Source of the DNA: Verrucomicrobiales bacterium
GTDB taxonomy: Bacteria > Verrucomicrobiota > Verrucomicrobiia > Verrucomicrobiales > DEV007
Length of the DNA: 64,000 nucleotides
Assembly (NCBI GenBank): GCA_002698785.1
Contig: PAAG01000047.1
Coordinates: 434,001-498,000 of the forward strand
Direction of reading: 5' to 3'
Within the stretch, counting starts at the first letter, position 1. The number at the start of each line of letters is the position of its first letter. Below, in pieces: positions 1 through 64,000 of the stretch. The position numbers were made by a program, and so were the translations under genes. The notes beneath the pieces are model-generated. The model was not told where the DNA came from. It was given only the letters and a program-made list of their open reading frames with translations, and ran no database searches.

Positions 1-642
1 GTGATGGATTTCGACGCCCCACTTCCAGAGCCCGACGAATATGTTGTCGGAATCCGTGAAGACCTGGGATTTTCGCCCACGGACCGAATCATCCTCCAAC
101 CAACCCGAGTCGTTCCCAGGAAAGGAATCGAACTCGCCATCGAACTCGTCGGAGCCCTCGGAGATCCTGCGAATAAGCTGGTGATTTCTCATGGTTCTGG
201 TGATGAGGGGCATGATTATCTGGAATCGCTGGAAAAACTGGCGTCCGAGAAAGGTGTCGACCTTCGACTGATCTCGGATCGCATTGCAGACAAACGCGGA
301 AACAACTCACAAGGCCAGAAGCTCTACACCCTCTGGGACCTTTATCCGCTGGCCGATTTCGTCACCTATCCCAGTCTCTACGAGGGATTCGGGAACGCGC
401 TGCTGGAAGCGATCTATTTCAAAAAGCCGATTCTGGTCAATCGCTACTCTGTATATATCGACGACATCGAGCCTCACGGATTCGATTTCGTAACACTCGA
501 CGGAGTCGTTTCTGAAGATGCCGTCGAGCAAGTCCGACGGATACTCAGCGAACCCGAGCAGTTCGCCGGTTCTACCGAAAAGAACTTCCGAATCGCACAG
601 GGAGCATTCGGCCTGGGTCAGCTCACAGGTCTGCTTTCGTGA
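1..642 (+). CDS. Glycosyltransferase family 4, 5'-truncated
   Basis: C-terminal part of a GT-B glycosyltransferase (group 1/GT4), which transfers a sugar from a nucleotide-sugar donor, usually in cell-surface polysaccharide synthesis or to a small acceptor. The visible 213 residues are the second Rossmann-like half: the strand after the inter-domain linker (LQPTRVVPRKG near residue 33), then the donor-binding segment TYPSLYEGFGNALLEA near residues 122-137, with the E-x7-E type pattern typical of GT4 enzymes. The window begins inside the gene: the GTG at base 1 is in frame, but the N-terminal acceptor domain is missing, so this is not the true start. The acceptor and donor cannot be told from this fragment. 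Confidence 0.8.
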   Translation: MMDFDAPLPEPDEYVVGIREDLGFSPTDRIILQPTRVVPRKGIELAIELVGALGDPANKLVISHGSGDEGHDYLESLEKLASEKGVDLRLISDRIADKRGNNSQGQKLYTLWDLYPLADFVTYPSLYEGFGNALLEAIYFKKPILVNRYSVYIDDIEPHGFDFVTLDGVVSEDAVEQVRRILSEPEQFAGSTEKNFRIAQGAFGLGQLTGLLS

Positions 643-643
643 G

Positions 644-1138
644 TTACCCCAGCAGGATGTGAGAAAAAGTCCCCTCTCCCGCATCATATACCCCAAACGA
701 AGGCTCGCCAAAACGTCCCATGATTTCTCCGGGATTCGCCCAGACCGTTTTCCCCATCTGATGCACATACTTCTGATGGTCGTGACCACTGAAGACCGCA
801 TCAAACGCTCTCGACTCCGCGATTCTTTTGGAGATGTCAGGATAGTGATTGATCGCAATTTTCTTCTCTCCAAGATCCAGTTCCGCATATTGACCATGCA
901 AAGTCACGTGATCGAAACCTGATGCGATTTGGCTCAACAGAAATGGATCCCCATCATTGTTTCCGAAAACGGCATGTATCGGCCCAGAAAATCCCTCCGC
1001 TATCTGTTTCAAAGTAAACGGCGCACAAAAATCGCCAAGGAAGAGAAGAACTTCACATTCCAACTCGGAGACTTGCTTCAAGGCTTTCTCCAGATTCCAG
1101 ATGTTGTCGTGACTGTCGGAAAGAACGGCGATCTTCAT
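644..1138 (-). CDS. YfcE/MJ0936-type metallophosphoesterase
   Basis: Small calcineurin-like phosphodiesterase of 164 residues. The metal-binding motifs appear in family order: DSHDN at residues 8-12, a GDF block near 35, GNND near 59 and SGHDH near 117. Members of this family are Mn/Ni/Fe-dependent phosphodiesterases, often active on generic substrates in vitro with unclear physiological roles. No signal peptide is present, so it should be cytoplasmic. It converges on the glycosyltransferase gene with one base between the stop codons. The ATG at 1138 is used because the conserved MKIAVLSDSHDN strand starts there. Family assignment is firm; the substrate is unknown. Confidence 0.85.
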   Translation of the reverse strand: MKIAVLSDSHDNIWNLEKALKQVSELECEVLLFLGDFCAPFTLKQIAEGFSGPIHAVFGNNDGDPFLLSQIASGFDHVTLHGQYAELDLGEKKIAINHYPDISKRIAESRAFDAVFSGHDHQKYVHQMGKTVWANPGEIMGRFGEPSFGVYDAGEGTFSHILLG

Positions 1139-1170
1139 GATTCAAAATGGCCCAGATAGAGGCGTTTGGC

Positions 1171-1213
1171 AAAATGATGGGAAATGATGGCGTTTTCCGT
1201 TTCCCATCATTTT
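1171..1213. repeat. Perfect 14-bp inverted repeat
   Basis: AAAATGATGGGAAA at 1171-1184 is repeated as its exact reverse complement at 1200-1213, with a 15-base loop. It lies between the start of the metallophosphoesterase gene (minus strand, 1138) and the end of the AbiEii-type gene (minus strand, 1360). There is no T-run after either side, so it is not a classical intrinsic terminator. It could be a transcript-end hairpin, an operator or a small dispersed repeat. Confidence 0.7.
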
Positions 1214-1359
1214 CCCGATAACATGTTGTTCACCAGTGATATAAAATGTTTTCGAGGTCATCATTCTGTGTTTTACCACTCATCTTTGACAATCCAGACG
1301 AGCACCCCAGAATCCTAACAAAACGCTTTAAAGATGTCGAGACAGAAGATTTTATCGGA

Positions 1360-2097
1360 TCAATCATTCTGCCTGCGGAAACGATCTTCAGCCGTGGATA
1401 CACGCCAGCTTTGAATGGCAGTTTTCAATCCTTCCTTCACCTCATCAAGAGTCGGCAAGCCATCGCCTAGCGATTCGTATCCCGGATCGGAGACACCAAT
1501 CTTCCCCGAAAGTATTCGGTCCAATCCGATATCGAGCTCAAGCCTCGCCCCCAATGATAGGTAGCAGGAGGCATAGTCTTCGATGGTGAATCCGTGATCC
1601 CGAATCAGCATATACAGGTCAAGCCAGTCCCTCGACGTGGACCGGCTTGAAGTGACCAAGGCTTTCGACTGGAACAGAAATTCCAATTTCGGAACAACAA
1701 TCTTTTCGCTACCGGAAGGCTGCAACAACCGGTCCAAAAGCCCTGATGCGGTGAAAAAGCTGAGCCTGACACTGTCGCCACCAACCGAAGCAATGAAGTC
1801 CTGCTGATAATCGTGAAGTTCCATTCCCGCGATCAGGAACTCTTCGTACGATTCCTGTGAGTCGTTGCGCTCCAGCTTCCAGCCTTCCGACTGCAACGCA
1901 TTCCGCAAAGCTTTCACCCGCTCATTCGGTAACTTCAACCCTGGCCACGCGAGATCTAGGTCTTCGCTTCTCCGATGTTGAATAGACAGACTCAGCGCCG
2001 TACCTCCAATCAGGTAGAACCCGCCCAGCAAAGGATCGGATTCAATCCGACTCCACAGTTTCCTCGTCGCGGGGGGTAGTAGCTCTTTCATGGGCAC
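1360..2097 (-). CDS. AbiEii/AbiGii-type nucleotidyltransferase
   Basis: 245-residue protein of the nucleotidyltransferase AbiEii/AbiGii toxin family (PF08843-like). Family features are the GGTALSL box at about residues 32-38 and the R-SEDLDLAW segment shortly after, which carries the paired metal-binding acidic residues of the polymerase-beta fold. Characterised relatives transfer nucleotides to tRNA or GTP and act as toxins or abortive-infection effectors. The next ATG, two codons in, is an equally possible start. It overlaps the upstream 111-residue gene by 56 bases, as in a translationally coupled toxin-antitoxin pair. Many family members are solitary or of unknown role, so toxicity is an inference. 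Confidence 0.75.
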   Translation of the reverse strand: MPMKELLPPATRKLWSRIESDPLLGGFYLIGGTALSLSIQHRRSEDLDLAWPGLKLPNERVKALRNALQSEGWKLERNDSQESYEEFLIAGMELHDYQQDFIASVGGDSVRLSFFTASGLLDRLLQPSGSEKIVVPKLEFLFQSKALVTSSRSTSRDWLDLYMLIRDHGFTIEDYASCYLSLGARLELDIGLDRILSGKIGVSDPGYESLGDGLPTLDEVKEGLKTAIQSWRVSTAEDRFRRQND

Positions 2098-2377
2098 GGT
2101 CCAGCAGGGAAAGAGCTTGTTCGGTGTGATCGATGCAGTGACGCGACAATTCTCCTTCCGCCTTCAGAACATTCCAAACTCTCCACATTTGCTCAAGGCC
2201 GAATTCCACCGCGATATCGAGCAATTGCAGGAAACGTCCCGCCCGCAACGCCGCCGCGATATAAGCGTCGTCGGGCGCATCGCGATTCGACCAGATCAAT
2301 CCGGGATGATTCGCCCAGAATTCGCGGTGGTTGGGTTTGTTCACGGAGTAAGGTCGTGGAGAAATGGGGAATGGCAA
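2042..2377 (-). CDS. Putative partner (antitoxin-like) of the AbiEii protein
   Basis: 111-residue helical protein with no catalytic motif that I recognise. It begins at a TTG at 2377 with GGAGG only two bases upstream, a close spacing that weakens the start call; an in-frame stop just upstream leaves no better start. The centre (DDAYIAAALRAGRF, then LEQMWRVW near residue 65) resembles small helical proteins often encoded immediately before AbiEii-family genes. Its end overlaps the nucleotidyltransferase gene by 56 bases. Position and size suggest a cognate antitoxin or regulator, but I cannot see a DNA-binding helix-turn-helix, so this remains a guess from context. Confidence 0.55.
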   Translation of the reverse strand: MPFPISPRPYSVNKPNHREFWANHPGLIWSNRDAPDDAYIAAALRAGRFLQLLDIAVEFGLEQMWRVWNVLKAEGELSRHCIDHTEQALSLLDRAHERATTPRDEETVESD

Positions 2378-2611
2378 CGCCTCCGTATTCAGCGCAAGCA
2401 GGGAGCCTCACGTCATCATCAAGTATCGGAGCTATCGATTACCAAAATGAGTGACGCAGACTGATGCCTTCTCCGGACTATCCAGACCGTGGAAATTGAG
2501 CATACGGCTCCCACCGAATACCCGTCTTGGGCTTCGAATGGCAGGTTTCCCAGGCCACAAACCGCTTTTCTCGTAGCGAAGTATTTACTCGAATCACTCA
2601 ACTCCTTCTAA

Positions 2612-2995
2612 TCAACTCGATACGTCCAAATCCTCTCTGGCCACAGCCCATTTCAGCAATGCGTCCAGCGCAGGGCAAAGTGATTGCCCCCACTCTGTCA
2701 TTGAATACTCAACCTTTGGTGGAACCTCAGGGTACACTTCTCGATGTACGATTCCATCCCGTTCCAGTTGTCTCAGTTGCTGGGCCAACATCTTCTGGGT
2801 CACCTCGGGAATAGCTCGTTCCAGATCCGAGAACCTACGCACCTGCCCACCGAATAGCTGGAAAAGAATGCGAAGCTTCCAACGCCCTTCCAGCAACTTG
2901 ATCGCATCCTCCACTCCCTGGGCTGCGGTGAGCGGTGTCCACTCGATTTCTTTTCCTTCAGGTAAGTTACTTACTTTTTTGTGGGTTCTTGCCAT
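2612..2995 (-). CDS. HxlR-family transcriptional regulator
   Basis: 127-residue winged-helix regulator of the HxlR/MarR-like type. The family core is complete: LLEGRWKLRILFQL near residues 34-47, RFSDLERAIPEVTQKMLAQQL (54-74, recognition helix) and the wing EVYPEVPPKVEYSMT. The Cys found near the first core helix in thiol-sensing relatives (YodB, HypR, QorR type) is absent, so sensing is probably by ligand. The reading frame continues further upstream, but ATG 2995 gives the normal family length. It is transcribed away from the SnoaL/SDR genes, with only 27 bases between the two starts, so it very likely controls them. One operator arm lies inside its own codons. Confidence 0.85.
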   Translation of the reverse strand: MARTHKKVSNLPEGKEIEWTPLTAAQGVEDAIKLLEGRWKLRILFQLFGGQVRRFSDLERAIPEVTQKMLAQQLRQLERDGIVHREVYPEVPPKVEYSMTEWGQSLCPALDALLKWAVAREDLDVSS

Positions 2996-3008
2996 TTTGT
3001 AAGTAACT
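2962..3008. promoter_or_regulatory. Probable HxlR operator, inverted repeat
   Basis: AGTTACTTAC at 2965-2974 is the exact reverse complement of GTAAGTAACT at 2999-3008. The left part is also a compact palindrome, GTAAG-TTA-CTTAC (2962-2974), resembling sites bound by HxlR-type dimers. It spans the gap between the divergent HxlR and SnoaL-like genes and runs into the first codons of the regulator. Autoregulation plus control of the neighbouring operon is the natural reading. Confidence 0.6.
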
Positions 3009-3022
3009 GCGAAAATGAAAGC

Positions 3023-3388
3023 ATGTCCACTACTACAGAACAAAATCATCCTCACTCTCTGGTTCAAACCACCTTGCCAGAGGTTATCCTCAACTATATC
3101 GCCGCAGCCAATGACGGCAGAATAGAAGACGCGGCGACGTGCTTTGCAGAAGACGCTCTGGTGAATGATGAAAGCCGTGATCACCATGGCCGCGAAGCGA
3201 TCCGAAAATGGATTAACGATACAACACGGGAGTTTCAGCCGAAGAACGAAGTCCTGTCCGCAAATTCTGATGGGGACACCCACACGGTCATCTCGAAAAT
3301 CTCGGGAGACTTCCCCGGAAGCCCGATCGATCTGAAATTTCGCTTCGACGTTACCAACGGTAAAATCTCTCATCTCATCATCCAATGA
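3023..3388 (+). CDS. SnoaL-like/NTF2-fold protein
   Basis: 121-residue protein of the NTF2-like/SnoaL-like superfamily, a cone-shaped fold used by polyketide cyclases, ester isomerases and many small binding proteins. Signs are the N-terminal helix with YIAAANDGRIEDAATCFAEDALVNDE (about residues 22-47) and the later R-EAIRKWIND helix. The frame opens upstream at a GTG (2981), but ATG 3023 gives the usual family length and leaves the operator outside the gene. Its last four bases overlap the start of the SDR gene (ATGA), so the two are translationally coupled. The substrate is unknown; a small organic molecule handled together with the SDR is the simplest inference. Confidence 0.7.
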   Translation: MSTTTEQNHPHSLVQTTLPEVILNYIAAANDGRIEDAATCFAEDALVNDESRDHHGREAIRKWINDTTREFQPKNEVLSANSDGDTHTVISKISGDFPGSPIDLKFRFDVTNGKISHLIIQ

Positions 3389-4185
3389 ACGAGCCTGGAT
3401 TCCAAATTGATTCGACCGAACTATCGGGTAGGAAAGCGATTGTCACAGGAGGTACCAAAGGCGCTGGAGAAGCCATTGTGAACCGGCTGGTGCAAGCGGG
3501 TGCGGAAGTCATCACGACGGCCCGCTCAGCGCCGGAAAAGATAAAATCTCCTGCCCTCTTTATCCCGTCTGACCTTTCTACGAGCACCGGGGTACAAGCC
3601 TTTGCGGAAACTGTGCGCCAAACTTGGAATCAAATCGACATCCTGATTCACAATCTGGGCGGGTCCGCTTCACCGGGAGGAGGTTTCGCGGCATTGACGG
3701 ACGAGCTCTGGCTTGATGAACTCAATTTAAATCTCCTCGCCGCAGTGCGCCTGGACCGCGCTCTCGCCCCCAAGATGGTTGAGAGAGGCAAAGGGGTAAT
3801 CATCCATATCTCATCGATCCAGCGGAGCCTTCCACTCCCGGAATCGACCACAGCTTACGCCGCAGCCAAAGCGGCGCTAACCACGTACAGCAAAGCTCTC
3901 TCGAAAGAGATTGGTCTCAAGGGGGTTCGGGTTACATCGATCGCTCCCGGCTGGATCTACACGGAAGCAGCAGAAGAGATGGTGAAGCGAATCGCGGAAG
4001 ACGGCAATATCAGTGAAGCGGAAGCGAGACAAAGCATTCTCGATTCTCTCGGCGGCATACCGATAGGCCGCCCCGCATGGCCCTGGGAAATCGCCGAACT
4101 GACCACTTTCCTGTCATCCGACCGAGCCGCATCCATTCACGGTGCGGAATATGTCATCGATGGAGGCACCACACCGACAATTTGA
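3385..4185 (+). CDS. Short-chain dehydrogenase/reductase (SDR)
   Basis: 266-residue classical SDR that oxidises or reduces an alcohol/ketone with NAD(P)(H). The cofactor motif TGGTKGAG is at residues 21-28, the NLGG segment at 90-93, the catalytic Ser at 143-144 and Y158-x3-K162. The C-terminal block VIDGGTTPT is typical of the family. The start overlaps the stop of the SnoaL-like gene by four bases. Together with that gene, the HxlR regulator and the Dabb protein downstream it forms a small inducible enzyme unit. Such groups often modify quinones, aromatics or polyketide-like compounds, but the sequence does not show the substrate. Confidence 0.9.
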   Translation: MNEPGFQIDSTELSGRKAIVTGGTKGAGEAIVNRLVQAGAEVITTARSAPEKIKSPALFIPSDLSTSTGVQAFAETVRQTWNQIDILIHNLGGSASPGGGFAALTDELWLDELNLNLLAAVRLDRALAPKMVERGKGVIIHISSIQRSLPLPESTTAYAAAKAALTTYSKALSKEIGLKGVRVTSIAPGWIYTEAAEEMVKRIAEDGNISEAEARQSILDSLGGIPIGRPAWPWEIAELTTFLSSDRAASIHGAEYVIDGGTTPTI

Positions 4186-4212
4186 ACAGCCCAACCAAAC
4201 ACTAACAATAAC

Positions 4213-4623
4213 ATGAAAAATAAATATCCACTGGCACAGTCACTCTTCATTCTCGTGATGAGCTTTTCCCTCGCTGTTGCTCATTCAGAAGAGTCAAAAA
4301 AAGCCACAGATGCGAAACTCCACCAAATCGGCCTGGTATGGCTGAAGGATGCAGGGGACGAGGAGACAAGACAAAAGGTCATCGATGCCGTACACGAGTT
4401 TGGTCGCGCGATTCCCGAAGTGAAAAGCGCAGTCGTCGGAACGAGCGCAGGGCAAGAGAGCCCCTATCTCGATACAAGCTACGATCTCTGCTTTATCCTG
4501 ACTTTCGAAGACGAAGAGTCCCGCCAACGCTACAACGAGCACCCGGTGCATCAGAAAGCAGCGCAAGAAGTGTTTCTCCCGCTCTCAGAGAAACTGCAGT
4601 TCTATCTCTTTGTGAGTCAATAG
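4213..4623 (+). CDS. Exported Dabb-family (stress-response barrel) protein
   Basis: 136-residue protein with an N-terminal signal peptide (residues 1 to about 24, hydrophobic LFILVMSFSLAVA, cleavage likely after AHS) followed by a Dabb/stress-responsive alpha-beta barrel domain: H-x-GLVWLKD near residue 36 and a C-terminal YNEHPVHQKAAQEVFLPL segment. Dabb domains form dimeric ferredoxin-like barrels; some are cyclases or detoxifying enzymes, but most have no known activity. It starts 27 bases after the SDR gene on the same strand, so it probably belongs to the same transcript. Export to the periplasm is unusual for this fold and sets it apart from its cytoplasmic neighbours. Confidence 0.75.
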   Translation: MKNKYPLAQSLFILVMSFSLAVAHSEESKKATDAKLHQIGLVWLKDAGDEETRQKVIDAVHEFGRAIPEVKSAVVGTSAGQESPYLDTSYDLCFILTFEDEESRQRYNEHPVHQKAAQEVFLPLSEKLQFYLFVSQ

Positions 4624-4858
4624 ATCTCAATGGTAGAGACCTTCGAATAACCGGTGGGCTCGGACAGGGCGGGAGAACTGCGTGAAAAGCTCCGTTCGTG
4701 CCCTCTTGGTTTTCGAATGAACTATCGGATTCGAAGGTTTATCACATAACGAACGCACACTCACAGACAGCAGGTCGTCGAGTATCAGGACAAAGCTGGA
4801 GCTCTATCTCCTACTAGGCGACGGATATCAAGTCTCTTCGAAAGCAAACAAGGGTTAC

Positions 4859-5650
4859 CTACTCGTCGGCGGACTCTTCCCCGCCAGAACCTTCTTCCTC
4901 AGCTTTCTCTTTCTCCTCATCCCGCTCCTCCTCTTTCTCCATTTCCGGCTCAGGCCCATACCACGCTTTCGCGCTGGCATAGGTGACGGCTGTGCCAGAG
5001 TAAGAGATTGCCTCGATAACAGGTCTTCCTGCGAGGGGGAAAAGGAGTTCGTCGCCCCAGGCTTTGTGCTGGATCATGGGCTTTTCGGGGCGGTCTTCTC
5101 CGTCCTTCCAGATTCGACCGGTGACGATCCAGTTCTCCGAGTCTTCGCTTTCTTCGACCACGTTCAACTCCATGCGATAGAGGGTCTCGGAATCGAGAGG
5201 AAATTCTTTGGTGGCGAGGACGGCGCCCCGACGACGCAATTCGATCTCGTCATTTACTACTACAGCCCGCAGCTGGAATCCGTTTTTTCCGAAAAGACCG
5301 AGGCCCATCTGAGACTGGATTCTCCGTTCAGTCGGCGCCCTAACACTGACCTGGATAGTTGCCGCTTTTTCCCGAATCTCGGGACCGAATTCGAGCCACC
5401 CGTCGATCAACGGCTCCGGGAGTAATCGCAGCTTTTTGGCTTCCTTCTCTACAGACCATTTGCCGCGAACGGCTGTCGCTCCTCCGGGGTAGGATCCATC
5501 CTCCGTATTCGCGATATCGAGGAAGCCCGCCACCTTTGGTGCATCGGGCTTCTTTTCTTCTGACTCCTCGTCTTTGTCCTTATCTTGGCTCCAGGCGAGA
5601 GCCGGCGGAAGAAACGCGAGGAGGGCGAATGCGGTGATCAGCTTTCTCAT
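4859..5650 (-). CDS. Secreted LamG-like protein with acidic tail
   Basis: 263-residue exported protein of unknown function. The start at ATG 5650 gives a clear signal peptide (MRKLITAFALLAFLPPALA) and overlaps the stop of the permease gene by four bases; the longer open frame upstream is not needed. After a charged linker comes a beta-rich domain (about residues 45-225) that reads like a concanavalin/LamG-type jelly roll, with alternating strands such as MGLGLFGKNGFQLRAVVV. The last 35 residues are almost all Glu, Lys and Asp. As the last gene of the ABC-transporter unit it may be an accessory binding protein of the permease. No catalytic site is visible. Confidence 0.7.
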   Translation of the reverse strand: MRKLITAFALLAFLPPALAWSQDKDKDEESEEKKPDAPKVAGFLDIANTEDGSYPGGATAVRGKWSVEKEAKKLRLLPEPLIDGWLEFGPEIREKAATIQVSVRAPTERRIQSQMGLGLFGKNGFQLRAVVVNDEIELRRRGAVLATKEFPLDSETLYRMELNVVEESEDSENWIVTGRIWKDGEDRPEKPMIQHKAWGDELLFPLAGRPVIEAISYSGTAVTYASAKAWYGPEPEMEKEEERDEEKEKAEEEGSGGEESADE

Positions 5651-8600
5651 TCTGTCCGAATCGCACTGATCAAGTTCTCCCGCACAACAAGGCGAACGGC
5701 GATCCAGCAGAAAGCCAGGCCGCCAATCAAGACCGCTGCATTCACTCCGATCAAAAGCCCCCATGGCAAGGACGAGACTCCTTTGGTCAACTCAGGAAAG
5801 ACAGCAACCAATGCTGCGATCAAACCGAGCAGAACACCTGACACATGCAAAAACCAATATTCTGAAAGGACCATGTCCGAGAGTCTCCTGCGCGTAAATC
5901 CCATCGCCTGCATGACGCCCAATTGCCCCCTCCTCTCGAGAACGTTTCGACCGACAATGATAGCCAGGCCCAAGGTTCCCAGGAAGATCCCGAGGCCACC
6001 CAAGGTCGAAAAAATACTCAGGTAAGTGTTCTGCACTGCATTGAATTCGTTCAGCTTTTCACCCGTAGGACGCATCTCCAAACCGCGGTCACCAAACATA
6101 CGCGTCATATGTGTGGCTACGGGCTCCAGCGCTTCGACCGACTCGCCATCCATCAGGAAAAACTGGTAGCCTCCCGCATCGGGGAAGAAGCGGATGAAGT
6201 TCTTCTCGGAAACGATCAAGCTACCCTGTAGGACTGACGTATCCAGAAAACCGACGATCTTTACCGCAAAGGAATCGCCGGAAACTGTCTCGTATACGAC
6301 CAAGTCACCAAGTCCTTTTTGAAGGGCATAGATCGCAGTATTCTGATCGATAACTCCGGGAATAACAGGAACATCTTCGCTCTCCAACTCTTCGCCCAGT
6401 TGCGCCCAACCAGAGCCCTCCGAATCATCTAATCGCTTCGTGAAGGTGAACGGATTCAATTCCGTCATGGGCTCCACTCCGACGCCCATCAGGCGAGGAC
6501 GCTGGGCGCGGTTCAAATTGAGACAGCTGGCATCTTCTCCATCACTCACCCGGAAAGGAACGACGCGAAAATTCTCCTCAAACGTCTCGAGGCCATACTT
6601 CTCCCGGCCCTCCTCAGTATTGAGATCTTCGTAAATTGGCAGAGTCGATTCCCCGATGTAGGCGAATCCACCCGTCCCCGCACTGCGACGTTCAGCCCCT
6701 CGGCTCCCATCAAGTCGGAAGGAGTTGATCGCTGTAACCATAAAAACGCCCGCCGCCATGAGCCCGATCACAGCGAGGCTTCGGCCACGTTTTCTCACGG
6801 TATGTTGGCGACCAATCTCGCCCAGCGATGTCACCGTATCCGAAGGTTTCAGGAAGCGTTTGATCAGCAACGAGCAGAAGGCCACACCAGCAATGGTAAG
6901 AAGAAATCCTGCCCCGAAGAACATCCCCTGCTCGGCCATGGTGCCTTCTTCTTTCGGGGCGAATAAACATCCCAGTCCGCCCAGCAATCCGATCACCAGA
7001 CAGATCCAATCCCAACGGAATTTTCCACCCGCCCGGATCGTAAGATCATCAACACCTGAGATCAGTTCGCTGGGATGCACTTTAGAAACATTCCGACTCG
7101 CAAACCACACCACGACCAGTGCGACGATCACGGTGATGAAAAACGCAATCGCGAGCGTCACCGGTTTCAGGAAATAAACGAACTCGATCCCCGCGGCAGC
7201 TTCCTGCCAGACACCCGACATTCCATAGAGAGCGAGGCGTGTGTAAATGTAGCCTCCCAAAAGACCGATCAGCGATCCCACGATCGCAAGAATGGAAGCC
7301 TCCACCAAAAAGAGTCGGCGCACTCTCTTTCTCGTAAATCCCATCGCCATCAACAAACCGATCTGTGAGGACCGCTGCTCGATTCCGAATATGAAGACGA
7401 GGCTGGCAAGAACCAGTGCTGCCACGATCAGGAAAAAGCTCATGCTCGCAAAAAGCGATCCGAAATCAAACGAGTTGGACACCGCCGCCTTCGCCTCTGC
7501 GGGGAGATCGCGAAATGCCATTCCGAGTTGCTCCAGCTTGAGATGCACCCGCAATTGATCCACGAGCAGGGTCTGCGCATCCTCCAGCTCAAACCGAACC
7601 GAAGTAGCATTCCCGAAGCGATTCGACCACATTTCGCGAGCAGCTGCGAGGTTCACAAAGGCCTTTGGCGTCGCCCGGTATTCATCCCAGAATTCGTCGT
7701 CTTTGTCGCGAATCTTATCACGGTCGATGGGGATACCGGGCTCCCATTCATCCAAGTCTTCCACATCAAAAATCCCTGGAAAATCGGGAGTCCATTTTGC
7801 ATTCCATCCGCTTTCCCCGATGGGCACAACCTTTGCCACAGTGAAGGTCTTACTCTGCTCGACGAGAGCCCTGCCCTGACCCACCACGTTGTAAACCAGA
7901 GTGATCTCATCTCCCTGAGCAGCCTCCAGATCCTCCGCCAACCAATCGGAAAGAATGATGTCGGTGTCTGAAATCTCTTTGCCTACGATCTGATTCAGAT
8001 TCGGCCCAACTCCAGTGACCATCGAGTACGGAGTGAGCTTGTCCCCTTTTTTGATATCCGTCGCCAGATAAGTGAGCACCGGGGATTCTGTCTTCGCCAC
8101 CTCCCCTAACGCATCCACTATCGCGGCGTCGAAAAACACACGGGAACTCACCATTTGCTTCACTCCGGGACGATCCGTATCGGTTACGGAAAGCTGCAAA
8201 TCCTCGAGACTCCACGACTCTCCGGCAGCCTTTCGAAAAGCTTCGGCATCGACACTGTCATCGCCAGCGAGAATGTTGACCAGCCCCGGTTGCTCCAGGA
8301 AATCCTGAAGCCGGGAAAGTTTCACAAACAGCGTCGACGGTGGCACCTGTTCGGCTCGCAGGGAATACAAACCAAACGCCTCAGCATCGACAATATTCGT
8401 CACCTCCAGAGACATGGGCGTTGTCTGCTCGGACTCTCCCGACAATGGCGCATCTTTCGATAGTGCTCCGGGCAACTCGACACGCATGATCAGCGTGTCG
8501 CCAGTGCTCGCCTCGATACGATTGGCGAGAGGCTCGTTGATGGCTACCCAGCGATCATCATCGAAACCTTCGGGAGCCTTTCCGCCGAGGGATAGATTCC

Positions 8601-8952
8601 AGAACCGGTCATCGATTCCGAGAATTTGCACCTTATTGACCCGCTTTCCGCCATTTCGGTTCGAGGCTGTTCCCTCAATCTGAAGAATCGGAACCACGAC
8701 AGGTTCTCCCTCGAGCTTCTTGCTCACCGAGTCAGCGATGGCACTGGTAAAATAGCGCTCCCCTCCAATCAGGACGGGACCGATTTTCGAAAGACGCGCC
8801 TCTGCGTTGCGGCGAAGACTTTCTTTTACCGAATCTCCCACCACCAGTGCTCCGCTCAAAATCGCGGAAGTCAGAGCCACTCCAGCGAGCACCGAGAGAT
8901 TGACCCACCGGTAGTGGAAAAGGGATTTGAGAATCAACCGGAAGGAGGTCAT
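5647..8952 (-). CDS. ABC transporter permease with two FtsX domains
   Basis: Large (1101-residue) inner-membrane permease of the MacB/LolC/FtsX class. The order is a first TM segment near residues 17-40, a long periplasmic region of about 450 residues, a first FtsX domain (three TM segments from about 500 to 625, containing GLLMAMGFTRKRVRRLF), two to three further TM segments to about 740, a second periplasmic region, and a second FtsX domain from about 980 to 1101 (with GVMQAMGFTRRRL). The repeated A-MGF-R-R coupling motif marks the duplicated domain that contacts the ATPase. Such transporters usually extrude lipids, lipoproteins or peptides, or transmit force to periplasmic partners. Start and stop overlap the neighbouring genes by four bases each. 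Confidence 0.88.
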   Translation of the reverse strand: MTSFRLILKSLFHYRWVNLSVLAGVALTSAILSGALVVGDSVKESLRRNAEARLSKIGPVLIGGERYFTSAIADSVSKKLEGEPVVVPILQIEGTASNRNGGKRVNKVQILGIDDRFWNLSLGGKAPEGFDDDRWVAINEPLANRIEASTGDTLIMRVELPGALSKDAPLSGESEQTTPMSLEVTNIVDAEAFGLYSLRAEQVPPSTLFVKLSRLQDFLEQPGLVNILAGDDSVDAEAFRKAAGESWSLEDLQLSVTDTDRPGVKQMVSSRVFFDAAIVDALGEVAKTESPVLTYLATDIKKGDKLTPYSMVTGVGPNLNQIVGKEISDTDIILSDWLAEDLEAAQGDEITLVYNVVGQGRALVEQSKTFTVAKVVPIGESGWNAKWTPDFPGIFDVEDLDEWEPGIPIDRDKIRDKDDEFWDEYRATPKAFVNLAAAREMWSNRFGNATSVRFELEDAQTLLVDQLRVHLKLEQLGMAFRDLPAEAKAAVSNSFDFGSLFASMSFFLIVAALVLASLVFIFGIEQRSSQIGLLMAMGFTRKRVRRLFLVEASILAIVGSLIGLLGGYIYTRLALYGMSGVWQEAAAGIEFVYFLKPVTLAIAFFITVIVALVVVWFASRNVSKVHPSELISGVDDLTIRAGGKFRWDWICLVIGLLGGLGCLFAPKEEGTMAEQGMFFGAGFLLTIAGVAFCSLLIKRFLKPSDTVTSLGEIGRQHTVRKRGRSLAVIGLMAAGVFMVTAINSFRLDGSRGAERRSAGTGGFAYIGESTLPIYEDLNTEEGREKYGLETFEENFRVVPFRVSDGEDASCLNLNRAQRPRLMGVGVEPMTELNPFTFTKRLDDSEGSGWAQLGEELESEDVPVIPGVIDQNTAIYALQKGLGDLVVYETVSGDSFAVKIVGFLDTSVLQGSLIVSEKNFIRFFPDAGGYQFFLMDGESVEALEPVATHMTRMFGDRGLEMRPTGEKLNEFNAVQNTYLSIFSTLGGLGIFLGTLGLAIIVGRNVLERRGQLGVMQAMGFTRRRLSDMVLSEYWFLHVSGVLLGLIAALVAVFPELTKGVSSLPWGLLIGVNAAVLIGGLAFCWIAVRLVVRENLISAIRTE

Positions 8953-9632
8953 AGCGCCTCGATTTTTCCTTTCCGCAGGGTTTTGATCGATCCCACTTTT
9001 TCCGCAAGATCGAGATCGTGAGTCACCACGACGAGTGCCAGTTTTTCGGAATCGTTCAGTTCCACGAGCAGCTCGATCAGCTTCGTGGCGTTTTCTTCGT
9101 CAAGCGCTCCAGTCGGTTCATCGGCGAGCAGAAGTTTCGGTTTGTTAATGAGAGACCGAACGACCGCAACACGTTGCCTCTCCCCTCCAGAGAGCTGAGA
9201 TGGTTGGCTGTTGAGCTTATCGGAAAGTCCTACGCGATCGAACAACTCTTTGGCCCGCTTGGCTGCCTCTTCCGGATCTGGCTTATCCGCGAGGGCTAGA
9301 GTCGGGATCAGCACATTCTCCAGCGCCGTGCACTGCGGCAATAAATGGTGCAGCTGAAAGATAAACCCGATTTTCTGAGACCGGATCTTTGCGATCTCGA
9401 CTTCGTTTAAGCCGCTCGTCTCCGTGCCATCGATCACGACCTTTCCCTCCGAAGGATCGTCGAGCGTCCCGAGAATATTCAGCAAGGTACTCTTGCCGCA
9501 TCCTGACGGACCAACAATGGCAAATCGCTCACCCGCCGAGACAGTTAGATCCGCACCGTCGAGAATGCGCCGTTCCGGAGCAGACTCATACCATTTCGTT
9601 ACCTGCTCCAGTTGTAAAATCGTATCACTCAT
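8949..9632 (-). CDS. ABC transporter ATPase, LolD/MacB type
   Basis: 227-residue ATPase subunit. Walker A GPSGCGKST, Q-loop QLHHLLPQ, signature LSGGERQRV, Walker B LLLADEPTGALD and H-loop VVTHD are all intact. The DEPTGALDE sequence and size place it in the LolD/MacB/FtsE group that works with FtsX-type permeases. The start is set at ATG 9632, directly before the conserved strand; the frame extends 49 codons upstream without family similarity. Its stop overlaps the start of the double-FtsX permease by four bases, so the pair is certainly co-translated. It starts ten bases after the PaaK-like gene ends, suggesting a longer operon. Confidence 0.93.
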   Translation of the reverse strand: MSDTILQLEQVTKWYESAPERRILDGADLTVSAGERFAIVGPSGCGKSTLLNILGTLDDPSEGKVVIDGTETSGLNEVEIAKIRSQKIGFIFQLHHLLPQCTALENVLIPTLALADKPDPEEAAKRAKELFDRVGLSDKLNSQPSQLSGGERQRVAVVRSLINKPKLLLADEPTGALDEENATKLIELLVELNDSEKLALVVVTHDLDLAEKVGSIKTLRKGKIEAL

Positions 9633-9642
9633 AGTGAGGGGG

Positions 9643-10914
9643 TTATTGCTTGATCCAGCGCTTCGATTTGAATTCAAATCGAGGGAGGCTTCCCCGCTCG
9701 ACCAGGCGAACGGGAATTCGTAAAGTAAACGCGTCGGCCAGTTCTTTGGCAACTCGCTCGGCGAGATCGGGCGATGCACTCGGCCCCGCCTCGACTCCGA
9801 TCTCCAGTTCTGCCATGGACTGCCTTGTTGTCTGGATCACTTGGAATTCCTCCACTTCGGGAAAACCACGGATGATCTTTTCCACTGCGGTCGGATACAC
9901 ATTGACTCCGCGAATCACGACCATCTCGTCCACGCGACCTAACACACCGCCATTGAGACAGAAAACCGGCTCCTCGCTTCCCGGTGCGTCATGGTAGGTC
10001 TTTTCCACCAAATCACCGGTGCGATAACGAAGCAGCGGGCAGGCCGTCCTCGTAAGAGTCGTCAGGACGAGCTCGCCCTTTTTGCCGGGTTCCACTTCTT
10101 TGTGAGTCTCTCGATCGATGACTTCAGCGAGATACGCCCCTTCGATAATGCAGAGGCTGAGTGGCTTGTCAGGGTGCTCGTAGGTAACTGGCCCGACTTC
10201 CGTCATTCCATGGTGATCGAAAATCTCAGCACCTTCCCAGAGTTCTGAAATTCGCTTTCTCACTTCCGGGATACTTCCCCCGGGCTCACCAGCGACAATG
10301 ATCTTCTTCAGTTGGTAGTCCGCTGCATCGTCGTCATCCAGCTCAGCGAACATCTCGCCGAGACGAAGGGCGTAGGTAGGCGTGCAGCAGAGCACAGTCG
10401 CATTGTGGTTCACCATTGCCTGCAGCCGCGCTTTACTGCTCAATCCACCACCGGGAATCGACAAATTGCCTCGTCTTGTTGCCGCGTCGAAGGCGGTCCA
10501 GAAGCCCAAAAACGGTCCAAAGGAAAAGGCAAAAAAGATCACTTCTTCAGTCCCTACTCCTGCCGCCTCATAGACCTTGTCCCAGCAATCGAGCATAGCC
10601 GACCAGCTGTCCTTCGTATCGAGCCAGGGTAGCGGACCGCGAGTTGTACCACTGCTCTGGCAATATCTCGTGTAGTCAGAAAGCGGATAGGTGAGATTCG
10701 ATCCATAGGGCTCAAACTCTTCCCGGTCCCAGACGAGGTCCATCTTCGTCGTGAACGGCATTTTCGAGGTAAAATCCTCGATCGACGAAACGGAAGCATC
10801 GATGCCCGCCTCTTCCAGGCGAGCACGATAAAAATCATTTCCCTTCAACAATTCCCCAATCAGCGTCTGCAGTTTTGCGAGCTGATCGGATTCGGTAAGG
10901 GGTCGGTTTGCCAT
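9643..10914 (-). CDS. Phenylacetate-CoA ligase-like adenylate-forming enzyme
   Basis: 423-residue enzyme of the PaaK-like branch of the ANL superfamily, which activates a carboxylic acid as an acyl-adenylate and transfers it to CoA. The phosphate-binding loop is QSSGTTRGP at about 85-93; later come HHGMTEVGP (near 234), LRYRTGDLVE (near 297) and GRVDEMVVIRGVNVYPTAVE (near 330), the hinge to the small C-terminal domain. The substrate acid cannot be read. It lies between a thioesterase/membrane protein pair and an ABC exporter on the same strand, so a role in making or recycling an acyl thioester linked to export is possible but speculative. Confidence 0.85.
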   Translation of the reverse strand: MANRPLTESDQLAKLQTLIGELLKGNDFYRARLEEAGIDASVSSIEDFTSKMPFTTKMDLVWDREEFEPYGSNLTYPLSDYTRYCQSSGTTRGPLPWLDTKDSWSAMLDCWDKVYEAAGVGTEEVIFFAFSFGPFLGFWTAFDAATRRGNLSIPGGGLSSKARLQAMVNHNATVLCCTPTYALRLGEMFAELDDDDAADYQLKKIIVAGEPGGSIPEVRKRISELWEGAEIFDHHGMTEVGPVTYEHPDKPLSLCIIEGAYLAEVIDRETHKEVEPGKKGELVLTTLTRTACPLLRYRTGDLVEKTYHDAPGSEEPVFCLNGGVLGRVDEMVVIRGVNVYPTAVEKIIRGFPEVEEFQVIQTTRQSMAELEIGVEAGPSASPDLAERVAKELADAFTLRIPVRLVERGSLPRFEFKSKRWIKQ

Positions 10915-10975
10915 CTTCCGGAAGATACGGGAAGGAGGGCGGCCCTAGCAAGTGGCGAGATAAAGAAAGTCGAGA

Positions 10976-11536
10976 TCAGGCCTTCTTTTCAACCGATTCT
11001 GCCGGAGGCACCTTCGCATGGTCTTTGGGAGCAGGATTGGGCTTAAACTTCACAACGAGATAGCCACCGAGAGCAGCCATCACAATTCCAAGAACGAACT
11101 GCCAACGCATCCCTGCCAGACCGCCTGCTGGCGGATGCATGATGAGCGAAACGACCGCATTCACAATGGGAGCACCCGCGAAAATAATCGACATCACAAT
11201 CGCCGGGGCACTCTTATTCCCCTGAGCAAAAAGGGATCCCAGAGAAAGAAGGACGAAAAACGCCCCCACAGCACCTAGTGTCCCCGCAATAAGAGAGAGC
11301 CATAGCCCCTTGCCTGGAAAGTGCCAATCCGATCCACGAGCGACCAGGATGGCCAGCGGCGCCAGCACTGCCGTCAGGAAATAAGCCACGCCAACGAAAA
11401 GAAATGCCTTGTAGCGGCCGTTTACAGAGTCCGCCATTCCGACCTGCCCCATGTGCAGGAAAATTCCATACAGCCCCCATGTAAAGACTGTTCCAAGCGC
11501 GAAAAGTAACCAGGCGTAACTCATTTTTGTCTTCAT
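10976..11536 (-). CDS. DMT/EamA-like membrane protein, half size
   Basis: 186-residue integral membrane protein with about five predicted TM segments (around residues 5-22, 45-65, 78-100, 112-130 and 146-165) and a charged cytoplasmic C-terminus. The pattern resembles half of a drug/metabolite (DMT, EamA) transporter, which would act as a dimer; a clear family motif is not visible, so the call is tentative. Its start overlaps the thioesterase stop by four bases. A second ATG four codons in is also possible. It is followed after 61 bases by the PaaK-like gene on the same strand. Confidence 0.6.
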   Translation of the reverse strand: MKTKMSYAWLLFALGTVFTWGLYGIFLHMGQVGMADSVNGRYKAFLFVGVAYFLTAVLAPLAILVARGSDWHFPGKGLWLSLIAGTLGAVGAFFVLLSLGSLFAQGNKSAPAIVMSIIFAGAPIVNAVVSLIMHPPAGGLAGMRWQFVLGIVMAALGGYLVVKFKPNPAPKDHAKVPPAESVEKKA

Positions 11537-12006
11537 TCTGTCGATTTGGGAATCATTCCCTCCGGCGCGACTGCAATTTTCTCGCGCCATTCGTCGGGTA
11601 CCGCAACCGCTTTCATCCGGCGCGTTTCTGCGTCCATGGATACGCAGATCACGGTAAATCGGCCGGTCGCAGCGACTGCTTTCTCAGTTTCCGAGTCCGG
11701 GTTTTTCCAGAATCGGAAGAAATACTTCACCGTGCGGTTTCGAATTTCCTCAATGAGAAGCTCGATCTCGACCTCTTCCTCGAATTGCAGAGGGAGTCGA
11801 AAATCTGCCGAGGCTTGGCCTCGCGGCCATCCTACCTGAGGGGACTCTCCGTCTCCATGGAATGGGTGTACGGAAAAGCCAAGAGAACGGTAGAACGCGT
11901 GCTCGGTAATCTCCATGAACTTGAAGAAGTTGGAGAAATGCATGATCCCCGCCACGTCCGTGTCGGCAAACTCAACTCGCTTGCGATAGGTGAATCGATA
12001 AGTCAT
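11533..12006 (-). CDS. Acyl-CoA thioesterase, hotdog fold (4HBT)
   Basis: 157-residue hotdog-fold thioesterase of the YbgC/4-hydroxybenzoyl-CoA thioesterase group. The catalytic block VEFADTDVAGIMHFSNFFKFME lies at about residues 12-33, with the conserved Asp in the D-T-D-V-A-G motif. The frame also offers a GTG four codons upstream (12018); ATG 12006 is preferred because homologs begin just before this strand, though neither start has a good Shine-Dalgarno sequence. It hydrolyses acyl-CoA or aromatic acyl-CoA esters. It overlaps the membrane-protein gene and lies upstream of the PaaK-like ligase, so synthesis and cleavage of the same thioester class may be encoded together. Confidence 0.85.
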   Translation of the reverse strand: MTYRFTYRKRVEFADTDVAGIMHFSNFFKFMEITEHAFYRSLGFSVHPFHGDGESPQVGWPRGQASADFRLPLQFEEEVEIELLIEEIRNRTVKYFFRFWKNPDSETEKAVAATGRFTVICVSMDAETRRMKAVAVPDEWREKIAVAPEGMIPKSTE

Positions 12007-12073
12007 CGCTGGCTTCACTGTGGAACCGAGAGGTAGGGCTGGAAACCCTTCTTTTTCACTTTTTCATTCATGG

Positions 12074-12106
12074 TTTGGCTTCGGCCAAAGATTGGGCGGC
12101 GCCCAA
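12074..12106. repeat. Two adjacent hairpins
   Basis: TTTGGC-TTCG-GCCAAA (12074-12089) is followed two bases later by TTGGGC-GGC-GCCCAA (12092-12106). Both are perfect 6-bp stems, the first with a stable UUCG-type tetraloop. They lie in the 252-base gap between divergently transcribed genes, where terminators are not expected, so a dispersed repeat, leader structure or operator is more likely. Confidence 0.6.
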
Positions 12107-12258
12107 CATTACAGGTTCATGACGTTGAGATTACAGTTTCATTACGTTTCTTGCCCTCGAATGGATAACGCTCTTCTAGTAGGGCAGTTTTCATCGCCAA
12201 CTTTGCATAGATGAGAGCGACCTTTCGTCAACGATTGCATCCACTTGTTTCCCTATCC

Positions 12259-13650
12259 ATGAAATACCATCCCCTGTACACCCATGTACTGGCCGGCTCC
12301 GCATTGGCCGGTTTCTCACTCGTATCCAACCTACACGCCGATCCGTTTGCGTTCTGGATCGAAGATGAAGAGCTATCTGCATCCAACATCCAGGACGGCG
12401 CTGAATACGGAGGCGCTATCGCCGTAAACGACAGCTATCTACTGATCTCAGCCCGGGAAGAAAACGCCGGAACAATCTCCATCGACGATACCGATACCGA
12501 CGAGGGAGCGGTCTATGTCTATGATCCGAGCACTCTCAACGAACTCTTTGTCCTCCTGGCTGACGATGCGGCCAACGATGATGAATTCGGACGATCTGTC
12601 GGAGTAGACGGCAGTGCTGCCATCGTTGGAGCCTACCAGAAAGACAAGACCGGAACCGATCAAGGCTCGGCCTACCTTTTCGACCTGACTACCGGCAATA
12701 AGACTTTCACACTTGTACCCTCAGTGGAAGAAGATTTCAGCTACTTCGGGTCATCCGTAGATGTCGAAGGCTCCTATGCGATCGTCGGCGCACCCGAAGA
12801 AGATGCAGGAGGAAGCCTGCAGGGCGCAGCGTATGTTTTCAACGTGAGCGACGGGATGGAAGTGTATCGCCTTCTCCCTGACGATCCGGAAGATTTTTCC
12901 CAGTTTGGGTTCAGCGTGGCTATTTCCGGAAACTACGCTCTCGTTGGAGCTCCGCTTCAGGACGAAACCGGATCTGATCGCGGCACTGTTTACGTATTCG
13001 ATCTCACCACGGGAGATCAACTCGGCAAACTGTCCCCTTCTGTCGTGAACAACGATGCCTATTTTGGAGACGCCGTCGCTGCAGACGGTGGGATCGCAGT
13101 TGTCGGAGCAGATTACGAAGACAACGGTGAGAACGAGCAGGGAGCTGCCTACATTTTCGACATCGCCACCCGCATGGAGCTTTTCCGCATAACCGCCGAC
13201 GATGCGCAGGACGAGGATCACTTCGGGTGGACAGTCGGAATCAATGGCGACCAGTGTATCATCGGAGCACCCGATGAGGACAGCAACGGAGGAGAAAGTG
13301 GCGCGGCATACATTTTCGATGTCACCACAGGCGAACAGATTCAAAAAATCACTCCCTCCGACGGTGACGGAAATGATCGCGCCGGTATTGGCGTTGCCAT
13401 AACGGATGACTTTGCCTATTTGGGAGCCGAAGACAAGAACGTTGGAACGATCGTGAGAGGCGCTGCCTATGTCTTCGCAGGAACCGACCTTAACCCCGCA
13501 CTTGTCGCGCTGAGAGCCCAGCTCATCGCTAAGGCGAAGCGCCTCAAGAAGAAGGCTAATCGCTACATCAAGAAGGATAACAGACCCAGGGCGCAGAAAC
13601 TCCGAAAAAGAGCGAAAAAGCTCATCCGGAAAGCGAATTTACTCTACTGA
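12259..13650 (+). CDS. Secreted FG-GAP repeat protein with basic tail
   Basis: 463-residue exported protein. ATG 12259 gives a signal peptide (about 1-27, ending near NLHA). The rest is made of about six to seven FG-GAP_2-like repeats of roughly 55 residues, each with a DD/FG-SV pattern, an A-IVGA strand and a QG-AYVFD strand; together they should close into a beta-propeller, as in integrin alpha chains. The last 45 residues switch to a helix very rich in Lys and Arg (for example KRLKKKANRYIKK), unlike the acidic propeller. Surface display or binding is likely; no enzyme site is seen. The repeats could be anchored or sorted by the tail. Confidence 0.8.
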   Translation: MKYHPLYTHVLAGSALAGFSLVSNLHADPFAFWIEDEELSASNIQDGAEYGGAIAVNDSYLLISAREENAGTISIDDTDTDEGAVYVYDPSTLNELFVLLADDAANDDEFGRSVGVDGSAAIVGAYQKDKTGTDQGSAYLFDLTTGNKTFTLVPSVEEDFSYFGSSVDVEGSYAIVGAPEEDAGGSLQGAAYVFNVSDGMEVYRLLPDDPEDFSQFGFSVAISGNYALVGAPLQDETGSDRGTVYVFDLTTGDQLGKLSPSVVNNDAYFGDAVAADGGIAVVGADYEDNGENEQGAAYIFDIATRMELFRITADDAQDEDHFGWTVGINGDQCIIGAPDEDSNGGESGAAYIFDVTTGEQIQKITPSDGDGNDRAGIGVAITDDFAYLGAEDKNVGTIVRGAAYVFAGTDLNPALVALRAQLIAKAKRLKKKANRYIKKDNRPRAQKLRKRAKKLIRKANLLY

Positions 13651-13655
13651 TTTGC

Positions 13656-14732
13656 TTAACTCGCCTCCAGCTCTGCCAGACGGTCGGCCATTTCCTCCGT
13701 CTGGAGAGTGCCAATGATTTCCTCCAGCTGGCCTGCCATCACTGCATCCAGATTGTAGAGCGTGAGATTCACTCGGTGGTCTGTGAGGCGGTTCTGGGGG
13801 AAATTGTAGGTGCGAATCTTTTCTTCTCGGCCACCGGAGCCGATCAGGTTTTTCCGGTGAGCGGAGTATTTCTCGGCCTCTTCACGAATTTTCGCCTCGA
13901 GCAGCTTCGAACGTAGGATCTGTAGAGCCTTTTCTTTGTTCTTCCCCTGGCTGCGGCCGTCCTGGCATTTCACCATGATACCCGTCGGAATGTGGGTCAC
14001 CTGCACGGCGGAGTCGGTCGTGTTCACGTGCTGACCTCCCGGGCCGCCCGCTCGTGTCGCTTGGATGTGTAGTTCGTCCGGTTTTAGAACAACGTCCACC
14101 TCTTCCGCTTCGGGAAGAACGGCTACCGTCGCGGTCGACGTATGAATCCGCCCCTGTGTCTCCGTATCCGGCACGCGTTGCACGCGGTGGACACCACTCT
14201 CGTATTTCAGGAAACGAAACACTTCCTCTCCGGCAACCTTGAATACGACTTCCTTGAACCCTCCGACCTCCGATGGGCTCGCCTCCACCGGTTCGACCTT
14301 CCAACCGCGAGCTTCGGCATACCGCTGATACATTCGGTAAAGATCTCCAGCAAAAAGAGAGGCCTCATCTCCACCCGTGCCGGCGCGAACTTCGACAATC
14401 GCATCGCGATCCTCCGTCGGATCATGGGGAAGAAGAGCATACTGCACTTTCGACTCGAGCTCCTCGATCTGCTGTTCGAGAACCGGAATCTCCTCAGCTG
14501 CCATCTCGGCCATTTCTTCGTCGTCCGATTTGGCCAACTCCTGATTTTCTTCAAGATCAGTGCGGGTTTTCCCCAGAGTCTCCCAATCATCGAGCAGTGC
14601 CTTTGTCCGGTTGTATTCGCGGGTTAGCTCGGCAGCCTTCCGGGCATCGTCGAAAAATCCCTCCTGAGCCATAAATGACTCCAGTTCGGGCAATCGAAAT
14701 TTCTTTTTTTCAATGAGAGCTGCGTAATCCAA
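13656..14732 (-). CDS. prfA: Peptide chain release factor 1
   Basis: 358-residue class I release factor that reads UAA and UAG and triggers peptide release on the ribosome. The GGQ motif is at residues 232-234 inside RAGGPGGQHVN. The tripeptide that selects the stop codon is Pro-Asp-Thr at 188-190, a PxT form, which identifies RF1 rather than the SPF-type RF2. The only suitable start is a TTG at 14732, without a clear Shine-Dalgarno sequence. It follows the rpmE gene (97 bases apart, same strand), a common rpmE-prfA arrangement. The Gln of GGQ is usually methylated by PrmC, which is not in this window. Confidence 0.96.
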   Translation of the reverse strand: MDYAALIEKKKFRLPELESFMAQEGFFDDARKAAELTREYNRTKALLDDWETLGKTRTDLEENQELAKSDDEEMAEMAAEEIPVLEQQIEELESKVQYALLPHDPTEDRDAIVEVRAGTGGDEASLFAGDLYRMYQRYAEARGWKVEPVEASPSEVGGFKEVVFKVAGEEVFRFLKYESGVHRVQRVPDTETQGRIHTSTATVAVLPEAEEVDVVLKPDELHIQATRAGGPGGQHVNTTDSAVQVTHIPTGIMVKCQDGRSQGKNKEKALQILRSKLLEAKIREEAEKYSAHRKNLIGSGGREEKIRTYNFPQNRLTDHRVNLTLYNLDAVMAGQLEEIIGTLQTEEMADRLAELEAS

Positions 14733-14828
14733 GATTCAAAGGGGTTGAAATTGACACGAAAAAACGGCGATAACATCCATTCAGGACGTCATCACCGTCT
14801 GCAATTGGCGGCTATTCGCCGAAGTGAG

Positions 14829-15065
14829 CTAAACGTCAGAAAGCTTGGGCTTCTTACGGCGCTTCTGTCCGCTACCAAAGCGCTTCTGGAACTTGTCAAC
14901 ACGTCCTGCGGTGTCCACAAAGCGCTGCTCACCAGTGAAGAACGGATGGCAGGCAGAGCAAATACCAACGTGCAGATCCGGCACTGTCGAACGTGTCTGG
15001 ATGATATTTCCACACGTGCACTGGATAGTTGCTTCCTGATAATCGGGATGAATGTCCGCTTTCAT
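14829..15065 (-). CDS. rpmE: 50S ribosomal protein L31
   Basis: 78-residue ribosomal protein of the large subunit. It is the zinc-binding (C+) form: CTCGN near residues 17-21 and [10 protein letters not shown] near 37-46 carry the four-Cys pattern, and the family block [11 protein letters not shown] follows. The tail is basic (KRRKKPK). The start at ATG 15065 has AAGGA about nine bases upstream, one of the better Shine-Dalgarno sites in the window; the longer open frame upstream is not coding. It is read in the same direction as prfA. Confidence 0.95.
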
Positions 15066-15201
15066 ATCGTGAGTCCTTTTTGGGAGGGGCGGACAGTAAG
15101 CGCGAAGAGTCCGGCAGGCAAGCGATAATTTCGCACAGGCGAGAATCAGAGAATCCTGCCTCGTCGCTTGTTTTCGCGCAAAATCTCGCCACGATCTCTC
15201 C

Positions 15202-15852
15202 GTGACTACCTTGCCGCACGATAAATCCGGATCCAGCTCAAAGAGTTCTGCCTGGTCTTTGATTCTCGCCAACCTCATTCCCCTGTTTGGGGTGTTCTTC
15301 TGGGATTGGCAAGTATTGGATATCGTGGCCCTTTACTGGGCGGAAAACATCATCATTGGCTTCTACAACGCCCTTCGGATGGCGTGGGTACGTTCCGAAT
15401 CCGGGGCTGGTGCGGAAATGATAGAAAAGATCTTCATGATTCCGTTTTTCGTAGTCCACTACGGCGGGTTCTGCGCCGGACATGGCGTCTTTCTTTTCAC
15501 GCTCCTGGGTAGTCATGCCGGTATAAACGGAATAGAAGGAGTGGTCTGGTTGATCTTTGGCCCTCTGAAATGGCCACTTCTGGCCCTGTTTCTGAGTCAT
15601 GGGTTCTCGTTTTTCTGGAATTTCCTCCACAGGGGCGAATATAGGAAAATCACGCTCTCCAAGCAGATGTTCGCCCCATACTCCCGCATTGTCGCCTTAC
15701 ACATCGCAATTCTGGCAGGTGGAGTCGCTATTCAGGCTGCAGGACAGCCGCTTCTCCTGCTAATCATCCTCGTGATCGGAAAAACGGTCATGGATGTAAA
15801 ATTGCATCTCCGTTCCCATAGGGAGAAGAAGGAGGAAGCAAAAGAAGTGTGA
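15202..15852 (+). CDS. DUF6498-like integral membrane protein
   Basis: 216-residue membrane protein with about five to six TM segments. The start of the mature region ([37 protein letters not shown], about residues 22-58) matches the pattern of DUF6498 proteins, which carry the conserved YWAEN motif in the second helix. No function is known for the family. It begins with a GTG, is divergent from rpmE (136 bases apart), and its 3' end overlaps the convergent three-domain CapA gene by 65 bases. The C-terminal tail is highly charged (REKKEEAKE). Confidence 0.7.
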
Positions 15853-18346
15853 ATTTCCCCTGCGGAATCGTGGGAAATCCCCTTTCATTTAAGCAGACGG
15901 GGATTTCATCGATCGCCAGCACCTTACCTTGTTTCGAAACGATCACGCGAATCGCGAGTCCTTTCTTCCAATCCTCATTCGGACCGTCCTCATCGAAGAC
16001 AAAATTCCCAAGTGAATAGTACACCGGAACACCTTCGATTCGGTCGCTTTTCTGAACACAGTGAGGGCCTGCCCCAACAACAAGATCAGCACCCGCAGCA
16101 GCCATTTCCTTTGCCGCGACAGACTGCGAATCGTCGACTTCGCGCTGGTATTCCGTTCCCCAGTGAGGCATCACGATAACGAAATCTGCCTCACTTTTCG
16201 CTTTTTCGATTTCATCAAAAGAGTCACCCGGTTGCCATCCTATCATAGCCACATTAAACCCCTCGACCTCGATTACAGAGTGATTGTTCTTTGGATGTCC
16301 AAACGCAAGTAGATCCACGCCTCTCAAGTGACGTAAAGTATCCGCAAGAGGCACGTCGCTGGAATGATTATTGGCGAGCGAGATGCAGTCGATTCCGGCA
16401 TCGCTCAAGGATTTCGCCGCAGCGACAGGGGCAGAAAACACGAATGGCTTTCCTTTGGTTGCTTCGACACTACTAACCGAGATTCCACATTCCAAATTCA
16501 CGATAGAGAGATCACTCTCGCCCAAAAGAGATCGCACTCCCTGAAATGGATCCTCATCAGGGAGCGCATCGCCTACCGTTCGAGCCAGCATGGTGTCCCC
16601 GGCTAACACAATCGAAACCGCATCGTCAGGAATCTGCAGTCGGCAATAACGAGGCGCTCTTCGCCCTTCGAGAAGTTGCCCCAGAGAAATCAATTCCGGC
16701 CAAGCTTCCAAATGATGTGCAACGAGATCCTCATCGTTAAACTGACCAATGGGCGGAAGATCCTTCATCAAGACAGCAAGGTGAGTTCCCAGATCTATGA
16801 ACACTCCACGCTTCACATCTTCAGCCGTGAACGCATCGACCTCCTGAGTCAGAGCACGAAACTCTCGAGGGATCTTCCACCCAATATTCCGCTGCGTTCG
16901 TCTCAAGGCATACACAGCAAGGTTCGCGCAATCTCCACCAAGTGCCAAATCGCTACCGGTAAGTCTCCGGCTTGCCAGACGACTCCCGCCAAGAACATAC
17001 GGCAGCTGAAAAGATTCCTGCACAGCACCAAGAAACCCATCGTCCTCCGACACACGAATGACAATCTCCCCCGACGTTCGCCCCCCTGCCTCAGCAACCA
17101 CTCGAATCGTACCCCAGCCCGTCTCGCTGTCGAGAAACGGTCGAAGTTCACTTCCTCTCAGCCAGGGCCTGTCGCCGCCAACAGGTGATCTCTTCCACCG
17201 AATCCATCGGGGAGCATCGCCCGCGAATCGAGTGCCGCTGCCCAGTAAGTTGTAAACCTCTTCTTCGCTGGATAGCACATACCAGGAAATGCTCTCTTCA
17301 GGCTGAAAACCTCTCAAGCGAACTTCCCACCCCTCATCCTTCCTGACACGAACACACCCATCGTCATCCCTCCGGTGCTCCGGGACATGTACTTCGGGAG
17401 AACGCCATCCAGAAATCACTTCTCTCACAACCTCCTCTTCCCTCTCAAAACGGATCTTTTCCTGATTGGCATGAACGAGACTCCGCAACGACTCCGAGGA
17501 ATTTCGCCACTCGAAAAAGGGAATCTCCTGCCCAGCCCTGAGCAACTCCTTCGCTTTTCTCGATCTGTCAGGCCCCGTTCTCTCCATCGGTTCCCATCGC
17601 ACTCTCGCGTTAGCGACGTACAGGGAATTCTTGAGAAACAACTCGACCAGGTGATCCGCCTGCTCCTGGGACTTCAAATACGGAGTCGAGATTGCAGCAG
17701 TGATCGCCCTCAGGCCATCGTGTTCAAAAATCTCATTCCAGACGCGACCAAACGCTTCCCCCAAATCACTCGAGGAACACTCAGCGAAGTAATCCAGATC
17801 CAGAGAAACAACGAAAGGCCCTTCAACCTCCAGTTGATCCAAAGTCACCACCTCAAACCGTCCATCGAGCGAGTCGCGCTTCCTCGGCATCGCCGCATCA
17901 TGCGCATGGATCTCCCGCGCGATTTCCGCTCGACATTTCTCCAAATCAAACTCATCAGGTGCCACCCATATCACCTTGTGAAAAGGCTTTGGCATGAGCG
18001 GCTCGATCCAGTCAAAGCACTGCACCAGTCCTCGCTCCCGCCATTTTCTCAGCAGCTCAGGTCGATCCCGCGTATCCCTGATAGCGCGATAGGCAGCATC
18101 AGAATCAAACAACTGGCTGGCATCACTGTGCGCGTCAAAGAGCACCAGAGTCACCTCCTCATTGAGAGGCAAGTTCTCCGCGAACCAATAGAAACTCCCG
18201 GCGTGAGAGTCCTCCAGATAGATCGGAAGATGTGCAGGCTCTAACGAAAATCCATTTACCAGGGCAAAGCACGCGCCAGCAAAGACCGCCCTAACGAGCC
18301 CCCTGAATCTCCGGCTTCTTATCGAGTTCATTGATGAGGGCGACAT
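15788..18346 (-). CDS. Exported UPF0489/arginase-like + amidase-like + CapA-domain protein
   Basis: 852-residue protein combining three parts behind an N-terminal signal segment (about 11-34). Residues about 40-260 resemble UPF0489, an arginase-like (ureohydrolase) family: DAHSD at 71-75 and SLDLDYF at 181-187 fit the two Mn-binding motifs. Residues about 440-550 hold GGDCANLAVYALRR (470-483) and GTHLAVLMK (520-528), a Cys/His pair like that of papain-fold amidases. Residues 576-815 are a CapA/PgsA-type metallophosphatase: LAGDTML (581-587), LANNHSSD (657-664), MPHWGTEY (726-733), SLGNFVFD (778-785). The upstream DUF4424-like gene overlaps its start by 56 bases. A role in modifying or hydrolysing a surface peptide or glycan is inferred only. 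Confidence 0.7.
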   Translation of the reverse strand: MSPSSMNSIRSRRFRGLVRAVFAGACFALVNGFSLEPAHLPIYLEDSHAGSFYWFAENLPLNEEVTLVLFDAHSDASQLFDSDAAYRAIRDTRDRPELLRKWRERGLVQCFDWIEPLMPKPFHKVIWVAPDEFDLEKCRAEIAREIHAHDAAMPRKRDSLDGRFEVVTLDQLEVEGPFVVSLDLDYFAECSSSDLGEAFGRVWNEIFEHDGLRAITAAISTPYLKSQEQADHLVELFLKNSLYVANARVRWEPMERTGPDRSRKAKELLRAGQEIPFFEWRNSSESLRSLVHANQEKIRFEREEEVVREVISGWRSPEVHVPEHRRDDDGCVRVRKDEGWEVRLRGFQPEESISWYVLSSEEEVYNLLGSGTRFAGDAPRWIRWKRSPVGGDRPWLRGSELRPFLDSETGWGTIRVVAEAGGRTSGEIVIRVSEDDGFLGAVQESFQLPYVLGGSRLASRRLTGSDLALGGDCANLAVYALRRTQRNIGWKIPREFRALTQEVDAFTAEDVKRGVFIDLGTHLAVLMKDLPPIGQFNDEDLVAHHLEAWPELISLGQLLEGRRAPRYCRLQIPDDAVSIVLAGDTMLARTVGDALPDEDPFQGVRSLLGESDLSIVNLECGISVSSVEATKGKPFVFSAPVAAAKSLSDAGIDCISLANNHSSDVPLADTLRHLRGVDLLAFGHPKNNHSVIEVEGFNVAMIGWQPGDSFDEIEKAKSEADFVIVMPHWGTEYQREVDDSQSVAAKEMAAAGADLVVGAGPHCVQKSDRIEGVPVYYSLGNFVFDEDGPNEDWKKGLAIRVIVSKQGKVLAIDEIPVCLNERGFPTIPQGKFTLLLLPPSSPYGNGDAILHP

Positions 18347-19616
18347 ACGAAATTGCCGTGTCGCGATACTTCTCTCCTCGATGCACCCCGGCGATCTCCA
18401 ACTTCACTTTCGACACCGGCATATCGTAATCCGGCACCACAATCTCTTCCGAATTCGGTGTCTTAAAATCAGGAATATCCACCGTGAAGGTCTTTTCCCC
18501 ATTCAATGTAATCTTCAACTTCGAGACACGATTGTTAGCGATCCAGGCTTCTTCGGATTTGGAATACCCCGGACTCACTGCAATGCGATGCAGCGGCTTC
18601 GGATCTGCCACCGAAATAGTGAGCGACTCACCGACCCCATCACCATCGACACCTTCCACCCAGGCCTTCTCATCCCACAGCATACGAACATTCCCAGCCA
18701 CATAGCTATTCTCCTTCTGATCAGGAAGCTCGGAACTCGCCGTTACTTCGTAATTGTTTGTCTCGAAAAAATACTGATTCGCCCTCAACTCATACGCCGA
18801 CACCACATCGTCCGCACTGAACCTCCAGAACTTCTTGCTCGGCTGGTACACCTCGATCACAAGGTCATCCGCCGGTCCCGGTTCCAGATTGGAAAACTCC
18901 CAGACATACTCATTCCCCGTGCGAGTAAATCGATCTTCCGGCGCTTTAATCGAAAACTCTTCTGGGAAAAGCGTTTTCACTATCAAACGCACCGTCCCCT
19001 TCCCAATCGGCCCTTTCCACGCCGCAGCACTGGACAGCGTATAGGAAAACGAAGTCTTATCATAGTGGACATCATCCGAGACATCCCAGCCTTCCACCGC
19101 ATACGGCATCGAAAAGCGAACTTCCACCTCACTCGTCTCGTCCGCACCAAAGTCTAATGTCGACACCTGCCAGCTTTCCACCCACGTCACATACTCCTCG
19201 ATGTCTGCATCAACCTGCGGAGTCGGCGCTTTGGCATTTTCTTCGATCTCTTCGCTGGCTACCTTCTTTCCACCTTTCGTGATCGTGTAATCTTCCAGGC
19301 TCAGCGTCGGATAGGAAAAATCGATCCCCTCTTCTTCCTTCCACTCCAGTCGTGTGCAGGGAAAACCAATTCCCACACTTCTCGCCGGCCCCTCGTTCCG
19401 GATCGAATAGGTCACCTTCACTTCAGCAGAAGACTTTCCAAACACTATGGTCAGATCTTCAGAGAGCATTTCCAGGTCTTCAATCCCTCGCGGACTGAAG
19501 TTTCCGGTCCATCCCACAAAATCTTGAAAACCACCTCCGTTACCTCGCGCCTCGCCCGAGAGTAGAATCGCAACTGCCGAAACAAGACAAGCGAGAGAAA
19601 GAGAACTTCTTTTCAT
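18291..19616 (-). CDS. Exported DUF4424-like protein with discoidin-type domain
   Basis: 441-residue secreted protein. ATG 19616 gives a signal peptide (MKRSSLSLACLVSAVAILL, cleavage near EARG). The first 260 residues look like DUF4424: an NGGGF start, then MLSEDLTIVF and immunoglobulin-like strands. Residues about 295-430 resemble the NADase-type glycan-binding (discoidin) domain: EVTASSELP, an AWVEGVDGDGVGESLT block, and the ANNRVSKLKITLNG block. Known members of that domain sit in exported or surface proteins and bind sugars. It overlaps the three-domain arginase-like/CapA gene by 56 bases, so the two exported proteins are probably made together. The family call is from memory of motifs. 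Confidence 0.65.
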   Translation of the reverse strand: MKRSSLSLACLVSAVAILLSGEARGNGGGFQDFVGWTGNFSPRGIEDLEMLSEDLTIVFGKSSAEVKVTYSIRNEGPARSVGIGFPCTRLEWKEEEGIDFSYPTLSLEDYTITKGGKKVASEEIEENAKAPTPQVDADIEEYVTWVESWQVSTLDFGADETSEVEVRFSMPYAVEGWDVSDDVHYDKTSFSYTLSSAAAWKGPIGKGTVRLIVKTLFPEEFSIKAPEDRFTRTGNEYVWEFSNLEPGPADDLVIEVYQPSKKFWRFSADDVVSAYELRANQYFFETNNYEVTASSELPDQKENSYVAGNVRMLWDEKAWVEGVDGDGVGESLTISVADPKPLHRIAVSPGYSKSEEAWIANNRVSKLKITLNGEKTFTVDIPDFKTPNSEEIVVPDYDMPVSKVKLEIAGVHRGEKYRDTAISYVALINELDKKPEIQGAR

Positions 19617-19693
19617 GCGAACGAACCTTGCCACGAAGCGGGAAAAGAATCAATTTCAGACAGGAACCGATTTTCAAACACTTCTCGTTCCCA

Positions 19694-20443
19694 ATGCCTT
19701 TTCTTCGATCCGCAGAATGTGCCACACCGGGCACCGCCGAATTTCCTTTTTCCATCCCGGCGGTGAGCGCCCTGGCGTCGAGCCCGATGAAACTCAACCG
19801 CGGGCTCACCTTCCTCGTCGGAGAGAATGGTTCGGGAAAATCAACCATCCTGGAAGGAATCGCCGACAAACATGGCTTCACTCGTGAAGGTGGCCCACGT
19901 ACCAAAAACCTGGTTCAAAAAGATTATTGGTCGGATCTGGGAGGCTACATCACGCTTCAACGCAGTCCGGGAATCAATCCAATGGACGGCTTTTTCCTCC
20001 GATCCGAGAGCTTTTTCAATTTCGCGACGGTGCTCGATGAACTGGAAAGCGAGTTTCCTAGTAAGTTACCCTATTTCTCATACGGAGGAAAATCTCTGCA
20101 TGTACAATCGCACGGAGAATCGTTTCTCTCATTGTTCCTCAACCGCTTCGGCGAGCACGGCCTCTACATCCTCGACGAACCGGAGGCCGCTCTTTCACCC
20201 AGCCGCCAACTGGCACTCATGGTTCGGATACACGATCTTATCGAGGCGCATTGCCAGTTCATCATTGCAACGCACTCGCCCATCCTTCTCGGGTTCCCCG
20301 GTGCCACCATTTATCAACTGGACGAAGACGGCCTGGAAGAAGTCAGCTACGAAGAAACATCCCCCTATCAAATCACCCAGCAGTTTTTGAAAGATCGCGA
20401 AAGAATGCTGGGATTCCTGTTTTCCGAAGAGGACTTCGACTAA
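19694..20443 (+). CDS. AAA family ATPase, COG3910 type
   Basis: 249-residue soluble ATPase of the SMC/RecF/ABC-like class. Walker A GENGSGKST is at about 43-51, an ABC-type signature region (SHGESFLSLF) lies near 140, and Walker B LYILDEPEAAL follows about 15 residues later, then an ATHSPIL switch segment near 195. There is no coiled-coil insertion and no membrane segment, which fits the single-domain predicted-ATPase group COG3910. ATG 19694 is used; the upstream part of the frame is unlike the family and overlaps the divergent neighbour's start. Its role is unknown. It converges on the nuclease-ligase gene with nine bases between them. Confidence 0.8.
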   Translation: MPFLRSAECATPGTAEFPFSIPAVSALASSPMKLNRGLTFLVGENGSGKSTILEGIADKHGFTREGGPRTKNLVQKDYWSDLGGYITLQRSPGINPMDGFFLRSESFFNFATVLDELESEFPSKLPYFSYGGKSLHVQSHGESFLSLFLNRFGEHGLYILDEPEAALSPSRQLALMVRIHDLIEAHCQFIIATHSPILLGFPGATIYQLDEDGLEEVSYEETSPYQITQQFLKDRERMLGFLFSEEDFD

Positions 20444-20452
20444 CAAACCGCT

Positions 20453-23176
20453 TTATACCCCCGCCAGCTTTCTTGCATACGAAAGCAAATCAATGTCATC
20501 GATGGTCTTATCCCTCCGGATCGCCTTGATCCGCGGAAAACGCATTGCCAACCCGGAGTCATGCCGTTTGCTCGGATTGATCGAATCAAAAGCGATCTCC
20601 AGCACCACATCGGGCTCCACCGTGTGCACCCCTCGACTCTTCTCAATCGTCCGTTCTTTGAAATGCTCTGTTAGCCCCTCGATCTCTTCATCAGTCAGTC
20701 CCGAATAGGCCTTACCAATCACACGCAGCGCATTGGTCTCCTCATCACGAACCGAAAAAGTATAATCGCTCAGCACATGGGATCGCTTGCCGTGTCCCTG
20801 CTGCGCCTTCACCACGACCACATCCAGCGTCGGCATGGCCTTCTTCAGCTTGAGCCATTGCTTCCCACGTCGCCCGGGCAAGTACCGACTTGCCGGATCC
20901 TTTGCGATCAGCCCCTCATTTTCCCGTCGCCGTGCTTCATTAAATGCCTCATCGACCTCACCAGAACCAGTCGCAAAATAGACATCGCAACGCGCTATCG
21001 ACTCATTCACATCCAGCGATTCAAGAGCCTCTCTCCTTTCCTTCAGCGGCTTGGACAGATAACCATCCCCATCCAGTCCCAGCAGATCAAACGCGACAAA
21101 CCTCACTGGCACGGCTTCGCCGAAAAAGAGATCGCCCTGCCGGTGTCGTTGATCTTTTCGCCCCAATCGCTTTTGCAGATCAAAGAACGTCAGCTTCTTC
21201 CCCTCCGCATAGGCGATGATCTCCCCATCCAGAATCACATCGTGCTCCAGCAATAGCGCCGGTTCGATCAGTTCAGGGAATTCCTCCTGCAGCGGCCGAA
21301 GATCCCGCGAATAAATCTCCACCCGATCTCCCCTTCGATGAAGCTGCGCTCGTATCCCGTCGAATTTATCCTCCAGCCAGATCGGCTGATCTTCTCCGCC
21401 GAGCCGCTCCACGATGTCCTCCGCCGTCTCTTCCGGACTCGCCAACATCACTTTCAGAGGAGTAAACCACGTCGCCTCCGCTTCATCCAACCGAGCCTCT
21501 TTCGCGAGAACCGCCGTGCGCCCGATCTCTCCGGTCAGCATGTGAGCCTCTCTCACTTTCGAAACATTCTGACCAAACGCCTCAGCAATCGCTTCCTCCA
21601 AAAGCCCCTCTTTCAATCCAATCCGCAAATCCCCAGTCAAAATACCGACCAACAGTGCCGCCTCACTGTGGTGAAACTGCCCCATGGCATCCCGCAAAAG
21701 GGCAATTTTCTCGCTCTGCCCCTTCGCCACAGCCAGATCGGAGAAAAACTGCCCTACCTCTTCTATCGCATGGGGCTGCGGATCCGTTTTCCCTTTCAAA
21801 ATCAAATAGGTCGTCCGCGCCGCATCCGCCTGCGAGGACGAGATCTGCCGATACTGAGTCAAAGTCATTCCAGATAGATCGAGCAATGCCTGTCGAATAA
21901 CCGCCCACCCGACATTGGCAGCCCTCACATTCCCCGTTCGGGAAAAGGCTTTTCCGCTCAAGAATGTCGACACTCGATCCAGCATCTCCAGATCGAGCCC
22001 TTTCAAATACCCGGCAAGAATTTCCCGTTTCTTCAGCTTTCCCGTCACCGCAGCCACTTGCTCACAGACTTCCGTAAAAGTAGCAAACTCCGACTCCGGT
22101 CGCGGATCTCTCCCCTCCTCAGTCTTCACTCCAGCCGCCACCGTTCCTGGCAGCTCGAGTTCCAGCTGGATCTCCGCCTCCAGGGGCCAGGCCTCAATCC
22201 CTCGATCTCTCAGGTCTCGGGCAAACTCCTCCCGATATCCATGGATCGTGTAGACCTGTTTCGGATTCACCTCATCCACAAACGTATGTAAATCATCGTA
22301 CCCCGCGTGATCGGAGAGAGGAAAAACCTCGTCACACTGATAGCGATACTTCGCACTCGAATCCATCCCCCATCCACTGACCATCGCCAGTCGCACACTC
22401 TTCCGCATCCTTCGCACAGCCCGGCTGCGAGCCGCGGTCGGAGGAAGAATCACCACTTTTCCAGCAGCCGTCCGCTCCCCTGGTTCGAACTCCCCGCATT
22501 CCGGCAACGCATATCCCAGCGAAGCCACCGCCTCATTCATCCTTGCGACAGACGAATGCACCTGAAAAGCCAACTCCGGCGCTCGCTCATGCAGCGAGAG
22601 CAGAATCTCCTGAGCCTTTCCCAGCGAATACGCCATGAAAATAGGGATCTCCCCATCCTCAATCGCCTCGACCGCATACTTCGCCATGGCATCCAGAACC
22701 TCACCTGAAGGCGGAAATCGAAACTTCGGAATCCCGAACGTCGTCTCCATGATCAACGTATCCGCCTGCCGAGGTTCGTTTCTCTCCGCCCCGAGCGCCG
22801 GACGCGTCTTGAAATCCCCCGTGTGGAGCAGCGATCTCCCATCACCGCGCTCAAGATGGAGCATCGCAGACCCCGGAATGTGCCCCGCAGGCAACATGGT
22901 GCACGAATACCCCTCACCCAACTCAACCCTCACCCCGAACTTCAGACTCAGAAACTCCGTTTCATTAGAGCCAAAACGCGCCTCCACCAGCTTACGCGTC
23001 TCCTCAGAACACAGTATTCTGCCGTGAGGAGCGAAATGATCCGCGTGAGCATGAGAGACAAAAGCAAAATCCCGAGGCCGATGCGGATCGAGCCACAAAC
23101 CGAGATCGGGCAGCAAAAGGTCGCCCGATTCCAACTGAATCGAAATCTCGTCAGACACTGGAGATATTTGGCCCAT
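20453..23176 (-). CDS. Fusion of ligase-associated MBL exonuclease and ATP-dependent DNA ligase
   Basis: 907 residues with two catalytic halves. Residues 1 to about 345 are a metallo-beta-lactamase fold nuclease of the ligase-associated DNA exonuclease type: SHAHADH at 41-47, HTGDFKT at 118-124, and C-terminal TIHGY at 310-314. Residues about 365-907 are an ATP-dependent DNA ligase: catalytic Lys604 in EDKFDGIR, DGEIIAY (650-656), EGLIAKD (754-760) and LKLKKAM (775-781, motif V). In many bacteria these are separate neighbouring genes, together with an Lhr-like helicase and PdeM phosphoesterase; here they form one chain and no helicase is next to it. A role in repairing damaged DNA ends is inferred from those systems. 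Confidence 0.88.
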   Translation of the reverse strand: MGQISPVSDEISIQLESGDLLLPDLGLWLDPHRPRDFAFVSHAHADHFAPHGRILCSEETRKLVEARFGSNETEFLSLKFGVRVELGEGYSCTMLPAGHIPGSAMLHLERGDGRSLLHTGDFKTRPALGAERNEPRQADTLIMETTFGIPKFRFPPSGEVLDAMAKYAVEAIEDGEIPIFMAYSLGKAQEILLSLHERAPELAFQVHSSVARMNEAVASLGYALPECGEFEPGERTAAGKVVILPPTAARSRAVRRMRKSVRLAMVSGWGMDSSAKYRYQCDEVFPLSDHAGYDDLHTFVDEVNPKQVYTIHGYREEFARDLRDRGIEAWPLEAEIQLELELPGTVAAGVKTEEGRDPRPESEFATFTEVCEQVAAVTGKLKKREILAGYLKGLDLEMLDRVSTFLSGKAFSRTGNVRAANVGWAVIRQALLDLSGMTLTQYRQISSSQADAARTTYLILKGKTDPQPHAIEEVGQFFSDLAVAKGQSEKIALLRDAMGQFHHSEAALLVGILTGDLRIGLKEGLLEEAIAEAFGQNVSKVREAHMLTGEIGRTAVLAKEARLDEAEATWFTPLKVMLASPEETAEDIVERLGGEDQPIWLEDKFDGIRAQLHRRGDRVEIYSRDLRPLQEEFPELIEPALLLEHDVILDGEIIAYAEGKKLTFFDLQKRLGRKDQRHRQGDLFFGEAVPVRFVAFDLLGLDGDGYLSKPLKERREALESLDVNESIARCDVYFATGSGEVDEAFNEARRRENEGLIAKDPASRYLPGRRGKQWLKLKKAMPTLDVVVVKAQQGHGKRSHVLSDYTFSVRDEETNALRVIGKAYSGLTDEEIEGLTEHFKERTIEKSRGVHTVEPDVVLEIAFDSINPSKRHDSGLAMRFPRIKAIRRDKTIDDIDLLSYARKLAGV

Positions 23177-23295
23177 TTCCTGTCCCGTTAGGATCTTTCG
23201 TTACGATCACACAACCATTTGCGTCCCAATAATTCGCTTTCCAACCCGTTTCCTACTGGTAAAGCTGTTCCAATCTCACCATTTCCCCCAACATC

Positions 23296-25188
23296 ATGCT
23301 ACACCGACTGTTACTTCTCTGTTCAGCGCTATTCCTCGTAACCCAGTTCACAGAGGCCGCCGACAAGCCGAATATCGTCTGGATCGTATCGGAAGATAAC
23401 TCCAAGCACTACCTCAAGCTTTTCGACGAAAACGGTGCCGAAACGCCAAATATCGCCGCTCTCGCCAATCACGGCCTCACCTTCACACGGGCATTTTCGA
23501 ATGCACCCGTCTGTTCCGTCGCTCGCACCACCCTGGCCACTGGCTGCTACGCACCTCGTATCGGAACGCAATTCCACCGCAAATCAAAACTCGCCGAGCT
23601 ACATCCCGGCCTGAAGCTTTTCCCCGCCTACCTTCGTGAATCCGGCTACTACACGACGAACAATTCCAAAAAAGACTACAACTGCGTCGAAACCGAAGGC
23701 ACCTGGGATGATTCGTCAAAAAAGGCTACCTGGAAAAACCGTCCCGACACAGGCACTCCTTTCTTCCACATGCAGAGCCACACGCAATCTCACGAGAGCA
23801 GCCTGCACTTCTCCCAGGAATCGTACGAAAATGACAAAACGACTCACGATCCTGCAAAGGTCAATCTGCCGCCCTATTTCCCCGACACTGATCTCTTCCG
23901 CTATACCTACGCTCGTTACCTCGATAACATCCAGACCATCGACGGCATCGTCGGAGACACCGTCGCGCAACTCAAGGAAGACGGAGTTCTCGAAGACACA
24001 TTCATCTTTTACTTCGGCGATCACGGTGGCGTTCTTCCTCGAGGGAAAGGCTACGCCTACGAATCCGGTCTCCACGTCCCGCTCGTTGTCCGCGTTCCGG
24101 AAAACTGGAAGCACCTTGTCGACGGTGAAATTGGTAAGGAAAACAAAGGTTTTGTCAGCTTCATCGATTTCGGTCCAACGGTCTTGAAACTCGCCGGCCT
24201 CGAAGTTTCCAGTCAAATGGACGGAGAGCCATTTCTCGGAGAAGGCATCCCCCTTTCCGACGTCAGCGAACGAGACACTGCATTCGGATATGCCGACCGA
24301 ATGGACGAAAGATATGAGATGGTTCGCACCCTTCGCGTAGGTGATTGGAAGTACGTACGTAGTTTCCAACCTTACTATCCTGACGGGCTGCAAAACAATT
24401 ATCGATACAAGATGCTGGCCTACCGTGAATGGCGAGAACTCTATAATTCAGGGAAACTCGACGATGTACAAAAGCAGTTCTTCCAGCCTAAACCTGCGGA
24501 AATGCTTTTTGATCTCTCCACCGATCCGTACGAAATCAACAACCTCGCAGACGAAGAGGCTCACCACGCACAGCTCCTCTCGATGCGCCAGGCATTGATC
24601 GATCAACTCCAGAGCATGCCCGACCTCAGTTTCATTCCAGAGAACGTGCTCTACGACGAAGCCATGTCCAACCCTGTCGCATATGGACAAGAAAACGCAG
24701 AGCGAATCAGGAGTCTCCAGAAGACCGCCGACCTCATGCTCCTTCCACTGGCTGAAGCCGAAAAACCTCTTCGTGAGTCATTGAAATCGAATGATTCACT
24801 GGTTCGTTATTGGGCAGCAACGGCGTGTGCTGCTTTCGGAAAAGATGCCACCGAACTCGTCTCAGCAGCAAAGCCTTTACTCGAAGACGACGACCCGATG
24901 GTCCGCGTTCGTGCAGCAGAATTCCTCGGCCTGATTGGCGAGATCGACCCGCGCAGCACTCTGATCGACGTAGTAAATACCTCCGAGCACCCCGTGGAAC
25001 AATTGATCGCCTTGAATGCAGTCGCTCTTTTCCACGACTATGCGGAAACCTCCTATCCCTTCACTGCTGACGATTTTGAACCAGTGGTGAAAGGAAGCGA
25101 ATCCGAGCGTCGTATCCAGTACCTACAAGGAGACTGGCTGGGGAATAAGCCAAATAAAGTAAAGAAAAAGGCGAAACCCAAACCGTGA
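23296..25188 (+). CDS. Secreted sulfatase with HEAT-like C-terminus
   Basis: 630-residue exported sulfatase with a signal peptide (1 to about 21). The catalytic strand SEDNS (32-36) supplies metal ligands, and the residue to be converted to formylglycine is Cys73 in CSVARTTLATG. This departs from the usual C-x-P/A-x-R rule by a Val at the third position. Other sulfatase blocks are present: GDHGG near 238, the TAFGYADRMDERYEMVRTLR region and FDLSTDPYEINNLA near 407. Residues about 490-590 contain HEAT-like helical repeats (an RVRAAEFLGLIGE type pattern), and the end is Lys-rich (KVKKKAKPKP). It probably removes sulfate from algal or host polysaccharides; the substrate class cannot be read. Confidence 0.88.
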   Translation: MLHRLLLLCSALFLVTQFTEAADKPNIVWIVSEDNSKHYLKLFDENGAETPNIAALANHGLTFTRAFSNAPVCSVARTTLATGCYAPRIGTQFHRKSKLAELHPGLKLFPAYLRESGYYTTNNSKKDYNCVETEGTWDDSSKKATWKNRPDTGTPFFHMQSHTQSHESSLHFSQESYENDKTTHDPAKVNLPPYFPDTDLFRYTYARYLDNIQTIDGIVGDTVAQLKEDGVLEDTFIFYFGDHGGVLPRGKGYAYESGLHVPLVVRVPENWKHLVDGEIGKENKGFVSFIDFGPTVLKLAGLEVSSQMDGEPFLGEGIPLSDVSERDTAFGYADRMDERYEMVRTLRVGDWKYVRSFQPYYPDGLQNNYRYKMLAYREWRELYNSGKLDDVQKQFFQPKPAEMLFDLSTDPYEINNLADEEAHHAQLLSMRQALIDQLQSMPDLSFIPENVLYDEAMSNPVAYGQENAERIRSLQKTADLMLLPLAEAEKPLRESLKSNDSLVRYWAATACAAFGKDATELVSAAKPLLEDDDPMVRVRAAEFLGLIGEIDPRSTLIDVVNTSEHPVEQLIALNAVALFHDYAETSYPFTADDFEPVVKGSESERRIQYLQGDWLGNKPNKVKKKAKPKP

Positions 25189-25296
25189 TATCCGAGCGAA
25201 GGTTTTACACTTCTCCGTTTGATATCTCCAGCGACTTGTAACAAGATCGCTCACTGTTGGTATCTTTAGATACCTCCCCCTCTTCATAGACTGATC

Positions 25297-28200
25297 ATGA
25301 GCAGAAAAGCGTATCCCCTTTTTCTCGCACTCTCCTTTGTGGGGATTTGCGTAGCTTTGGTTTTTTACAAAACAGAGCGAGATCAGGCAATCTCTGCTGA
25401 AACCAGTGCGAGTGAGCAGGCGGCGGCGTCTCTCTCAACGGAAAGCCAACCTGCTGGCGAAGAAATTTCATCGCCCGAGGCCCCGAAGGCTATCGAGCCC
25501 GGTACCGTAGACGATTCCACAGCGGCGCAGAAGTCTACCCGCACTTCAGACGAAAAGCACAAGAGCGTGACCATTTCGGACCAAGCCGCCCAGGCGAAAG
25601 CAGATCAGATCCGCTTTTCAGGGATCACAGGAGCAGATACCGCTATCTCTATACCGAAGTCAGTTATCGAAGACCTGTTTCATTTGTCTCCAGGTGACGA
25701 GTTGACTATCCCCCTGGAACAGCCTCTGACCGGAATTGTGACTCACAACACGATCCATGAAACAGGAGGAAGAGGCTTCGGAATTGCGCTACAGGATTTC
25801 GCCGGCGCTCATTTTTCAATCGAGCAGGACCCTGAAGGTGAAATTTCCGGAAATATTCTGCAGTCAAGAAACACTGATGGCTACAAGGCTTCCGAAGATG
25901 ACTCGGGCGAGAACGTGCTCATCGCCAAAACCCTCACGAGTAACATCGTATGCACTCGTATTCACGAAGACTCTGGAAAGCTCGGGCTCGATCCGGCTCT
26001 TGAAGAGGTAGATGCCGATGCGGTGGCATCAGCAGACGACCCGGAAATGGTGATTCCTGATCTCCAAAGTCGTCCCGGAGCGCGGAGAGTCATCTACCTT
26101 GATTTCGACGGCGAAGTCGTTCAAGGAACTGGCTGGGTAAATGGTGGTCGAATCGACGCCCTTCCCTACGAGAACCAGAACAATATCCCGGGGATTTTTG
26201 CAACGATGTCGGAGGATTTCGCACCCTTCAATGTCAACGTGACCACCATCCGCAGCGTGTTCGATGCAGCTCCTACCGACAGTCGTTGCATGGTCATTTT
26301 CACGCCGACCAACGATGCAGCACCTGGTGCTGGTGGCGTCGCCTTTCTCAACAGTTTTGGTAGCTCAGTCAACTACATGTGCTGGGTCTTCAATCGCGGG
26401 CTGAATGGTGCGGCCGAAGCGGGGAGCCACGAGGTCGGTCACCAGGTTGGTCTACGCCACGATGGCACGTCCTCACGCACCTACTACGGCGGCCACACGC
26501 ATACAGCAACAGGCGTTGAATGGGGTCCCATTATGGGTGCCAGCTATGGACAGAACATCGTGCAATGGTCGCAGGGCGAATACATCGACGCTAATCAGCA
26601 GGAAGACGACTTCGTGAAAATCGTCGACGACCTTCCCTACTTGACCGACGACCATGGTAACTCTCTCGGAACAGCAACCAATATACCGACCGACATCTCC
26701 CAGACATTCTCGCAAACGGGTATCATAGAGCGAAGAAACGATGTCGATGTATTCCGCATCGATATCAACGACGACGGCACCATCACCGCAAGTGCCGATC
26801 CTGCATCGACCTATCGCAACCTCGACGTTAGTTTGGAACTTTTGGATGCATCAGGGAACACCTTGGATTCCGATGCACCGGCTGGTCCCTATGATGCCTC
26901 TGTAAGCGCGAGCGGCCTTGCTGTCGGCACCTATTATCTCCGAGTAACCAGTTCTGGACTGGGGGCGACGGGATTTTCGGAGAATGGATACAACACTTAC
27001 GGAAGCCGCGGCCGATACACACTTACCGGCACGTATCCCTTCCTCCTCATTCCCGACGTTCCAGCCGGGCTTTCGGCAACGGACGGCACCTCCACCGAGA
27101 ACGTATTCGTATCGTGGAATAGCACAGAAGACACAGACGGCTATCGCCTCTACCGAAACACGGTGGACTCTGAAGCAGGAGCAACACTCGTCGCCGACGT
27201 TACCGGCACCTCTTACACCGACACGACGGCGCTGCACAACGTCACCTACTACTACTTCATCAGCGCATACAACACTCAGGGCGAATCCGCTCTTTCTCTC
27301 TCTGAGACAGGGTTCCGACGCCTCCCTCCACCGCAGGTGCCTAATGCAGTTTCAGCCTCCGATGGTTCCTCAACCTCCTATGTGAGGATCAGTTGGGCTA
27401 TTGCCAACTACGCCTATTCATACGAAATCTGGCGAAACTCGGTGAATTCGACATCCGGCGCCTCAATGATCGCCACCACCTCTTCCACGAGTTACGATGA
27501 CACCACCACGCCCGCGGGAGAGATATTTTACTATTTCGTTAGAGCCGTAAATCCAGAGGCAACATCAGCCTACAGCAACGGAAACTCCGGCTACAAAGAC
27601 ATCCCCCCTCCCGCCACTCCAACCGGTGTCGTTGCTTCCGACGGAATCTCAAATCAATACACCGAAGTCAGTTGGAGTTCAGTCGCCCTGGCCGCTGGCT
27701 ACTATGTTCTGAGAAATACAACCAATTCAGCAGCCGGAGGAACTCTCGTCGCACAAGTGGACTCCTCAATTACCTCCATTCAGGACTTCGGAGGTGCTGG
27801 CGGTGTCGTCTACTACTACTTTGTTAGAGCGTTTAACGAGAATGGAAATTCAAACTTCAGCGCTTCCAACACCGGGTATCGTCTCGTAGCGCCACCCACT
27901 ACCCCAACCAATGTAACGGCCACTCGTGCGGAGTTCGAAAATGCGATCCGTGTTGATTGGGCGGAAACATCAGAAACGACTCAATACTATGTGTACAGAA
28001 GCTCTGAGAATGATCCTGACACAGCCATTCTGAGGGAAAAAGTCACCAACAACCGGTACTACGACCCCGATGCTCTTCCCGGCAGAGTGTACTACTATTT
28101 CATCAGGTCGGAGAACAGTGCGGGCACATCAGCTCTTTCTTTGGGAGCCCTCGGATTCGTTGCCGCAGCGGACCCCGAAGACGACGCTTACGAAAACAAC

Positions 28201-29031
28201 GACGTCTTTGAGTTTGCTCAGCCCATCACCCGGGCTGAGAACGAATGGCTGTCAGAATTTGATGGCCCCGGATTCTCCAGGGATGCAGACTGGTTCTGTT
28301 TCGAACTCGATCCCACATCCGACCAGATTGACGTGATTCTCTCCACGGAGTTCACCGCCGAGATCGTTGGTCTGGACCTCTACGACGAGTCGGGCAACCT
28401 TCTCGACTCCGGAGCCGAAGGTGCCAACTCCTTTGTGACAATCAGCTACGAAGGAGCTACTCCCGGAGCGACCTACTATGTTGCGGTGACGACCTCAGAT
28501 TACGCAGGTTTGGAATACGATCTCATCTGGAAATCCATCGACCCTGGTGAGAGCGACGCTGTTGTTGATGAGATGATTGGCTTCAGTTCGACCAGACAGA
28601 TAGGGGATGGCGTTGTCAACGAATCGGCCGCGGCACAGACAATCACCAGTATCAGCAAAAGCCGAAGGACCCATAAGGCTTACTTTACGATTGAGAACGA
28701 AAGCGCCGGCACTCAAAAATACTACACCGGTGGAAATGGCGGCAGCCGATTTTTCAGCGTTACCTACCTCCAACTCATCAACGGAACTTGGCAGAATGCC
28801 ACAGGCGATGTGATTCGGCATACAGCAGAGAGTAACCTGCAACCTTTTGAATCGAGCGATTTCCAGGTATTCGTTCGACCGGGAAAATTCAACAAGACCA
28901 GGACAAAGTATCACTTCGTCGTCCTGAAAACCGAACTGGAGTCCTTCCCTGACGTTGTCGATACGAATCGACTGAATGTCATCAAGCAGGGCAAGAAGAA
29001 GAAGCGCAAGCGCAGAAAAAAGCGTCGCTGA
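25297..29031 (+). CDS. Secreted metzincin-like metalloprotease with Fn3 repeats
   Basis: 1244-residue exported protein: signal/anchor segment (about 5-24), Ala/Glu-rich linker, a propeptide-like region, and a zinc metalloprotease domain (about 265-450) with HEVGHQVGLRHD at 378-389, an HExxHxxGxxH/D metzincin site, followed by GPIMGAS as a likely Met-turn. Then come a pre-peptidase C-terminal (PPC)-like domain (about 465-580), four Fn3-like repeats of about 92 residues (585-955), each ending in a YYYFI/V-A-N pattern, a second PPC-like domain, and a last beta domain. The final 15 residues are almost only Lys and Arg. It probably degrades extracellular proteins. It converges on the kinase-like gene six bases later. 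Confidence 0.82.
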   Translation: MSRKAYPLFLALSFVGICVALVFYKTERDQAISAETSASEQAAASLSTESQPAGEEISSPEAPKAIEPGTVDDSTAAQKSTRTSDEKHKSVTISDQAAQAKADQIRFSGITGADTAISIPKSVIEDLFHLSPGDELTIPLEQPLTGIVTHNTIHETGGRGFGIALQDFAGAHFSIEQDPEGEISGNILQSRNTDGYKASEDDSGENVLIAKTLTSNIVCTRIHEDSGKLGLDPALEEVDADAVASADDPEMVIPDLQSRPGARRVIYLDFDGEVVQGTGWVNGGRIDALPYENQNNIPGIFATMSEDFAPFNVNVTTIRSVFDAAPTDSRCMVIFTPTNDAAPGAGGVAFLNSFGSSVNYMCWVFNRGLNGAAEAGSHEVGHQVGLRHDGTSSRTYYGGHTHTATGVEWGPIMGASYGQNIVQWSQGEYIDANQQEDDFVKIVDDLPYLTDDHGNSLGTATNIPTDISQTFSQTGIIERRNDVDVFRIDINDDGTITASADPASTYRNLDVSLELLDASGNTLDSDAPAGPYDASVSASGLAVGTYYLRVTSSGLGATGFSENGYNTYGSRGRYTLTGTYPFLLIPDVPAGLSATDGTSTENVFVSWNSTEDTDGYRLYRNTVDSEAGATLVADVTGTSYTDTTALHNVTYYYFISAYNTQGESALSLSETGFRRLPPPQVPNAVSASDGSSTSYVRISWAIANYAYSYEIWRNSVNSTSGASMIATTSSTSYDDTTTPAGEIFYYFVRAVNPEATSAYSNGNSGYKDIPPPATPTGVVASDGISNQYTEVSWSSVALAAGYYVLRNTTNSAAGGTLVAQVDSSITSIQDFGGAGGVVYYYFVRAFNENGNSNFSASNTGYRLVAPPTTPTNVTATRAEFENAIRVDWAETSETTQYYVYRSSENDPDTAILREKVTNNRYYDPDALPGRVYYYFIRSENSAGTSALSLGALGFVAAADPEDDAYENNDVFEFAQPITRAENEWLSEFDGPGFSRDADWFCFELDPTSDQIDVILSTEFTAEIVGLDLYDESGNLLDSGAEGANSFVTISYEGATPGATYYVAVTTSDYAGLEYDLIWKSIDPGESDAVVDEMIGFSSTRQIGDGVVNESAAAQTITSISKSRRTHKAYFTIENESAGTQKYYTGGNGGSRFFSVTYLQLINGTWQNATGDVIRHTAESNLQPFESSDFQVFVRPGKFNKTRTKYHFVVLKTELESFPDVVDTNRLNVIKQGKKKKRKRRKKRR

Positions 29032-29037
29032 GGAAAG

Positions 29038-31491
29038 TCACCGCGAGGAAACTTTGAGGGACGCCCTCTCAAAGCAGCGATTCGCAATTGAAGCATCGCC
29101 AAGTTCCTGACAAATATCTCCATAGGCCCGAAAGACCTTGCCGAGACGTTCTTTCCACTTGGAACGCAAAGGTTCAGCGATCACAGACTCATTTTCCAGA
29201 ATGGAGTAAGCAGCGTCCGCAGTCTCAACACCTAACAAAGCGAGCTTGAGTCCGGCTTCGTCGTCTCCGTCCATAAACTCCAGATGGCTCAGCCTCGCCT
29301 CTGCCAGTGCGAGAGTACCAGCAACGTGGTCTGGCTGAGCTGCCAACGCTTCTTTCAGGGCTTCGATCCCTTGGACAGACAGCCGGTATCCAGCACTCCA
29401 CCGCGCCTCATTTCTCTCCAGTTCCCCGAGGTGAACCAGGCTCCGGCACAGCAGTACAGCTACCTCGACATCCTCCGGGCTCTCGGTATTCAGCGGGCTC
29501 AACAGTCGCAACCCCTCGTTGTAAAGCTGATCGAGATCCTCTGGCTCCGCTTCCATTTGGGCGAACAATTCTCCCAGTTCGAGGTAGCTCGATGCCAACT
29601 GGATACTCTGCAACGCGGAGAAGCCATTCACTCCCCGCAGTTCTTCCAGAGTTTCCATCGCTGCCACGTGTGCATTGATTGCCTCTTCTGTGCTTCCCGT
29701 TTCGCGCAGGGAAAATGCGGCCCGAAACTGCAATTTCCCAATCAACTCAACAATCTCCTCCTTGTTTGCAGCCGTATCGCGCAGCGCTGAAGCGAGTTCT
29801 GCGGACTTGGAGTACGCCTGAATCGCATCTCGATACTTGCGATGAGCTTCATACGCCTTTCCCAGCTTGAAAGTTGTTCCTGCGAGTCGCGTGACAACCT
29901 CTTCCGAGTTCGGCTTAAATTCTATCAATCGATCAAAGTGTTCTACCGCTTTTTCAAGAGCCATCATCGACTCGTGACTAATCGGATTGTCCAGAAGCGA
30001 ACTCACATTCTCGAAACTGTCGGCCAATCGCATGTGAATGTCGTAGACCACATCTTGCCTTTTCTGGTATCGCGCAGACACCTCTCTGAAGGTGGTAATC
30101 GCAGCAATAAAATGGGATTCGGCTTTGTCTCTCAGACCAATTCGCTTTTCGATATGCGCCAGACTGTGCAAGGCGCGCGCTTTCTCCAGGGCGCTGTCTT
30201 CTGAACCGCTTTCCCCTTTCTCGACATCCTCAAGAATTTTCACGTAGTAGTCCCTCGATTTTTCGAGATCTTCCTTTCGAAGCGTGGCAACACCACTTCC
30301 TCCCGCATTATCCCCCTGCGCCATTCTTTGAAAGAACGAATCGGCCGCCTCCCGGGAAGACTTCAGATCTGTCACCGTCTCCGCCCACCTTTCATCGAGG
30401 TGCGAAATGTGTGCCTTCTGGGAGAGAACCACCTGATCCAACTCCGTTACCTTGTTCTGGAAAAAGTAGGTTTTCTTCAGGTAGTCGATCAGGTAATAAG
30501 TTGCCCCGAGAAATGAGATTCCCAGAAGCAATGCGACCGCTCTTGCCCCGAACAGTTTAGCTCTCTGCTTCCTCTTCTCCTTTAAGACTCGGTCTTCCGC
30601 ATCCTCCAGGGCAAACTGCTGTTGGAGGCCACGAAATTTGTTCCGAACCTCCCTCATGTCGACCGGCCGTTTTGCTGGATCGAGCTCGAGGCATTGCTCA
30701 ATCACCTCGCGATAGAGCTTAAACTCCCTGCTGACGCCAAATGACATTCCCCACGAAATATTCGGACAATCGTAGACTTCGGTCACATAAGCACCAAAAT
30801 CGATTCCGACAGGTCTACCGCCGCTGGATGTGCAATCATGTTCCCACTGCTTGATGTATTTGGTCCCCCGGGGCAGGTGACCGTTCAGTAGCCAGTAGGC
30901 AACCAGCCCAAAACTGTAGACCTCCCACCTCTGCATGTTTCCATTGTCCCAGCCCCGCCCACCGTCGCATAGCTGATCGGGTGCAGCAAAAAAGGTCGAT
31001 GGCCCCAGGTCGATGTGGTGGACGTCTCCCACGAGGCCAGTGCCCATATCAGTAAGGACAGGTCGAAGAGAATTGTTTCGCTCCGCCAGGAAAATATTTC
31101 CCGGATGAAGGTGACCGTGCACCACCCCGTGCTTATGCAAATGCCCGAGGGTCTCCGCCATCTGCCGGATCATGTTCCAGACAACAGGCTCCTTTAACGA
31201 CTTCGGTCGCTCCAGGAGAACTCCATCGATTCGCTCCTGAAGAACACAATACGGAGGACTCGAAAAACGAAAATCATACACCTGCGCCAATCCTTCAGAA
31301 ATCGACTCTTCCACTGGAATACGCTCAAGACGAAGATAGGTGCGCTCCATTAGACGGCGATCAATTGCCATCGAGCTGTATTTTTTCAGCAGAAGAGTCG
31401 ATTCGTGGCCGACCACCTCAAATACATCACCGCACGTCCCGGAGCCGAGAATATTCCCGGTCTCGACCGAGTTCAAATCGATGCCATTCAT
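29038..31491 (-). CDS. Kinase-like membrane protein with TPR-like repeats, catalytic Asp missing
   Basis: 817 residues with a PknB-like kinase fold (about 10-290), one TM segment (about 316-337) and a helical TPR-like region to the end (about 410-800). The glycine loop is GSGTCGDVF (17-25) and a Lys pair follows in LLLKKYS. The catalytic loop, normally HRDLKPxN, reads HGHLHPGN (126-133), with His in place of the Asp base; the DFG motif is DMG (149-151). It is therefore probably a pseudokinase or a very divergent kinase. ATG 31491 is used; a TTG precedes it. In the PVC group such proteins link sensing to large assemblies. Numbers refer to the form beginning at the TTG. Confidence 0.8.
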   Translation of the reverse strand: MNGIDLNSVETGNILGSGTCGDVFEVVGHESTLLLKKYSSMAIDRRLMERTYLRLERIPVEESISEGLAQVYDFRFSSPPYCVLQERIDGVLLERPKSLKEPVVWNMIRQMAETLGHLHKHGVVHGHLHPGNIFLAERNNSLRPVLTDMGTGLVGDVHHIDLGPSTFFAAPDQLCDGGRGWDNGNMQRWEVYSFGLVAYWLLNGHLPRGTKYIKQWEHDCTSSGGRPVGIDFGAYVTEVYDCPNISWGMSFGVSREFKLYREVIEQCLELDPAKRPVDMREVRNKFRGLQQQFALEDAEDRVLKEKRKQRAKLFGARAVALLLGISFLGATYYLIDYLKKTYFFQNKVTELDQVVLSQKAHISHLDERWAETVTDLKSSREAADSFFQRMAQGDNAGGSGVATLRKEDLEKSRDYYVKILEDVEKGESGSEDSALEKARALHSLAHIEKRIGLRDKAESHFIAAITTFREVSARYQKRQDVVYDIHMRLADSFENVSSLLDNPISHESMMALEKAVEHFDRLIEFKPNSEEVVTRLAGTTFKLGKAYEAHRKYRDAIQAYSKSAELASALRDTAANKEEIVELIGKLQFRAAFSLRETGSTEEAINAHVAAMETLEELRGVNGFSALQSIQLASSYLELGELFAQMEAEPEDLDQLYNEGLRLLSPLNTESPEDVEVAVLLCRSLVHLGELERNEARWSAGYRLSVQGIEALKEALAAQPDHVAGTLALAEARLSHLEFMDGDDEAGLKLALLGVETADAAYSILENESVIAEPLRSKWKERLGKVFRAYGDICQELGDASIANRCFERASLKVSSR

Positions 31492-31589
31492 CAAATCAAC
31501 GTTTCAAAGGAGGAAGGAGAAAGGAGGTACCGGAGCAAGCTGTTTGCTCCCGATCACTCGGCGTGAGTGAAGCAAAAAGCGCGCTCCGG

Positions 31590-31615
31590 GTGAATTATAA
31601 TTTCTATAATTTCAC
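31590..31615. repeat. A/T-rich imperfect palindrome
   Basis: GTGAATTATA (31590-31599) faces TATAATTTCAC (31605-31615): the arms are reverse complements apart from one extra base. It lies about 100 bases upstream of the kinase-like gene on its transcribed strand, in the most A/T-rich part of the neighbourhood, so it may be a promoter element or operator. Confidence 0.4.
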
Positions 31616-31662
31616 ACAGAGCTCAAGAAATTATCTAAAACCCGAGAATCAAACAAGAACAA

Positions 31663-31695
31663 TATCGCAAAAATGATGCCGTCTTGCGATAAGAC
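31663..31695. terminator. Possible hairpin after the PocR-AraC gene
   Basis: TATCGCAA (31663-31670) pairs with TTGCGATA (31684-31691) around a 13-base loop, and GTCTT/AAGAC (31681-31695) forms an alternative small stem. It lies 25 to 57 bases beyond the stop of the AraC-type gene, read on the minus strand, so it could end that transcript. No strong T-run follows. Confidence 0.4.
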
Positions 31696-31719
31696 GAACC
31701 AAAAAGCCGGGATTTGAAA

Positions 31720-32622
31720 TCAGGAAGCCTCAGCGAGCTTTCTGCGTTCCCGCACCCGCCATTCCGTCGGGGAGGTTCCAGCCAACTGCTGAAAACTACG
31801 ATTGAACTGAGAAAGAGATCCAAACCCAACATCGTAGGCAACCTCCGTCACCCGTGCATCGGGTTTTCTGAGTCTGCACTTCGCCCATTCCACACGACGC
31901 CGCGTCAGGTATTGCTTAAAAGTGAGCCCGGTAGCCTGCTTAAAGACCTTGCAGAAATGGTGCAGGCTCAAATTCACGTGTTTCGCCACATCAGCGAGCT
32001 CAATTTTATCCGCCAGGTGCGCACTTACGAACTGTCTGGCCTTAATCACCACATCGGGCTCGGAATGCCTCTGTTCCAGGATCAACCTTTCGGCCAGCTC
32101 GGACAGATGCCCCGCAAAAACAGACAGCAGGGTTATCATTCCCTCATACTGATCCTCATTAATTTTGCGCGTCTGCTTCCACGCTGTTTCCAGCCGCTCC
32201 AATTCACTTGGATCGTAGTCCATTTTTACCAATTCCTCCCGCACTCCCTCCCATTCGGCGTCGTCCACATCCCTCGTAAATACTTGGCCAGTAGTCAAAT
32301 ACGCCACCGGAATCTGACCTGCCAGAACCGGAACCGCCGTTTCTGTCAGACCTGCAAAGCACTCAAAGGCCTTCGGTTTTTCGCTGACCTCTTTCACCAC
32401 ACAATGCGCGGCGCGGGCGCACTCCGGACACCGATTGTGCTCATTTAATATCCGGCAGAACGGATTCGCCTTCTCACCATTCGCAGGAGCCATCGCCGGG
32501 TTGTCCGAATGAATCTGCAGATTCATCCCTGTAACCGCCTCGAAGGCAGACTGAAACTGCCCCAATTCGTGAGAATTGCGGATTTTATTGAACAAAACTT
32601 CGGACTCTTTGTAGTCAGCCAT
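31720..32622 (-). CDS. PocR-domain AraC-family regulator
   Basis: 300-residue transcription factor. The N-terminal half is a PocR ligand-binding domain: a helix with FEAVTGMNLQIH, then a Cys cluster (CRILN.., CPECARAAHC, ECFAGLTE) and VPVLAGQIPVAYLTTGQVF. The C-terminal 100 residues form the two helix-turn-helix units of AraC proteins (ELADVAKHVNLSLHHFCKVFKQ.. and VTEVAYDVGFGSLSQFNRSFQQLAGTSPTEWR). PocR domains bind small organic ligands such as hydrocarbon derivatives; the Cys cluster may bind metal or sense redox state. The start is set at ATG 32622. This domain pair is very common in Verrucomicrobiota. It is divergent from the cbb3 oxidase operon, a possible target. Confidence 0.88.
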   Translation of the reverse strand: MADYKESEVLFNKIRNSHELGQFQSAFEAVTGMNLQIHSDNPAMAPANGEKANPFCRILNEHNRCPECARAAHCVVKEVSEKPKAFECFAGLTETAVPVLAGQIPVAYLTTGQVFTRDVDDAEWEGVREELVKMDYDPSELERLETAWKQTRKINEDQYEGMITLLSVFAGHLSELAERLILEQRHSEPDVVIKARQFVSAHLADKIELADVAKHVNLSLHHFCKVFKQATGLTFKQYLTRRRVEWAKCRLRKPDARVTEVAYDVGFGSLSQFNRSFQQLAGTSPTEWRVRERRKLAEAS

Positions 32623-32735
32623 GGTCGACCGGAAATTACGCTGCAAAATCGTAGCAGAACGCAATTTTTGCGCAACCCTTCGCTAAAAATGCGGAGCATC
32701 GCCTCTAGAGCCGATCAAATGTAACGCAGGAAAGA

Positions 32736-32764
32736 AAAGAACCGCTCCTCACCCCCGGTTCTTT
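32736..32764. promoter_or_regulatory. Hairpin in the cbb3 operon leader
   Basis: AAAGAACCG (32736-32744) pairs perfectly with CGGTTCTTT (32756-32764) around an 11-base loop. It ends 13 bases before the start codon of the first small gene of the oxidase operon, so it would cover or flank the ribosome-binding region. A regulatory leader structure is possible. Confidence 0.45.
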
Positions 32765-32777
32765 CTATCCGCGAAAC

Positions 32778-32987
32778 ATGCAAGTCATACTCCTCACAAC
32801 GCTGTTCAGCGTACTCTTCGCTGCGCTCTTCTTACTCCTCTTTGTACGCACGAGGCAGCATACCGGCGGATGCGCCGATCAGGACGCTCTCCTCCCCTTT
32901 TCCGACGAGGCAGGCCCTTCGTCCTCCTTTCAATCTACCAAACCAAACTCGACCACCACCACCTCCTCAAACCATGAGCAGCGATAA
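32778..32987 (+). CDS. Small CcoS-like membrane protein
   Basis: 69-residue protein with one strong N-terminal TM segment (about 2-23) followed by a short polar tail containing the pattern RTRQHTGGCADQDALLPF. Its size, topology and position directly before ccoN resemble CcoS, the small assembly protein needed for cofactor insertion in cbb3 oxidases, but the conserved CcoS residues (GQFDD type) are not clearly matched. The stop overlaps the ccoNO start by 14 bases, so translation is coupled. It may be a true CcoS variant or a lineage-specific oxidase subunit. Confidence 0.5.
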   Translation: MQVILLTTLFSVLFAALFLLLFVRTRQHTGGCADQDALLPFSDEAGPSSSFQSTKPNSTTTTSSNHEQR

Positions 32988-35514
32988 TCCGACAGGAAGA
33001 AAAATAACCATCGAATTCGACGATAAGACGACACGGTGGTTTATGCTGGCCTCCATTGGCTGGGGCGTTGTCGCCATGCTCGTCGGCGTCATTGCAGCCT
33101 TCCAGCTCAACTTCTGGCAAATGAACGGCAAGTTCTTCGAATGGATCACATTCGGATACTTCCAGACTGAGGGTATCGAATTCCTCACCTTCGGCCGTCT
33201 TCGCCCACTGCACACCAACGCCGCCATTTTTGCTTTCGTCGGGAACATGATGTTCGCCGGGATCTACTACTCCACCCAGCGACTCTGTAAGACTCGGATG
33301 TTCTCCGACCTCCTTTCCAAAATACACTTCTGGGGCTGGCAACTCATCATCGTAGGTGCCGCCATCACTTTGCCCGCCGGATTGACGCGCGGGAAAGAAT
33401 ACGCTGAACTGATCTGGCCCATTAATTTGGCAGTGGTGGTCATCTGGGTCGTCTTTGCAGCGAATTTTTTCCTCACGCTGAAGATCCGGCGGGAAAAATC
33501 TCTCTACGTCGCACTGTGGTTCTACATCGCTACGATCATCACCGTGGCGATGCTCTACATCGTCAACCACCTGCAGATACCGACCAGCCTCACACACAGC
33601 TACCCTGTGTTCGCAGGTGTTCAGGATGCACTCGTCCAGTGGTGGTATGGCCACAACGCCGTGGCATTCTTCCTCACCACGCCAATTCTCGGGATCATGT
33701 ATTATTACCTGCCGAAGGCAGCAGGTCGCCCCGTCTACTCCTACCGCCTGTCGATCGTGCACTTCTGGTCGCTGGTCTTCATCTACATCTGGGCAGGTCC
33801 ACACCACCTCCTCAATACCGCCCTTCCGAAATGGCTCCAGGTCCTTGGAATGTTCTTCAGCCTCATGCTTTGGGCTCCGTCCTGGGGCGGAATGCTCAAC
33901 GGTCTGCTCACCCTCCGCGGTGCCTGGGATAAACTGAGAACCGATCCAGTGATCAAATTCTTCGTCGCCGGCGTGACCTTCTACGGCATGTCCACATTCG
34001 AAGGACCACTGCTCTCCATCCGCTCTGTGAACTCACTCGCTCACTACACCGACTGGATCGTCGGCCACGTGCACAGCGGGACACTCGGCTGGAATGGCTT
34101 CATGGCAGCCGGCATGTTCTACTGGCTGGCACCACGACTCTGGGGTCGAGAACTCTGGTCGAAAAACCTCGCCAACTTCCACTTCTGGATCGGCCTCGTC
34201 GGCATCCTGCTATACGTGGCATCCATGTGGTTCGCTGGAGTGATCCAGGGCCTCATGCTCAACGAAACCGACCCGAGCGGCACACGCCTCGTCAACGAAT
34301 TCGTCCAGACCGTAGACAAGATCAACGGGCTCATGCTCATCCGCGCAATCGGTGGAACCTTCTACCTCGCTGGATTCATCCTGCTCGTCATCAACATCTG
34401 GAAAACCGTGAAGTCCGGCATCCCCGTCAACGAAACTCGCGAAGTCTTCGACGATCCGGAAATGAAAAAGGACAAGATGACTTGGTCCGCCGCCTTCCGC
34501 AACGACCCCATCGCCTTCACCTTCTGGGGCCTGTTCTTCGGGATCATCTGGTTCTTCCTGCCTCCCGGAGCCAGCCACATGGCACTCCTCTGCACCCTCG
34601 CCTTTGCGGCATTGGCAGTATACCGATTCAAGAAAGACAAGATGGATTGGGCAAAGTGGTACGACGACCTGTCGGAAAACTACCTCCCCTTCTCCGTCCT
34701 CGTGCTCATCGCCGTGGCAATCGGCGGTGGTATCCAGATCATCCCGACAATCACCGTCAACCGCGCCGTGAATGTGGAAGACCGACTCCAGAAAGTCTAC
34801 ACCCCGCTGGAGCTGGCCGGTCGCGACATTTACGTCAGCGAAGGTTGCTACAACTGTCACTCCCAGATGATCCGGACCCTCGTGCCCGATGTCCTTCGCT
34901 ACGGAGATTACTCCCGACTCGGCGAATCCATCTACGACCACCCCTTTCAGTGGGGCTCGAAGCGCACCGGTCCCGACCTCGCCCGCGAAGGCGGCAAGCG
35001 AGGCAACAGCTGGCACTACCTCCACATGCTCAATCCACGTAGCGTGAGCCCGCAATCTCGAATGCCCAACTACCCATGGCTGTTCGAAAAGAAAACGGAC
35101 TTCAAAGCACTTCCTGGCAAAATCGCCGTGCAGCAGAGAATGGGCGTCCCCTTCCCTATCATGACCCCAGAAGAGATCGAACAGCACGCCCGTGAGCAGG
35201 CTCTCGAAATCGCCCAGTCGCTCGTCGACGAACAGGTCAAGATCCCTCTCAAAGAGGGTCAGGAAGGTCCGGCAACCGCCAGCGCGGCCCGCGATCACTT
35301 AGCCGGCAAAGAAGTCGTCGCACTCATCGCGTATCTCCAGAAACTCGGTCAATTCGAAGAAATCGCTCCGAAAGAGACACCAGATCCGGTCAAGCCACGG
35401 GTGATCAAACCTGCCATCCCAGATGAAAACCGGATGACTCCCGAGAACGTGCCCGAGATACCCAGTGTCACCGAATCCGAAGAATCCGACGCCCCTGTCG
35501 CTCAAGCCAACTGA
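32974..35514 (+). CDS. ccoNO: Cytochrome cbb3 oxidase, fused subunits I and II (CcoNO)
   Basis: 846-residue fusion of the catalytic subunit CcoN and the monoheme cytochrome c subunit CcoO, which reduces O2 to water with high affinity and pumps protons. The CcoN part (about 1-480) has the low-spin heme ligand His80 in RPLHTNAAIF, WWYGHNAV and AGPHHLLNT (CuB and heme b3 ligands), and DWIVGHVHSG near the second heme ligand. After further TM helices, the CcoO part carries the heme c motif CYNCH at 625-629 and the distal Met segment SQMIRTL/SRMPNY. The C-terminus is a Pro/Glu-rich tail. ATG 32974 follows the small CcoS-like gene by overlap. Such fusions are found in several PVC and Bacteroidetes-type lineages. 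Confidence 0.95.
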   Translation: MSSDNPTGRKITIEFDDKTTRWFMLASIGWGVVAMLVGVIAAFQLNFWQMNGKFFEWITFGYFQTEGIEFLTFGRLRPLHTNAAIFAFVGNMMFAGIYYSTQRLCKTRMFSDLLSKIHFWGWQLIIVGAAITLPAGLTRGKEYAELIWPINLAVVVIWVVFAANFFLTLKIRREKSLYVALWFYIATIITVAMLYIVNHLQIPTSLTHSYPVFAGVQDALVQWWYGHNAVAFFLTTPILGIMYYYLPKAAGRPVYSYRLSIVHFWSLVFIYIWAGPHHLLNTALPKWLQVLGMFFSLMLWAPSWGGMLNGLLTLRGAWDKLRTDPVIKFFVAGVTFYGMSTFEGPLLSIRSVNSLAHYTDWIVGHVHSGTLGWNGFMAAGMFYWLAPRLWGRELWSKNLANFHFWIGLVGILLYVASMWFAGVIQGLMLNETDPSGTRLVNEFVQTVDKINGLMLIRAIGGTFYLAGFILLVINIWKTVKSGIPVNETREVFDDPEMKKDKMTWSAAFRNDPIAFTFWGLFFGIIWFFLPPGASHMALLCTLAFAALAVYRFKKDKMDWAKWYDDLSENYLPFSVLVLIAVAIGGGIQIIPTITVNRAVNVEDRLQKVYTPLELAGRDIYVSEGCYNCHSQMIRTLVPDVLRYGDYSRLGESIYDHPFQWGSKRTGPDLAREGGKRGNSWHYLHMLNPRSVSPQSRMPNYPWLFEKKTDFKALPGKIAVQQRMGVPFPIMTPEEIEQHAREQALEIAQSLVDEQVKIPLKEGQEGPATASAARDHLAGKEVVALIAYLQKLGQFEEIAPKETPDPVKPRVIKPAIPDENRMTPENVPEIPSVTESEESDAPVAQAN

Positions 35515-35533
35515 ATCCTAACCAACTCTCCTC

Positions 35534-35725
35534 ATGTTTCGTCGCGTTATCCTCGAAGACTGGCATATGTGGGTCCCTTACATCTGCTTTGCACTCACCT
35601 TCGCTGCATTCATCCTCATCGTCCTTTGGGCCGTCTTCTTGAAGAAATCCCGGGTCGATTACGAATCCCGACTTCCCCTCGAAGACGACACTGATCTGAA
35701 AGACATCACGACCAACCAGAACTGA
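35534..35725 (+). CDS. ccoQ: Small cbb3 oxidase subunit, CcoQ-like
   Basis: 63-residue protein with a single TM helix (about 14-36) and a charged cytoplasmic tail ending in DITTNQN. Size, topology and position between the CcoNO fusion and CcoP fit CcoQ (subunit IV), which stabilises the complex but is not catalytic. CcoQ sequences are poorly conserved, so the call rests mainly on position. Confidence 0.75.
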   Translation: MFRRVILEDWHMWVPYICFALTFAAFILIVLWAVFLKKSRVDYESRLPLEDDTDLKDITTNQN

Positions 35726-35732
35726 AATCACC

Positions 35733-36335
35733 ATGCAGAAATCATCCGACACCTCTGATGGGATCACACTCCGGGACCACGTCTACGACGGAATCGAAGA
35801 GTACGATCAAAAGCTGCCAAACTGGTGGCTCTTCACCCTCTACATCACCATGGTCTGGTTCGTGATCGCCTGGGTCGCTTACTACCAGCTACCTGTAAAT
35901 GCACCCACCGACTACGAGAAACTCCACAAAGAGATCGCTCAGATCGAGTTGAAGAAACAGGCCGAGCTGGAAAAAATGCTCGCTTCCCTGAACGACGACT
36001 CACTCCTTGAAATGAGCAAAGATCCCAACCACACCTCAGCAGGTCAGGCCATTTACGAATCAAAATGCGCAGCCTGTCACGGTGTCGATCTCACTGCTAC
36101 ACTTGGTGGCGTCAACCTCCCCGGAGTTCCCCTCAACGACAGCGAATGGATCTACGGCGGCAACCCACTGCAGATCATGTACACCGTCACCCACGGATCG
36201 CCCGACATCACCAAAGGGATGATCGCTTGGCAGGCCCAACTTAGCCCGTCCGAAATTGCCCAGGTAACCTCCTACATCCTGAGCAAACAGACGGCTCCTC
36301 CAGAACCGGCACTGAAACCACGAACGGAAATCTAA
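35733..36335 (+). CDS. ccoP: cbb3 oxidase subunit III (CcoP), single-heme form
   Basis: 200-residue cytochrome c subunit that passes electrons to CcoO. The N-terminus has the CcoP signature DGIEEYDQKLPNWWLFTLYITMVW with one TM helix (about 32-52), then a long coiled helix, and one heme c site CAACH at 112-116 with a distal Met expected in KGMIAW near 170. Typical proteobacterial CcoP has two hemes (about 300 residues); this one has only one, so the electron path must be shorter. It starts seven bases after ccoQ and is clearly part of the same operon. Confidence 0.93.
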   Translation: MQKSSDTSDGITLRDHVYDGIEEYDQKLPNWWLFTLYITMVWFVIAWVAYYQLPVNAPTDYEKLHKEIAQIELKKQAELEKMLASLNDDSLLEMSKDPNHTSAGQAIYESKCAACHGVDLTATLGGVNLPGVPLNDSEWIYGGNPLQIMYTVTHGSPDITKGMIAWQAQLSPSEIAQVTSYILSKQTAPPEPALKPRTEI

Positions 36336-36390
36336 TCTTAGCATATAGTCCTATGTGTGATCATTGCCAACACCACAGTAGCAACTCCTC

Positions 36391-37788
36391 ATGCTCACAT
36401 CAAAAAAACCAAACCTCGAGTCCCTCACCTCCATCAACGACGATGGATCAAGGTACTTCCTCCACCCCGCAGACGTCCGTGGCAACTTCACGTTGTGGCG
36501 GCGCTTGTTCGGGGCACTGTTGCTCGCGATCTACGTCCTCCTCCCCTGGATCCCGATCAACGGAAACCCAGCCCTCTTCTTCGACCTAGCAGAGCGGCGC
36601 TTCCACTTTTTCGGACTCACCTTCCTCGCAGAAGACCTCTGGATCGGGTTCTTCCTCCTCACCGGTCTCGGGTTCTCCCTGTTCTACGTCACTGCCATCG
36701 CAGGTAGACTATGGTGCGGTTGGGCCTGTCCCTACACCGTATTTCTAGAGCACATCTATCGACGCATCGAGCGCTTCATAGACGGCGACTCGATGAAGCG
36801 CCGAAAACTCGACAACGCCCCTTGGACAAAATCCAAGGCCATTCGTCGCATCGTCAAACACGGACTCTTCATCCTCGTTTCGCTCATCATCGCACACATC
36901 TTTGTTTCCTACTTCGTATCGATCCCGCGGTTATACGAATACATGCAGCAGTCCCCGCTGAACAACGCCAAGGTCTTCGGCGTCATGATGTTTCTCACCG
37001 TCTGTTTGTATTTCGCATTCAGTTGGTTCCGGGAGCAGTTTTGCATCATCCTTTGTCCCTATGGCAGGCTCCAGTCCGCCCTCACCGATGACGACACCAT
37101 CATCATCGGATACGACGAAAAACGTGGCGAACCTCGCGGGAAAAAATCAGACCCGAACACAGGCGACTGCATCAACTGCAGCCGTTGCGTCCAAGTCTGC
37201 CCGACCGGCATCGACATCCGCAACGGCCTTCAGCTCGAGTGCATTGGCTGCGCCAACTGCATCGACGCCTGCAACGAGATCATGGACAAAACCGGGCAGG
37301 AGCGCGGTCTCATCCGCTACGACTCACTCAATGGTCTCCAGCGCCAGAAAAAGAGAATCTGGCGCCCTCGCATAGCACTCTACACCGGTTTGATGTGCCT
37401 CGGTGCCGCCGTACTCGGCCTCTTCATTTCCGGACTACACTCCGCCAAAGTCGAACTCATCCGTATGCCCGGACAACCCTACTACGTCACCGACGACGGA
37501 GTCCGCAACCAGTATCGCGTTCAGCTTATCACCAAGCAAAACGAAGAGACCTCCATGAAGATGCGCTACTCGGGACTCCCCGAAGGCGCCGTAGTATCCG
37601 GCATTGAAGAAGAATTCACACTGAAGGCCGGAGAGGAAAGCATGAAAACCCTCATCATCATGGTGCCCAGAGCCAGCTTCACCGGTGACTTCAGTTTCAC
37701 CATCGAAGCCGACGTCACCCCCGGAGATTTCACCATCACCGACTCCATCGACTTTCTCGGGCCCAGCGCCTATACCCTCAACCAGTAA
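36391..37788 (+). CDS. ccoG: cbb3 oxidase assembly ferredoxin-like protein CcoG
   Basis: 465-residue membrane protein with about five TM helices and two [4Fe-4S] sites. It begins with the family block DGSRYFLHPADVRGNF, has the membrane CxxxCP motif WCGWACPYTVFLE near residue 110, and the ferredoxin clusters CINCSRCVQVCP (about 260-271) and CIGCANCIDAC (about 280-290). The C-terminal third is an IG-like periplasmic domain. CcoG reduces Cu(II) for delivery to the oxidase. ATG 36391 lies 55 bases after ccoP; an overlapping Cys/His-rich frame starting at 36353 is judged not to be a gene. Confidence 0.94.
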   Translation: MLTSKKPNLESLTSINDDGSRYFLHPADVRGNFTLWRRLFGALLLAIYVLLPWIPINGNPALFFDLAERRFHFFGLTFLAEDLWIGFFLLTGLGFSLFYVTAIAGRLWCGWACPYTVFLEHIYRRIERFIDGDSMKRRKLDNAPWTKSKAIRRIVKHGLFILVSLIIAHIFVSYFVSIPRLYEYMQQSPLNNAKVFGVMMFLTVCLYFAFSWFREQFCIILCPYGRLQSALTDDDTIIIGYDEKRGEPRGKKSDPNTGDCINCSRCVQVCPTGIDIRNGLQLECIGCANCIDACNEIMDKTGQERGLIRYDSLNGLQRQKKRIWRPRIALYTGLMCLGAAVLGLFISGLHSAKVELIRMPGQPYYVTDDGVRNQYRVQLITKQNEETSMKMRYSGLPEGAVVSGIEEEFTLKAGEESMKTLIIMVPRASFTGDFSFTIEADVTPGDFTITDSIDFLGPSAYTLNQ

Positions 37789-37794
37789 ACTAAC

Positions 37795-37944
37795 ATGATC
37801 ACCTTCTTACGAGAGCGCCCCTGGATTTGGATCGTCTTTGCATTCGTGATCCTCATCAGTAGCTGGGTAGTCCTTTTTAAAATCGCCGGCAAATATCGCC
37901 CTGAACCGATAGAAATTCAGACCGTCGAAAGCCATGAGCGTTGA
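37795..37944 (+). CDS. 49-residue membrane protein in the cbb3 operon
   Basis: Very small gene, read directly from the bases: ATG 37795 to TGA 37942-37944. The product has a short basic start (MITFLRERPW), one TM helix (WIVFAFVILISSWVVLFKIA) and a charged tail ending HER. It starts six bases after ccoG stops and overlaps the next gene's start by 11 bases, so it is tightly packed in the operon. Its position matches the FixH slot between ccoG (fixG) and ccoI (fixI), but FixH is larger; it may be a reduced FixH-like or a new small assembly subunit. No homology is claimed. Confidence 0.65.
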   Translation: MITFLRERPWIWIVFAFVILISSWVVLFKIAGKYRPEPIEIQTVESHER

Positions 37945-38647
37945 TCCGGAAACCATCACCCTCAGTGCCATCTTTGTAGCCGGTCTAGCGACCAGCCTGC
38001 ACTGCGCCGGCATGTGCGGACTTCTCACCTGCGGTCTCGGCATCGCAGGGCGAGGCCCCGCACTCGCCTCCGTTGGCATCTACCACTTCTCCCGACTTGT
38101 CGGCTACAGCATCGCCGGAGCCATCTTCGGATTCATCGGTGGCCAGTTCGGTCTCGACGTCCCACTGGGAGGCATCGCGTGGCTCCCCCTCCTCTTAATC
38201 GTCTTTCTCATCGCGATCGTTTTCGGCTTGGACAAAAAAGTCGGCGCCATCCCCGGATTGGGAAAGATCACCATGCAGATCCGCATGCGAACCCTCCAGT
38301 TCCCCCTGAATGCACGCGCCGCCATTACCGGCCTGGCAACCCCACTACTTCCCTGCGGTCCACTCTATGCCATCCTCGCCCTTGCACTTGCCAGCGGCTC
38401 AGCCGTTCGCGGAGTCGAGATCATGCTCGCCTTCGGCCTCGGAGCAATGCCCGCCATCTGGGCCGTACAGATTGGCTCCTCCTGGGTAAACCAGCGCCTC
38501 GGCGCCAAAGGATTCCTCATTGCAAAACGTACCCTCGCAGCGACAGCCGCCTTATCACTGATGTGGCACTTTGCCCTCCCTATCGGAACCACCGCGAATG
38601 AAGACGGGGGCGAAATGAAATGCCGCTGCGACGTAGAACTTCCATGA
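37934..38647 (+). CDS. TauE/SafE-like (DsbD_2) membrane protein of the cbb3 locus
   Basis: 237-residue membrane protein with six TM helices, two of them carrying paired Gly/Pro-rich repeats (LATSLHCAGMCGLLTCGL near residues 17-34 and LATPLLPCGPLYAILALALASGS near 134-156). This is the sulfite exporter TauE/SafE branch often encoded between ccoG and ccoI in cbb3 loci and thought to help metal or thiol handling (CcoH/DsbD-like). The HCAGMCG Cys pair could bind copper or exchange disulfides. Its stop overlaps the start of ccoI by four bases (ATGA). Confidence 0.82.
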   Translation: MSVDPETITLSAIFVAGLATSLHCAGMCGLLTCGLGIAGRGPALASVGIYHFSRLVGYSIAGAIFGFIGGQFGLDVPLGGIAWLPLLLIVFLIAIVFGLDKKVGAIPGLGKITMQIRMRTLQFPLNARAAITGLATPLLPCGPLYAILALALASGSAVRGVEIMLAFGLGAMPAIWAVQIGSSWVNQRLGAKGFLIAKRTLAATAALSLMWHFALPIGTTANEDGGEMKCRCDVELP

Positions 38648-41049
38648 GCACCGCCGCGAAAAAACTGACTGCTCTCGACACCGATTCGATCCCCGCGATC
38701 GAAATCCGGAAGTGCAGTCATTGCGGCAACACCTTCCAGCCGCGATTCGAAGCAGAGCAGTTCTGCTGCTCTGGTTGCCGGGTCGTTCACGAACTCATCC
38801 AGACCGGAGGCTTCGGTTCCTTCTACGAACTCCTCGGCCGTCGCGTCCTTCAGCCCGCCGACAACGGAGAGATCCCAGCCGACCAATTGGCCGAAATCGA
38901 AGAGGCCGTCATCGAGGCAGAAAAAGTCGACGAAGCCAGCCCGGCAAGCCTCGTTCTCCGAATCGGAAACCTCTCCTGCACCGCCTGCGTCTGGCTCATT
39001 GATCACCTCTTCCAACGCCACACAGGCTCCCTGAAAATCTCCAGCGACACCGCACGCTCCACCCTCACATTGTGGTGGAACCCCGGCGAGTTCGACGTCT
39101 CCGCCTTCGTTCAGGATCTCTACAAATACGGCTACCCAGCCAGCCTCGTAAACGAACTCGATGACGAAGCCCCGGGCGAAAGCCGAGCCCTCGTCACCCG
39201 TCTCGGAGTGACAGGCGGTCTCGCCCTCAATACCATGGCATTCACCTTGCCATCGTACCTCGGTATCGAAACAACCGACGACCTCGCGAGGCTCTTCACC
39301 CTCGTAGCCTTCGCATCCGCCACACTCGCACTCGCAGTCGGTGGCTCCTACTTCTTCCAGAGAGCGTGGAAAGCACTTCGTCTCCGCGCACTCCACATGG
39401 ACGTTCCCATCTCCCTCGGGCTCATCGCCGCATGGCTCGGATCCGTGGGCGGACTTCTCTTTGGAGTCGAAGACATGCTCTACTTCGACTTCGTCGCCAC
39501 CTTCACTTTTCTGATGTTGTCAGGGCGCTGGCTTCACCTTCGCTTGCTCGAGAAAAACCGACGCCAGCTCTGGGCACGCGAGCGCGACCTTTCCGCCACA
39601 TTCCGAATCAAAGACGGAAACCGCGAACGCATCCCGCTGAAAAAAGTCGAACCCGGAGACATCCTCGAAATCCCCGGCGGCGCGATGCTACCCGTCGATT
39701 CCGAACTCCTCGGAGACCACAACGTATTCCATCTCGATTGGATAAACGGCGAACCCGATCCCGTCCCATTCCGCACAGGACAGCAAATTCCTGCTGGTGC
39801 CCGCAACGGCGCCAGACATCCCATCGAGGTGAAAGCCCTTCATCATTTCACCGACAGCTTTCTCGACCATCTTCTGCGGAAACAAGACACCACAACAGAA
39901 GAGAGCAAAGAGCACCGAAGCCCCGTCCTGCGCTACTACCTTCTCGCCGTTCTTATCACAGCATTCGCCGGGGGAACAACTTGGCTCGCCATGGGAAAAG
40001 GAGTCTCCGACTCTCTCCAGGTCTGCATCTCCATACTCGTCGTTTCCTGCCCCTGCGCCCTCGGCCTCGCCCTTCCCCTTCTCGACGAAATGCTGCTTTC
40101 CCGTCTCAAGCAGAAAGGGATATTTCTCCGCAACCACTCACTCTGGAAACGCCTTCGGCACATCCGCAACCTGGCCTTCGACAAGACCGGCACCCTCACC
40201 GAGCCAGTCAAACGCCTCACAAATCCAGACGTCCTCGAGACACTCGACGGCGAAGCGCTCCAGGCCCTTCGCTGCCTCACACATGACAATCGTCATCCCG
40301 TGGGCCGAGCCATTCACGAAGTCCTCATCGCAAGATTTGGACATTCTAACAAATCATCAAACTTTCCTGTACAGGGATTCCCCAGTCGTGGCGTCAGTTG
40401 TCGCGTCGGAGGAGGACGCTGGCGTCTTGGTCGCCGCGGCTGGGCCTGCCCTGAGGAAACCGATCCGGAAGAAACCGGCTGCACCCTGTCCAAAGACGGC
40501 GTGCACGTAGCCACCTTCCACATCGACGAAGCCATCCGCGACGGAGCCATCGACCAGATGAACCGACTTCGAAAACATGGCTTCAACCTTCGCATCCTCA
40601 GCGGCGATCCCGATCTCCTCCGCGTTCGCGAAACCGCCCACAAACTCGGCATCCCTGCCAAAGACGTCTACGCCGACCTCTCCGCCGAAGAGAAAGCCGA
40701 TCTCATCACAGAGAACGGAAGCAGCGAGGCACTCTTCATCGGAGACGGAGGCAACGACAGCCTCGCCTTCCGAGCCTCTGGAGCCAGTGGAACACCCGCC
40801 ACCGGAATACGAGCCATCGAGAGCCAGGCAGACTTCGTCTTCACCGGGCGCGGCTTCCACGCCCTCAGCCAGCTCATCGACGCATCGGTAAAGAGAAAGC
40901 ACCTCGTCACCACCATCTTCGTAGTGGCAGTCGCCTACAACATCATCGCCGTTGGCCTCTGCCTCACCGGCCACATGAACCCCCTCCTCGCCGCCGTCCT
41001 CATGCCCCTCAGCTCCCTAGTCACAACAGCCATCGCGACAAGAGTGTAG
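38644..41049 (+). CDS. ccoI: Copper-transporting P-type ATPase CcoI/FixI
   Basis: 801-residue P1B ATPase that exports copper toward cbb3 oxidase assembly. Order: N-terminal zinc-ribbon-like region (CSHCGN near 18-23 and CCSGC near 43-47), a heavy-metal-associated-like domain with CTACVWLID near 115, two early TM helices, the metal path motif SCPCALGLALP (about 470), phosphorylation site DKTGTLTE (about 515-522), ATP-binding domain and GDGGNDS hinge near 700. ATG 38644 is used because it overlaps the previous stop by four bases. It ends the cbb3 locus; a GC-rich hairpin follows. FixI-type ATPases give slow copper efflux needed for the active site rather than detoxification. Confidence 0.93.
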   Translation: MSTAAKKLTALDTDSIPAIEIRKCSHCGNTFQPRFEAEQFCCSGCRVVHELIQTGGFGSFYELLGRRVLQPADNGEIPADQLAEIEEAVIEAEKVDEASPASLVLRIGNLSCTACVWLIDHLFQRHTGSLKISSDTARSTLTLWWNPGEFDVSAFVQDLYKYGYPASLVNELDDEAPGESRALVTRLGVTGGLALNTMAFTLPSYLGIETTDDLARLFTLVAFASATLALAVGGSYFFQRAWKALRLRALHMDVPISLGLIAAWLGSVGGLLFGVEDMLYFDFVATFTFLMLSGRWLHLRLLEKNRRQLWARERDLSATFRIKDGNRERIPLKKVEPGDILEIPGGAMLPVDSELLGDHNVFHLDWINGEPDPVPFRTGQQIPAGARNGARHPIEVKALHHFTDSFLDHLLRKQDTTTEESKEHRSPVLRYYLLAVLITAFAGGTTWLAMGKGVSDSLQVCISILVVSCPCALGLALPLLDEMLLSRLKQKGIFLRNHSLWKRLRHIRNLAFDKTGTLTEPVKRLTNPDVLETLDGEALQALRCLTHDNRHPVGRAIHEVLIARFGHSNKSSNFPVQGFPSRGVSCRVGGGRWRLGRRGWACPEETDPEETGCTLSKDGVHVATFHIDEAIRDGAIDQMNRLRKHGFNLRILSGDPDLLRVRETAHKLGIPAKDVYADLSAEEKADLITENGSSEALFIGDGGNDSLAFRASGASGTPATGIRAIESQADFVFTGRGFHALSQLIDASVKRKHLVTTIFVVAVAYNIIAVGLCLTGHMNPLLAAVLMPLSSLVTTAIATRV

Positions 41050-41376
41050 CAACACACAAACCGTAGAACGGACCTCCCGGTCCGTTTCCCACGAAGCCCA
41101 ACAGTCCCGTAACTTCGACTTCAGTCGAAGCCTGCAATCCGCACACAAAACCGACTCCGACCACCCTGGGAGAACCGCGACCGCTGGCCATGCCGATCAG
41201 AACCTCCGCATCTATCTGATCGCCTCCGGCAGATCACACATCAGGCACTCAGCAAAAACCAATCAATCCAACCCCATCAAGCCCCCACTTCCAACCACTA
41301 CCCCATTCCCACTTTGCGCCTTGTGCCACTCCCGTTTGTGCCTTTGAATCTATCCGCGAAGCACCACCATCTCCCT
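41050..41376. other. Intergenic region with two hairpins
   Basis: 327 bases without a convincing gene. AACGGACC-TCCC-GGTCCGTT lies at 41067-41086, and CTTCGACT-TC-AGTCGAAG at 41113-41130. Both are perfect 8-bp stems. The first is well placed to end the ccoI transcript, though only a short TTT run follows. The rest is C/A-rich and shows nothing I recognise. Confidence 0.6.
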
Positions 41377-41754
41377 ATGCCCTCCAAAAAGGCAAAAACA
41401 TTCATCACCCTCGGGTTCATCTTCCTCGGAACCCTCCTCGGCTCCATCGTCTCCGCCGCGATGCTCTACCCCCATTACCCGGAGGAAACCTTCACCTTTT
41501 CCGAATTCCTCAAAAACTCACTGGGAGCATTCATCTACTCCCCACTCTCAATGACCTTCGGCGTCTTCCCCACCATAGGATTCTATACCCTTCCCCACGC
41601 CCCCATCGTCATCATCGGCTTCCTCCTCGCCCTTACCGGAGTCATCGCTTTCCCCATCACAGGAAAAAAAATGTTCGCCATCCTCATCCTTCTAGGCTGC
41701 GCCATGTGGGCGCACAACAACTACCTCGCGTTCAACGCGCTCATGTCGGTCTAG
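41377..41754 (+). CDS. Small integral membrane protein of unknown function
   Basis: 125-residue protein with three to four predicted TM helices (about 8-28, 45-60, 68-88 and 95-112) and no recognisable motif. The open frame extends upstream, but ATG 41377 begins with a basic MPSKKAK segment followed by the first TM helix, a more natural start. It lies downstream of the cbb3 locus on the same strand after a 327-base gap, so it is probably a separate unit. The genes from here to 43411 are short, poorly conserved in appearance, and may be lineage-specific. Confidence 0.55.
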   Translation: MPSKKAKTFITLGFIFLGTLLGSIVSAAMLYPHYPEETFTFSEFLKNSLGAFIYSPLSMTFGVFPTIGFYTLPHAPIVIIGFLLALTGVIAFPITGKKMFAILILLGCAMWAHNNYLAFNALMSV

Positions 41755-41767
41755 CACCTCGACCCGA

Positions 41768-42097
41768 ATGACTCCATCACCACCCGAGTGCACCTCCACT
41801 TCTTCTCCGCGAAGAAACCGAGCGGGATTCTGGAACATCGTGGTGCGAGTATTATCCGTGATCATCGCGTCCATTCTCGTGATAGGAATTGCCGGAGCGC
41901 TCACCTGCCTGATACAAGGTTTGTATCAAGCCTACTTTGCTGAAGAAGCCGATCCTTCATCCCTCGCGAGTAGCATCACGATTTCTATGAGATTCATCGT
42001 TCGATCATCTCTTCTCCTGTTTCTCTTCCTTCCGTTCTTTGTGTTTGCCATCGTGCGCCGGTCCATATTGAAGCAACGGAATTCACCTCCAAAGTGA
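41768..42097 (+). CDS. Two-helix membrane protein of unknown function
   Basis: 109-residue protein with two predicted TM helices (about 25-47 and 75-96) flanked by basic residues. It starts 13 bases after the previous membrane-protein gene, which suggests co-transcription. A short Ser/Thr/Pro-rich start precedes the first helix. I recognise no family; it could be a small transporter subunit or membrane anchor. Confidence 0.5.
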   Translation: MTPSPPECTSTSSPRRNRAGFWNIVVRVLSVIIASILVIGIAGALTCLIQGLYQAYFAEEADPSSLASSITISMRFIVRSSLLLFLFLPFFVFAIVRRSILKQRNSPPK

Positions 42098-42114
42098 TCC
42101 ACGACAGCTCGGGT

Positions 42115-42645
42115 TCACCGATCCCATTTGTCACGAACTTCCGCGAGAAGGGACTCCACCGAGTCTTTCAAAGAGGCAAACCGTCCAAAATCCCCGACGA
42201 GAAAATCCATCAAATCATCTCCCGATTCGAACCGATACTTCCCTCCATACGGGACCCGCGGACCTCGCTTTACATCATGATGTCCCCACTCAACAATCCG
42301 TTTCCCTAACCTCTCCCGAAACGGATCCGTAAAATCCCCCTTTTTCACCCGCGAATTCTCGATCATCGGAAAAGCGAACAGGTGCATTCCAAAAACCACC
42401 TCATTCCGCCGAATGGATTTCTCATCCACCCACGCCGCATAGTGGATCTCCGCCCCCTCATACAGAGTGATTGGAAAGCAAGAACTCCACTCCCTCCGCG
42501 AAAGCTTCAGCACAATCGTATCCGAGTACCGAGGATCATCCCAGTATCCAGCACACGAAGTCCAATCATCATCATACCAACCCTCCCCACGAAGCATGCC
42601 CTCCGCTTCCACAAAACAATCCAGTATTTCACACGGCAAACTCAT
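42115..42645 (-). CDS. Hypothetical protein
   Basis: 176-residue soluble protein on the opposite strand, converging with the small membrane gene. It has Trp/Tyr-rich segments (GEGWYDDDW near 21-29, ITLYEGAEIHYAAW near 60) and a charged C-terminus, but no motif I can name. The amino-acid composition is normal, with balanced Asp/Glu and hydrophobic strands, unlike antisense shadows elsewhere in the window, so a real gene is likely. Function unknown. Confidence 0.5.
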   Translation of the reverse strand: MSLPCEILDCFVEAEGMLRGEGWYDDDWTSCAGYWDDPRYSDTIVLKLSRREWSSCFPITLYEGAEIHYAAWVDEKSIRRNEVVFGMHLFAFPMIENSRVKKGDFTDPFRERLGKRIVEWGHHDVKRGPRVPYGGKYRFESGDDLMDFLVGDFGRFASLKDSVESLLAEVRDKWDR

Positions 42646-42862
42646 TTCTCAAAAAACAAACCCTACAGGAATCCCAACAATTAACCAAGGTCGATGCAGT
42701 ACCCAACACGTCGACCTCACCCACTTCTGTAGCAGCGAGTGTGCGCGAGCAGACTCAGAGCCAAGGCTCTCGACCTCCCCAACAACAACCGTGCGCCGTG
42801 CCGACTGCACCATTTTCGCCTTCCGCCTCGACATTTAATTCTGGTTTTGTTAGAATAACAAT

Positions 42863-43411
42863 ATGCAGAACTCTCCCCCATCCCCAGGCCTCACCCGCGA
42901 GAAACTTCTCAACCGACTCGAACAAATCATCGACAGCCCCGACGCGCGCGACCGCGACGTCATCCACGCCATCAGGGAAGCCAATCGCATGCTCGGCACC
43001 TACGACAAACCCAAGCCAGCATCCGAAAAGCCCCCCACCAATCCCCTCCGCGAATTCATAGCCGCCGTCCGAAGAGGCGACATCCCCCAGTCTGAACCAG
43101 TACCAGAGAAGACCACACCTCCACCCGACACTTCCTACCAGATCACCGACGCCGAAAGGAACGCCATCCTCCGAAAACCCGTCGAACAACCAAAAACCAC
43201 ACCACCCACCCAGCGCCCCCAGACCAGGGAAGAACGAGACGCAGAACAGGACGCCAAAATCGCAGCCTCCAGAGGCCGACCAAACCTCCCCCCCTCCAAA
43301 CAGAAATTCTCTCACCTAACGTCTCAACCCATCAAATCTCCCACTCCGACCTACCAAAAACGTCTCAACCGCCGCCGCCGCTACGAACGGAGAAAACAGA
43401 CCAACCCCTAA
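42863..43411 (+). CDS. Proline-rich basic hypothetical protein
   Basis: 182-residue protein. The first 50 residues form a plausible helical domain (LTREKLLNRLEQIIDS then AIREANRMLGTYD), the rest is low-complexity Pro/Thr/Lys/Arg with several short motifs of PPT and RRR type and a very basic end (RLNRRRRYERRK). The helical start recalls small DNA-packaging or adaptor proteins, but no match is claimed. It stands alone between the opposite-strand hypothetical gene and rtcB. The RNA/DNA-binding look of the tail is only a compositional remark. Confidence 0.45.
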   Translation: MQNSPPSPGLTREKLLNRLEQIIDSPDARDRDVIHAIREANRMLGTYDKPKPASEKPPTNPLREFIAAVRRGDIPQSEPVPEKTTPPPDTSYQITDAERNAILRKPVEQPKTTPPTQRPQTREERDAEQDAKIAASRGRPNLPPSKQKFSHLTSQPIKSPTPTYQKRLNRRRRYERRKQTNP

Positions 43412-43494
43412 CAAAAATAAAAACGATGTAAAAAGTTAACATTTTCCGCCTATGTAGCTATCCAACTCGTCTCACCCCAAATTCTTTAATGTTG

Positions 43495-43508
43495 TACGTT
43501 TTAACGTA
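43495..43508. promoter_or_regulatory. Palindrome upstream of rtcB
   Basis: TACGTT-TT-AACGTA is a perfect 6-bp-arm palindrome ending 17 bases before the rtcB start codon, in an A/T-rich stretch that could hold the promoter. It might be an operator for this gene. There is no rtcR-type activator gene in the window. Confidence 0.35.
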
Positions 43509-43525
43509 TACTGGAAATCCCCGAA

Positions 43526-45115
43526 ATGATCACAGGCAACGATCTCATTGAAGCAGGATGGCAGCCCGGCCCCAAGTTCCCGGAACTGTTCGCGGCTGCC
43601 CGTGCCCTCGAAGCAAAGGGAATCACTGATCCTGCCTACATTCTCAAACTACTCGAGCGCGACTTCGAGAAGGAAGACCCCATGCTCTACATGCGGGACG
43701 AACCTCTCGTGCATTCCGAGGCCATCGAGGCCACCTGCGAACTCGACGAGTCGAACATCGATTCCGTCCGCCGCTTCATGCGCCAGCTACTTCGCACACC
43801 CGTGATCGAAGCCGGCGCCATCATGCCCGACGCCTGTCCCGCAGGCGCCGGCGAAGCCGTGATTCCCGTCGGCGGAGCGATCTCGGTAAAAAACGCCATC
43901 ATTCCTGCAGCCCACAGCGCTGACATCTGCTGCTCTATGTATGCATCCGTCTTCGAGTGCAACGAATCGACCGCAAAAATGCTCGACGCCCTCACCGACT
44001 CCACCCGCTTTGGATTTGGCGGAAGAAAGGGCGAAGACCGCGTTCATCACCCAGTCCTCGACGAAAGCGTATGGTCGAACAAATTCCTCAATGGACTCGA
44101 GGAACACGCCGCCATGCACATCGCCGATCAGGGCGACGGAAATCACTTCGCCTACATCGGGAAGATGCGCATCACGCGCCAGTTCATCGAAGCACTATCA
44201 AAAGCCGGACACGACGACATCGCTCGCCAGCTTCATGACCGTGCTGGTGACCGTCTCGACGACACTGACGGCGTTACCTTCTACACCCTTGTTACCCACC
44301 ACGGATCACGCGGCCTGGGCGCCCACCTCTACAAAAGAGGCCACAAAGCAGCCATCCGCGAAACCGACCGCATCGCCAAGGGGATTCCAAAGGCAGCTGC
44401 CTGGCTCGATACCGAAACTCCAATCGGTCAGGAATACTGGGAAGCGCTGCAATATGTAGGCCGCTGGACAAAGGCGAACCACCAGGCCATCCACTCCCGT
44501 TTTCTGGAACGTGCCGAAGCCGATCGAATTACCGAATTTGGAAACGAGCACAACTTCGTCTGGCAGCGAGGCGACAACTTCCTCCACGGTAAAGGAGCCA
44601 CTCCTGCTTGGAAAGACGAAGAAGGTCGCCCCCTTCTCGGTCTCATTCCATTAAACATGGCCGCACCCATTCTGGTCACGTTAGGTCGAGACAACGAAGA
44701 GTTTCTCAGCTTCGCCCCACACGGAGCCGGACGAAACCAGTCGCGTACTGCAACGATGCGTCAGTTCCGAAAAACGAACGGAGATATCGATGAAAAATCC
44801 GTGGCCAAAGCCATCCAGGCAGCCACCGAAGGACTCGACATCCGCTGGTACTATGGAAAAGGCGACCTCAGCGAAAGCCCCGTCGGATACAAACCAGCAG
44901 CCCAAGTCAAAGCACAGATCGAACAATTCGATCTCGCCGACGTCGCCGCCGAAGTGACTCCGTTAGGATGCATCATGGCCGGAGATCCCGGCCCACGTCC
45001 ATGGGAAAAGAAAGATCACCTCACCCCCAAGCAAAAGCGCCAGATTGAGCATCGCGCCGACCGCCGCAAATACCGTCAGAAAATGCAGCATTGGGAAGAC
45101 ATGATGGAGGATTGA
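43526..45115 (+). CDS. rtcB: RtcB-family RNA ligase, divergent
   Basis: 529-residue RtcB-like protein, which in characterised members joins 2',3'-cyclic phosphate or 3'-phosphate RNA ends to 5'-OH ends using GTP and Mn. The metal site block is HSADICC at 130-136 (usual form YDIGCG), QGDGNHFAYIG near 206, HHGSRGLG near 265, a hairpin loop with HNFVWQR, and the guanylate-accepting His399 in HGAGR. The protein is longer and more divergent than typical RtcB. There is no neighbouring archease or RtcA gene. Whether it is a canonical ligase or a paralogous clade member is not clear, but the catalytic His and Cys are kept. Confidence 0.85.
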   Translation: MITGNDLIEAGWQPGPKFPELFAAARALEAKGITDPAYILKLLERDFEKEDPMLYMRDEPLVHSEAIEATCELDESNIDSVRRFMRQLLRTPVIEAGAIMPDACPAGAGEAVIPVGGAISVKNAIIPAAHSADICCSMYASVFECNESTAKMLDALTDSTRFGFGGRKGEDRVHHPVLDESVWSNKFLNGLEEHAAMHIADQGDGNHFAYIGKMRITRQFIEALSKAGHDDIARQLHDRAGDRLDDTDGVTFYTLVTHHGSRGLGAHLYKRGHKAAIRETDRIAKGIPKAAAWLDTETPIGQEYWEALQYVGRWTKANHQAIHSRFLERAEADRITEFGNEHNFVWQRGDNFLHGKGATPAWKDEEGRPLLGLIPLNMAAPILVTLGRDNEEFLSFAPHGAGRNQSRTATMRQFRKTNGDIDEKSVAKAIQAATEGLDIRWYYGKGDLSESPVGYKPAAQVKAQIEQFDLADVAAEVTPLGCIMAGDPGPRPWEKKDHLTPKQKRQIEHRADRRKYRQKMQHWEDMMED

Positions 45116-45119
45116 TTCC

Positions 45120-45584
45120 TTACTGGTCTCGATTGATCACTTCCATATGCCGCTCGACAGCTTTCTTCATTAGGAAAGCGATTCCCGGCAGAAAACAACG
45201 GCCCACAATGCCAGTCGGATACATATCAAAACGCCGCACCACCCACTCCTTCCCATCGCCTGAAGGAAAAGTCCAAGTCTCAATAAATTTCTCCGCAAGT
45301 CGATTGAGAGGAGATGGAAACTCACCCAACTCGATCACGATCCTCTTTTCCGGAACCCATTCCGCAATCGACTCGATGTGCGAACTACCATCTTCATTCT
45401 CAACTCGAACCCGCGAGCCGGAGACCTCCTCCGTCCGATTCAGGAAGGTTGCCTTTCGAATCCCCGGTAGCGGCCCATACCCGGAAAACGTAGTCCATTG
45501 CTCCTCGTCCAGGATGTTATCAAAAATCTTCAACCGGGACGTTTGCAATTCCGATCGGCATACAAATGTGACAGGTTTTCTCAT
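45120..45584 (-). CDS. SRPBCC (START-like) family protein
   Basis: 154-residue soluble protein with the look of a Bet v1/START-type helix-grip fold: an N-terminal strand-helix (VTFVCRSELQ... FDNILDEEQW), a run of beta strands (GSRVRVENEDGSS, ESIAEWVPEKRIVIELGE), and a long C-terminal helix (LPGIAFLMKKAVERHMEVI). Such proteins bind lipids or hydrophobic ligands. ATG 45584 is chosen over the more upstream frame. It is divergent from the DUF4105 gene with only nine bases between the start codons, and converges on rtcB. Confidence 0.65.
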   Translation of the reverse strand: MRKPVTFVCRSELQTSRLKIFDNILDEEQWTTFSGYGPLPGIRKATFLNRTEEVSGSRVRVENEDGSSHIESIAEWVPEKRIVIELGEFPSPLNRLAEKFIETWTFPSGDGKEWVVRRFDMYPTGIVGRCFLPGIAFLMKKAVERHMEVINRDQ

Positions 45585-45593
45585 GGAATACAG

Positions 45594-46592
45594 ATGACAG
45601 ACTACCAGACACATCCATCCATTCCACTTTGGCGCAAGATCTTGCGTTGGATCCTGCGCGGACTCACCCCCGCCCTCTGGTTTATCGCCGCGCTACTCAT
45701 CACCATCCTTGCCGTCGGTTCACTCATTCCTGGCTTCATGATCGCACTCGGACTGGTCGGTCTCGTCGCCTACCGCCACAAGATCCGCTGGACCTTCGCC
45801 GTTGGAATCGCCCTCTGCCTGCTCACCATTTTCTGGCGCTCCAGCCTCAACCCCAGCCACGACCGAAACTGGTGGGAGGAGTTGACGAGACTCCCGAAGA
45901 TCACTCTCGAAGGAGACAACCTCACCATCACCGACGTACGCGATTTCACCTGGAACAAAGACGGCACTCACAAAGCCAACTGGGAAACTCGCCAATACCA
46001 ACTCCAGAACCTCAAGGGAGCCGAACTCATCCTCGAACCATTCCCCGGTTCCTCGCTCATGGCCCACACCATGATCAGCTTCGACTTCGGCGAAGACGGC
46101 CACCTTCTGCTCTCCATCGAAGCCCGGAAAGAAATCGGCGAAGAGTACGGCCCCATTCCCGGAGGTCTCAATCGCTTCGAACTAATCTACCTCTTCATGG
46201 ACGAAAAAGACGGCCTCGGCATCCGAGCAAACAAAGGCCACGAGCTCTATGCCTTCCCCGCCCGAATCGATCCCATTCACCTGCGCGCATTCTTCCTCAG
46301 CCTCTGTGCCTCAGCGAACAACCTTCACAACAAGCCGATGTTCTACCACATCCTTGAGCACAACTGCACCACCGTCTGGATTCAGCACGCCGACCTCATC
46401 AGCAACGATCCCGTAGGCATCCGCCTCGAATCCATCTTCAACGGCAAGATCGCCCACTATCTCCTCAAGAAAAACATCATCGACACCGACCTCGACTACG
46501 AAGAGGCCAAAGAAAAATTCCGCATCGACGAACAAATACGGAATTGGGATGAAACAAGCGAATTTTCAAAATGGATCCGCGAAAACCGATAG
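45594..46592 (+). CDS. Membrane-anchored DUF4105 protein
   Basis: 332-residue protein with two to three N-terminal TM helices (about 18-40, 45-60 and 62-78) followed by a periplasmic DUF4105-type domain: ELILEPFPGSSLMAHTMISF, an EARKEIGEEYGPIPG block and the conserved NCTT segment near 255 (LEHNCTTVWIQHADL), which contains the likely catalytic Cys of this papain-like (Lnb N-terminal/NlpC-related) family. Some relatives cleave glycans or amide bonds; the activity here is unknown. ATG 45594 is used; the longer frame overlaps the divergent SRPBCC start. Confidence 0.75.
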   Translation: MTDYQTHPSIPLWRKILRWILRGLTPALWFIAALLITILAVGSLIPGFMIALGLVGLVAYRHKIRWTFAVGIALCLLTIFWRSSLNPSHDRNWWEELTRLPKITLEGDNLTITDVRDFTWNKDGTHKANWETRQYQLQNLKGAELILEPFPGSSLMAHTMISFDFGEDGHLLLSIEARKEIGEEYGPIPGGLNRFELIYLFMDEKDGLGIRANKGHELYAFPARIDPIHLRAFFLSLCASANNLHNKPMFYHILEHNCTTVWIQHADLISNDPVGIRLESIFNGKIAHYLLKKNIIDTDLDYEEAKEKFRIDEQIRNWDETSEFSKWIRENR

Positions 46593-46597
46593 GCGAC

Positions 46598-47539
46598 TTA
46601 GAACAACCCCGCCTTTACCATCGCCTTCCACACCTCACTCCGTGGCACCTTCACCTTGCGCGCCATCACCTCATAGACACCAGCTTCTTCCAGACGGTCC
46701 GCCGTCTTCTCCGCCAGTATCATCGGCATCTTTGTACAAAACCGAACGCGCCTGCTGCGCACGCATCGAACATACCCATCCGCCTCATCGAGAAAACCAC
46801 GACACACACCTAACCAGTTCGCAAATACCGGCTCAACTTCCGCTGGAATCAGCTCCGACTCCACATCCCACCCCGCCTTGCGAAGCTCATCCTCCGGCAG
46901 GTAACATCGCCCATTTGGGATATCCTCGTGTAAGTCTCGGAGGATATTGATCAACTGCAGCGCTTGCCCCAACTTCCGCCCACTCACCAGCATATCCGAG
47001 GCATTGTCCGGCATCGCGAACCGCTCTCCCAGATTCGTAAATCCAACCTTAGTCCAGAACTCTCCCACACACCCCGCAACCCAGTAAGTATACCGCAGCA
47101 AATCGTCAGCACTCTGGCAACAGGTCAATCCCTCCCCTTTGAAATACCGCACATCCCACACCTGCCCGTGGATAATTGTCAGGATGACTTCGCTGAGATG
47201 ATCTCGGTTCGCCTGATCAACCGATCGATACCATGCAATCAACTCATCGCTACGCGACAAAAGCTCTTTCTCGCCGGATCGGTCGATCCGTTCCGCCATC
47301 TTCTTCACCCCGTCGCCGAGGCGATCCTTCTTCCCTTGAATCACCAGCCGCATCTCGTCGAGAAGAGCCATGCGTTTCTTCTTCCCAATCTCCGGCGCAT
47401 CAGCCAGCGTGTCCGTCAGCCGGGCTAACAAATACCCCAACGAAATCGGCTCTCGCATCGGCTGCGGCAGAAACCGCATACTCAAATAGAAAGAGCGGGA
47501 GACAGACTTCAATAGATCATCACTGGAACCCGCATCCAT
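46598..47539 (-). CDS. Squalene/phytoene synthase family enzyme
   Basis: 313-residue trans-isoprenyl diphosphate condensing enzyme. Both Asp-rich motifs are visible: RLTDTLAD near residues 40-47 and QLINILRDLHEDIPNGRCYLP near 186-206, which bind the diphosphates through Mg. The N-terminal SRSFYLSMRFLP is also typical. The product may be squalene (with an HpnCDE set or alone) or phytoene; sequence alone does not decide. No squalene-hopene cyclase, desaturase or partner gene lies nearby. It is followed on the same strand 43 bases upstream by the DAHP synthase gene. Confidence 0.88.
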   Translation of the reverse strand: MDAGSSDDLLKSVSRSFYLSMRFLPQPMREPISLGYLLARLTDTLADAPEIGKKKRMALLDEMRLVIQGKKDRLGDGVKKMAERIDRSGEKELLSRSDELIAWYRSVDQANRDHLSEVILTIIHGQVWDVRYFKGEGLTCCQSADDLLRYTYWVAGCVGEFWTKVGFTNLGERFAMPDNASDMLVSGRKLGQALQLINILRDLHEDIPNGRCYLPEDELRKAGWDVESELIPAEVEPVFANWLGVCRGFLDEADGYVRCVRSRRVRFCTKMPMILAEKTADRLEEAGVYEVMARKVKVPRSEVWKAMVKAGLF

Positions 47540-47582
47540 ACGACCTGTCTCTTTCTTATCTCAGCATCGCACTGAAAATGAA

Positions 47583-48629
47583 TTACTTCAGTTTCTCGGC
47601 CGCTTCACGGACGATTGCCTCTGTCGTTTCCCAACCAATACACGGGTCGGTCACCGACTGCCCCCAAACCATCTGGGAACGATCGTCGAGAATCTTCTGG
47701 TTTCCTTCGATCAAATTACTCTCCAGCATCGCACCGACAACTCTACCATTCCCACCAGCACGCTGAGCTACGATATCTTCAAAAACAGAAGGCATTCTTT
47801 CGTATTCTTTCGAGCAGTTGGCGTGGCTCGCATCGATGACGATCGCATCATTCACCCCACCCTTTTGCAGGGCCTCAAGAGCTTCGGCAACCGATTCAGC
47901 ATCGAAGTTCGGTCCCTTCTCACCACCGCGAAGAACGGTATGACAATTCCCATTTCCTTTCGTGCTCACCATGGACGCGACACCTTCCGGACTGATTCCG
48001 AAAAAAGTCTGTGGAGCACTCGCCGCTTTCAACGCGTTTACCACCGCACTCATTCCTCCGAACGTCGAATTCTTAAATCCGACCGGCATGGAAAGCCCCG
48101 ACGCCATTTGTCTATGCGTCTGGGACTCTACCGTCCGGGCACCAATCGCAGCCCAGCAGATCAGGTCAGCAATATACTGTGGCGTAATGGGGTCCAAAAA
48201 CTCCGTCGCCGTCGGCATACCAAGATCAACGATGTCCCCGAGCAACTTCCGCGCAATACGAAGTCCCTCGGCCAGATCCGCAGTCCCATCGAGATCCGGA
48301 TCCATGATCAATCCTTTCCAGCCCACGGAGGTCCGCGGCTTTTCAAAATACACACGCATCACGATCTCGATGCGATCCTTCACCTCATCGGCCAGCGCTT
48401 TCAGCTTTGCCGCATATTCGATTCCCTGTTCCGGGCTATGAATCGAGCACGGACCAACGATCACCAGAAATCGATCCGACCTGCCGTGCAGAATATCTTC
48501 AATCCGTTTTCGAGCTTCAAGAACCGTGTCCGCCTGGGCATCCGTTCTCGGCTGCACGTGCGACAACAACGCCGGCGCGGGGAGCGGGACGTTGTACGCG
48601 ACATTCAAATCTGTAACCTGCGCCGTCAT
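47583..48629 (-). CDS. 3-deoxy-7-phosphoheptulonate (DAHP) synthase, type I
   Basis: 348-residue enzyme condensing phosphoenolpyruvate with erythrose 4-phosphate, the first step of the shikimate (aromatic amino acid) pathway. Signatures are GPCSIH near 56-61, MRVYFEKPRTSVGWKGLI near 91-108, FLDPITPQYIADLICWAAIGART near 140 and DASHANCSKEYERM near 265, matching the AroF/G/H group. ATG 48629 is chosen; a TTG five codons upstream is also possible. Regulation by which aromatic amino acid cannot be seen, so the symbol is left open. Confidence 0.93.
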   Translation of the reverse strand: MTAQVTDLNVAYNVPLPAPALLSHVQPRTDAQADTVLEARKRIEDILHGRSDRFLVIVGPCSIHSPEQGIEYAAKLKALADEVKDRIEIVMRVYFEKPRTSVGWKGLIMDPDLDGTADLAEGLRIARKLLGDIVDLGMPTATEFLDPITPQYIADLICWAAIGARTVESQTHRQMASGLSMPVGFKNSTFGGMSAVVNALKAASAPQTFFGISPEGVASMVSTKGNGNCHTVLRGGEKGPNFDAESVAEALEALQKGGVNDAIVIDASHANCSKEYERMPSVFEDIVAQRAGGNGRVVGAMLESNLIEGNQKILDDRSQMVWGQSVTDPCIGWETTEAIVREAAEKLK

Positions 48630-48688
48630 AAATGGGGGGCGCAATGATTCGGGGCTGAGAGGCCATATGTCAAGGCAGGAGAAACGTC

Positions 48689-49879
48689 TCAGATCTCGAA
48701 CGCCGTCACCTGCTCACCCTTTTTCACCACCTGCTCCGGCTCCAGACGAATCAGACAATTCGCCCGGCTAAGCCCAAAAATCGCATGAGACTGCTGCGTT
48801 CCCGAAAGCCTGACTTCTCCATCCTGATAAATCCCACGAAGGTAGTGGGGCCGATCCCCTTTGTTCACCAGATCCTCCGAAGCGATCCCGGAAACCTTTC
48901 CCAGCCCCACCGAATCACCGTCCACTTTCATCCCCAGAATTCTCCGTACAGCCGGGGCAACAAAAAGGCAGAACGTCACATAGGCAGAAACAGGATTCCC
49001 TGGAACGCCAAACACCAGCGTCCCATCGGGATGCCTTCCAAAAAGGAACGGCTTACCCGGCTTCACCTTCACCCGCCAGAAATCCATCTCCACACCCACT
49101 TCACCCAAAACCTCTTTCACAAAATCCCTCTCTCCCACCGATACGCCTCCAGCGATTACCACGACGTCGCTCGCAGCAAGGGCGCGCCCGAGAACCATCC
49201 TCAAATCTTCCACATCATCAACCGCATGGGATGCCACTCCAACTCCACCCACACGCGAAACGGCGGTCTGGAGCATTGGACCATTGCTGTTGTAAATCTC
49301 ACCGGGAACCAGCGGAGCACCCGGCTCAACCAGCTCATCTCCCGTCGTCACGATCTCAACCAGCGGACGGGCATACACCGGTATCTCTGGGATACCCTGC
49401 GAAGCGAGCAATCCCAACTTCGTCGGCGTCATCAACTCCCCCGCATCCAGCAAATGCTGTCCCGAACAGACATCACCACCTCGACGACGAATATTTTCTC
49501 CCACCACCACTCCTTCGACAATCTTGATGGTGTCTCCAGTTCGCTCCACATCCTCCTGCATGATCACCGCATCGGCATCCGCAGGAATCGGAGCACCCGT
49601 AAAAATTCGAATCGCTTCGCCTGGTTTCAATCGCAGACGCAAATCCTCCCCAGCCGCCTGCGTCACCTCTGCCACTTTCAGTTCAGCTCCATCGACTGCC
49701 TCCTCAGCCATCACAGCATAGCCGTCCATGCTCGAATTATCGAAAAGCGGAGAATCCATTACCCCCGCAATCGGCTGAGCAAGGACCTGATCCATCGCCA
49801 ATTCCAACGGAACCCACGTAACCGATCCTGGTTCAACAGCGTCAAGGATTCGCCGACGGGCTTCCGATTCTTCCAACAT
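48689..49879 (-). CDS. moeA: Molybdopterin molybdenumtransferase MoeA
   Basis: 396-residue enzyme that inserts molybdate into adenylated molybdopterin to form the Mo cofactor. Domain I/II markers LPLFDNSSMDGYAV-type segment (here SPLFDNSSMDGYAVMAEEA near 38), AIRIFTGAPIPADADAVIMQEDV near 87-109, and the MoCF block with TGDELVEPG and NSNGPML, then GGVSVGERDFVKE, and GKPFLFGRHPDGTLVFGVPGNPVSA near 277-302 are all present. It implies that the organism makes molybdoenzymes, although no Mo enzyme is encoded in this window. Confidence 0.94.
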   Translation of the reverse strand: MLEESEARRRILDAVEPGSVTWVPLELAMDQVLAQPIAGVMDSPLFDNSSMDGYAVMAEEAVDGAELKVAEVTQAAGEDLRLRLKPGEAIRIFTGAPIPADADAVIMQEDVERTGDTIKIVEGVVVGENIRRRGGDVCSGQHLLDAGELMTPTKLGLLASQGIPEIPVYARPLVEIVTTGDELVEPGAPLVPGEIYNSNGPMLQTAVSRVGGVGVASHAVDDVEDLRMVLGRALAASDVVVIAGGVSVGERDFVKEVLGEVGVEMDFWRVKVKPGKPFLFGRHPDGTLVFGVPGNPVSAYVTFCLFVAPAVRRILGMKVDGDSVGLGKVSGIASEDLVNKGDRPHYLRGIYQDGEVRLSGTQQSHAIFGLSRANCLIRLEPEQVVKKGEQVTAFEI

Positions 49880-49939
49880 GCCCAGAACGAAAGAAGTTCC
49901 TTACAGGGAAGTCAATTCCTGAATAAGGTGTTTCCCGCC

Positions 49940-51061
49940 CTACCCCTCGTAAACAGCCCGCAGGTGGAGAGCCATGATCGCTTCGAATACGATAGTGAAA
50001 GAAAGCACCGCAGTACCAATGGCCGAGACAATACCGCTCATCCAGAAGTTATCGAGTTGGGGAATAGCAAGAACCATCCCGGTAATGAACACAACAACGA
50101 GAGGCAGGGAATAGGCAGCGATACGAAACAAACAAATCTTCCAGACACGTCCCTTTGTCATTTTCCACGAATACTTGATCGCAGGCATTCCGCCCTCCTC
50201 TCGAATCAGCGCAGCCCCATCAGCACACCCCAATCGAACAATCAGCCAAATCGCAAGAATACCGAGCGGAATGAAAAACAACCACAGACCTTCGCTGACG
50301 ACATCCGCCATAACGATGATCGGAACGCAAAGAACAATCGCGCCTCCCATCACAAGCAGATTCAAAAGAAAGCGGGTTCCGAGCAATCGTCCGTAATTTC
50401 TGAATCCCTCCGAGAAGGCACCTGGCAAATCCACCTTTCCTCCCCCATTCCAGCGGAGTATCGCAATCATCATGGTGCCGCCTGTTGCGATCACCCCGAT
50501 CCAGAACTCAGCAGCACGTTCCAGTTGAAAGGATCTTTGCACCGCCTGAAGACTCTCTGGATCTTCAGTGAAAACCTCGTACACCAGAAACTCCATAGCG
50601 ATGGAGATCGGTCCCCAGATGATCAGGGTAATCAGCAGAATCTGGAAGAGCTGATCCGTCCAGATTTTCCAGGACTGGGAGAACATCGTACCAAGAGTGA
50701 AATCCGCAACGTATGCCTCACCCACTACACCATCCTCAACAGACACTCCTCCCTCGGCCAATTGCTGGACGAACTGATCTTTGAATTCTGGAGCAACCCA
50801 CCCGTCTCCAAACGGCAACATTTGGGACTCAGGTCTCACTTCACCGGAATAAGCGCACTTCACCATCGGATCGCTGGGATCCCCCATCTCTTGCGCCTCT
50901 GAGAAGGGCTTCCAGTCAGGCATCCCCTCCGCCCAGACCAAAGTCTCCCCATCAATCTCACCACTCTCGACCATCTCTACGAGACGATCCCGGCTCACCG
51001 GCCCTTCGTGACTCCCTTCGCGTTCATAATAGAACAGAGAAGATTCAATGGAAGAACTCAT
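49940..51061 (-). CDS. GYF_2-domain (DUF4339) multi-pass membrane protein
   Basis: 373-residue protein. The first 60 residues form a GYF_2/DUF4339 domain: FYYEREGSHEGPVSRDRLVEMVESGEI and VWAEGMPDWKPFSE, with the conserved W-x-x-GM-x-W core. The C-terminal part has about six TM helices (roughly 140-360), beginning with a Trp-rich SWKIWTDQLFQILLITLIIWG stretch. GYF_2 domains probably bind proline-rich peptides at the membrane face; the membrane half resembles DUF975/glycerophosphoryl diester-type proteins of unknown role. ATG 51061 is chosen. Confidence 0.75.
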   Translation of the reverse strand: MSSSIESSLFYYEREGSHEGPVSRDRLVEMVESGEIDGETLVWAEGMPDWKPFSEAQEMGDPSDPMVKCAYSGEVRPESQMLPFGDGWVAPEFKDQFVQQLAEGGVSVEDGVVGEAYVADFTLGTMFSQSWKIWTDQLFQILLITLIIWGPISIAMEFLVYEVFTEDPESLQAVQRSFQLERAAEFWIGVIATGGTMMIAILRWNGGGKVDLPGAFSEGFRNYGRLLGTRFLLNLLVMGGAIVLCVPIIVMADVVSEGLWLFFIPLGILAIWLIVRLGCADGAALIREEGGMPAIKYSWKMTKGRVWKICLFRIAAYSLPLVVVFITGMVLAIPQLDNFWMSGIVSAIGTAVLSFTIVFEAIMALHLRAVYEG

Positions 51062-51150
51062 AAACAAATAGCAACGGACCAGAGATGCCCAATACAATAG
51101 AGCTAGCACACCATTGTCAATAGTTAGCTATCGATCCAACCATCACAACA

Positions 51151-51888
51151 CTACATAACTCCAACCCGCATCGAAACAGGCCACCCCACTGGCCGACTCC
51201 GCTCCCCCCACACTGATACCAATCCCTCCCGTATGCGATCGATTGGATTGCTCCCGGATTCCTTCCAACACCGCTGAGTCGCGGACCAGCTCTGCAGATA
51301 CGCCAGCATTTGCTCAACATTCCAATCGCACTGGATTGTAAACTTCGGTGCCTCCAGCTCGCTAAAGGGAAAATCAAACGACCGATAGCCATCCTCGACA
51401 TACTTCCTTTCCGGAGGCCAATAGTCATCCAGAGAACAGTAATAATCGCTTATCAATACATCTACATCCTCACTTACTGTAGTAAGTTCATAGCACCACA
51501 TTGCCAGCACGCCTCCAGGTTTCAATATTCGTTTCACTCCTTCGTAAAACCGATCTCGATCAAACCAGTGCGCCGCCTGAGCAACCGTCACCAGATCCAC
51601 AGAACCATCAGCAGCACCCGGGGCCTCCGCCGGCTCGACACAAAACTCTACCCCATCGATACATGGAGCCTCCCGTACTTGCTCCGCACTCGCATCAGAT
51701 GCCCTTACAGCCGAAAAATACGGAACCAACATCTTCGCTGCCTGCCCATTACCAGTCGCAACATCCCAAGCCAGTTCACGCTCAGGACAAAGCCCAGCCA
51801 ACCACGAGAACATCTCCTCAGGATACCCCGGTCTCGCCGCAGCATATGAAGAAGCATGACCCGAAAAGTGATCCTGAAATTTTCCCAT
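51151..51888 (-). CDS. Class I SAM-dependent methyltransferase
   Basis: 245-residue methyltransferase of the UbiE/Coq5-like group. The N-terminal DHFSGHASSYAAARPGYPEEMF motif and the SAM-binding loop DVATGNGQAAKML (about 42-54) are typical, followed by the acidic ASDASAEQV strand and VTVAQAAHWFDRDRF (motif post II). The C-terminal WPVSMRVGVM matches the end of this family, so the gene appears complete. The acceptor is unknown; the H-WFD motif resembles small-molecule methyltransferases. Next gene on the strand, six bases upstream, is the SRPBCC membrane protein. Confidence 0.85.
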   Translation of the reverse strand: MGKFQDHFSGHASSYAAARPGYPEEMFSWLAGLCPERELAWDVATGNGQAAKMLVPYFSAVRASDASAEQVREAPCIDGVEFCVEPAEAPGAADGSVDLVTVAQAAHWFDRDRFYEGVKRILKPGGVLAMWCYELTTVSEDVDVLISDYYCSLDDYWPPERKYVEDGYRSFDFPFSELEAPKFTIQCDWNVEQMLAYLQSWSATQRCWKESGSNPIDRIREGLVSVWGERSRPVGWPVSMRVGVM

Positions 51889-51894
51889 CCCCGG

Positions 51895-52845
51895 TTATTT
51901 CTCTGCCTCGACTTTGATGTGATTCAAGACACGCTCATGAATCTGATGAATCAGCTGGTCAGATATCGCTCCCCAGTAAAATTGGGGTCGTAGTGAATGC
52001 CTGTACCAGGTTCGACCCACCAATTCGACACCTTCCTCAGTTTCACGCAGCCTAAACTCCCCTTTCTCAGACACCATATGCCCATGCAAATGGGGGGCCT
52101 CTATGTCTCCATAGATTGAAAACTCTTCCATCGGACATGGATTCTCAACAACATCAAAAGCCAGATGCGTAGGAGCTTCCCATTTTGTAATTGGCTCGAC
52201 AAAATCGCCTGTAGAAAACCGACAGTATCTAACCGCTCCGACTCCTTCTCCTTCAATCGCAGCTTCAATCGGATAGGCGATTCCGAAACGAAATACTCCC
52301 GTAGGTTCCTCTTCAATTTTCGGAAATGCTATCACTAAGCCCCACACATCTTCGATAGGAGCCTTTACCATCACTCGGGTTTCCACTTCTCTGACCGGAG
52401 CCTCGTATTTAACGGCCACTTCTGCGCCTAAGAGAAAAGGAAATGAACCAACAAGAAGAATAGGAGCTACATTCTTTACCCGCCCCGTCAAAGAACTTCC
52501 CATGGCACGACCAATTGCAGCACCGCCGAGCCCGATCACCGCAGCGAGCGGATATGCCATTAACAAACATACGAGTCCGTCCAATGCGAAGACCATCACG
52601 AATGCTCCAGTAGCCAACTCGCCCAGCAACGCTACCCCGTATGCTTCCCGATACTTTACAGTTCGCCCGTACGAGAAAAAGAAAGCGCTCAGGATGGAAA
52701 CTATCAGGGGAATGAGATAGAACAAAGCCAGCCCGTAGCTATCAACTCCTTTGACTGCCAACCAAACGAGCAGTGCACCAGCAAGGCCCGGAACCAAAAT
52801 CGCAAAAGCCAGATTTTGGAATACCCGATGAATCCTCTTTGCCAT
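51895..52845 (-). CDS. Membrane protein with SRPBCC-like domain
   Basis: 316-residue protein with four to five N-terminal TM helices (about 10-30, 36-54, 65-90, 92-108 and 125-142), then a soluble helix-grip domain (about 150-310) with VREVETRVMVKAPIEDVWGLVIAFPKI, a long beta sheet, and a C-terminal amphipathic helix (QLIHQIHERVLNHIKVE). The soluble half is SRPBCC-like and could bind hydrophobic ligands at the membrane. A similar domain occurs alone at 45120-45584 in this window. Function unknown. Confidence 0.65.
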   Translation of the reverse strand: MAKRIHRVFQNLAFAILVPGLAGALLVWLAVKGVDSYGLALFYLIPLIVSILSAFFFSYGRTVKYREAYGVALLGELATGAFVMVFALDGLVCLLMAYPLAAVIGLGGAAIGRAMGSSLTGRVKNVAPILLVGSFPFLLGAEVAVKYEAPVREVETRVMVKAPIEDVWGLVIAFPKIEEEPTGVFRFGIAYPIEAAIEGEGVGAVRYCRFSTGDFVEPITKWEAPTHLAFDVVENPCPMEEFSIYGDIEAPHLHGHMVSEKGEFRLRETEEGVELVGRTWYRHSLRPQFYWGAISDQLIHQIHERVLNHIKVEAEK

Positions 52846-52857
52846 GTTCCTGAATCC

Positions 52858-54654
52858 CTACGCCCTACCCGCAAGTAGCTCCCGTTGGAAAATCAATTCC
52901 TTAGGCAAATGATCGTAAAGTTTCAGATAAAGATCTGCCTCTGACAGCAGTTCCTGCCGCACTTCCTCGTGACTGACACTCATCAACTCATCGAACTGCT
53001 CTTCGGAAAACTCGAGGCCTTCGAAATTCAACTCGTTGTAGTATGGCACCCAACCGAATTTCGCTTCGTGTCCGCGACCTTGGCCACAAACTCGATCAAA
53101 GATCCATTCTAACACGCGCATATTTTCGCGGAACCCAGGCCAGAGAAATTTCCCGTCTTTTCCTTTTCGGAACCAGTTCACGTGGAAAATCCGAGGCAAG
53201 TCTTTGATCTCCCGTCCCATCTCAAGCCAATGCGCAAAGTAATCGCCCATGTTGTAGCCACAGAAGGGAAGCATCGCGAAAGGATCGTGACGAATTTTCC
53301 CTACCGTCCCTGCTGCGGCGGCAGTCATCTCAGAGCCCATGTTGGCACCGAGGAAAACACCGTGCACCCAGTTGAACGCTTGAAAGACCAAAGGCATCGT
53401 CGTCGCACGCCGGCCACCAAAAATGATCGCATCGATCGGAACACCATCGGGATTTTCCCACTCAGGATCGATCGTAGGACACTGAGAGGCGGGGGCCGTA
53501 AATCGAGAGTTCGGATTGGCTGCAGGAGTATCGCAGTCCGGAGTCCATGGATTGCCTCTCCAGTCAGTCAATTCTGCCGGGGGCTCATCGGTCATTTCCT
53601 CCCACCACACATCACCGTCAGGAGTCAGAGCCACGTTGGTAAAAATGGAATTCGCCCGCATCGCCGCCATCGCATTGGGATTCGACTTATTCGAAGTTCC
53701 GGGCGCCACGCCGAAATACCCAGCCTCAGGATTCATCGCCCGCAATTTCCCATCAGGCCCCGGACGCAGCCACGCAATATCGTCCCCAATCGTCGTAACC
53801 TTCCACCCCTTCTCGCGATAGACATCTGGTGGAATCAGCATCGAAAAGTTCGTCTTACCACAAGCACTTGGGAAAGCCCCGGTCACATACCGCTTTTCAC
53901 CATTCGGGTCCTCGACCCCCATAATCAGCATGTGCTCAGCCATCCACCCTTCGTCGCGTCCCATCACACTCGCGAGACGCAGGGCGAGGCATTTCTTTCC
54001 AAGAAGCGCATTCCCTCCATATCCACTCCCAAATGACCAAATCTCCAGATCCTCTGGAAAATGAACGATGTATTTCGTCTCGTTACACGGCCAGGGCACA
54101 TCCTTCTCGCCGGGTTCCAAGGGAGCTCCGATAGAATGCACACAGGGAATAAAATCACCATCATCACCTAGCTGCTCGAGGGCTGCGGTGCCCATGCGGG
54201 TCATGATCTTCATGTTTACAGCCACATAGGCTGAATCCGTGATCTCGACGCCGATGATCGAGCTAGGTGAGCCGATCGGCCCCATGGAGAAGGGAATCAC
54301 ATACATTGTTCTCCCTTTCATGCAGCCATCGAACAATCCTCCGAGGATCTCGCGCATCTCAGCGGGAGCCATCCAGTTATTGGTCGGGCCCGAATTCACC
54401 TCCCTGCGACTGCAGATAAAAGTCCGGTCCTCTACGCGAGCAACGTCGTCGGGATCAGACAAAGCCAGGAAACTATTCGGGCGCTTCTCTGGGTTCAAAC
54501 GCTGAAACGTTCCCCCATCGACCAGAAGCTGGCACAAACGATCCCATTCCTCCTCCGATCCATCACACCACTCCACGGAATCGGGCTGACAAAGAGAACG
54601 TAATTCTTCAACCCACGAAAGGAGACGCTGGTGATTGGTAGGGGGGACGGACAT
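52858..54654 (-). CDS. pckG: Phosphoenolpyruvate carboxykinase, GTP-dependent
   Basis: 598-residue enzyme converting oxaloacetate and GTP to phosphoenolpyruvate, CO2 and GDP (gluconeogenesis). Family marks: [17 protein letters not shown] near residues 86-102, FSMGP, the kinase-1 loop [13 protein letters not shown] in the middle of the chain, the nearby DDIAWLR metal site, the guanine-binding [14 protein letters not shown] block and [14 protein letters not shown]. The true start is ATG 54654; the frame continues upstream without meaning into the divergent tgt region. It is a single gene, head-to-head with tgt, 108 bases from that start. Confidence 0.95.
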
Positions 54655-54762
54655 GATCGGGAAGATAGTCGGGGGTGGACGTATGTCGAGCCGTCGTATG
54701 GCTCGAAAACCTTCTTTTACTTCTACATGTTTGACGTTACCAGTCCCGCCCGCAATTTTTTC

Positions 54763-55896
54763 ATGTTTACCCTCCACAAGACTGACACGCAGACTGCCGC
54801 TCGACGCGGGACAATCTCCCTTGCTCACGGAGAAGTAGAGACGCCTGCGTTCATGCCCGTCGGAACGAAGGGAACAGTGAAATCCGTTCATCCTCAGGAA
54901 CTTCTCGACCCAGCGCTCGATTGCCGGATTATTCTAGGGAACACCTATCACCTCTACCTTCGCCCCGGAACCGATGTTCTCGACGAGTTCGGAGGCCTCC
55001 ACAATTTCATGCAGTGGGACCGCCCCATCCTTACCGATTCCGGTGGATACCAGGTATTCTCCCTGGCAAAACTCCGCCAGATCTCTTCCGAAGGAGTCCG
55101 TTTTCAGAGCCACATCGATGGAAGCCCCCTTTTCCTGACTCCCGAAAAAGTCCTCGAAATCCAGCGCTCCATCGGAAGCGACATCTGCATGATCCTCGAC
55201 GAATGCCCGCCGTATCCGTGCGAGCGCGATTACGCCGCGAACTCCCTCAAGCTCACACAGCAGTGGGCCGTGCAAGCACGCGAGTGGATCGAGGCCAATC
55301 GCCCTCCCGGCCAGCGATATTTCGGCATTGTCCAGGGTGGGTGCTATCCAGAACTGCGGGAAAAGGCAGCTCGAGATCTCGTCGACCTCGACTTTGACGG
55401 CTATGCCATCGGGGGGCTATCTGTGGGAGAGCCCGTCCCCGAAATGCTCAAAGCCGCAGACGTCGCCGCGCCCATCCTTCCAGCCGATAAGCCCCGATAC
55501 GCCATGGGGTTAGGCCAGCCAGACCAGCTTCTTGAACTGATCTCGCGCGGCATTGATATGTTCGACTGCGTCCTCCCCACCCGCGTCGCACGAAACGGAA
55601 CAGCCTACACCGCCGATGGCACCATTAACTTGAAAAACGCCCAGTGGGAGAAAAGCCCCCTCCCCCTGGCGCCTCCCGGAGAAACACATCCCCTTTGCGA
55701 AGGATTTTCCCGAGGTTATATTCGCCATCTGATCAAAAACGACGAAATCCTCGGATTACGCCTTCTTACCCTTCATAACGTGTATTTCTATCTCCACTTG
55801 ATGAAACAGGCGCGGCGTGCTATAGACGCCGGCACGTTTGCCGAATTCAAGGCCGGTTACATCAGTCGCTACCGCGGTGAAGACATCGACGCTTGA
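54763..55896 (+). CDS. tgt: Queuine tRNA-ribosyltransferase (tRNA-guanine transglycosylase)
   Basis: 377-residue enzyme exchanging guanine-34 in GUN-anticodon tRNAs for preQ1 in queuosine synthesis. Catalytic motifs [11 protein letters not shown] and FDCVLPTR (nucleophilic Asp) are intact, as is GGLSVGE. The structural zinc site differs: E. coli has CxCxxC plus His; here the three Cys positions read Glu307, His309 and Cys312, with the His (338, in TLHN) kept. ATG 54763 is chosen as nearest to the conserved FTLHKTD start; ATG 54727 is also possible. It opens the tgt-yajC-secDF unit and ends with a terminator-like hairpin. Confidence 0.93.
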
Positions 55897-55920
55897 CCGT
55901 CAGGCGTCGTTTTTTATTTC
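55887..55920 (+). terminator. Intrinsic terminator at the end of tgt
   Basis: CGACGC (55887-55892) pairs with GCGTCG (55904-55909), followed by six T residues and another T-rich stretch. The left arm lies within the last codons and stop of tgt. It probably lowers rather than fully stops transcription, since yajC starts 51 bases after tgt and is normally co-transcribed with it. Confidence 0.65.
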
Positions 55921-55947
55921 AGAAAGCCGATATTTCAAAAAACACCC

Positions 55948-56331
55948 ATGATTACTATTCTTCCCATTCTCGCTCAGGAAGCAGCTCCCACCGGTGGTGG
56001 GGGGCTTGGAGGCGGTCTCATCATCCCTCTGCTCCTCATGATGGCGATGTTTTACTTTGTCCTGATCCGGCCTCAGCGGAAGCAGCAGAAAGCGCAGGAC
56101 GAAATGCGGAAAGGAATCCGCAAGGGCGATAAAGTCGTGACCATCGGTGGTATCCATGGCCTCGTATCCGGCGCGACAGACCGCACCGTTTCCGTGAAGG
56201 TCGCTGACGGCATGAGCATCAAATTCGACCGCACCGCGATCGCCAGTGTTGTCGACAGCTCCGCAAAATCCAGCGAACCGGCTGAAGAAACGGAAGAAGA
56301 ATCTAACGATTCCGAAGAAAAGAAGTCCTAA
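55948..56331 (+). CDS. yajC: Preprotein translocase subunit YajC
   Basis: 127-residue single-span membrane protein that associates with SecDF and SecYEG. One TM helix (about 25-44) precedes the family block LIRPQRKQQKAQDEM and GDKVVTIGGIHGLV (roughly 62-75). The N-terminus is Gly-rich and the end acidic (EETEEESNDSEEKKS). The gene lies between tgt and secDF, the usual order. Confidence 0.95.
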   Translation: MITILPILAQEAAPTGGGGLGGGLIIPLLLMMAMFYFVLIRPQRKQQKAQDEMRKGIRKGDKVVTIGGIHGLVSGATDRTVSVKVADGMSIKFDRTAIASVVDSSAKSSEPAEETEEESNDSEEKKS

Positions 56332-56408
56332 TTGGACCCACTCTCAATCCCCCCCTGGAACCCTTTTCCATCCCCCGACGGAAACAATCCCTGTTACTCT
56401 GAAAATCG

Positions 56409-59096
56409 ATGCAAGCGCCCGACGTTAATTCCGACTCCGCCGACGCACCTGATCCTGCTACTACTCCGGAGAATACGTCCACCGATGTCGCAACAGACAC
56501 CGCTGTTACCGATTCCCTGGATGCGGCCACCGGCACGGCAGAAGTGAAGACCGGCAGCAAGCTCGAGGAAGCTACCGAAAAAGCACTCGAGGGTCTCACT
56601 ACTCCCATCGTGGAAGAAGGAGATGCCCCTGTTATTGCAGATCCGACGGTTCTCGATACCACTCCGGCCGATCCCTCAACAGCGACAGAAACCGTCGATC
56701 CTACGGCTGGTTCGGATCTTGCCGACATTGTCGAACAAGCCAACGAGGCCGCAAGCGGCGGAATCTCCTCGAATATCGTCTTCTTGATGGGGTTGGGTCT
56801 CCTGACTCTATTTGTTCTTTACTTCGCAGCGGAGAAGGAAAAGCGGAAGCGCGTCATTGGTACAGTCCTCTCGATTGGTGTGACGGCACTCTGCCTCTGG
56901 TTCTACTCTTCACTCGGCATCGAGCAAGGCATCGAGCTGCAGGGCGGGGTCTCTATGGAGATTCGGATTAAACCTGCAGAAGGTCGAACCGTAACGTCCG
57001 AGTCACAGCAGCAGGTTATCGATGTCCTTTCCAAGCGATTGAATGCCCTGGGAACCGGTGAGGTGATTCTCGCTCCGACAGGAGAAGACGGCGTTTTCCT
57101 CCAGATGCCCGGCGTTGGCCAGGATCGACTGGAAGAAATCATCGAAACTCTCGAACAGGTCGCGAAGCTGGAATTCTCCATCCTACACCCGCAGAGTTCA
57201 TTCCTCGCCGCACAGGTGGCCAGCGGTGGAAAAGTCGTACCAGGCTACGAAGCCCTCCCCTACAAGCCCGAATTCAACGAAGAGGGAGAAGAAATGCCCA
57301 CCCGCTACGGGTTGGTGAAGATCAAAAAGGACATGTCCGGTAAGTACGTGAGTAACGCTCGCTACTTCTACGGAGACTCCGGCCACTCGATAAGTGTCGA
57401 ATTCACCGGCGATGGGGCGAAAATCATGGGCCCGCTTACCCGTGAGAATATCAATCAGCCCTTGGCCATCATCATGGATGATGTCATTCTCTCCTCACCG
57501 GTCATTCGCGATCAATTCGCCAATGGATGCTCGATCACTGGTGATTTCTCCCAGGAAGAAGCTCAAACGCTCTCGTCTGCATTGGAGAACCCACTCGAGA
57601 ATCCGATTGAAATCGAATATTCGAATTTCATCACCCCGACCATGGGTAAAGCCACGATCAAGCAAGGCATCATGGCTGGTGTTGGCGGTTTGGCACTCAC
57701 GCTCCTCTTCATCCTTATTTACTACCGCTTCGCAGGTATCCTGGCCCTGATTGGCCTCTGCCTCAGTATCGTCATCATCTTTGGATGCATGGCGCTGTTC
57801 CAGTTCACGCTGACCCTTCCGGGTATTGCGGGCATTATCCTGACGATAGGTGTCGCGATTGACGCGAACGTGCTGATCTACGAACGATTGCGGGAAGAAA
57901 TGGCGGCAGGTAAGTCACTGAAATCCGCTATCAATACCGCTTACGAGAAAGCATTCTCGGCGATTATCGATGCGAACATCACGACCCTGATCACAGCAAT
58001 AATCCTTTACGCAGTAGCGGCAGGAACAGTGAAGGGCTTCGCGATTACGCTCATCATTGGTATCTTCGCAACGCTATTCTCAGCACTTCTTGTGACTCGC
58101 GTCTGCTTCAACTGGGCGACCGAAACAAGCATTCTCAAGAAGCTCAGCTTCATGAACATGGTTCCTGACAAGACGATCGATTTCCTCGGTCGCCGTAAGG
58201 TTTGCCTGATCGGCTCGATGGTCATTCTCGTCGCATCGCTGATCATCGTACCCACGATGGACCCTCGCGGAGTTGAGCTGAAAGGTGGCGACTCGCTCAC
58301 CATCCAGACCGAATTGGATCTTTCCAAAGCTCAGATCGACGAGTCTCTCGCAGACCTGGATCTCGGCGGAACTCCAATTGTTCAGGTTCAGAAGCCTGTC
58401 GGCGCAGAAGGCGAATTTTTCCTCGTTCGTGCTCCTGACAACACAGCAGATCAAATTCAAGCCGAGTTGGAAAAAGACCTGAAGATGGATCTCACAGACA
58501 CCACCGTAAGCTCCGTGGGCTCTGCAGTTGGTCAGTCGATGCTGATTAGTTCCGGAGTGGCACTTCTCATCGGTATCGGTGCGATTCTCATCTACGTAAC
58601 CCTTCGCTTCGAGTTCGCCTTTGCACTTGGTGCTATCGCGGCACTCTTCCACGATTTGATTGTAGTGGCAGGAATCACAACAATCCTGGGTCAGGAGGTT
58701 TCCCTGATCACCGTTGGTGCATTCCTCACAATCGCAGGTTACTCGATCAACGATACCATCGTTGTCTTCGACCGAGTGCGGGAGGACTTGGCATCCAAGC
58801 GAGGAGACGTTCGCGACATCATGAACTACGCGCTGAACAAGACTCTGGCGAGAACCTTGCTCACCAGTATGACGACTTTGATCACCGTATTGGTTCTCTT
58901 CCTTTTCGGTGGTCCCGGTCTGCGAAACTTCGCCCTCACCTTGATCATCGGTGTTATGGTCGGAACCTACTCCTCGATCTTCATTGCATCACCTATCGTG
59001 CTCTGGTGGGCTCGCCGTTCTGGAACGAACCTCCGCCGCCAGGTTCTCGATACCGAGCAGTCGAAAATCGACGCGATGAATGCTCAGGGAGCGTAA
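56409..59096 (+). CDS. secDF: Fused protein-export membrane protein SecDF
   Basis: 895-residue fusion of SecD and SecF, which uses proton flow to pull secreted proteins out of the SecYEG channel. The first 115 residues are an unusual low-complexity Thr/Asp/Ala-rich extension; then come two N-terminal TM helices, the P1 periplasmic domain (about 180-430), the SecD membrane half (ITVGVAIDANVLIYERLREEMAAGKS-type RND motif near 480), and the SecF half from about 585 (with SINDTIVVFDRVREDL near 780). Twelve to thirteen TM helices are expected. It follows yajC by 77 bases and faces guaA; a nested inverted repeat lies in between. SecD and SecF are separate in many bacteria, but fusions are well known. 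Confidence 0.94.
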   Translation: MQAPDVNSDSADAPDPATTPENTSTDVATDTAVTDSLDAATGTAEVKTGSKLEEATEKALEGLTTPIVEEGDAPVIADPTVLDTTPADPSTATETVDPTAGSDLADIVEQANEAASGGISSNIVFLMGLGLLTLFVLYFAAEKEKRKRVIGTVLSIGVTALCLWFYSSLGIEQGIELQGGVSMEIRIKPAEGRTVTSESQQQVIDVLSKRLNALGTGEVILAPTGEDGVFLQMPGVGQDRLEEIIETLEQVAKLEFSILHPQSSFLAAQVASGGKVVPGYEALPYKPEFNEEGEEMPTRYGLVKIKKDMSGKYVSNARYFYGDSGHSISVEFTGDGAKIMGPLTRENINQPLAIIMDDVILSSPVIRDQFANGCSITGDFSQEEAQTLSSALENPLENPIEIEYSNFITPTMGKATIKQGIMAGVGGLALTLLFILIYYRFAGILALIGLCLSIVIIFGCMALFQFTLTLPGIAGIILTIGVAIDANVLIYERLREEMAAGKSLKSAINTAYEKAFSAIIDANITTLITAIILYAVAAGTVKGFAITLIIGIFATLFSALLVTRVCFNWATETSILKKLSFMNMVPDKTIDFLGRRKVCLIGSMVILVASLIIVPTMDPRGVELKGGDSLTIQTELDLSKAQIDESLADLDLGGTPIVQVQKPVGAEGEFFLVRAPDNTADQIQAELEKDLKMDLTDTTVSSVGSAVGQSMLISSGVALLIGIGAILIYVTLRFEFAFALGAIAALFHDLIVVAGITTILGQEVSLITVGAFLTIAGYSINDTIVVFDRVREDLASKRGDVRDIMNYALNKTLARTLLTSMTTLITVLVLFLFGGPGLRNFALTLIIGVMVGTYSSIFIASPIVLWWARRSGTNLRRQVLDTEQSKIDAMNAQGA

Positions 59097-59104
59097 GTCG
59101 AAGC

Positions 59105-59161
59105 AATCAGTTATCAGTGATCGGTTAGTCAGTAAAAGCAACCGATCACAAGCAACTGATT
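59105..59161. terminator. Nested inverted repeat between secDF and guaA
   Basis: An inner perfect 10-bp stem (GTGATCGGTT at 59117-59126 with AACCGATCAC at 59140-59149) sits inside an outer 8-bp stem (59105-59112 with 59154-59161). TGATTAC-type direct repeats follow until about 59187. Because the two flanking genes converge here, a bidirectional terminator is likely, but the layered repeats may also mark a mobile or REP-like element. Confidence 0.6.
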
Positions 59162-59190
59162 ACTGAACACTGATTACCGATTACTGAAAC

Positions 59191-60711
59191 CTACTCCCAC
59201 TCAATACTTGCAGGAGGCTTGGTCGAGATATCGTAAAGAACGCGGTTTACTCCATCAACCTCATTGAGGATTCTGTTGGAGATCTCACCCAACAGCTCGT
59301 AGGGCAGATGAACCCACTCAGCGGTCATCGCATCTTCGCTGGTGACTGCCCGAATGCTCAAGGCATACTCGTAGCTGCGCTCGTCCCCTTTCACGCCAAC
59401 CGTCTTGGTCGGGATCAGAGCAGCATAAGCTTGCCACACAGAGTCATACCAGTGCTTCTCTCGCAGCAAACCGATAAAGATGTCATCTGCTTCGCGGATG
59501 ATCTTCAACTTCTCTTCAGTGATCTCTCCAGGGCAGCGAACGGCAAGACCTGGACCCGGGAAAGGATGGCGCCCAACAACACGCTCAGGCAGCCCTAACA
59601 CGCGCCCCAGTTCACGAACTTCATCTTTGAAAAGTTCATCGAGTGGCTCCAGGACACGACCCTCTGCTTTCATTTCCATGATCCGATCCACCCGGTTGTG
59701 GTGGGTCTTGATAGTGGAAGCAATCGAACCGCTGGTAGCACTCTCGATCACGTCGGGATACAGCGTTCCCTGCGCGAGCATTTCCACGTCTTCTCCGACC
59801 GCATCAAAGAACACATCCACAAAGAGACGCCCGATGATGCGGCGTTTCTCTTCCGGTTCGGTTACTCCTTTCAGCGCGCTGAGAAATTTTTCGGAAGCAT
59901 CGATTGTCTCGATCTCGATTCCTACTTCGCCGAAAAGAGAGGCCACTTCCTCGGCCTCATCCTTACGCAGCAAACCGGTATCAACAAAAATGTTTCGAGA
60001 ATCCACCCCAGACTCATGAATCAGCGCAGCAAGAACAGACGAGTCAACGCCACCTGACACACCACAAACCACTTTCCTTTCACCGACTTCATCCCGCACT
60101 CGCTGGACGAGTTCGTCTTTGAAGGAAGCAATCTTGAACTTTGGCAGGTTTACCCCCATCTCGAGGAAGTTTTGCAGAATCTTCTGCCCTTCGTGAGTGT
60201 GCGAGACCTCCGGGTGAAATTGGATTCCAAAAAATCGATCGTTCCATTTCAGGGCAACGGGGATTCCATCGAGATTTGTCCCCATTACCTGGCAGCCTTC
60301 TGGCAGTTCACTTACCGTATCTGAATGGCTCATCCAGATCTGTGAATGGCCTTCCAGATCGTTAAAAATCCCTTCTATGGATTTCTCCGCCAGCAAGGTG
60401 GCAGGGCCATACTCGCGAGTATTCCCAGGAGCCACTTCGCCACCAAACTTGCGGTTCAGGAGCTGCATTCCATAACAGACGCCCAGAACAGGCACGCCCA
60501 TCGAGACAAGGTAGTCAAAATCGATATCCGGAGCATCCGCTTCCAGCGTAGATCGCGGACCACCCGACAGGATCACAGCCGCAGGCTCCCCAGTTTCTCG
60601 AAGTTCTTCCGGTTGATAGAGTTTGGAAAAGTAGCCCAGCTCACGAATACGACGAACGATGAGCTGGGTGTATTGCGAACCAAAATCAATAACGGCAATG
60701 GGATGTTCCAT
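59191..60711 (-). CDS. guaA: GMP synthase (glutamine-hydrolysing)
   Basis: 506-residue enzyme that aminates XMP to GMP. The N-terminal glutamine amidotransferase domain has the nucleophile Cys79 in GVCYGMQ and the His166/Glu168 pair in FHPEV; the ATP-pyrophosphatase domain has SGGVDSS at 219-225 (P-loop of the PP-ATPase type), followed by the dimerisation domain ending in PPASIEWE. It follows guaB by 42 bases on the minus strand, the common guaBA operon. Confidence 0.97.
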   Translation of the reverse strand: MEHPIAVIDFGSQYTQLIVRRIRELGYFSKLYQPEELRETGEPAAVILSGGPRSTLEADAPDIDFDYLVSMGVPVLGVCYGMQLLNRKFGGEVAPGNTREYGPATLLAEKSIEGIFNDLEGHSQIWMSHSDTVSELPEGCQVMGTNLDGIPVALKWNDRFFGIQFHPEVSHTHEGQKILQNFLEMGVNLPKFKIASFKDELVQRVRDEVGERKVVCGVSGGVDSSVLAALIHESGVDSRNIFVDTGLLRKDEAEEVASLFGEVGIEIETIDASEKFLSALKGVTEPEEKRRIIGRLFVDVFFDAVGEDVEMLAQGTLYPDVIESATSGSIASTIKTHHNRVDRIMEMKAEGRVLEPLDELFKDEVRELGRVLGLPERVVGRHPFPGPGLAVRCPGEITEEKLKIIREADDIFIGLLREKHWYDSVWQAYAALIPTKTVGVKGDERSYEYALSIRAVTSEDAMTAEWVHLPYELLGEISNRILNEVDGVNRVLYDISTKPPASIEWE

Positions 60712-60753
60712 GAAAAAACAAAAAAGGTGCGAGGCCGGTTAGGAAAACGACGC

Positions 60754-62208
60754 TCAACTCGCGGTCTGGTAGTTCACTGGTTCTTCAGTGATCGTAATAT
60801 CGTGGGCGTGGCTTTCTTTCAGCCCTCCCGGGGTAATTCGGACGAAGGTCGCCCGTTCCCTGAGTTCGTCAAGGTTCGAGGCTCCGACATATCCCATACC
60901 GCTGCGAAGTCCACCAAGCAATTGGAATACAGTATCCGAAAGAGGTCCACGATACGGCACGCGAGCTTCCACACCTTCCGCTACGAGTTTGCCGGAGGAA
61001 TTCTGACCGTATCGATCGCCGGACCCTTTGCGCATCGCCTTGAGAGAGCCCATGCCACGATATTCCTTCCAGGCACGCCCCTGATAGTTGACCATCTCAC
61101 CCGGGCTTTCGCGACAGCCGGCCAGTAGCGAACCAAGCATGACTATGTCAGCCCCTGCTGCCATCGCCTTTACCACGTCGCCAGAATAGCGAATGCCGCC
61201 GTCTGCGATCAGCGGAACGCCCTTTTCACGACAGACTTTTGCCGCATTCTGAATGGCACTGAACTGCGGAGTCCCCACGCCAGCAATTACTCGAGTCGTG
61301 CAGATCGATCCCGGACCAACACCGACTTTGACGGCTGAAGCACCGGCGGAAATCAAATCCGCTGCGCCCTGCTCGGTCACGACGTTCCCGGCGACAACAG
61401 CGACGGAGTATTCGCTTCGCAGTTTCTCGATTACGGAAAGAACACGCTCGGTATGCCCGGTTGCTGCGTCGATAAAGACGGCGTCGGCACCGGCCTTAAT
61501 AACGGCATCTGCTCTGTCGTAACAATCGTCACCCACCCCGATGGCAGCCCCCACGCGCAACTGGCCCTTCGCGTCTTTCGACGAATTAAGATACATGTCC
61601 CGCTTTTCGATATCCTGCGCAGTGATCAGGCCAGCAAGCTTACCATTTCCATCGATCAAAGGAAGCTTCTCGATTCGATTCTGCTGGAGCATACGACGCG
61701 CTTCTTTGAGATCAGTGTCGCCTTTTCCAGTAATCAGCCGCTCTCTCGGGGTCATCACCGAAGAAACCGGTGCACTATAATCCTCGATGTACCAGATATC
61801 ACGGCTTGTTACCATACCGATGAGATTCTTCTCGCCATCGACAACAGGAAATCCATTTACCCCCTTCTCCTCCATCACCTCCTGAAGTCGCTCGATGGAT
61901 ATATCGGCAGACACAGTGAAAGGGTCTGAGATGACCATGTTCTCGGAACGCTTTACCTTCGCGACCATCTCCGCCTGTTGAATGATGGGCATGTTCCGAT
62001 GAATCGCGCCGATTCCGCCCTCACGCGCCAGAGCGATAGCGAGATTGTCTTCCGTAACCGTATCCATCGCCGATGAAACGATCGGGATGTTGAGAGGAAT
62101 GTCCGCGGTCAGACGGGTAGTGACGTCTACTTCCGCAGGAAGCACGCCGCTTCGCTGAGGAACGAGGAGGACATCGTCAAAGCTGAGACCAAGTGGTAGA
62201 TCACCCAT
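60754..62208 (-). CDS. guaB: Inosine-5'-monophosphate dehydrogenase
   Basis: 484-residue enzyme oxidising IMP to XMP with NAD. The barrel carries the catalytic Cys303 in GPGSICTTR, the flap region with the [10 protein letters not shown] segment near 415, and two CBS domains inserted at about 95-205 ([10 protein letters not shown].. and [10 protein letters not shown]..). It is the first gene of a guaB-guaA unit; together with guaA this makes GMP from IMP. The start at ATG 62208 fits the family N-terminus ([10 protein letters not shown]). Confidence 0.97.
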
Positions 62209-62338
62209 AGAAAAGATTTAGGATGGACGCCCCTATGGTCAAGCGAAAGTTTGGCACCGGATACAGTTTCATGGTCGATTTCCAACAGCTTTCCGCTTGA
62301 AGACGTAACCCAGTGAGAGAACACTCTTCTACAAGGCT

Positions 62339-62674
62339 ATGAAACCGACACTTCTTCTTGCCGCGCTCATCGCGAGCTCCCTTCTCATTGGTTGCACCAC
62401 GACCGACCAGGCAAAGGCGAACATCACGCCTTACCCCTTCGACACTTGCGCAGTGATAAACAAGCCAATCAAGGACAAGCGCCCTCGACGCCGCGTCTAC
62501 GATGGGCAGGAGGTTCTATTCTGCTGTGCGCCGTGTGTGAAAGCGTTCGAAGCGAATCCAGAGCCCTACGTAGCCAGGATTCGGGCAGCGATGGCAGCAG
62601 GCCAGACCACTCTCATCCCACCCGCAAGCGGTATGCAGGAAGCAGCACAGGCCGCCTCGCGAATGGGGCAGTGA
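62339..62674 (+). CDS. Lipoprotein with YHS-like metal-binding segment
   Basis: 111-residue lipoprotein: the signal ends in a lipobox (LLIGC, Cys19), so it should be anchored in the membrane. The mature part has a YHS/TRASH-like pattern: YPFDTCAVINKPI near 33-45 and FCCAPCVKAFEANPEPYVARI near 61-81, with several Cys able to bind a metal. It is divergent from guaB (130 bases apart). A role in metal handling is plausible; many such domains are short and orphan. No partner gene is evident. Confidence 0.75.
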   Translation: MKPTLLLAALIASSLLIGCTTTDQAKANITPYPFDTCAVINKPIKDKRPRRRVYDGQEVLFCCAPCVKAFEANPEPYVARIRAAMAAGQTTLIPPASGMQEAAQAASRMGQ

Positions 62675-62698
62675 TCTTAACTGTGGATTGCGGGATCC

Positions 62699-63001
62699 CT
62701 ATTTTTCGTCGACTTCGATGTCGATAAAATCTGCTTCTTCGTCCTTCTTTTTCTCTTTCCGTCCGAAAAGTCCGCCGAAATCGATCCCGAAATAGGCAAG
62801 GCAACTGATCAAGAGTCCAGCTGCTGCAGCTTCATCAAGGTTACCGATCACCGGGATGTTATCCGGGATCAGTTCGATGAACCCGCCAGTTGGGTTGAAA
62901 AGATAGATAAGGCTGACAATTCCGATAGCCCCTACGACGATGGAGTTTCCAATGCTCTTCTTGGCACCGGAATCCACCTCGACTGTTTTCTCATTTTCCA
63001 T
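62699..63001 (-). CDS. DUF1232 (YkvA-like) membrane protein
   Basis: 100-residue membrane protein with two TM helices (about 20-37 and 58-73). The block FIELIPDNIPVIGNLDEAAAAGLL (about 41-64) is the DUF1232/YkvA signature, in which the LIPD-IPV-G pattern links the helices. The C-terminus is highly charged (KEKKKDEE). The function of the family is unknown. It converges on the lipoprotein gene and is divergent from nuoD. Confidence 0.82.
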   Translation of the reverse strand: MENEKTVEVDSGAKKSIGNSIVVGAIGIVSLIYLFNPTGGFIELIPDNIPVIGNLDEAAAAGLLISCLAYFGIDFGGLFGRKEKKKDEEADFIDIEVDEK

Positions 63002-63082
63002 GGCTTACAATATGCGCTTAGGGTGATCAAAGGACGATTATAATCCTCTTTCGCTATTGTAACGTATCGTCCTACAGGCGAC

Positions 63083-63102
63083 TTTGTGAAATTTTTCACA
63101 AA
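63083..63102. promoter_or_regulatory. CRP/FNR-type palindrome upstream of nuoD
   Basis: TTTGTGAA-ATTT-TTCACAAA is a perfect 8-bp palindrome that contains TGTGA-N6-TCACA, the textbook core of CRP-family sites. It lies 81 bases before the nuoD start codon and about 80 bases from the divergent DUF1232 start, with a TATAAT box at 63039-63044 further upstream. A cAMP- or redox-responsive regulator of the Crp/Fnr family is the likely binder; its gene is not in the window. Confidence 0.6.
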
Positions 63103-63183
63103 CTCACCTTGAAACTCCAAAACGGCGCACCGATAATCGAATTTTTGGCGACCCTGCCATCCGGGTGCCACCGCTAAGCTGCT

Positions 63184-64000
63184 ATGTCGACCGAGACACG
63201 AGAAATCGAAATTCAGGATTCCGCTGCCCGCGCTGCAAGTGCGCAGGCTACGGAGCTGGAAGGCTACCAGCAAACCACAGACGACCTCGTCGGCGAAAAG
63301 CTGGTTATCAATATGGGTCCATCCCACCCGGCTACCCACGGCGTTCTACGAGTCGTCCTGGAGCTGGACGGCGAGGTGATCACCAAAGCCGACCCCGACG
63401 TAGGCTACCTCCACCGCGGTGACGAAAAAATCGCGGAGAACATGCAATACAACCAGTTCGTCCCCTACACGGACCGACTGGACTATCTGGCCCCACTGGC
63501 AAACAATGTTGCCTATGCCTGTGCAGTTGAAAAGCTGATGGGCTGGGAACTCCCACCACGTGGCCAGGCAATCCGCACGATTTCCTGCGAGATGGCGCGT
63601 ATCTCGGCTCATCTGCTGGGAATTGGCGCTTACGCCATGGACGTCGGCGCGATGACAGTTTTCCTCTACACATTCACGCAGCGGGAAACCATCTACAACC
63701 TTTGCGAACTTCTTACAGGGGCGCGCTTTACTACCAGCTACACCCGTGCTGGCGGACAAATCCGAGACCTTCCCGAAGGATTTATCGATCAACTCAGCAC
63801 TTTCTGCGACGAGTTCATTCCCGCACTCGATGAGATCGACACCCTGCTGACCCGGAACAAGATCTTCCTCGACCGGACTCGTGACGTCGGTGTCATCTCC
63901 AAAGAAGACGCGATTTCGTTCGGTCTCAGCGGTCCTAATCTCCGCGGTTCGGGAGTGGAGCATGACGTTCGTAAAGCGAATCCTTATCTCGACTACGAGC
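63184..64000 (+). CDS. nuoD: NADH-quinone oxidoreductase subunit D, 3'-truncated
   Basis: First 272 residues of the 49-kDa-type subunit of respiratory complex I, which sits at the quinone-binding site of the peripheral arm. Diagnostic blocks: INMGPSHPATHGVLRVVLELDGE near 42-64, PDVGYLHRGDEKIAE near 70-84, DRLDYLAP near 98-105, and TGARFTTSYTRAGGQ near 178-192. ATG 63184 is clear. The gene runs off the window end. Upstream lies a divergent DUF1232 gene rather than nuoC, so this nuo unit begins at nuoD, and a CRP-like site precedes it. Confidence 0.95.
   Translation, partial: MSTETREIEIQDSAARAASAQATELEGYQQTTDDLVGEKLVINMGPSHPATHGVLRVVLELDGEVITKADPDVGYLHRGDEKIAENMQYNQFVPYTDRLDYLAPLANNVAYACAVEKLMGWELPPRGQAIRTISCEMARISAHLLGIGAYAMDVGAMTVFLYTFTQRETIYNLCELLTGARFTTSYTRAGGQIRDLPEGFIDQLSTFCDEFIPALDEIDTLLTRNKIFLDRTRDVGVISKEDAISFGLSGPNLRGSGVEHDVRKANPYLDYE

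What the first reader, a model, noticed from the sequence alone, without database searches (positions are those of the whole stretch)
15788..18346. Exported protein joining an arginase-like, a cysteine-amidase-like and a CapA-like domain
Seen: signal segment, DAHSD and SLDLDYF motifs (UPF0489/ureohydrolase type, 71-75 and 181-187), a DCANL...THLAV Cys/His pair (472 and 522), and a complete CapA-type metallophosphatase set (LAGD, NNH, PHWG, SLGNF). Known: UPF0489 relatives include peptide arginases such as OspR, which make ornithine in ribosomal peptides; CapA/PgsA proteins act on surface polymers. Inferred: a single periplasmic enzyme that may trim or deguanidinate arginine and then cleave amide or phosphate bonds in a surface peptide or polymer. 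I know of no described protein with this combination.
Basis: partly seen in the sequence, partly recalled or inferred. Interest (0 to 1): 0.72.

Follow-up and report, generated by a model that had tools for sequence, protein, structure and literature searches.

The report
Exported three-enzyme protein with Arg-tailed partner
An exported bacterial protein joins a peptide-arginase-like, a cysteine-peptidase-like and a CapA-like domain, and almost every version sits next to a secreted glycan-binding-domain protein whose last residue is arginine, which suggests that the enzyme modifies that arginine.

Summary
In detail: an 852-residue exported protein, on the minus strand. The N-terminal fold is confirmed: the domain models like the peptide arginase OspR (8BRP, Z 15.2) and keeps all six di-metal ligands (H48, D71, H73, D75, D183, D185). 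The middle domain is NlpC/P60-like by sequence (C473, H522, H544). The C-terminal domain is CapA, closest in structure to the lasso-peptide epimerase MslH (Z 28). The protein is not unique: 35 of 289 genomes of the order carry it nearly full length. Spirochaetes have two-domain versions without CapA, and two have an NlpC-like-only version.

The gene is the second of a strict two-gene cassette. The first gene encodes an exported DUF4424 + NADase-type glycan-binding protein. Its C-terminus ends in arginine in 41 of 44 distinct copies (background 8 of 116), written with all six Arg codons. In the two operons that lack the arginase-like domain the Arg tail is gone.

Best model: the arginase-like domain acts on the partner's C-terminal arginine (ornithine plus urea) and the other domains process the same end. 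Architecture, cassette and tail are shown; the reaction is inferred. No description was found in the papers searched.

The parts
15788..18346 (-). CDS of the exported three-domain protein P0001 (852 aa)
   Evidence: full-length homologues
18230..18346 (-). Signal segment, residues 1-39
   Evidence: hydrophobic 10-mer, 29 of 30 homologues; helix 4-32 in the model
17447..18241 (-). N-terminal peptide-arginase-fold domain, residues 36-300
   Evidence: 8BRP OspR Z 15.2; only PDB profile hit 8BRP E 0.0019; UPF0489 17/28 members, best 7e-5; hhalign 36.3 vs at most 17.7 shuffled
18203..18205 (-). Metal ligand H48 (OspR H12)
   Evidence: 29 of 29; aligned
18122..18136 (-). Metal ligands D71, H73, D75 (DAHSD; OspR D39, H41, D43)
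   Evidence: 30 of 30; aligned
17792..17800 (-). Metal ligands D183, D185 (LDLDYF; OspR D165, D167)
   Evidence: 30 of 30; aligned
17042..17446 (-). Linker and mostly beta region, residues 301-435; not assigned to a family
   Evidence: secondary structure of the model
16661..17041 (-). NlpC/P60-like cysteine domain, residues 436-562 (C473, H522, H544; D540 also invariant)
   Evidence: NLPC_P60 6/30 members, best 2.3e-5; Amidase_6 4/30; hhalign 49.3 vs at most 20.5 shuffled; residues 30/30
15854..16633 (-). CapA / MslH-like metal-dependent domain, residues 572-831
   Evidence: PF09587 E 2.5e-49; MslH Z 28; residues
18291..19634 (-). Upstream partner P0002 (447 aa, exported): DUF4424 + NADase-type glycan-binding discoidin domain
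   Evidence: present next to nearly all relatives
18294..18326 (-). Partner C-terminal tail LDKKPEIQGAR
   Evidence: tail L.K.P...R absent from operons without the arginase domain
18294..18296 (-). Codon CGT of the partner's terminal Arg447
   Evidence: 41 of 44 distinct partners end in Arg; six Arg codons used
18291..18346 (-). 56-nt overlap of the two genes

Best explanation
The gene encodes the enzyme half of a two-gene, exported protein-modification cassette. The partner (DUF4424 plus a glycan-binding discoidin domain) carries a short C-terminal tail ending in a free arginine. The di-metal peptide-arginase-fold domain of P0001 binds this arginine and hydrolyses its guanidino group to ornithine plus urea. 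The NlpC/P60-like thiol domain and, in Verrucomicrobiota, the CapA/MslH-like domain then process the same end (trimming, ligation to a cell-wall amine or acyl group, or epimerisation). Shown: domain folds or families, complete residue sets, export signals, the obligate gene pair, the nearly invariant terminal Arg, and its absence where the arginase domain is absent. Inferred: that the domain is active, that the terminal Arg is its substrate, and everything about the order and chemistry of the other two domains.
For: N-domain: AF2 model pLDDT 84, pTM 0.86; 8BRP OspR Z 15.2, rmsd 3.5 over 200 residues, next arginases and agmatinase Z 8-9; all six ligands conserved and aligned with OspR's (OspR ligands from PMC10028609). 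Pairing: the partner gene lies immediately upstream in nearly all relatives and is the only other gene shared by the 12 loci compared; full-length partners were found only in genomes with this protein family. Terminal Arg: 41 of 44 distinct partner C-termini, all of the form P-x(2-7)-R-end, against 8 of 116 other genes in the same DNA and 7 of 43 discoidin-only relatives; codons CGT 14, CGC 9, AGA 8, CGA 8, AGG 6, CGG 5, and three different stop codons; the gene spacing runs from overlaps of 56 nt to gaps of +12, so neither a gene overlap nor a DNA motif explains it. Domain-tail link: in G703 and G834 the downstream gene has only the NlpC-like part, and the partner lacks the tail (...LIILK...IFNCF). 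Arginines near the C-terminus of precursor peptides are known peptide-arginase substrates (PMC12703449), and MslH acts on a C-terminal residue (PMC10406935).
Against: OspR's Glu11, proposed to stabilise the guanidinium, is Ser/Asn here, although the preceding residue is always Asp/Glu. One spirochaete with an intact arginase domain (G848) has seven residues after the Arg, and one partner copy in G512 ends in RK. The domain-tail correlation rests on only two operons without the domain, both spirochaetes, and the sequences are related, so the counts are not independent. No coordinates were available to inspect the pocket. No role is shown for the NlpC-like or CapA domains, and two-domain forms lack CapA.
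Confidence: 0.4

Rival explanations
1. Reader/dock model: the arginase-fold domain is a non-catalytic or vestigial receptor that only binds the partner's C-terminal Arg and holds the two secreted proteins together, while the NlpC-like domain does the chemistry.
For: The loss of the OspR Glu11 equivalent and the Arg tail with its domain link fit binding as well as catalysis.
Against: All six metal ligands are invariant in 29-30 homologues over two phyla, which a mere binding pocket would not need.
Confidence: 0.2
2. Surface-polymer or peptidoglycan remodelling enzyme: the three domains act on a peptide in the cell wall or capsule, and the partner only targets the enzyme to a glycan.
For: NlpC/P60 enzymes cut peptidoglycan and CapA/PgsA acts in poly-glutamate capsules (established knowledge); the partner has a glycan-binding-type domain; both proteins have leader segments.
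Against: Leaves the partner's terminal Arg, and its loss where the arginase domain is missing, unexplained. No capsule or wall gene is shared by the loci.
Confidence: 0.25
3. Scavenging enzyme: the N-domain hydrolyses free guanidino or formimino compounds in the periplasm (arginine, agmatine, peptides) for nitrogen.
For: The fold is shared with arginase, agmatinase and formiminoglutamase.
Against: The closest structure by far is a peptide arginase (Z 15.2 vs 8-9). The fixed pairing with one partner is not expected of a scavenger.
Confidence: 0.08

Closest known systems
Peptide arginases (PF12640/UPF0489; OspR, PDB 8BRP, PMC10028609)
   Same: Fold (Z 15.2), six di-Mn ligands in the same order, DxHxD and LDxDYF motifs
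   Different: Exported and fused to two other domains; paired with a large secreted protein and not a RiPP precursor; first motif is (E/A)(D/E)(S/N)HA(G/E) and not EEH(N/H)EAF, with OspR Glu11 replaced by Ser/Asn; the window protein scores below Pfam's cut-off
NlpC/P60 peptidases (PF00877)
   Same: YxFG...DC(A/S) and a downstream His plus a second His in the expected order; profile similarity
   Different: DCAN in place of DCSG; weak individual scores; long insert; fold of this part not searched alone
CapA / PGA_cap (PF09587) and lasso-peptide epimerase MslH (8GQ9, PMC10406935)
   Same: Whole domain (E 2.5e-49; MslH Z 28); MslH D11, E44, N87, H88, D91, H259, H295 equivalents kept
   Different: MslH metal ligand H261 is an invariant Gly (G730); MslH-specific model far below cut-off; here a C-terminal domain of an exported fusion
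DUF4424 and NADase-type glycan-binding proteins (PF14415, PF25302/NF047619)
   Same: Partner has both domains above cut-off
   Different: Partner adds a short tail ending in a nearly invariant Arg, mostly absent in discoidin-only relatives

Membership tests
Peptide arginase (PF12640/UPF0489) | Six di-metal ligands H, DxHxD, DxD | tested here: met
Peptide arginase (PF12640/UPF0489) | Peptide-arginase fold | tested here: met
   8BRP Z 15.2, rmsd 3.5, 200 residues
Peptide arginase (PF12640/UPF0489) | Pfam gathering score | tested here: not met
   window N-domain 12.8 bits against a cut-off of 27; 17 of 28 members match weakly, best 7e-5
Peptide arginase (PF12640/UPF0489) | EEH(N/H)EAF motif with Glu next to the ligand His | tested here: not met
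   position is S/N/D; acid one residue earlier
Peptide arginase (PF12640/UPF0489) | Located in a RiPP gene cluster | tested here: not met
   only the DUF4424-discoidin gene is shared by the 12 loci
Peptide arginase (PF12640/UPF0489) | Arg to Orn activity on a peptide | not testable with these tools
   needs an enzyme assay
NlpC/P60 (PF00877) | Cys, His and third polar residue in order | tested here: met
   C473, H522, H544 invariant in 30 of 30
NlpC/P60 (PF00877) | Family profile score | tested here: inconclusive
   6 of 30 members, best 2.3e-5; none for P0001 itself; hhalign well above shuffles
NlpC/P60 (PF00877) | Papain-like fold | tested here: inconclusive
   part of a confident full model but not searched by itself; CapA filled the hit list
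CapA / PGA_cap (PF09587) | Family profile above cut-off and metal motifs | tested here: met
   168.5 bits against a cut-off of 27; residues
MslH lasso-peptide epimerase (NF038314) | Model score above cut-off | tested here: not met
   38.8 bits against a cut-off of 700
MslH lasso-peptide epimerase (NF038314) | Catalytic and metal residues of MslH | tested here: inconclusive
   7 of 8 kept; H261 equivalent is Gly
Poly-gamma-glutamate capsule operon (capBCA/pgsBCA) | Neighbouring capB/capC genes | tested here: not met
   no third gene shared by the 12 loci compared

The most novel reading that the evidence does not exclude
A dedicated secreted protein-tail modification system: the C-terminal Arg of a glycan-binding surface protein is turned into ornithine by a fused peptide-arginase domain, and the new amine is used by the thiol (NlpC-like) domain to attach the protein covalently to the cell wall or another surface molecule, a counterpart of Braun lipoprotein's C-terminal lysine. 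The CapA/MslH-like domain would epimerise or trim the tail.
Probability: 0.15. Interest if true: 0.85.

Novelty: new variant of a known kind. Interest (0 to 1): 0.66.

Why it matters
Characterised peptide arginases are reported in papers on RiPP pathways. This would be an exported version whose likely substrate is the C-terminus of a full-size protein encoded next door: a protein arginine-to-ornithine modification with a substrate that can be named and tested in one co-expression experiment. It would also suggest a function for DUF4424 / glycan-binding-domain proteins of unknown role.

Tried and rejected
Unique oddity or assembly artefact: rejected, 35 of 289 genomes of the order carry it nearly full length. 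Anti-phage defence: no PADLOC match for P0001 or P0002. Terminal Arg forced by the gene overlap (ATGA) or by codon context: rejected, only 15 of 56 rows overlap as ATGA, all six Arg codons are used, and the spacing varies. Terminal Arg as a general property of discoidin-domain proteins: 7 of 43 discoidin-only relatives, several of them close Akkermansia-group copies, and the three own-genome paralogues end H, N, E. Other conserved neighbours: none. More operons without the arginase domain were looked for in the families of G703 and G834, and the partner in 33 genomes of other phyla: none found. The spirochaete L041 copy runs antisense into ftsK at its 3' end, so its true end is uncertain.

Full report
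WHAT IS THERE. All the motifs named are present; the catalytic Cys is residue 473. Pfam sees only CapA (PF09587, E 2.5e-49). A search of 289 genomes of the same order found 35 genomes with a nearly full-length match at E below 1e-60, about 28-36% identical. The alignment of 30 (A1) shows which residues matter: H48, D71, H73, D75, D183, D185; C473, H522, D540, H544; D584, E619, N660, H661, D664, H728, E732, all invariant where present.

N-TERMINAL DOMAIN. A profile of 28 N-domains has exactly one match in the whole PDB at E 10 or better, the peptide arginase OspR (8BRP, E 0.0019), and the alignment puts H48 and DAHSD on OspR H12 and D39/H41/D43, and LDLDYF on D165/D167 (ligand identities from PMC10028609). 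UPF0489 is matched by 17 of 28 members at E up to 1, best 7e-5; the window protein is below the curated cut-off. Profile-profile score against UPF0489 proteins of the same phylum is 36.3, against at most 17.7 for 20 column-shuffled versions. The domain folded alone (pLDDT 84, pTM 0.86) matches 8BRP at Z 15.2 (3.5 A, 200 residues), clearly above arginases, agmatinase and formiminoglutamase at Z 8-9; plain Foldseek alone was weak (8BRP E 0.004, probability 1.00). One difference bears on activity: OspR Glu11, next to the ligand His, is Ser/Asn here, with an invariant acid one residue earlier.

MIDDLE DOMAIN. Residues 436-562 look like NlpC/P60: PY(V/L)xG, DCAN with C473, H522 and H544. Six of 30 members match NLPC_P60 (best 2.3e-5) and four Amidase_6; the profile-profile score against NlpC/P60 proteins of relatives is 49.3 against at most 20.5 shuffled, though the aligned stretch is the Cys half only. 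The fold of this part was not searched alone.

C-TERMINAL DOMAIN. CapA; closest solved structure is MslH, a metal-dependent epimerase of a lasso precursor's C-terminal Trp (Z 28; PMC10406935). Seven of the eight MslH catalytic or metal residues are kept; H261 is Gly.

THE PARTNER. Immediately upstream, overlapping by 56 nt, is a 447-aa protein with a leader segment, DUF4424 and a NADase-type glycan-binding discoidin domain. tblastn finds this partner next to nearly every relative for which flanking DNA is held, a spirochaete included. Comparing flanks of 12 loci, these two genes are the only ones shared. Full-length partners occurred only in genomes that also have the enzyme family. Spirochaetes show the cassette with a two-domain enzyme lacking CapA (L127, L128), and two show an NlpC-like-only version (L129, L130) whose H522 is Gln.

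THE TERMINAL ARGININE. The partner ends in Arg in 41 of 44 distinct C-termini, each with P-x(2-7)-R at the end, although the partners are only 24-37% identical to P0002. In neighbouring DNA 8 of 116 other genes end in Arg. The codon is any of six (CGT 14, CGC 9, AGA 8, CGA 8, AGG 6, CGG 5) and all three stops are used; enzyme start codons lie from well inside the partner to 12 nt after it. Selection is therefore on the amino acid. The binomial figure (2.6e-44) ignores relatedness and should not be read as a probability. The three exceptions: G848 (Arg in register, then GSGPWQP), one of two copies in G512 (ends RK; its enzyme gene is frame-broken, the other copy ends GAR), and G703, whose enzyme lacks the arginase domain. 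G834, also without the arginase domain, has a partly sequenced partner that ends ...IFNCF without the tail. So the tail is missing in both operons without the domain; this is suggestive, n = 2.

MECHANISM. The most economical reading is that the partner's C-terminal Arg is what the arginase-fold domain handles. Conversion to ornithine is the reaction of its closest relative; a pure binding role is possible. What the thiol and CapA domains then do is open; MslH's action on a C-terminal residue makes processing of the same end plausible for the CapA domain, but spirochaetes do without it.

NOVELTY. Paper searches found no description of the fusion or the cassette; the library holds open-licence papers only, so this is not proof. 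The parts are known; the exported fusion, the obligate partner and the Arg tail are a new variant of the peptide-arginase kind.

Noticed in passing
window 20453-23176 (-): One 907-aa ORF fuses a ligase-associated exonuclease (TIGR04122-like MBL/beta-CASP, residues 19-335) with an ATP-dependent DNA ligase (residues 366-904), matched by two separate NCBIfam models.
   Followed up: partly
window 19628-20443 (+): Small AAA ATPase (271 aa) with weak similarity to PtuA/AriA/Mad3-type defence ATPases; no partner examined.
   Followed up: partly
L122 8723-11368 (-): Genome G512 (same class) has two tandem partner genes; the enzyme gene next to them is frame-broken between the NlpC-like and CapA parts. 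G101 and G021 also have tandem partners, all ending in Arg.
   Followed up: partly
L209-L220: Genomes of one group of the same order (g19) carry a different discoidin-domain protein of about 470-540 aa ending ILKPIVK/R/Q, with no enzyme-family match in most of those genomes.
   Followed up: no
window 12211-13650 (+): Protein with seven FG-GAP repeats and a very basic C-terminal tail.
   Followed up: no
window 15202-15852 (+): DUF6498 membrane protein whose 3' end overlaps that of the enzyme gene (convergent).
   Followed up: no

Follow-up and report, generated by a model that had tools for sequence, protein, structure and literature searches.

A putative receptor pseudokinase family of Verrucomicrobiales with two acidic catalytic residues lost and an ATP-holding site mostly retained

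Introduction

PknB-type PASTA kinases have a kinase domain with an intact HRD motif inside the cell, one transmembrane (TM) helix, and a PASTA sensor outside. Bacterial pseudokinases are little studied. PMC12599244 describes a classification of more than 300,000 bacterial kinases in which seven of the 42 families are wholly or largely pseudokinases. The families named there as ActPs1-3, GLW, CP1, DYD, and DLHK are bacterial Ser/Thr kinase folds with degraded motifs, and most of the reviewed families lose ATP or metal motifs, either alone or together with HRD (CP1 is mixed). The same review describes EssB/YukC, a membrane-anchored bacterial pseudokinase with a scaffold role, in which the glycine loop is degraded along with all three motifs.

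A different pattern of loss is described for the animal receptor HER3 (ErbB3). In PKA numbering, HER3 lacks Glu91 (replaced by His) and Asp166 (replaced by Asn) and keeps the Lys, Asn171, and Asp184 (PMC4718504). According to that account, HER3 binds ATP at ~1 μM with one Mg, adopts an αC-out form, and activates its partners allosterically. The JAK JH2 domains are described as similar, and HER3 itself shows weak autophosphorylation (PMC4718504; PMC3014569). In the current study, we characterized a bacterial membrane protein with a kinase domain whose losses follow the pattern of HER3, and the family to which it belongs.

Results and Discussion

The gene lies in a stretch of 64,000 nucleotides (hereafter the window) from a 7.0-Mb Verrucomicrobiales genome, and is an intact open reading frame without an internal stop (Table 1). 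Rfam and tRNA scans of the whole window found nothing. The protein belongs to the protein kinase superfamily (PF00069), with the Pfam Pkinase model matching residues 10-277 (E = 3.8e-14; 53.2 bits vs. a cut-off of 31.7), and several Pfam TPR models match from residue 438 on. AlphaFold2, using 36 aligned sequences, predicted a bilobal kinase (residues 1-295), a helix that spans the TM stretch (residues 279-338), and a TPR superhelix (residues ~405-816) with a mean pLDDT of 86.7; the pTM of 0.54 indicates that the relative placement of the kinase and TPR halves in the model is not reliable. The linker was weakly predicted, with 10-residue blocks of 41-55 between residues 331 and 400. By VIA-align, residues 1-293 resembled the kinase domains of ARAF, PknS, and PknA (Z ~22; rmsd 3.3-3.6 over 243-246 residues) and residues 401-800 resembled the TPRs of LGN (Z ~25), bearing in mind that match lists from VIA-align and Foldseek are no evidence of absence for any family. 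The initial annotation had proposed a TM helix followed by TPR-like repeats, an arrangement recovered by the structure prediction it had called for, with the repeats also matched by the Pfam models. When 67 relatives were scanned for a TM helix, a hydrophobic peak above the threshold was found in 58, and the kinase side of the peak was the more positively charged in 64. Since the excess of positive charge places the kinase inside, the kinase domain is predicted to be cytoplasmic and the TPRs to lie on the outer side of the membrane.

Table 1. Positions, within the window, of the putative receptor pseudokinase gene, its domains and active-site residues, and its upstream neighbours.
Feature	Position	Strand	Evidence or remark
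Putative pseudokinase-TM-TPR receptor gene	29038..31491	-	817 aa; ATG at 31491
Pseudokinase domain, residues 10-290	30622..31464	-	Pfam Pkinase; AlphaFold2; VIA-align
Juxtamembrane segment, TM helix (~residues 313-334), and coiled-coil linker, residues 291-404	30280..30621	-	Charge and hydrophobicity; AlphaFold2; conservation
TPR superhelix, residues 405-816, predicted extracytoplasmic	29044..30279	-	Pfam; charge; AlphaFold2; VIA-align
Glycine loop GSGTCGDV, residues 16-23	31423..31446	-	All three Gly present; translation, alignment
β3 Lys36, kept	31384..31386	-	Translation; kept in 86/95 linker-bearing rows without Asp
Thr51 at the putative αC Glu position (K+15)	31339..31341	-	Gapless count from Lys36
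Catalytic loop HGHLHPGN, residues 125-132; His127 (31111-31113) for the catalytic Asp	31096..31119	-	Codons; profile alignment
DMG for DFG, residues 148-150	31042..31050	-	Metal-binding Asp kept; translation, alignment
Activation-loop His158-His159	31015..31020	-	Translation; possible histidine cluster with His127 and His129
PocR-domain AraC-type regulator	31720..32664	-	Separates the pseudokinase gene from the cbb3 cluster in the window and in G007, and in no other locus compared
Divergent cbb3 oxidase cluster: fused CcoNO, FixP/CcoP, FixG/CcoG-like, DsbD_2 protein, P-type ATPase	32842..41049	+	

The codons of residues 125-132 read CAC GGT CAC CTT CAT CCG GGA AAT, and profile alignments put His127 in the column of the catalytic Asp, flanked by His125, Asn132, and Asp148. 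A shifted alignment that restores an intact Asp, a possibility raised in the initial annotation, is ruled out by this framing of the motif, and a sequencing error behind His127 is ruled out by the occurrence of the His in 12 aligned sequences. The translation and codons thus agree with the substitutions first noted (HGHLHPGN and DMG) and with the reported retention of the glycine-rich loop and Lys. Three further changes had been missed, namely Thr51 at the αC Glu position, Gly126 in place of the HRD Arg, and a Glu (in WEVYSFG) at the position of Asp190. The C-lobe residues Pro171 and Arg275 are retained. PMC12599244 uses a working definition of a pseudokinase as a domain missing at least one of the β3 Lys, HRD Asp, and DFG Asp; the window protein falls within it, having His127 for the HRD Asp. 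Judged by its sequence, this is a kinase domain that lacks both acidic residues needed for phosphotransfer (the HRD Asp and the αC Glu) and has the set that would hold ATP with one Mg (the glycine loop, Lys36, Asn132, and Asp148).

Relatives are widespread within the order. At E ≤ 1e-60, a profile of 36 sequences matched 180 of 239 genomes, representing 42 of 48 genera, with sister kinases that have an HCD motif counted among the matches, and in a phylum-level search (E ≤ 1e-30) 20 of 288 genomes matched, 16 of them within the same order. Genus g19 of family f2 gave no match in the listed genomes at E ≤ 1e-60, and some other genomes likewise gave none. From 184 kinase-domain matches in the loci we obtained 147 rows, all distinct and at least 150 residues long, of which 28 have HRD, 24 have HCD (23 of one clade plus L140), one has HAD (L186), and 94 are without the Asp; setting aside L055, which is outside the family, leaves 93 family rows in the last group. 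Among the 94 family rows outside the HCD sister clade, 93 have N, H, G, S, or C in place of the catalytic Asp. His is found in 12 rows, all of them genus-level orthologues that include the window gene, and the relatives mostly have Asn. Since His is confined to one genus and the absence of Asp is family-wide, these alignments indicate that the His is derived and local to one genus-level subfamily and that the loss of Asp is older. The initial annotation had asked whether the His is shared in related genomes; it is shared by the 12 orthologues, and the emphasis on His was misplaced.

The second acidic residue is lost with the same consistency. Position K+15, counted without gaps from the β3 Lys, is Glu or Asp in none of the 93 family rows without Asp and is Glu in all 23 rows of the HCD sister clade; we infer that it is the αC Glu position from the HCD sequences and from its place in a predicted helix (residues 45-56). 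The gapless count was used for the family because indels made profile-column and MAFFT-column tallies unusable there; by MAFFT column, the αC Glu is present in 26 of 28 HRD rows. The ATP- and Mg-binding set is mostly retained: of the 95 linker-bearing rows without Asp in a later set of 157 rows, 86 have the Lys, 81 have the Mg-binding Asn, and 88 have the DFG Asp. A branch with HGG (L058 and its relatives L121, L167-L177, and L180) is more degraded, many of its members being without Lys, Asn, or DFG Asp (kept in 9, 3, and 9 of 14, respectively), and the Asn132 position is Ser or Thr in two of the 12 HGH rows. Given these losses, ATP binding cannot be universal in the family, as far as residues predict it. 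The glycine loop, His125, Pro171, Arg275, and Asp278 are invariant across the 36 sequences, the most distant of which is 19% identical to the window protein. Within the same genome, HRD is kept in 23 of 27 alignable kinase loci (L057, L059, and L060 fall outside the 27), and the exceptions are the window gene, L048 (HCD), L058 (HGG), and L055 (HCG). The last of these (C27:130031-130675) is a degenerate kinase that also lacks the catalytic-loop Asn and the DFG Asp.

In a tree of all 147 rows, the family and the HCD clade together (117 rows) split from the HRD kinases with a support of 99, and HCD was nested in the clade without Asp on a weak backbone. In a thinned tree of 100 rows, a branch with support 88 set 80 pseudokinases apart from the HCD clade (99) and the HRD outgroup (100). 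Some branches of these trees are weakly supported; the thinned tree is consistent with one ancestral loss of the catalytic residues. The HCD clade (L048 and 22 relatives) comprises the nearest Asp-bearing relatives in the tree. It has the same kinase-TM-TPR order and a common C-lobe segment but, unlike the family, keeps both the Asp and the αC Glu in all members, does not match the linker profile described below, and has the kinase domain as its most conserved part (0.76 among 14 sequences). Because HCD is outside in the thinned tree and has the αC Glu, retention of Asp in this clade is simpler than its re-gain. An HCD kinase is also unlikely to be an obligate partner of the family, since nearly all of the f4 genomes listed have a single match at E ≤ 1e-60. 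One Asp-bearing sequence, L186 of genome G042, has HAD with Ala at K+15 and falls inside the pseudokinase clade in the best tree; a tree with L186 constrained outside the clade was not rejected (p-AU 0.31), and its frame runs to the end of its contig piece. Its Asp may be a re-gain or a remnant.

In the subfamily of the window protein, conservation is concentrated between the two domains. Among 11 HGH orthologues, the juxtamembrane-TM-coiled-coil segment had a mean pairwise identity of 0.77, against 0.55 in the kinase domain and 0.56 in the TPR part. Fourfold-degenerate sites, compared in 12 sequences, were nearly equal in the linker, kinase, and TPR parts (0.344, 0.327, and 0.321), indicating from these alignments that the constraint on the linker acts at the protein level in this subfamily; the same comparison gives no support to an overlapping gene or RNA element as the reason why the linker is conserved. 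Strong conservation of the linker is special to the window's subfamily, since two other pseudokinase lineages, of 13 and 7 sequences, conserve the linker less than any other part (0.416 and 0.385). A linker profile matched 95 of 104 rows without Asp and none of 53 rows with Asp; it was built without L048, L058, and L121, and many of the 95 matching rows were in the profile, those of the L058 branch mostly not. The view of the linker as a mark of all pseudokinases is weakened by its poor conservation in the two lineages and by the nine rows without Asp, L055 included, that have no match.

How does the family compare with described systems? PknB-type PASTA kinases share the layout of inside kinase, TM helix, and outside domain, and differ from the window protein, which has a TPR part and no HRD Asp; the score against NCBIfam PknB_PASTA was 19.1 bits, far from the cut-off of 450, and that against the MAD6 defence kinase (NF047741) was 41.8 bits vs. 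a cut-off of 460. EssB/YukC is likewise a membrane-anchored bacterial pseudokinase, with a degraded glycine loop that is intact in the window protein (PMC12599244). In contrast to the losses of ATP or metal motifs in ActPs1-3, GLW, CP1, DYD, and DLHK, the family studied here has lost the base and the αC Glu and kept the ATP/metal set. As characterized in PMC12599244, ActPs2 has Arg for the β3 Lys and mostly a DFG deletion, DYD has the same Arg and a DYD motif, GLW has GLW for HRD and no β3 Lys, and DLHK and CP1 have no TM region, whereas the window protein has Lys36, Asp148 within DMG, HGH, and one predicted TM helix. The main text of that review makes no mention of Verrucomicrobia, TPR, or HGN, and among the literature listed on pseudokinases (Verrucomicrobia, Planctomycetes, TPR, Hanks-type) no description of the family was found. 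It is apparently an undescribed family of putative bacterial membrane pseudokinases, set apart from the seven pseudokinase families by the review's descriptions, and may be among the 42 families under another label.

With HER3, the family shares the loss of the αC Glu and HRD Asp and, for the most part, the retention of the β3 Lys, catalytic-loop Asn, and DFG Asp; HER3 is a membrane receptor (PMC4718504), as the family is proposed to be. HER3 differs in belonging to an animal tyrosine-kinase family with another ectodomain, and in its established ATP binding and partner. The resemblance is read as convergent, an analogy and not membership. Since the same paired loss and mostly the same kept set recur in a single-pass protein, we regard it as fairly probable that the window protein is a receptor pseudokinase that holds ATP and acts allosterically, its TPRs lying outside and its dead kinase inside, a HER3- or JAK2 JH2-like solution independently reached in Verrucomicrobiales. 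In such a receptor, ATP would be bound but unused, holding the kinase domain in an αC-out-like form. The TPRs could bind a peptide or protein outside, and binding might be conveyed along the coiled coil and TM helix by an altered oligomer or helix register, after which the pseudokinase domain would engage or release a cytoplasmic partner, either an active kinase or another effector. By analogy with HER3, the signal is probably relayed by shape and not by the addition of phosphate. The sensing or scaffolding by TPRs proposed in the initial annotation fits this anatomy, with TPRs predicted on the outer side and an LGN-like superhelix in the model. Of its two suggestions for the kinase domain, that of a pseudokinase is favored by the family-wide loss of Asp, the loss of the αC Glu, and the kept ATP site, and that of an atypical kinase is disfavored. 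An order-wide bacterial receptor family would thus show the pattern of HER3 and JAK JH2, with two acidic catalytic residues lost and the ATP holder mostly kept. If ATP binding and allosteric output hold true, allosteric pseudokinases of the receptor type would have an independent origin in bacteria. The family would then allow a direct test of why a kinase fold persists after catalysis is lost, with the HCD sister clade for comparison and L186 as a member that bears the Asp.

An atypical but active kinase, which transfers phosphate slowly by means of His127 (Asn in relatives) or substrate-assisted chemistry, is unlikely but is the strongest of the alternatives. The ATP and Mg residues are kept, as are Pro171 and Arg275 of the C-lobe, and HER3, with the same two losses, is described as autophosphorylating weakly on vesicles (PMC4718504; PMC3014569). 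However, a chemistry that needs position 127 should fix the residue there, and in the family any of N, H, G, S, and C occurs; the 93 rows without Asp have lost the αC Glu as well. Given the weak activity of HER3, phosphotransfer inactivity cannot be read from sequence alone. Another ATP-dependent chemistry of the SelO and SidJ kind (AMPylation or glutamylation) is a more doubtful alternative. Retention of the Lys and DFG Asp without the HRD Asp is also the pattern given for these two enzymes (PMC12599244), but no SelO model was among the Pfam matches at E ≤ 1, a search in which HMMER filters drop weak matches, and structural comparison of the kinase half ranked ordinary protein kinases highest. 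That the gene is a redundant, decaying kinase with no present role is very improbable, for while catalytic residues are gone and residues of the ATP site have been lost in turn in the HGG branch, long open frames are maintained across an order, the Lys, Asn, and Asp are selectively kept, and the invariant residues listed above persist in distant relatives.

A separate reading concerns the window's subfamily, in which the emptied active site might have been rebuilt as a histidine cluster, making the dead kinase a metal, haem, or redox sensor for a terminal oxidase. His127, His129 (forming HxHxH with His125), and His158-His159 are all present in 10 of 12 HGH rows. The build-up appears stepwise, the HH pair being already present in family f4 with HGNLR, followed by His129 with HGNLH, and then by His127. 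The context cited for the sensor is that HGH genes lie divergent beside a cbb3 cluster containing a P-type ATPase. We consider this reading improbable.

The upstream cbb3 cluster of the window begins with CcoN and CcoO fused in one 890-codon frame (32842-35514, + strand), COX1 followed by FixO. CcoNO is upstream in 10 of 11 testable HGH loci (the window, L063-L068, L070, L071, and L073; absent at L069), L061 being left out of the count with its 444 upstream bases, and in none of four non-HGH loci (HGN or HCS) of the same genus (L072, L074, L077, and L078). This association could be explained by shared descent. Outside the genus, no recurrent neighbor was found widely among the loci compared. 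On the other side of the gene, the window encodes a 907-aa protein that combines a metallo-β-lactamase/RMMBL nuclease-like part with a full ATP-dependent DNA ligase (20453-23176, - strand), a sulfatase with HEAT repeats (23296-25188, + strand), and a 1244-aa protein with a weak match to M12 metallopeptidases (25297-29031, + strand).
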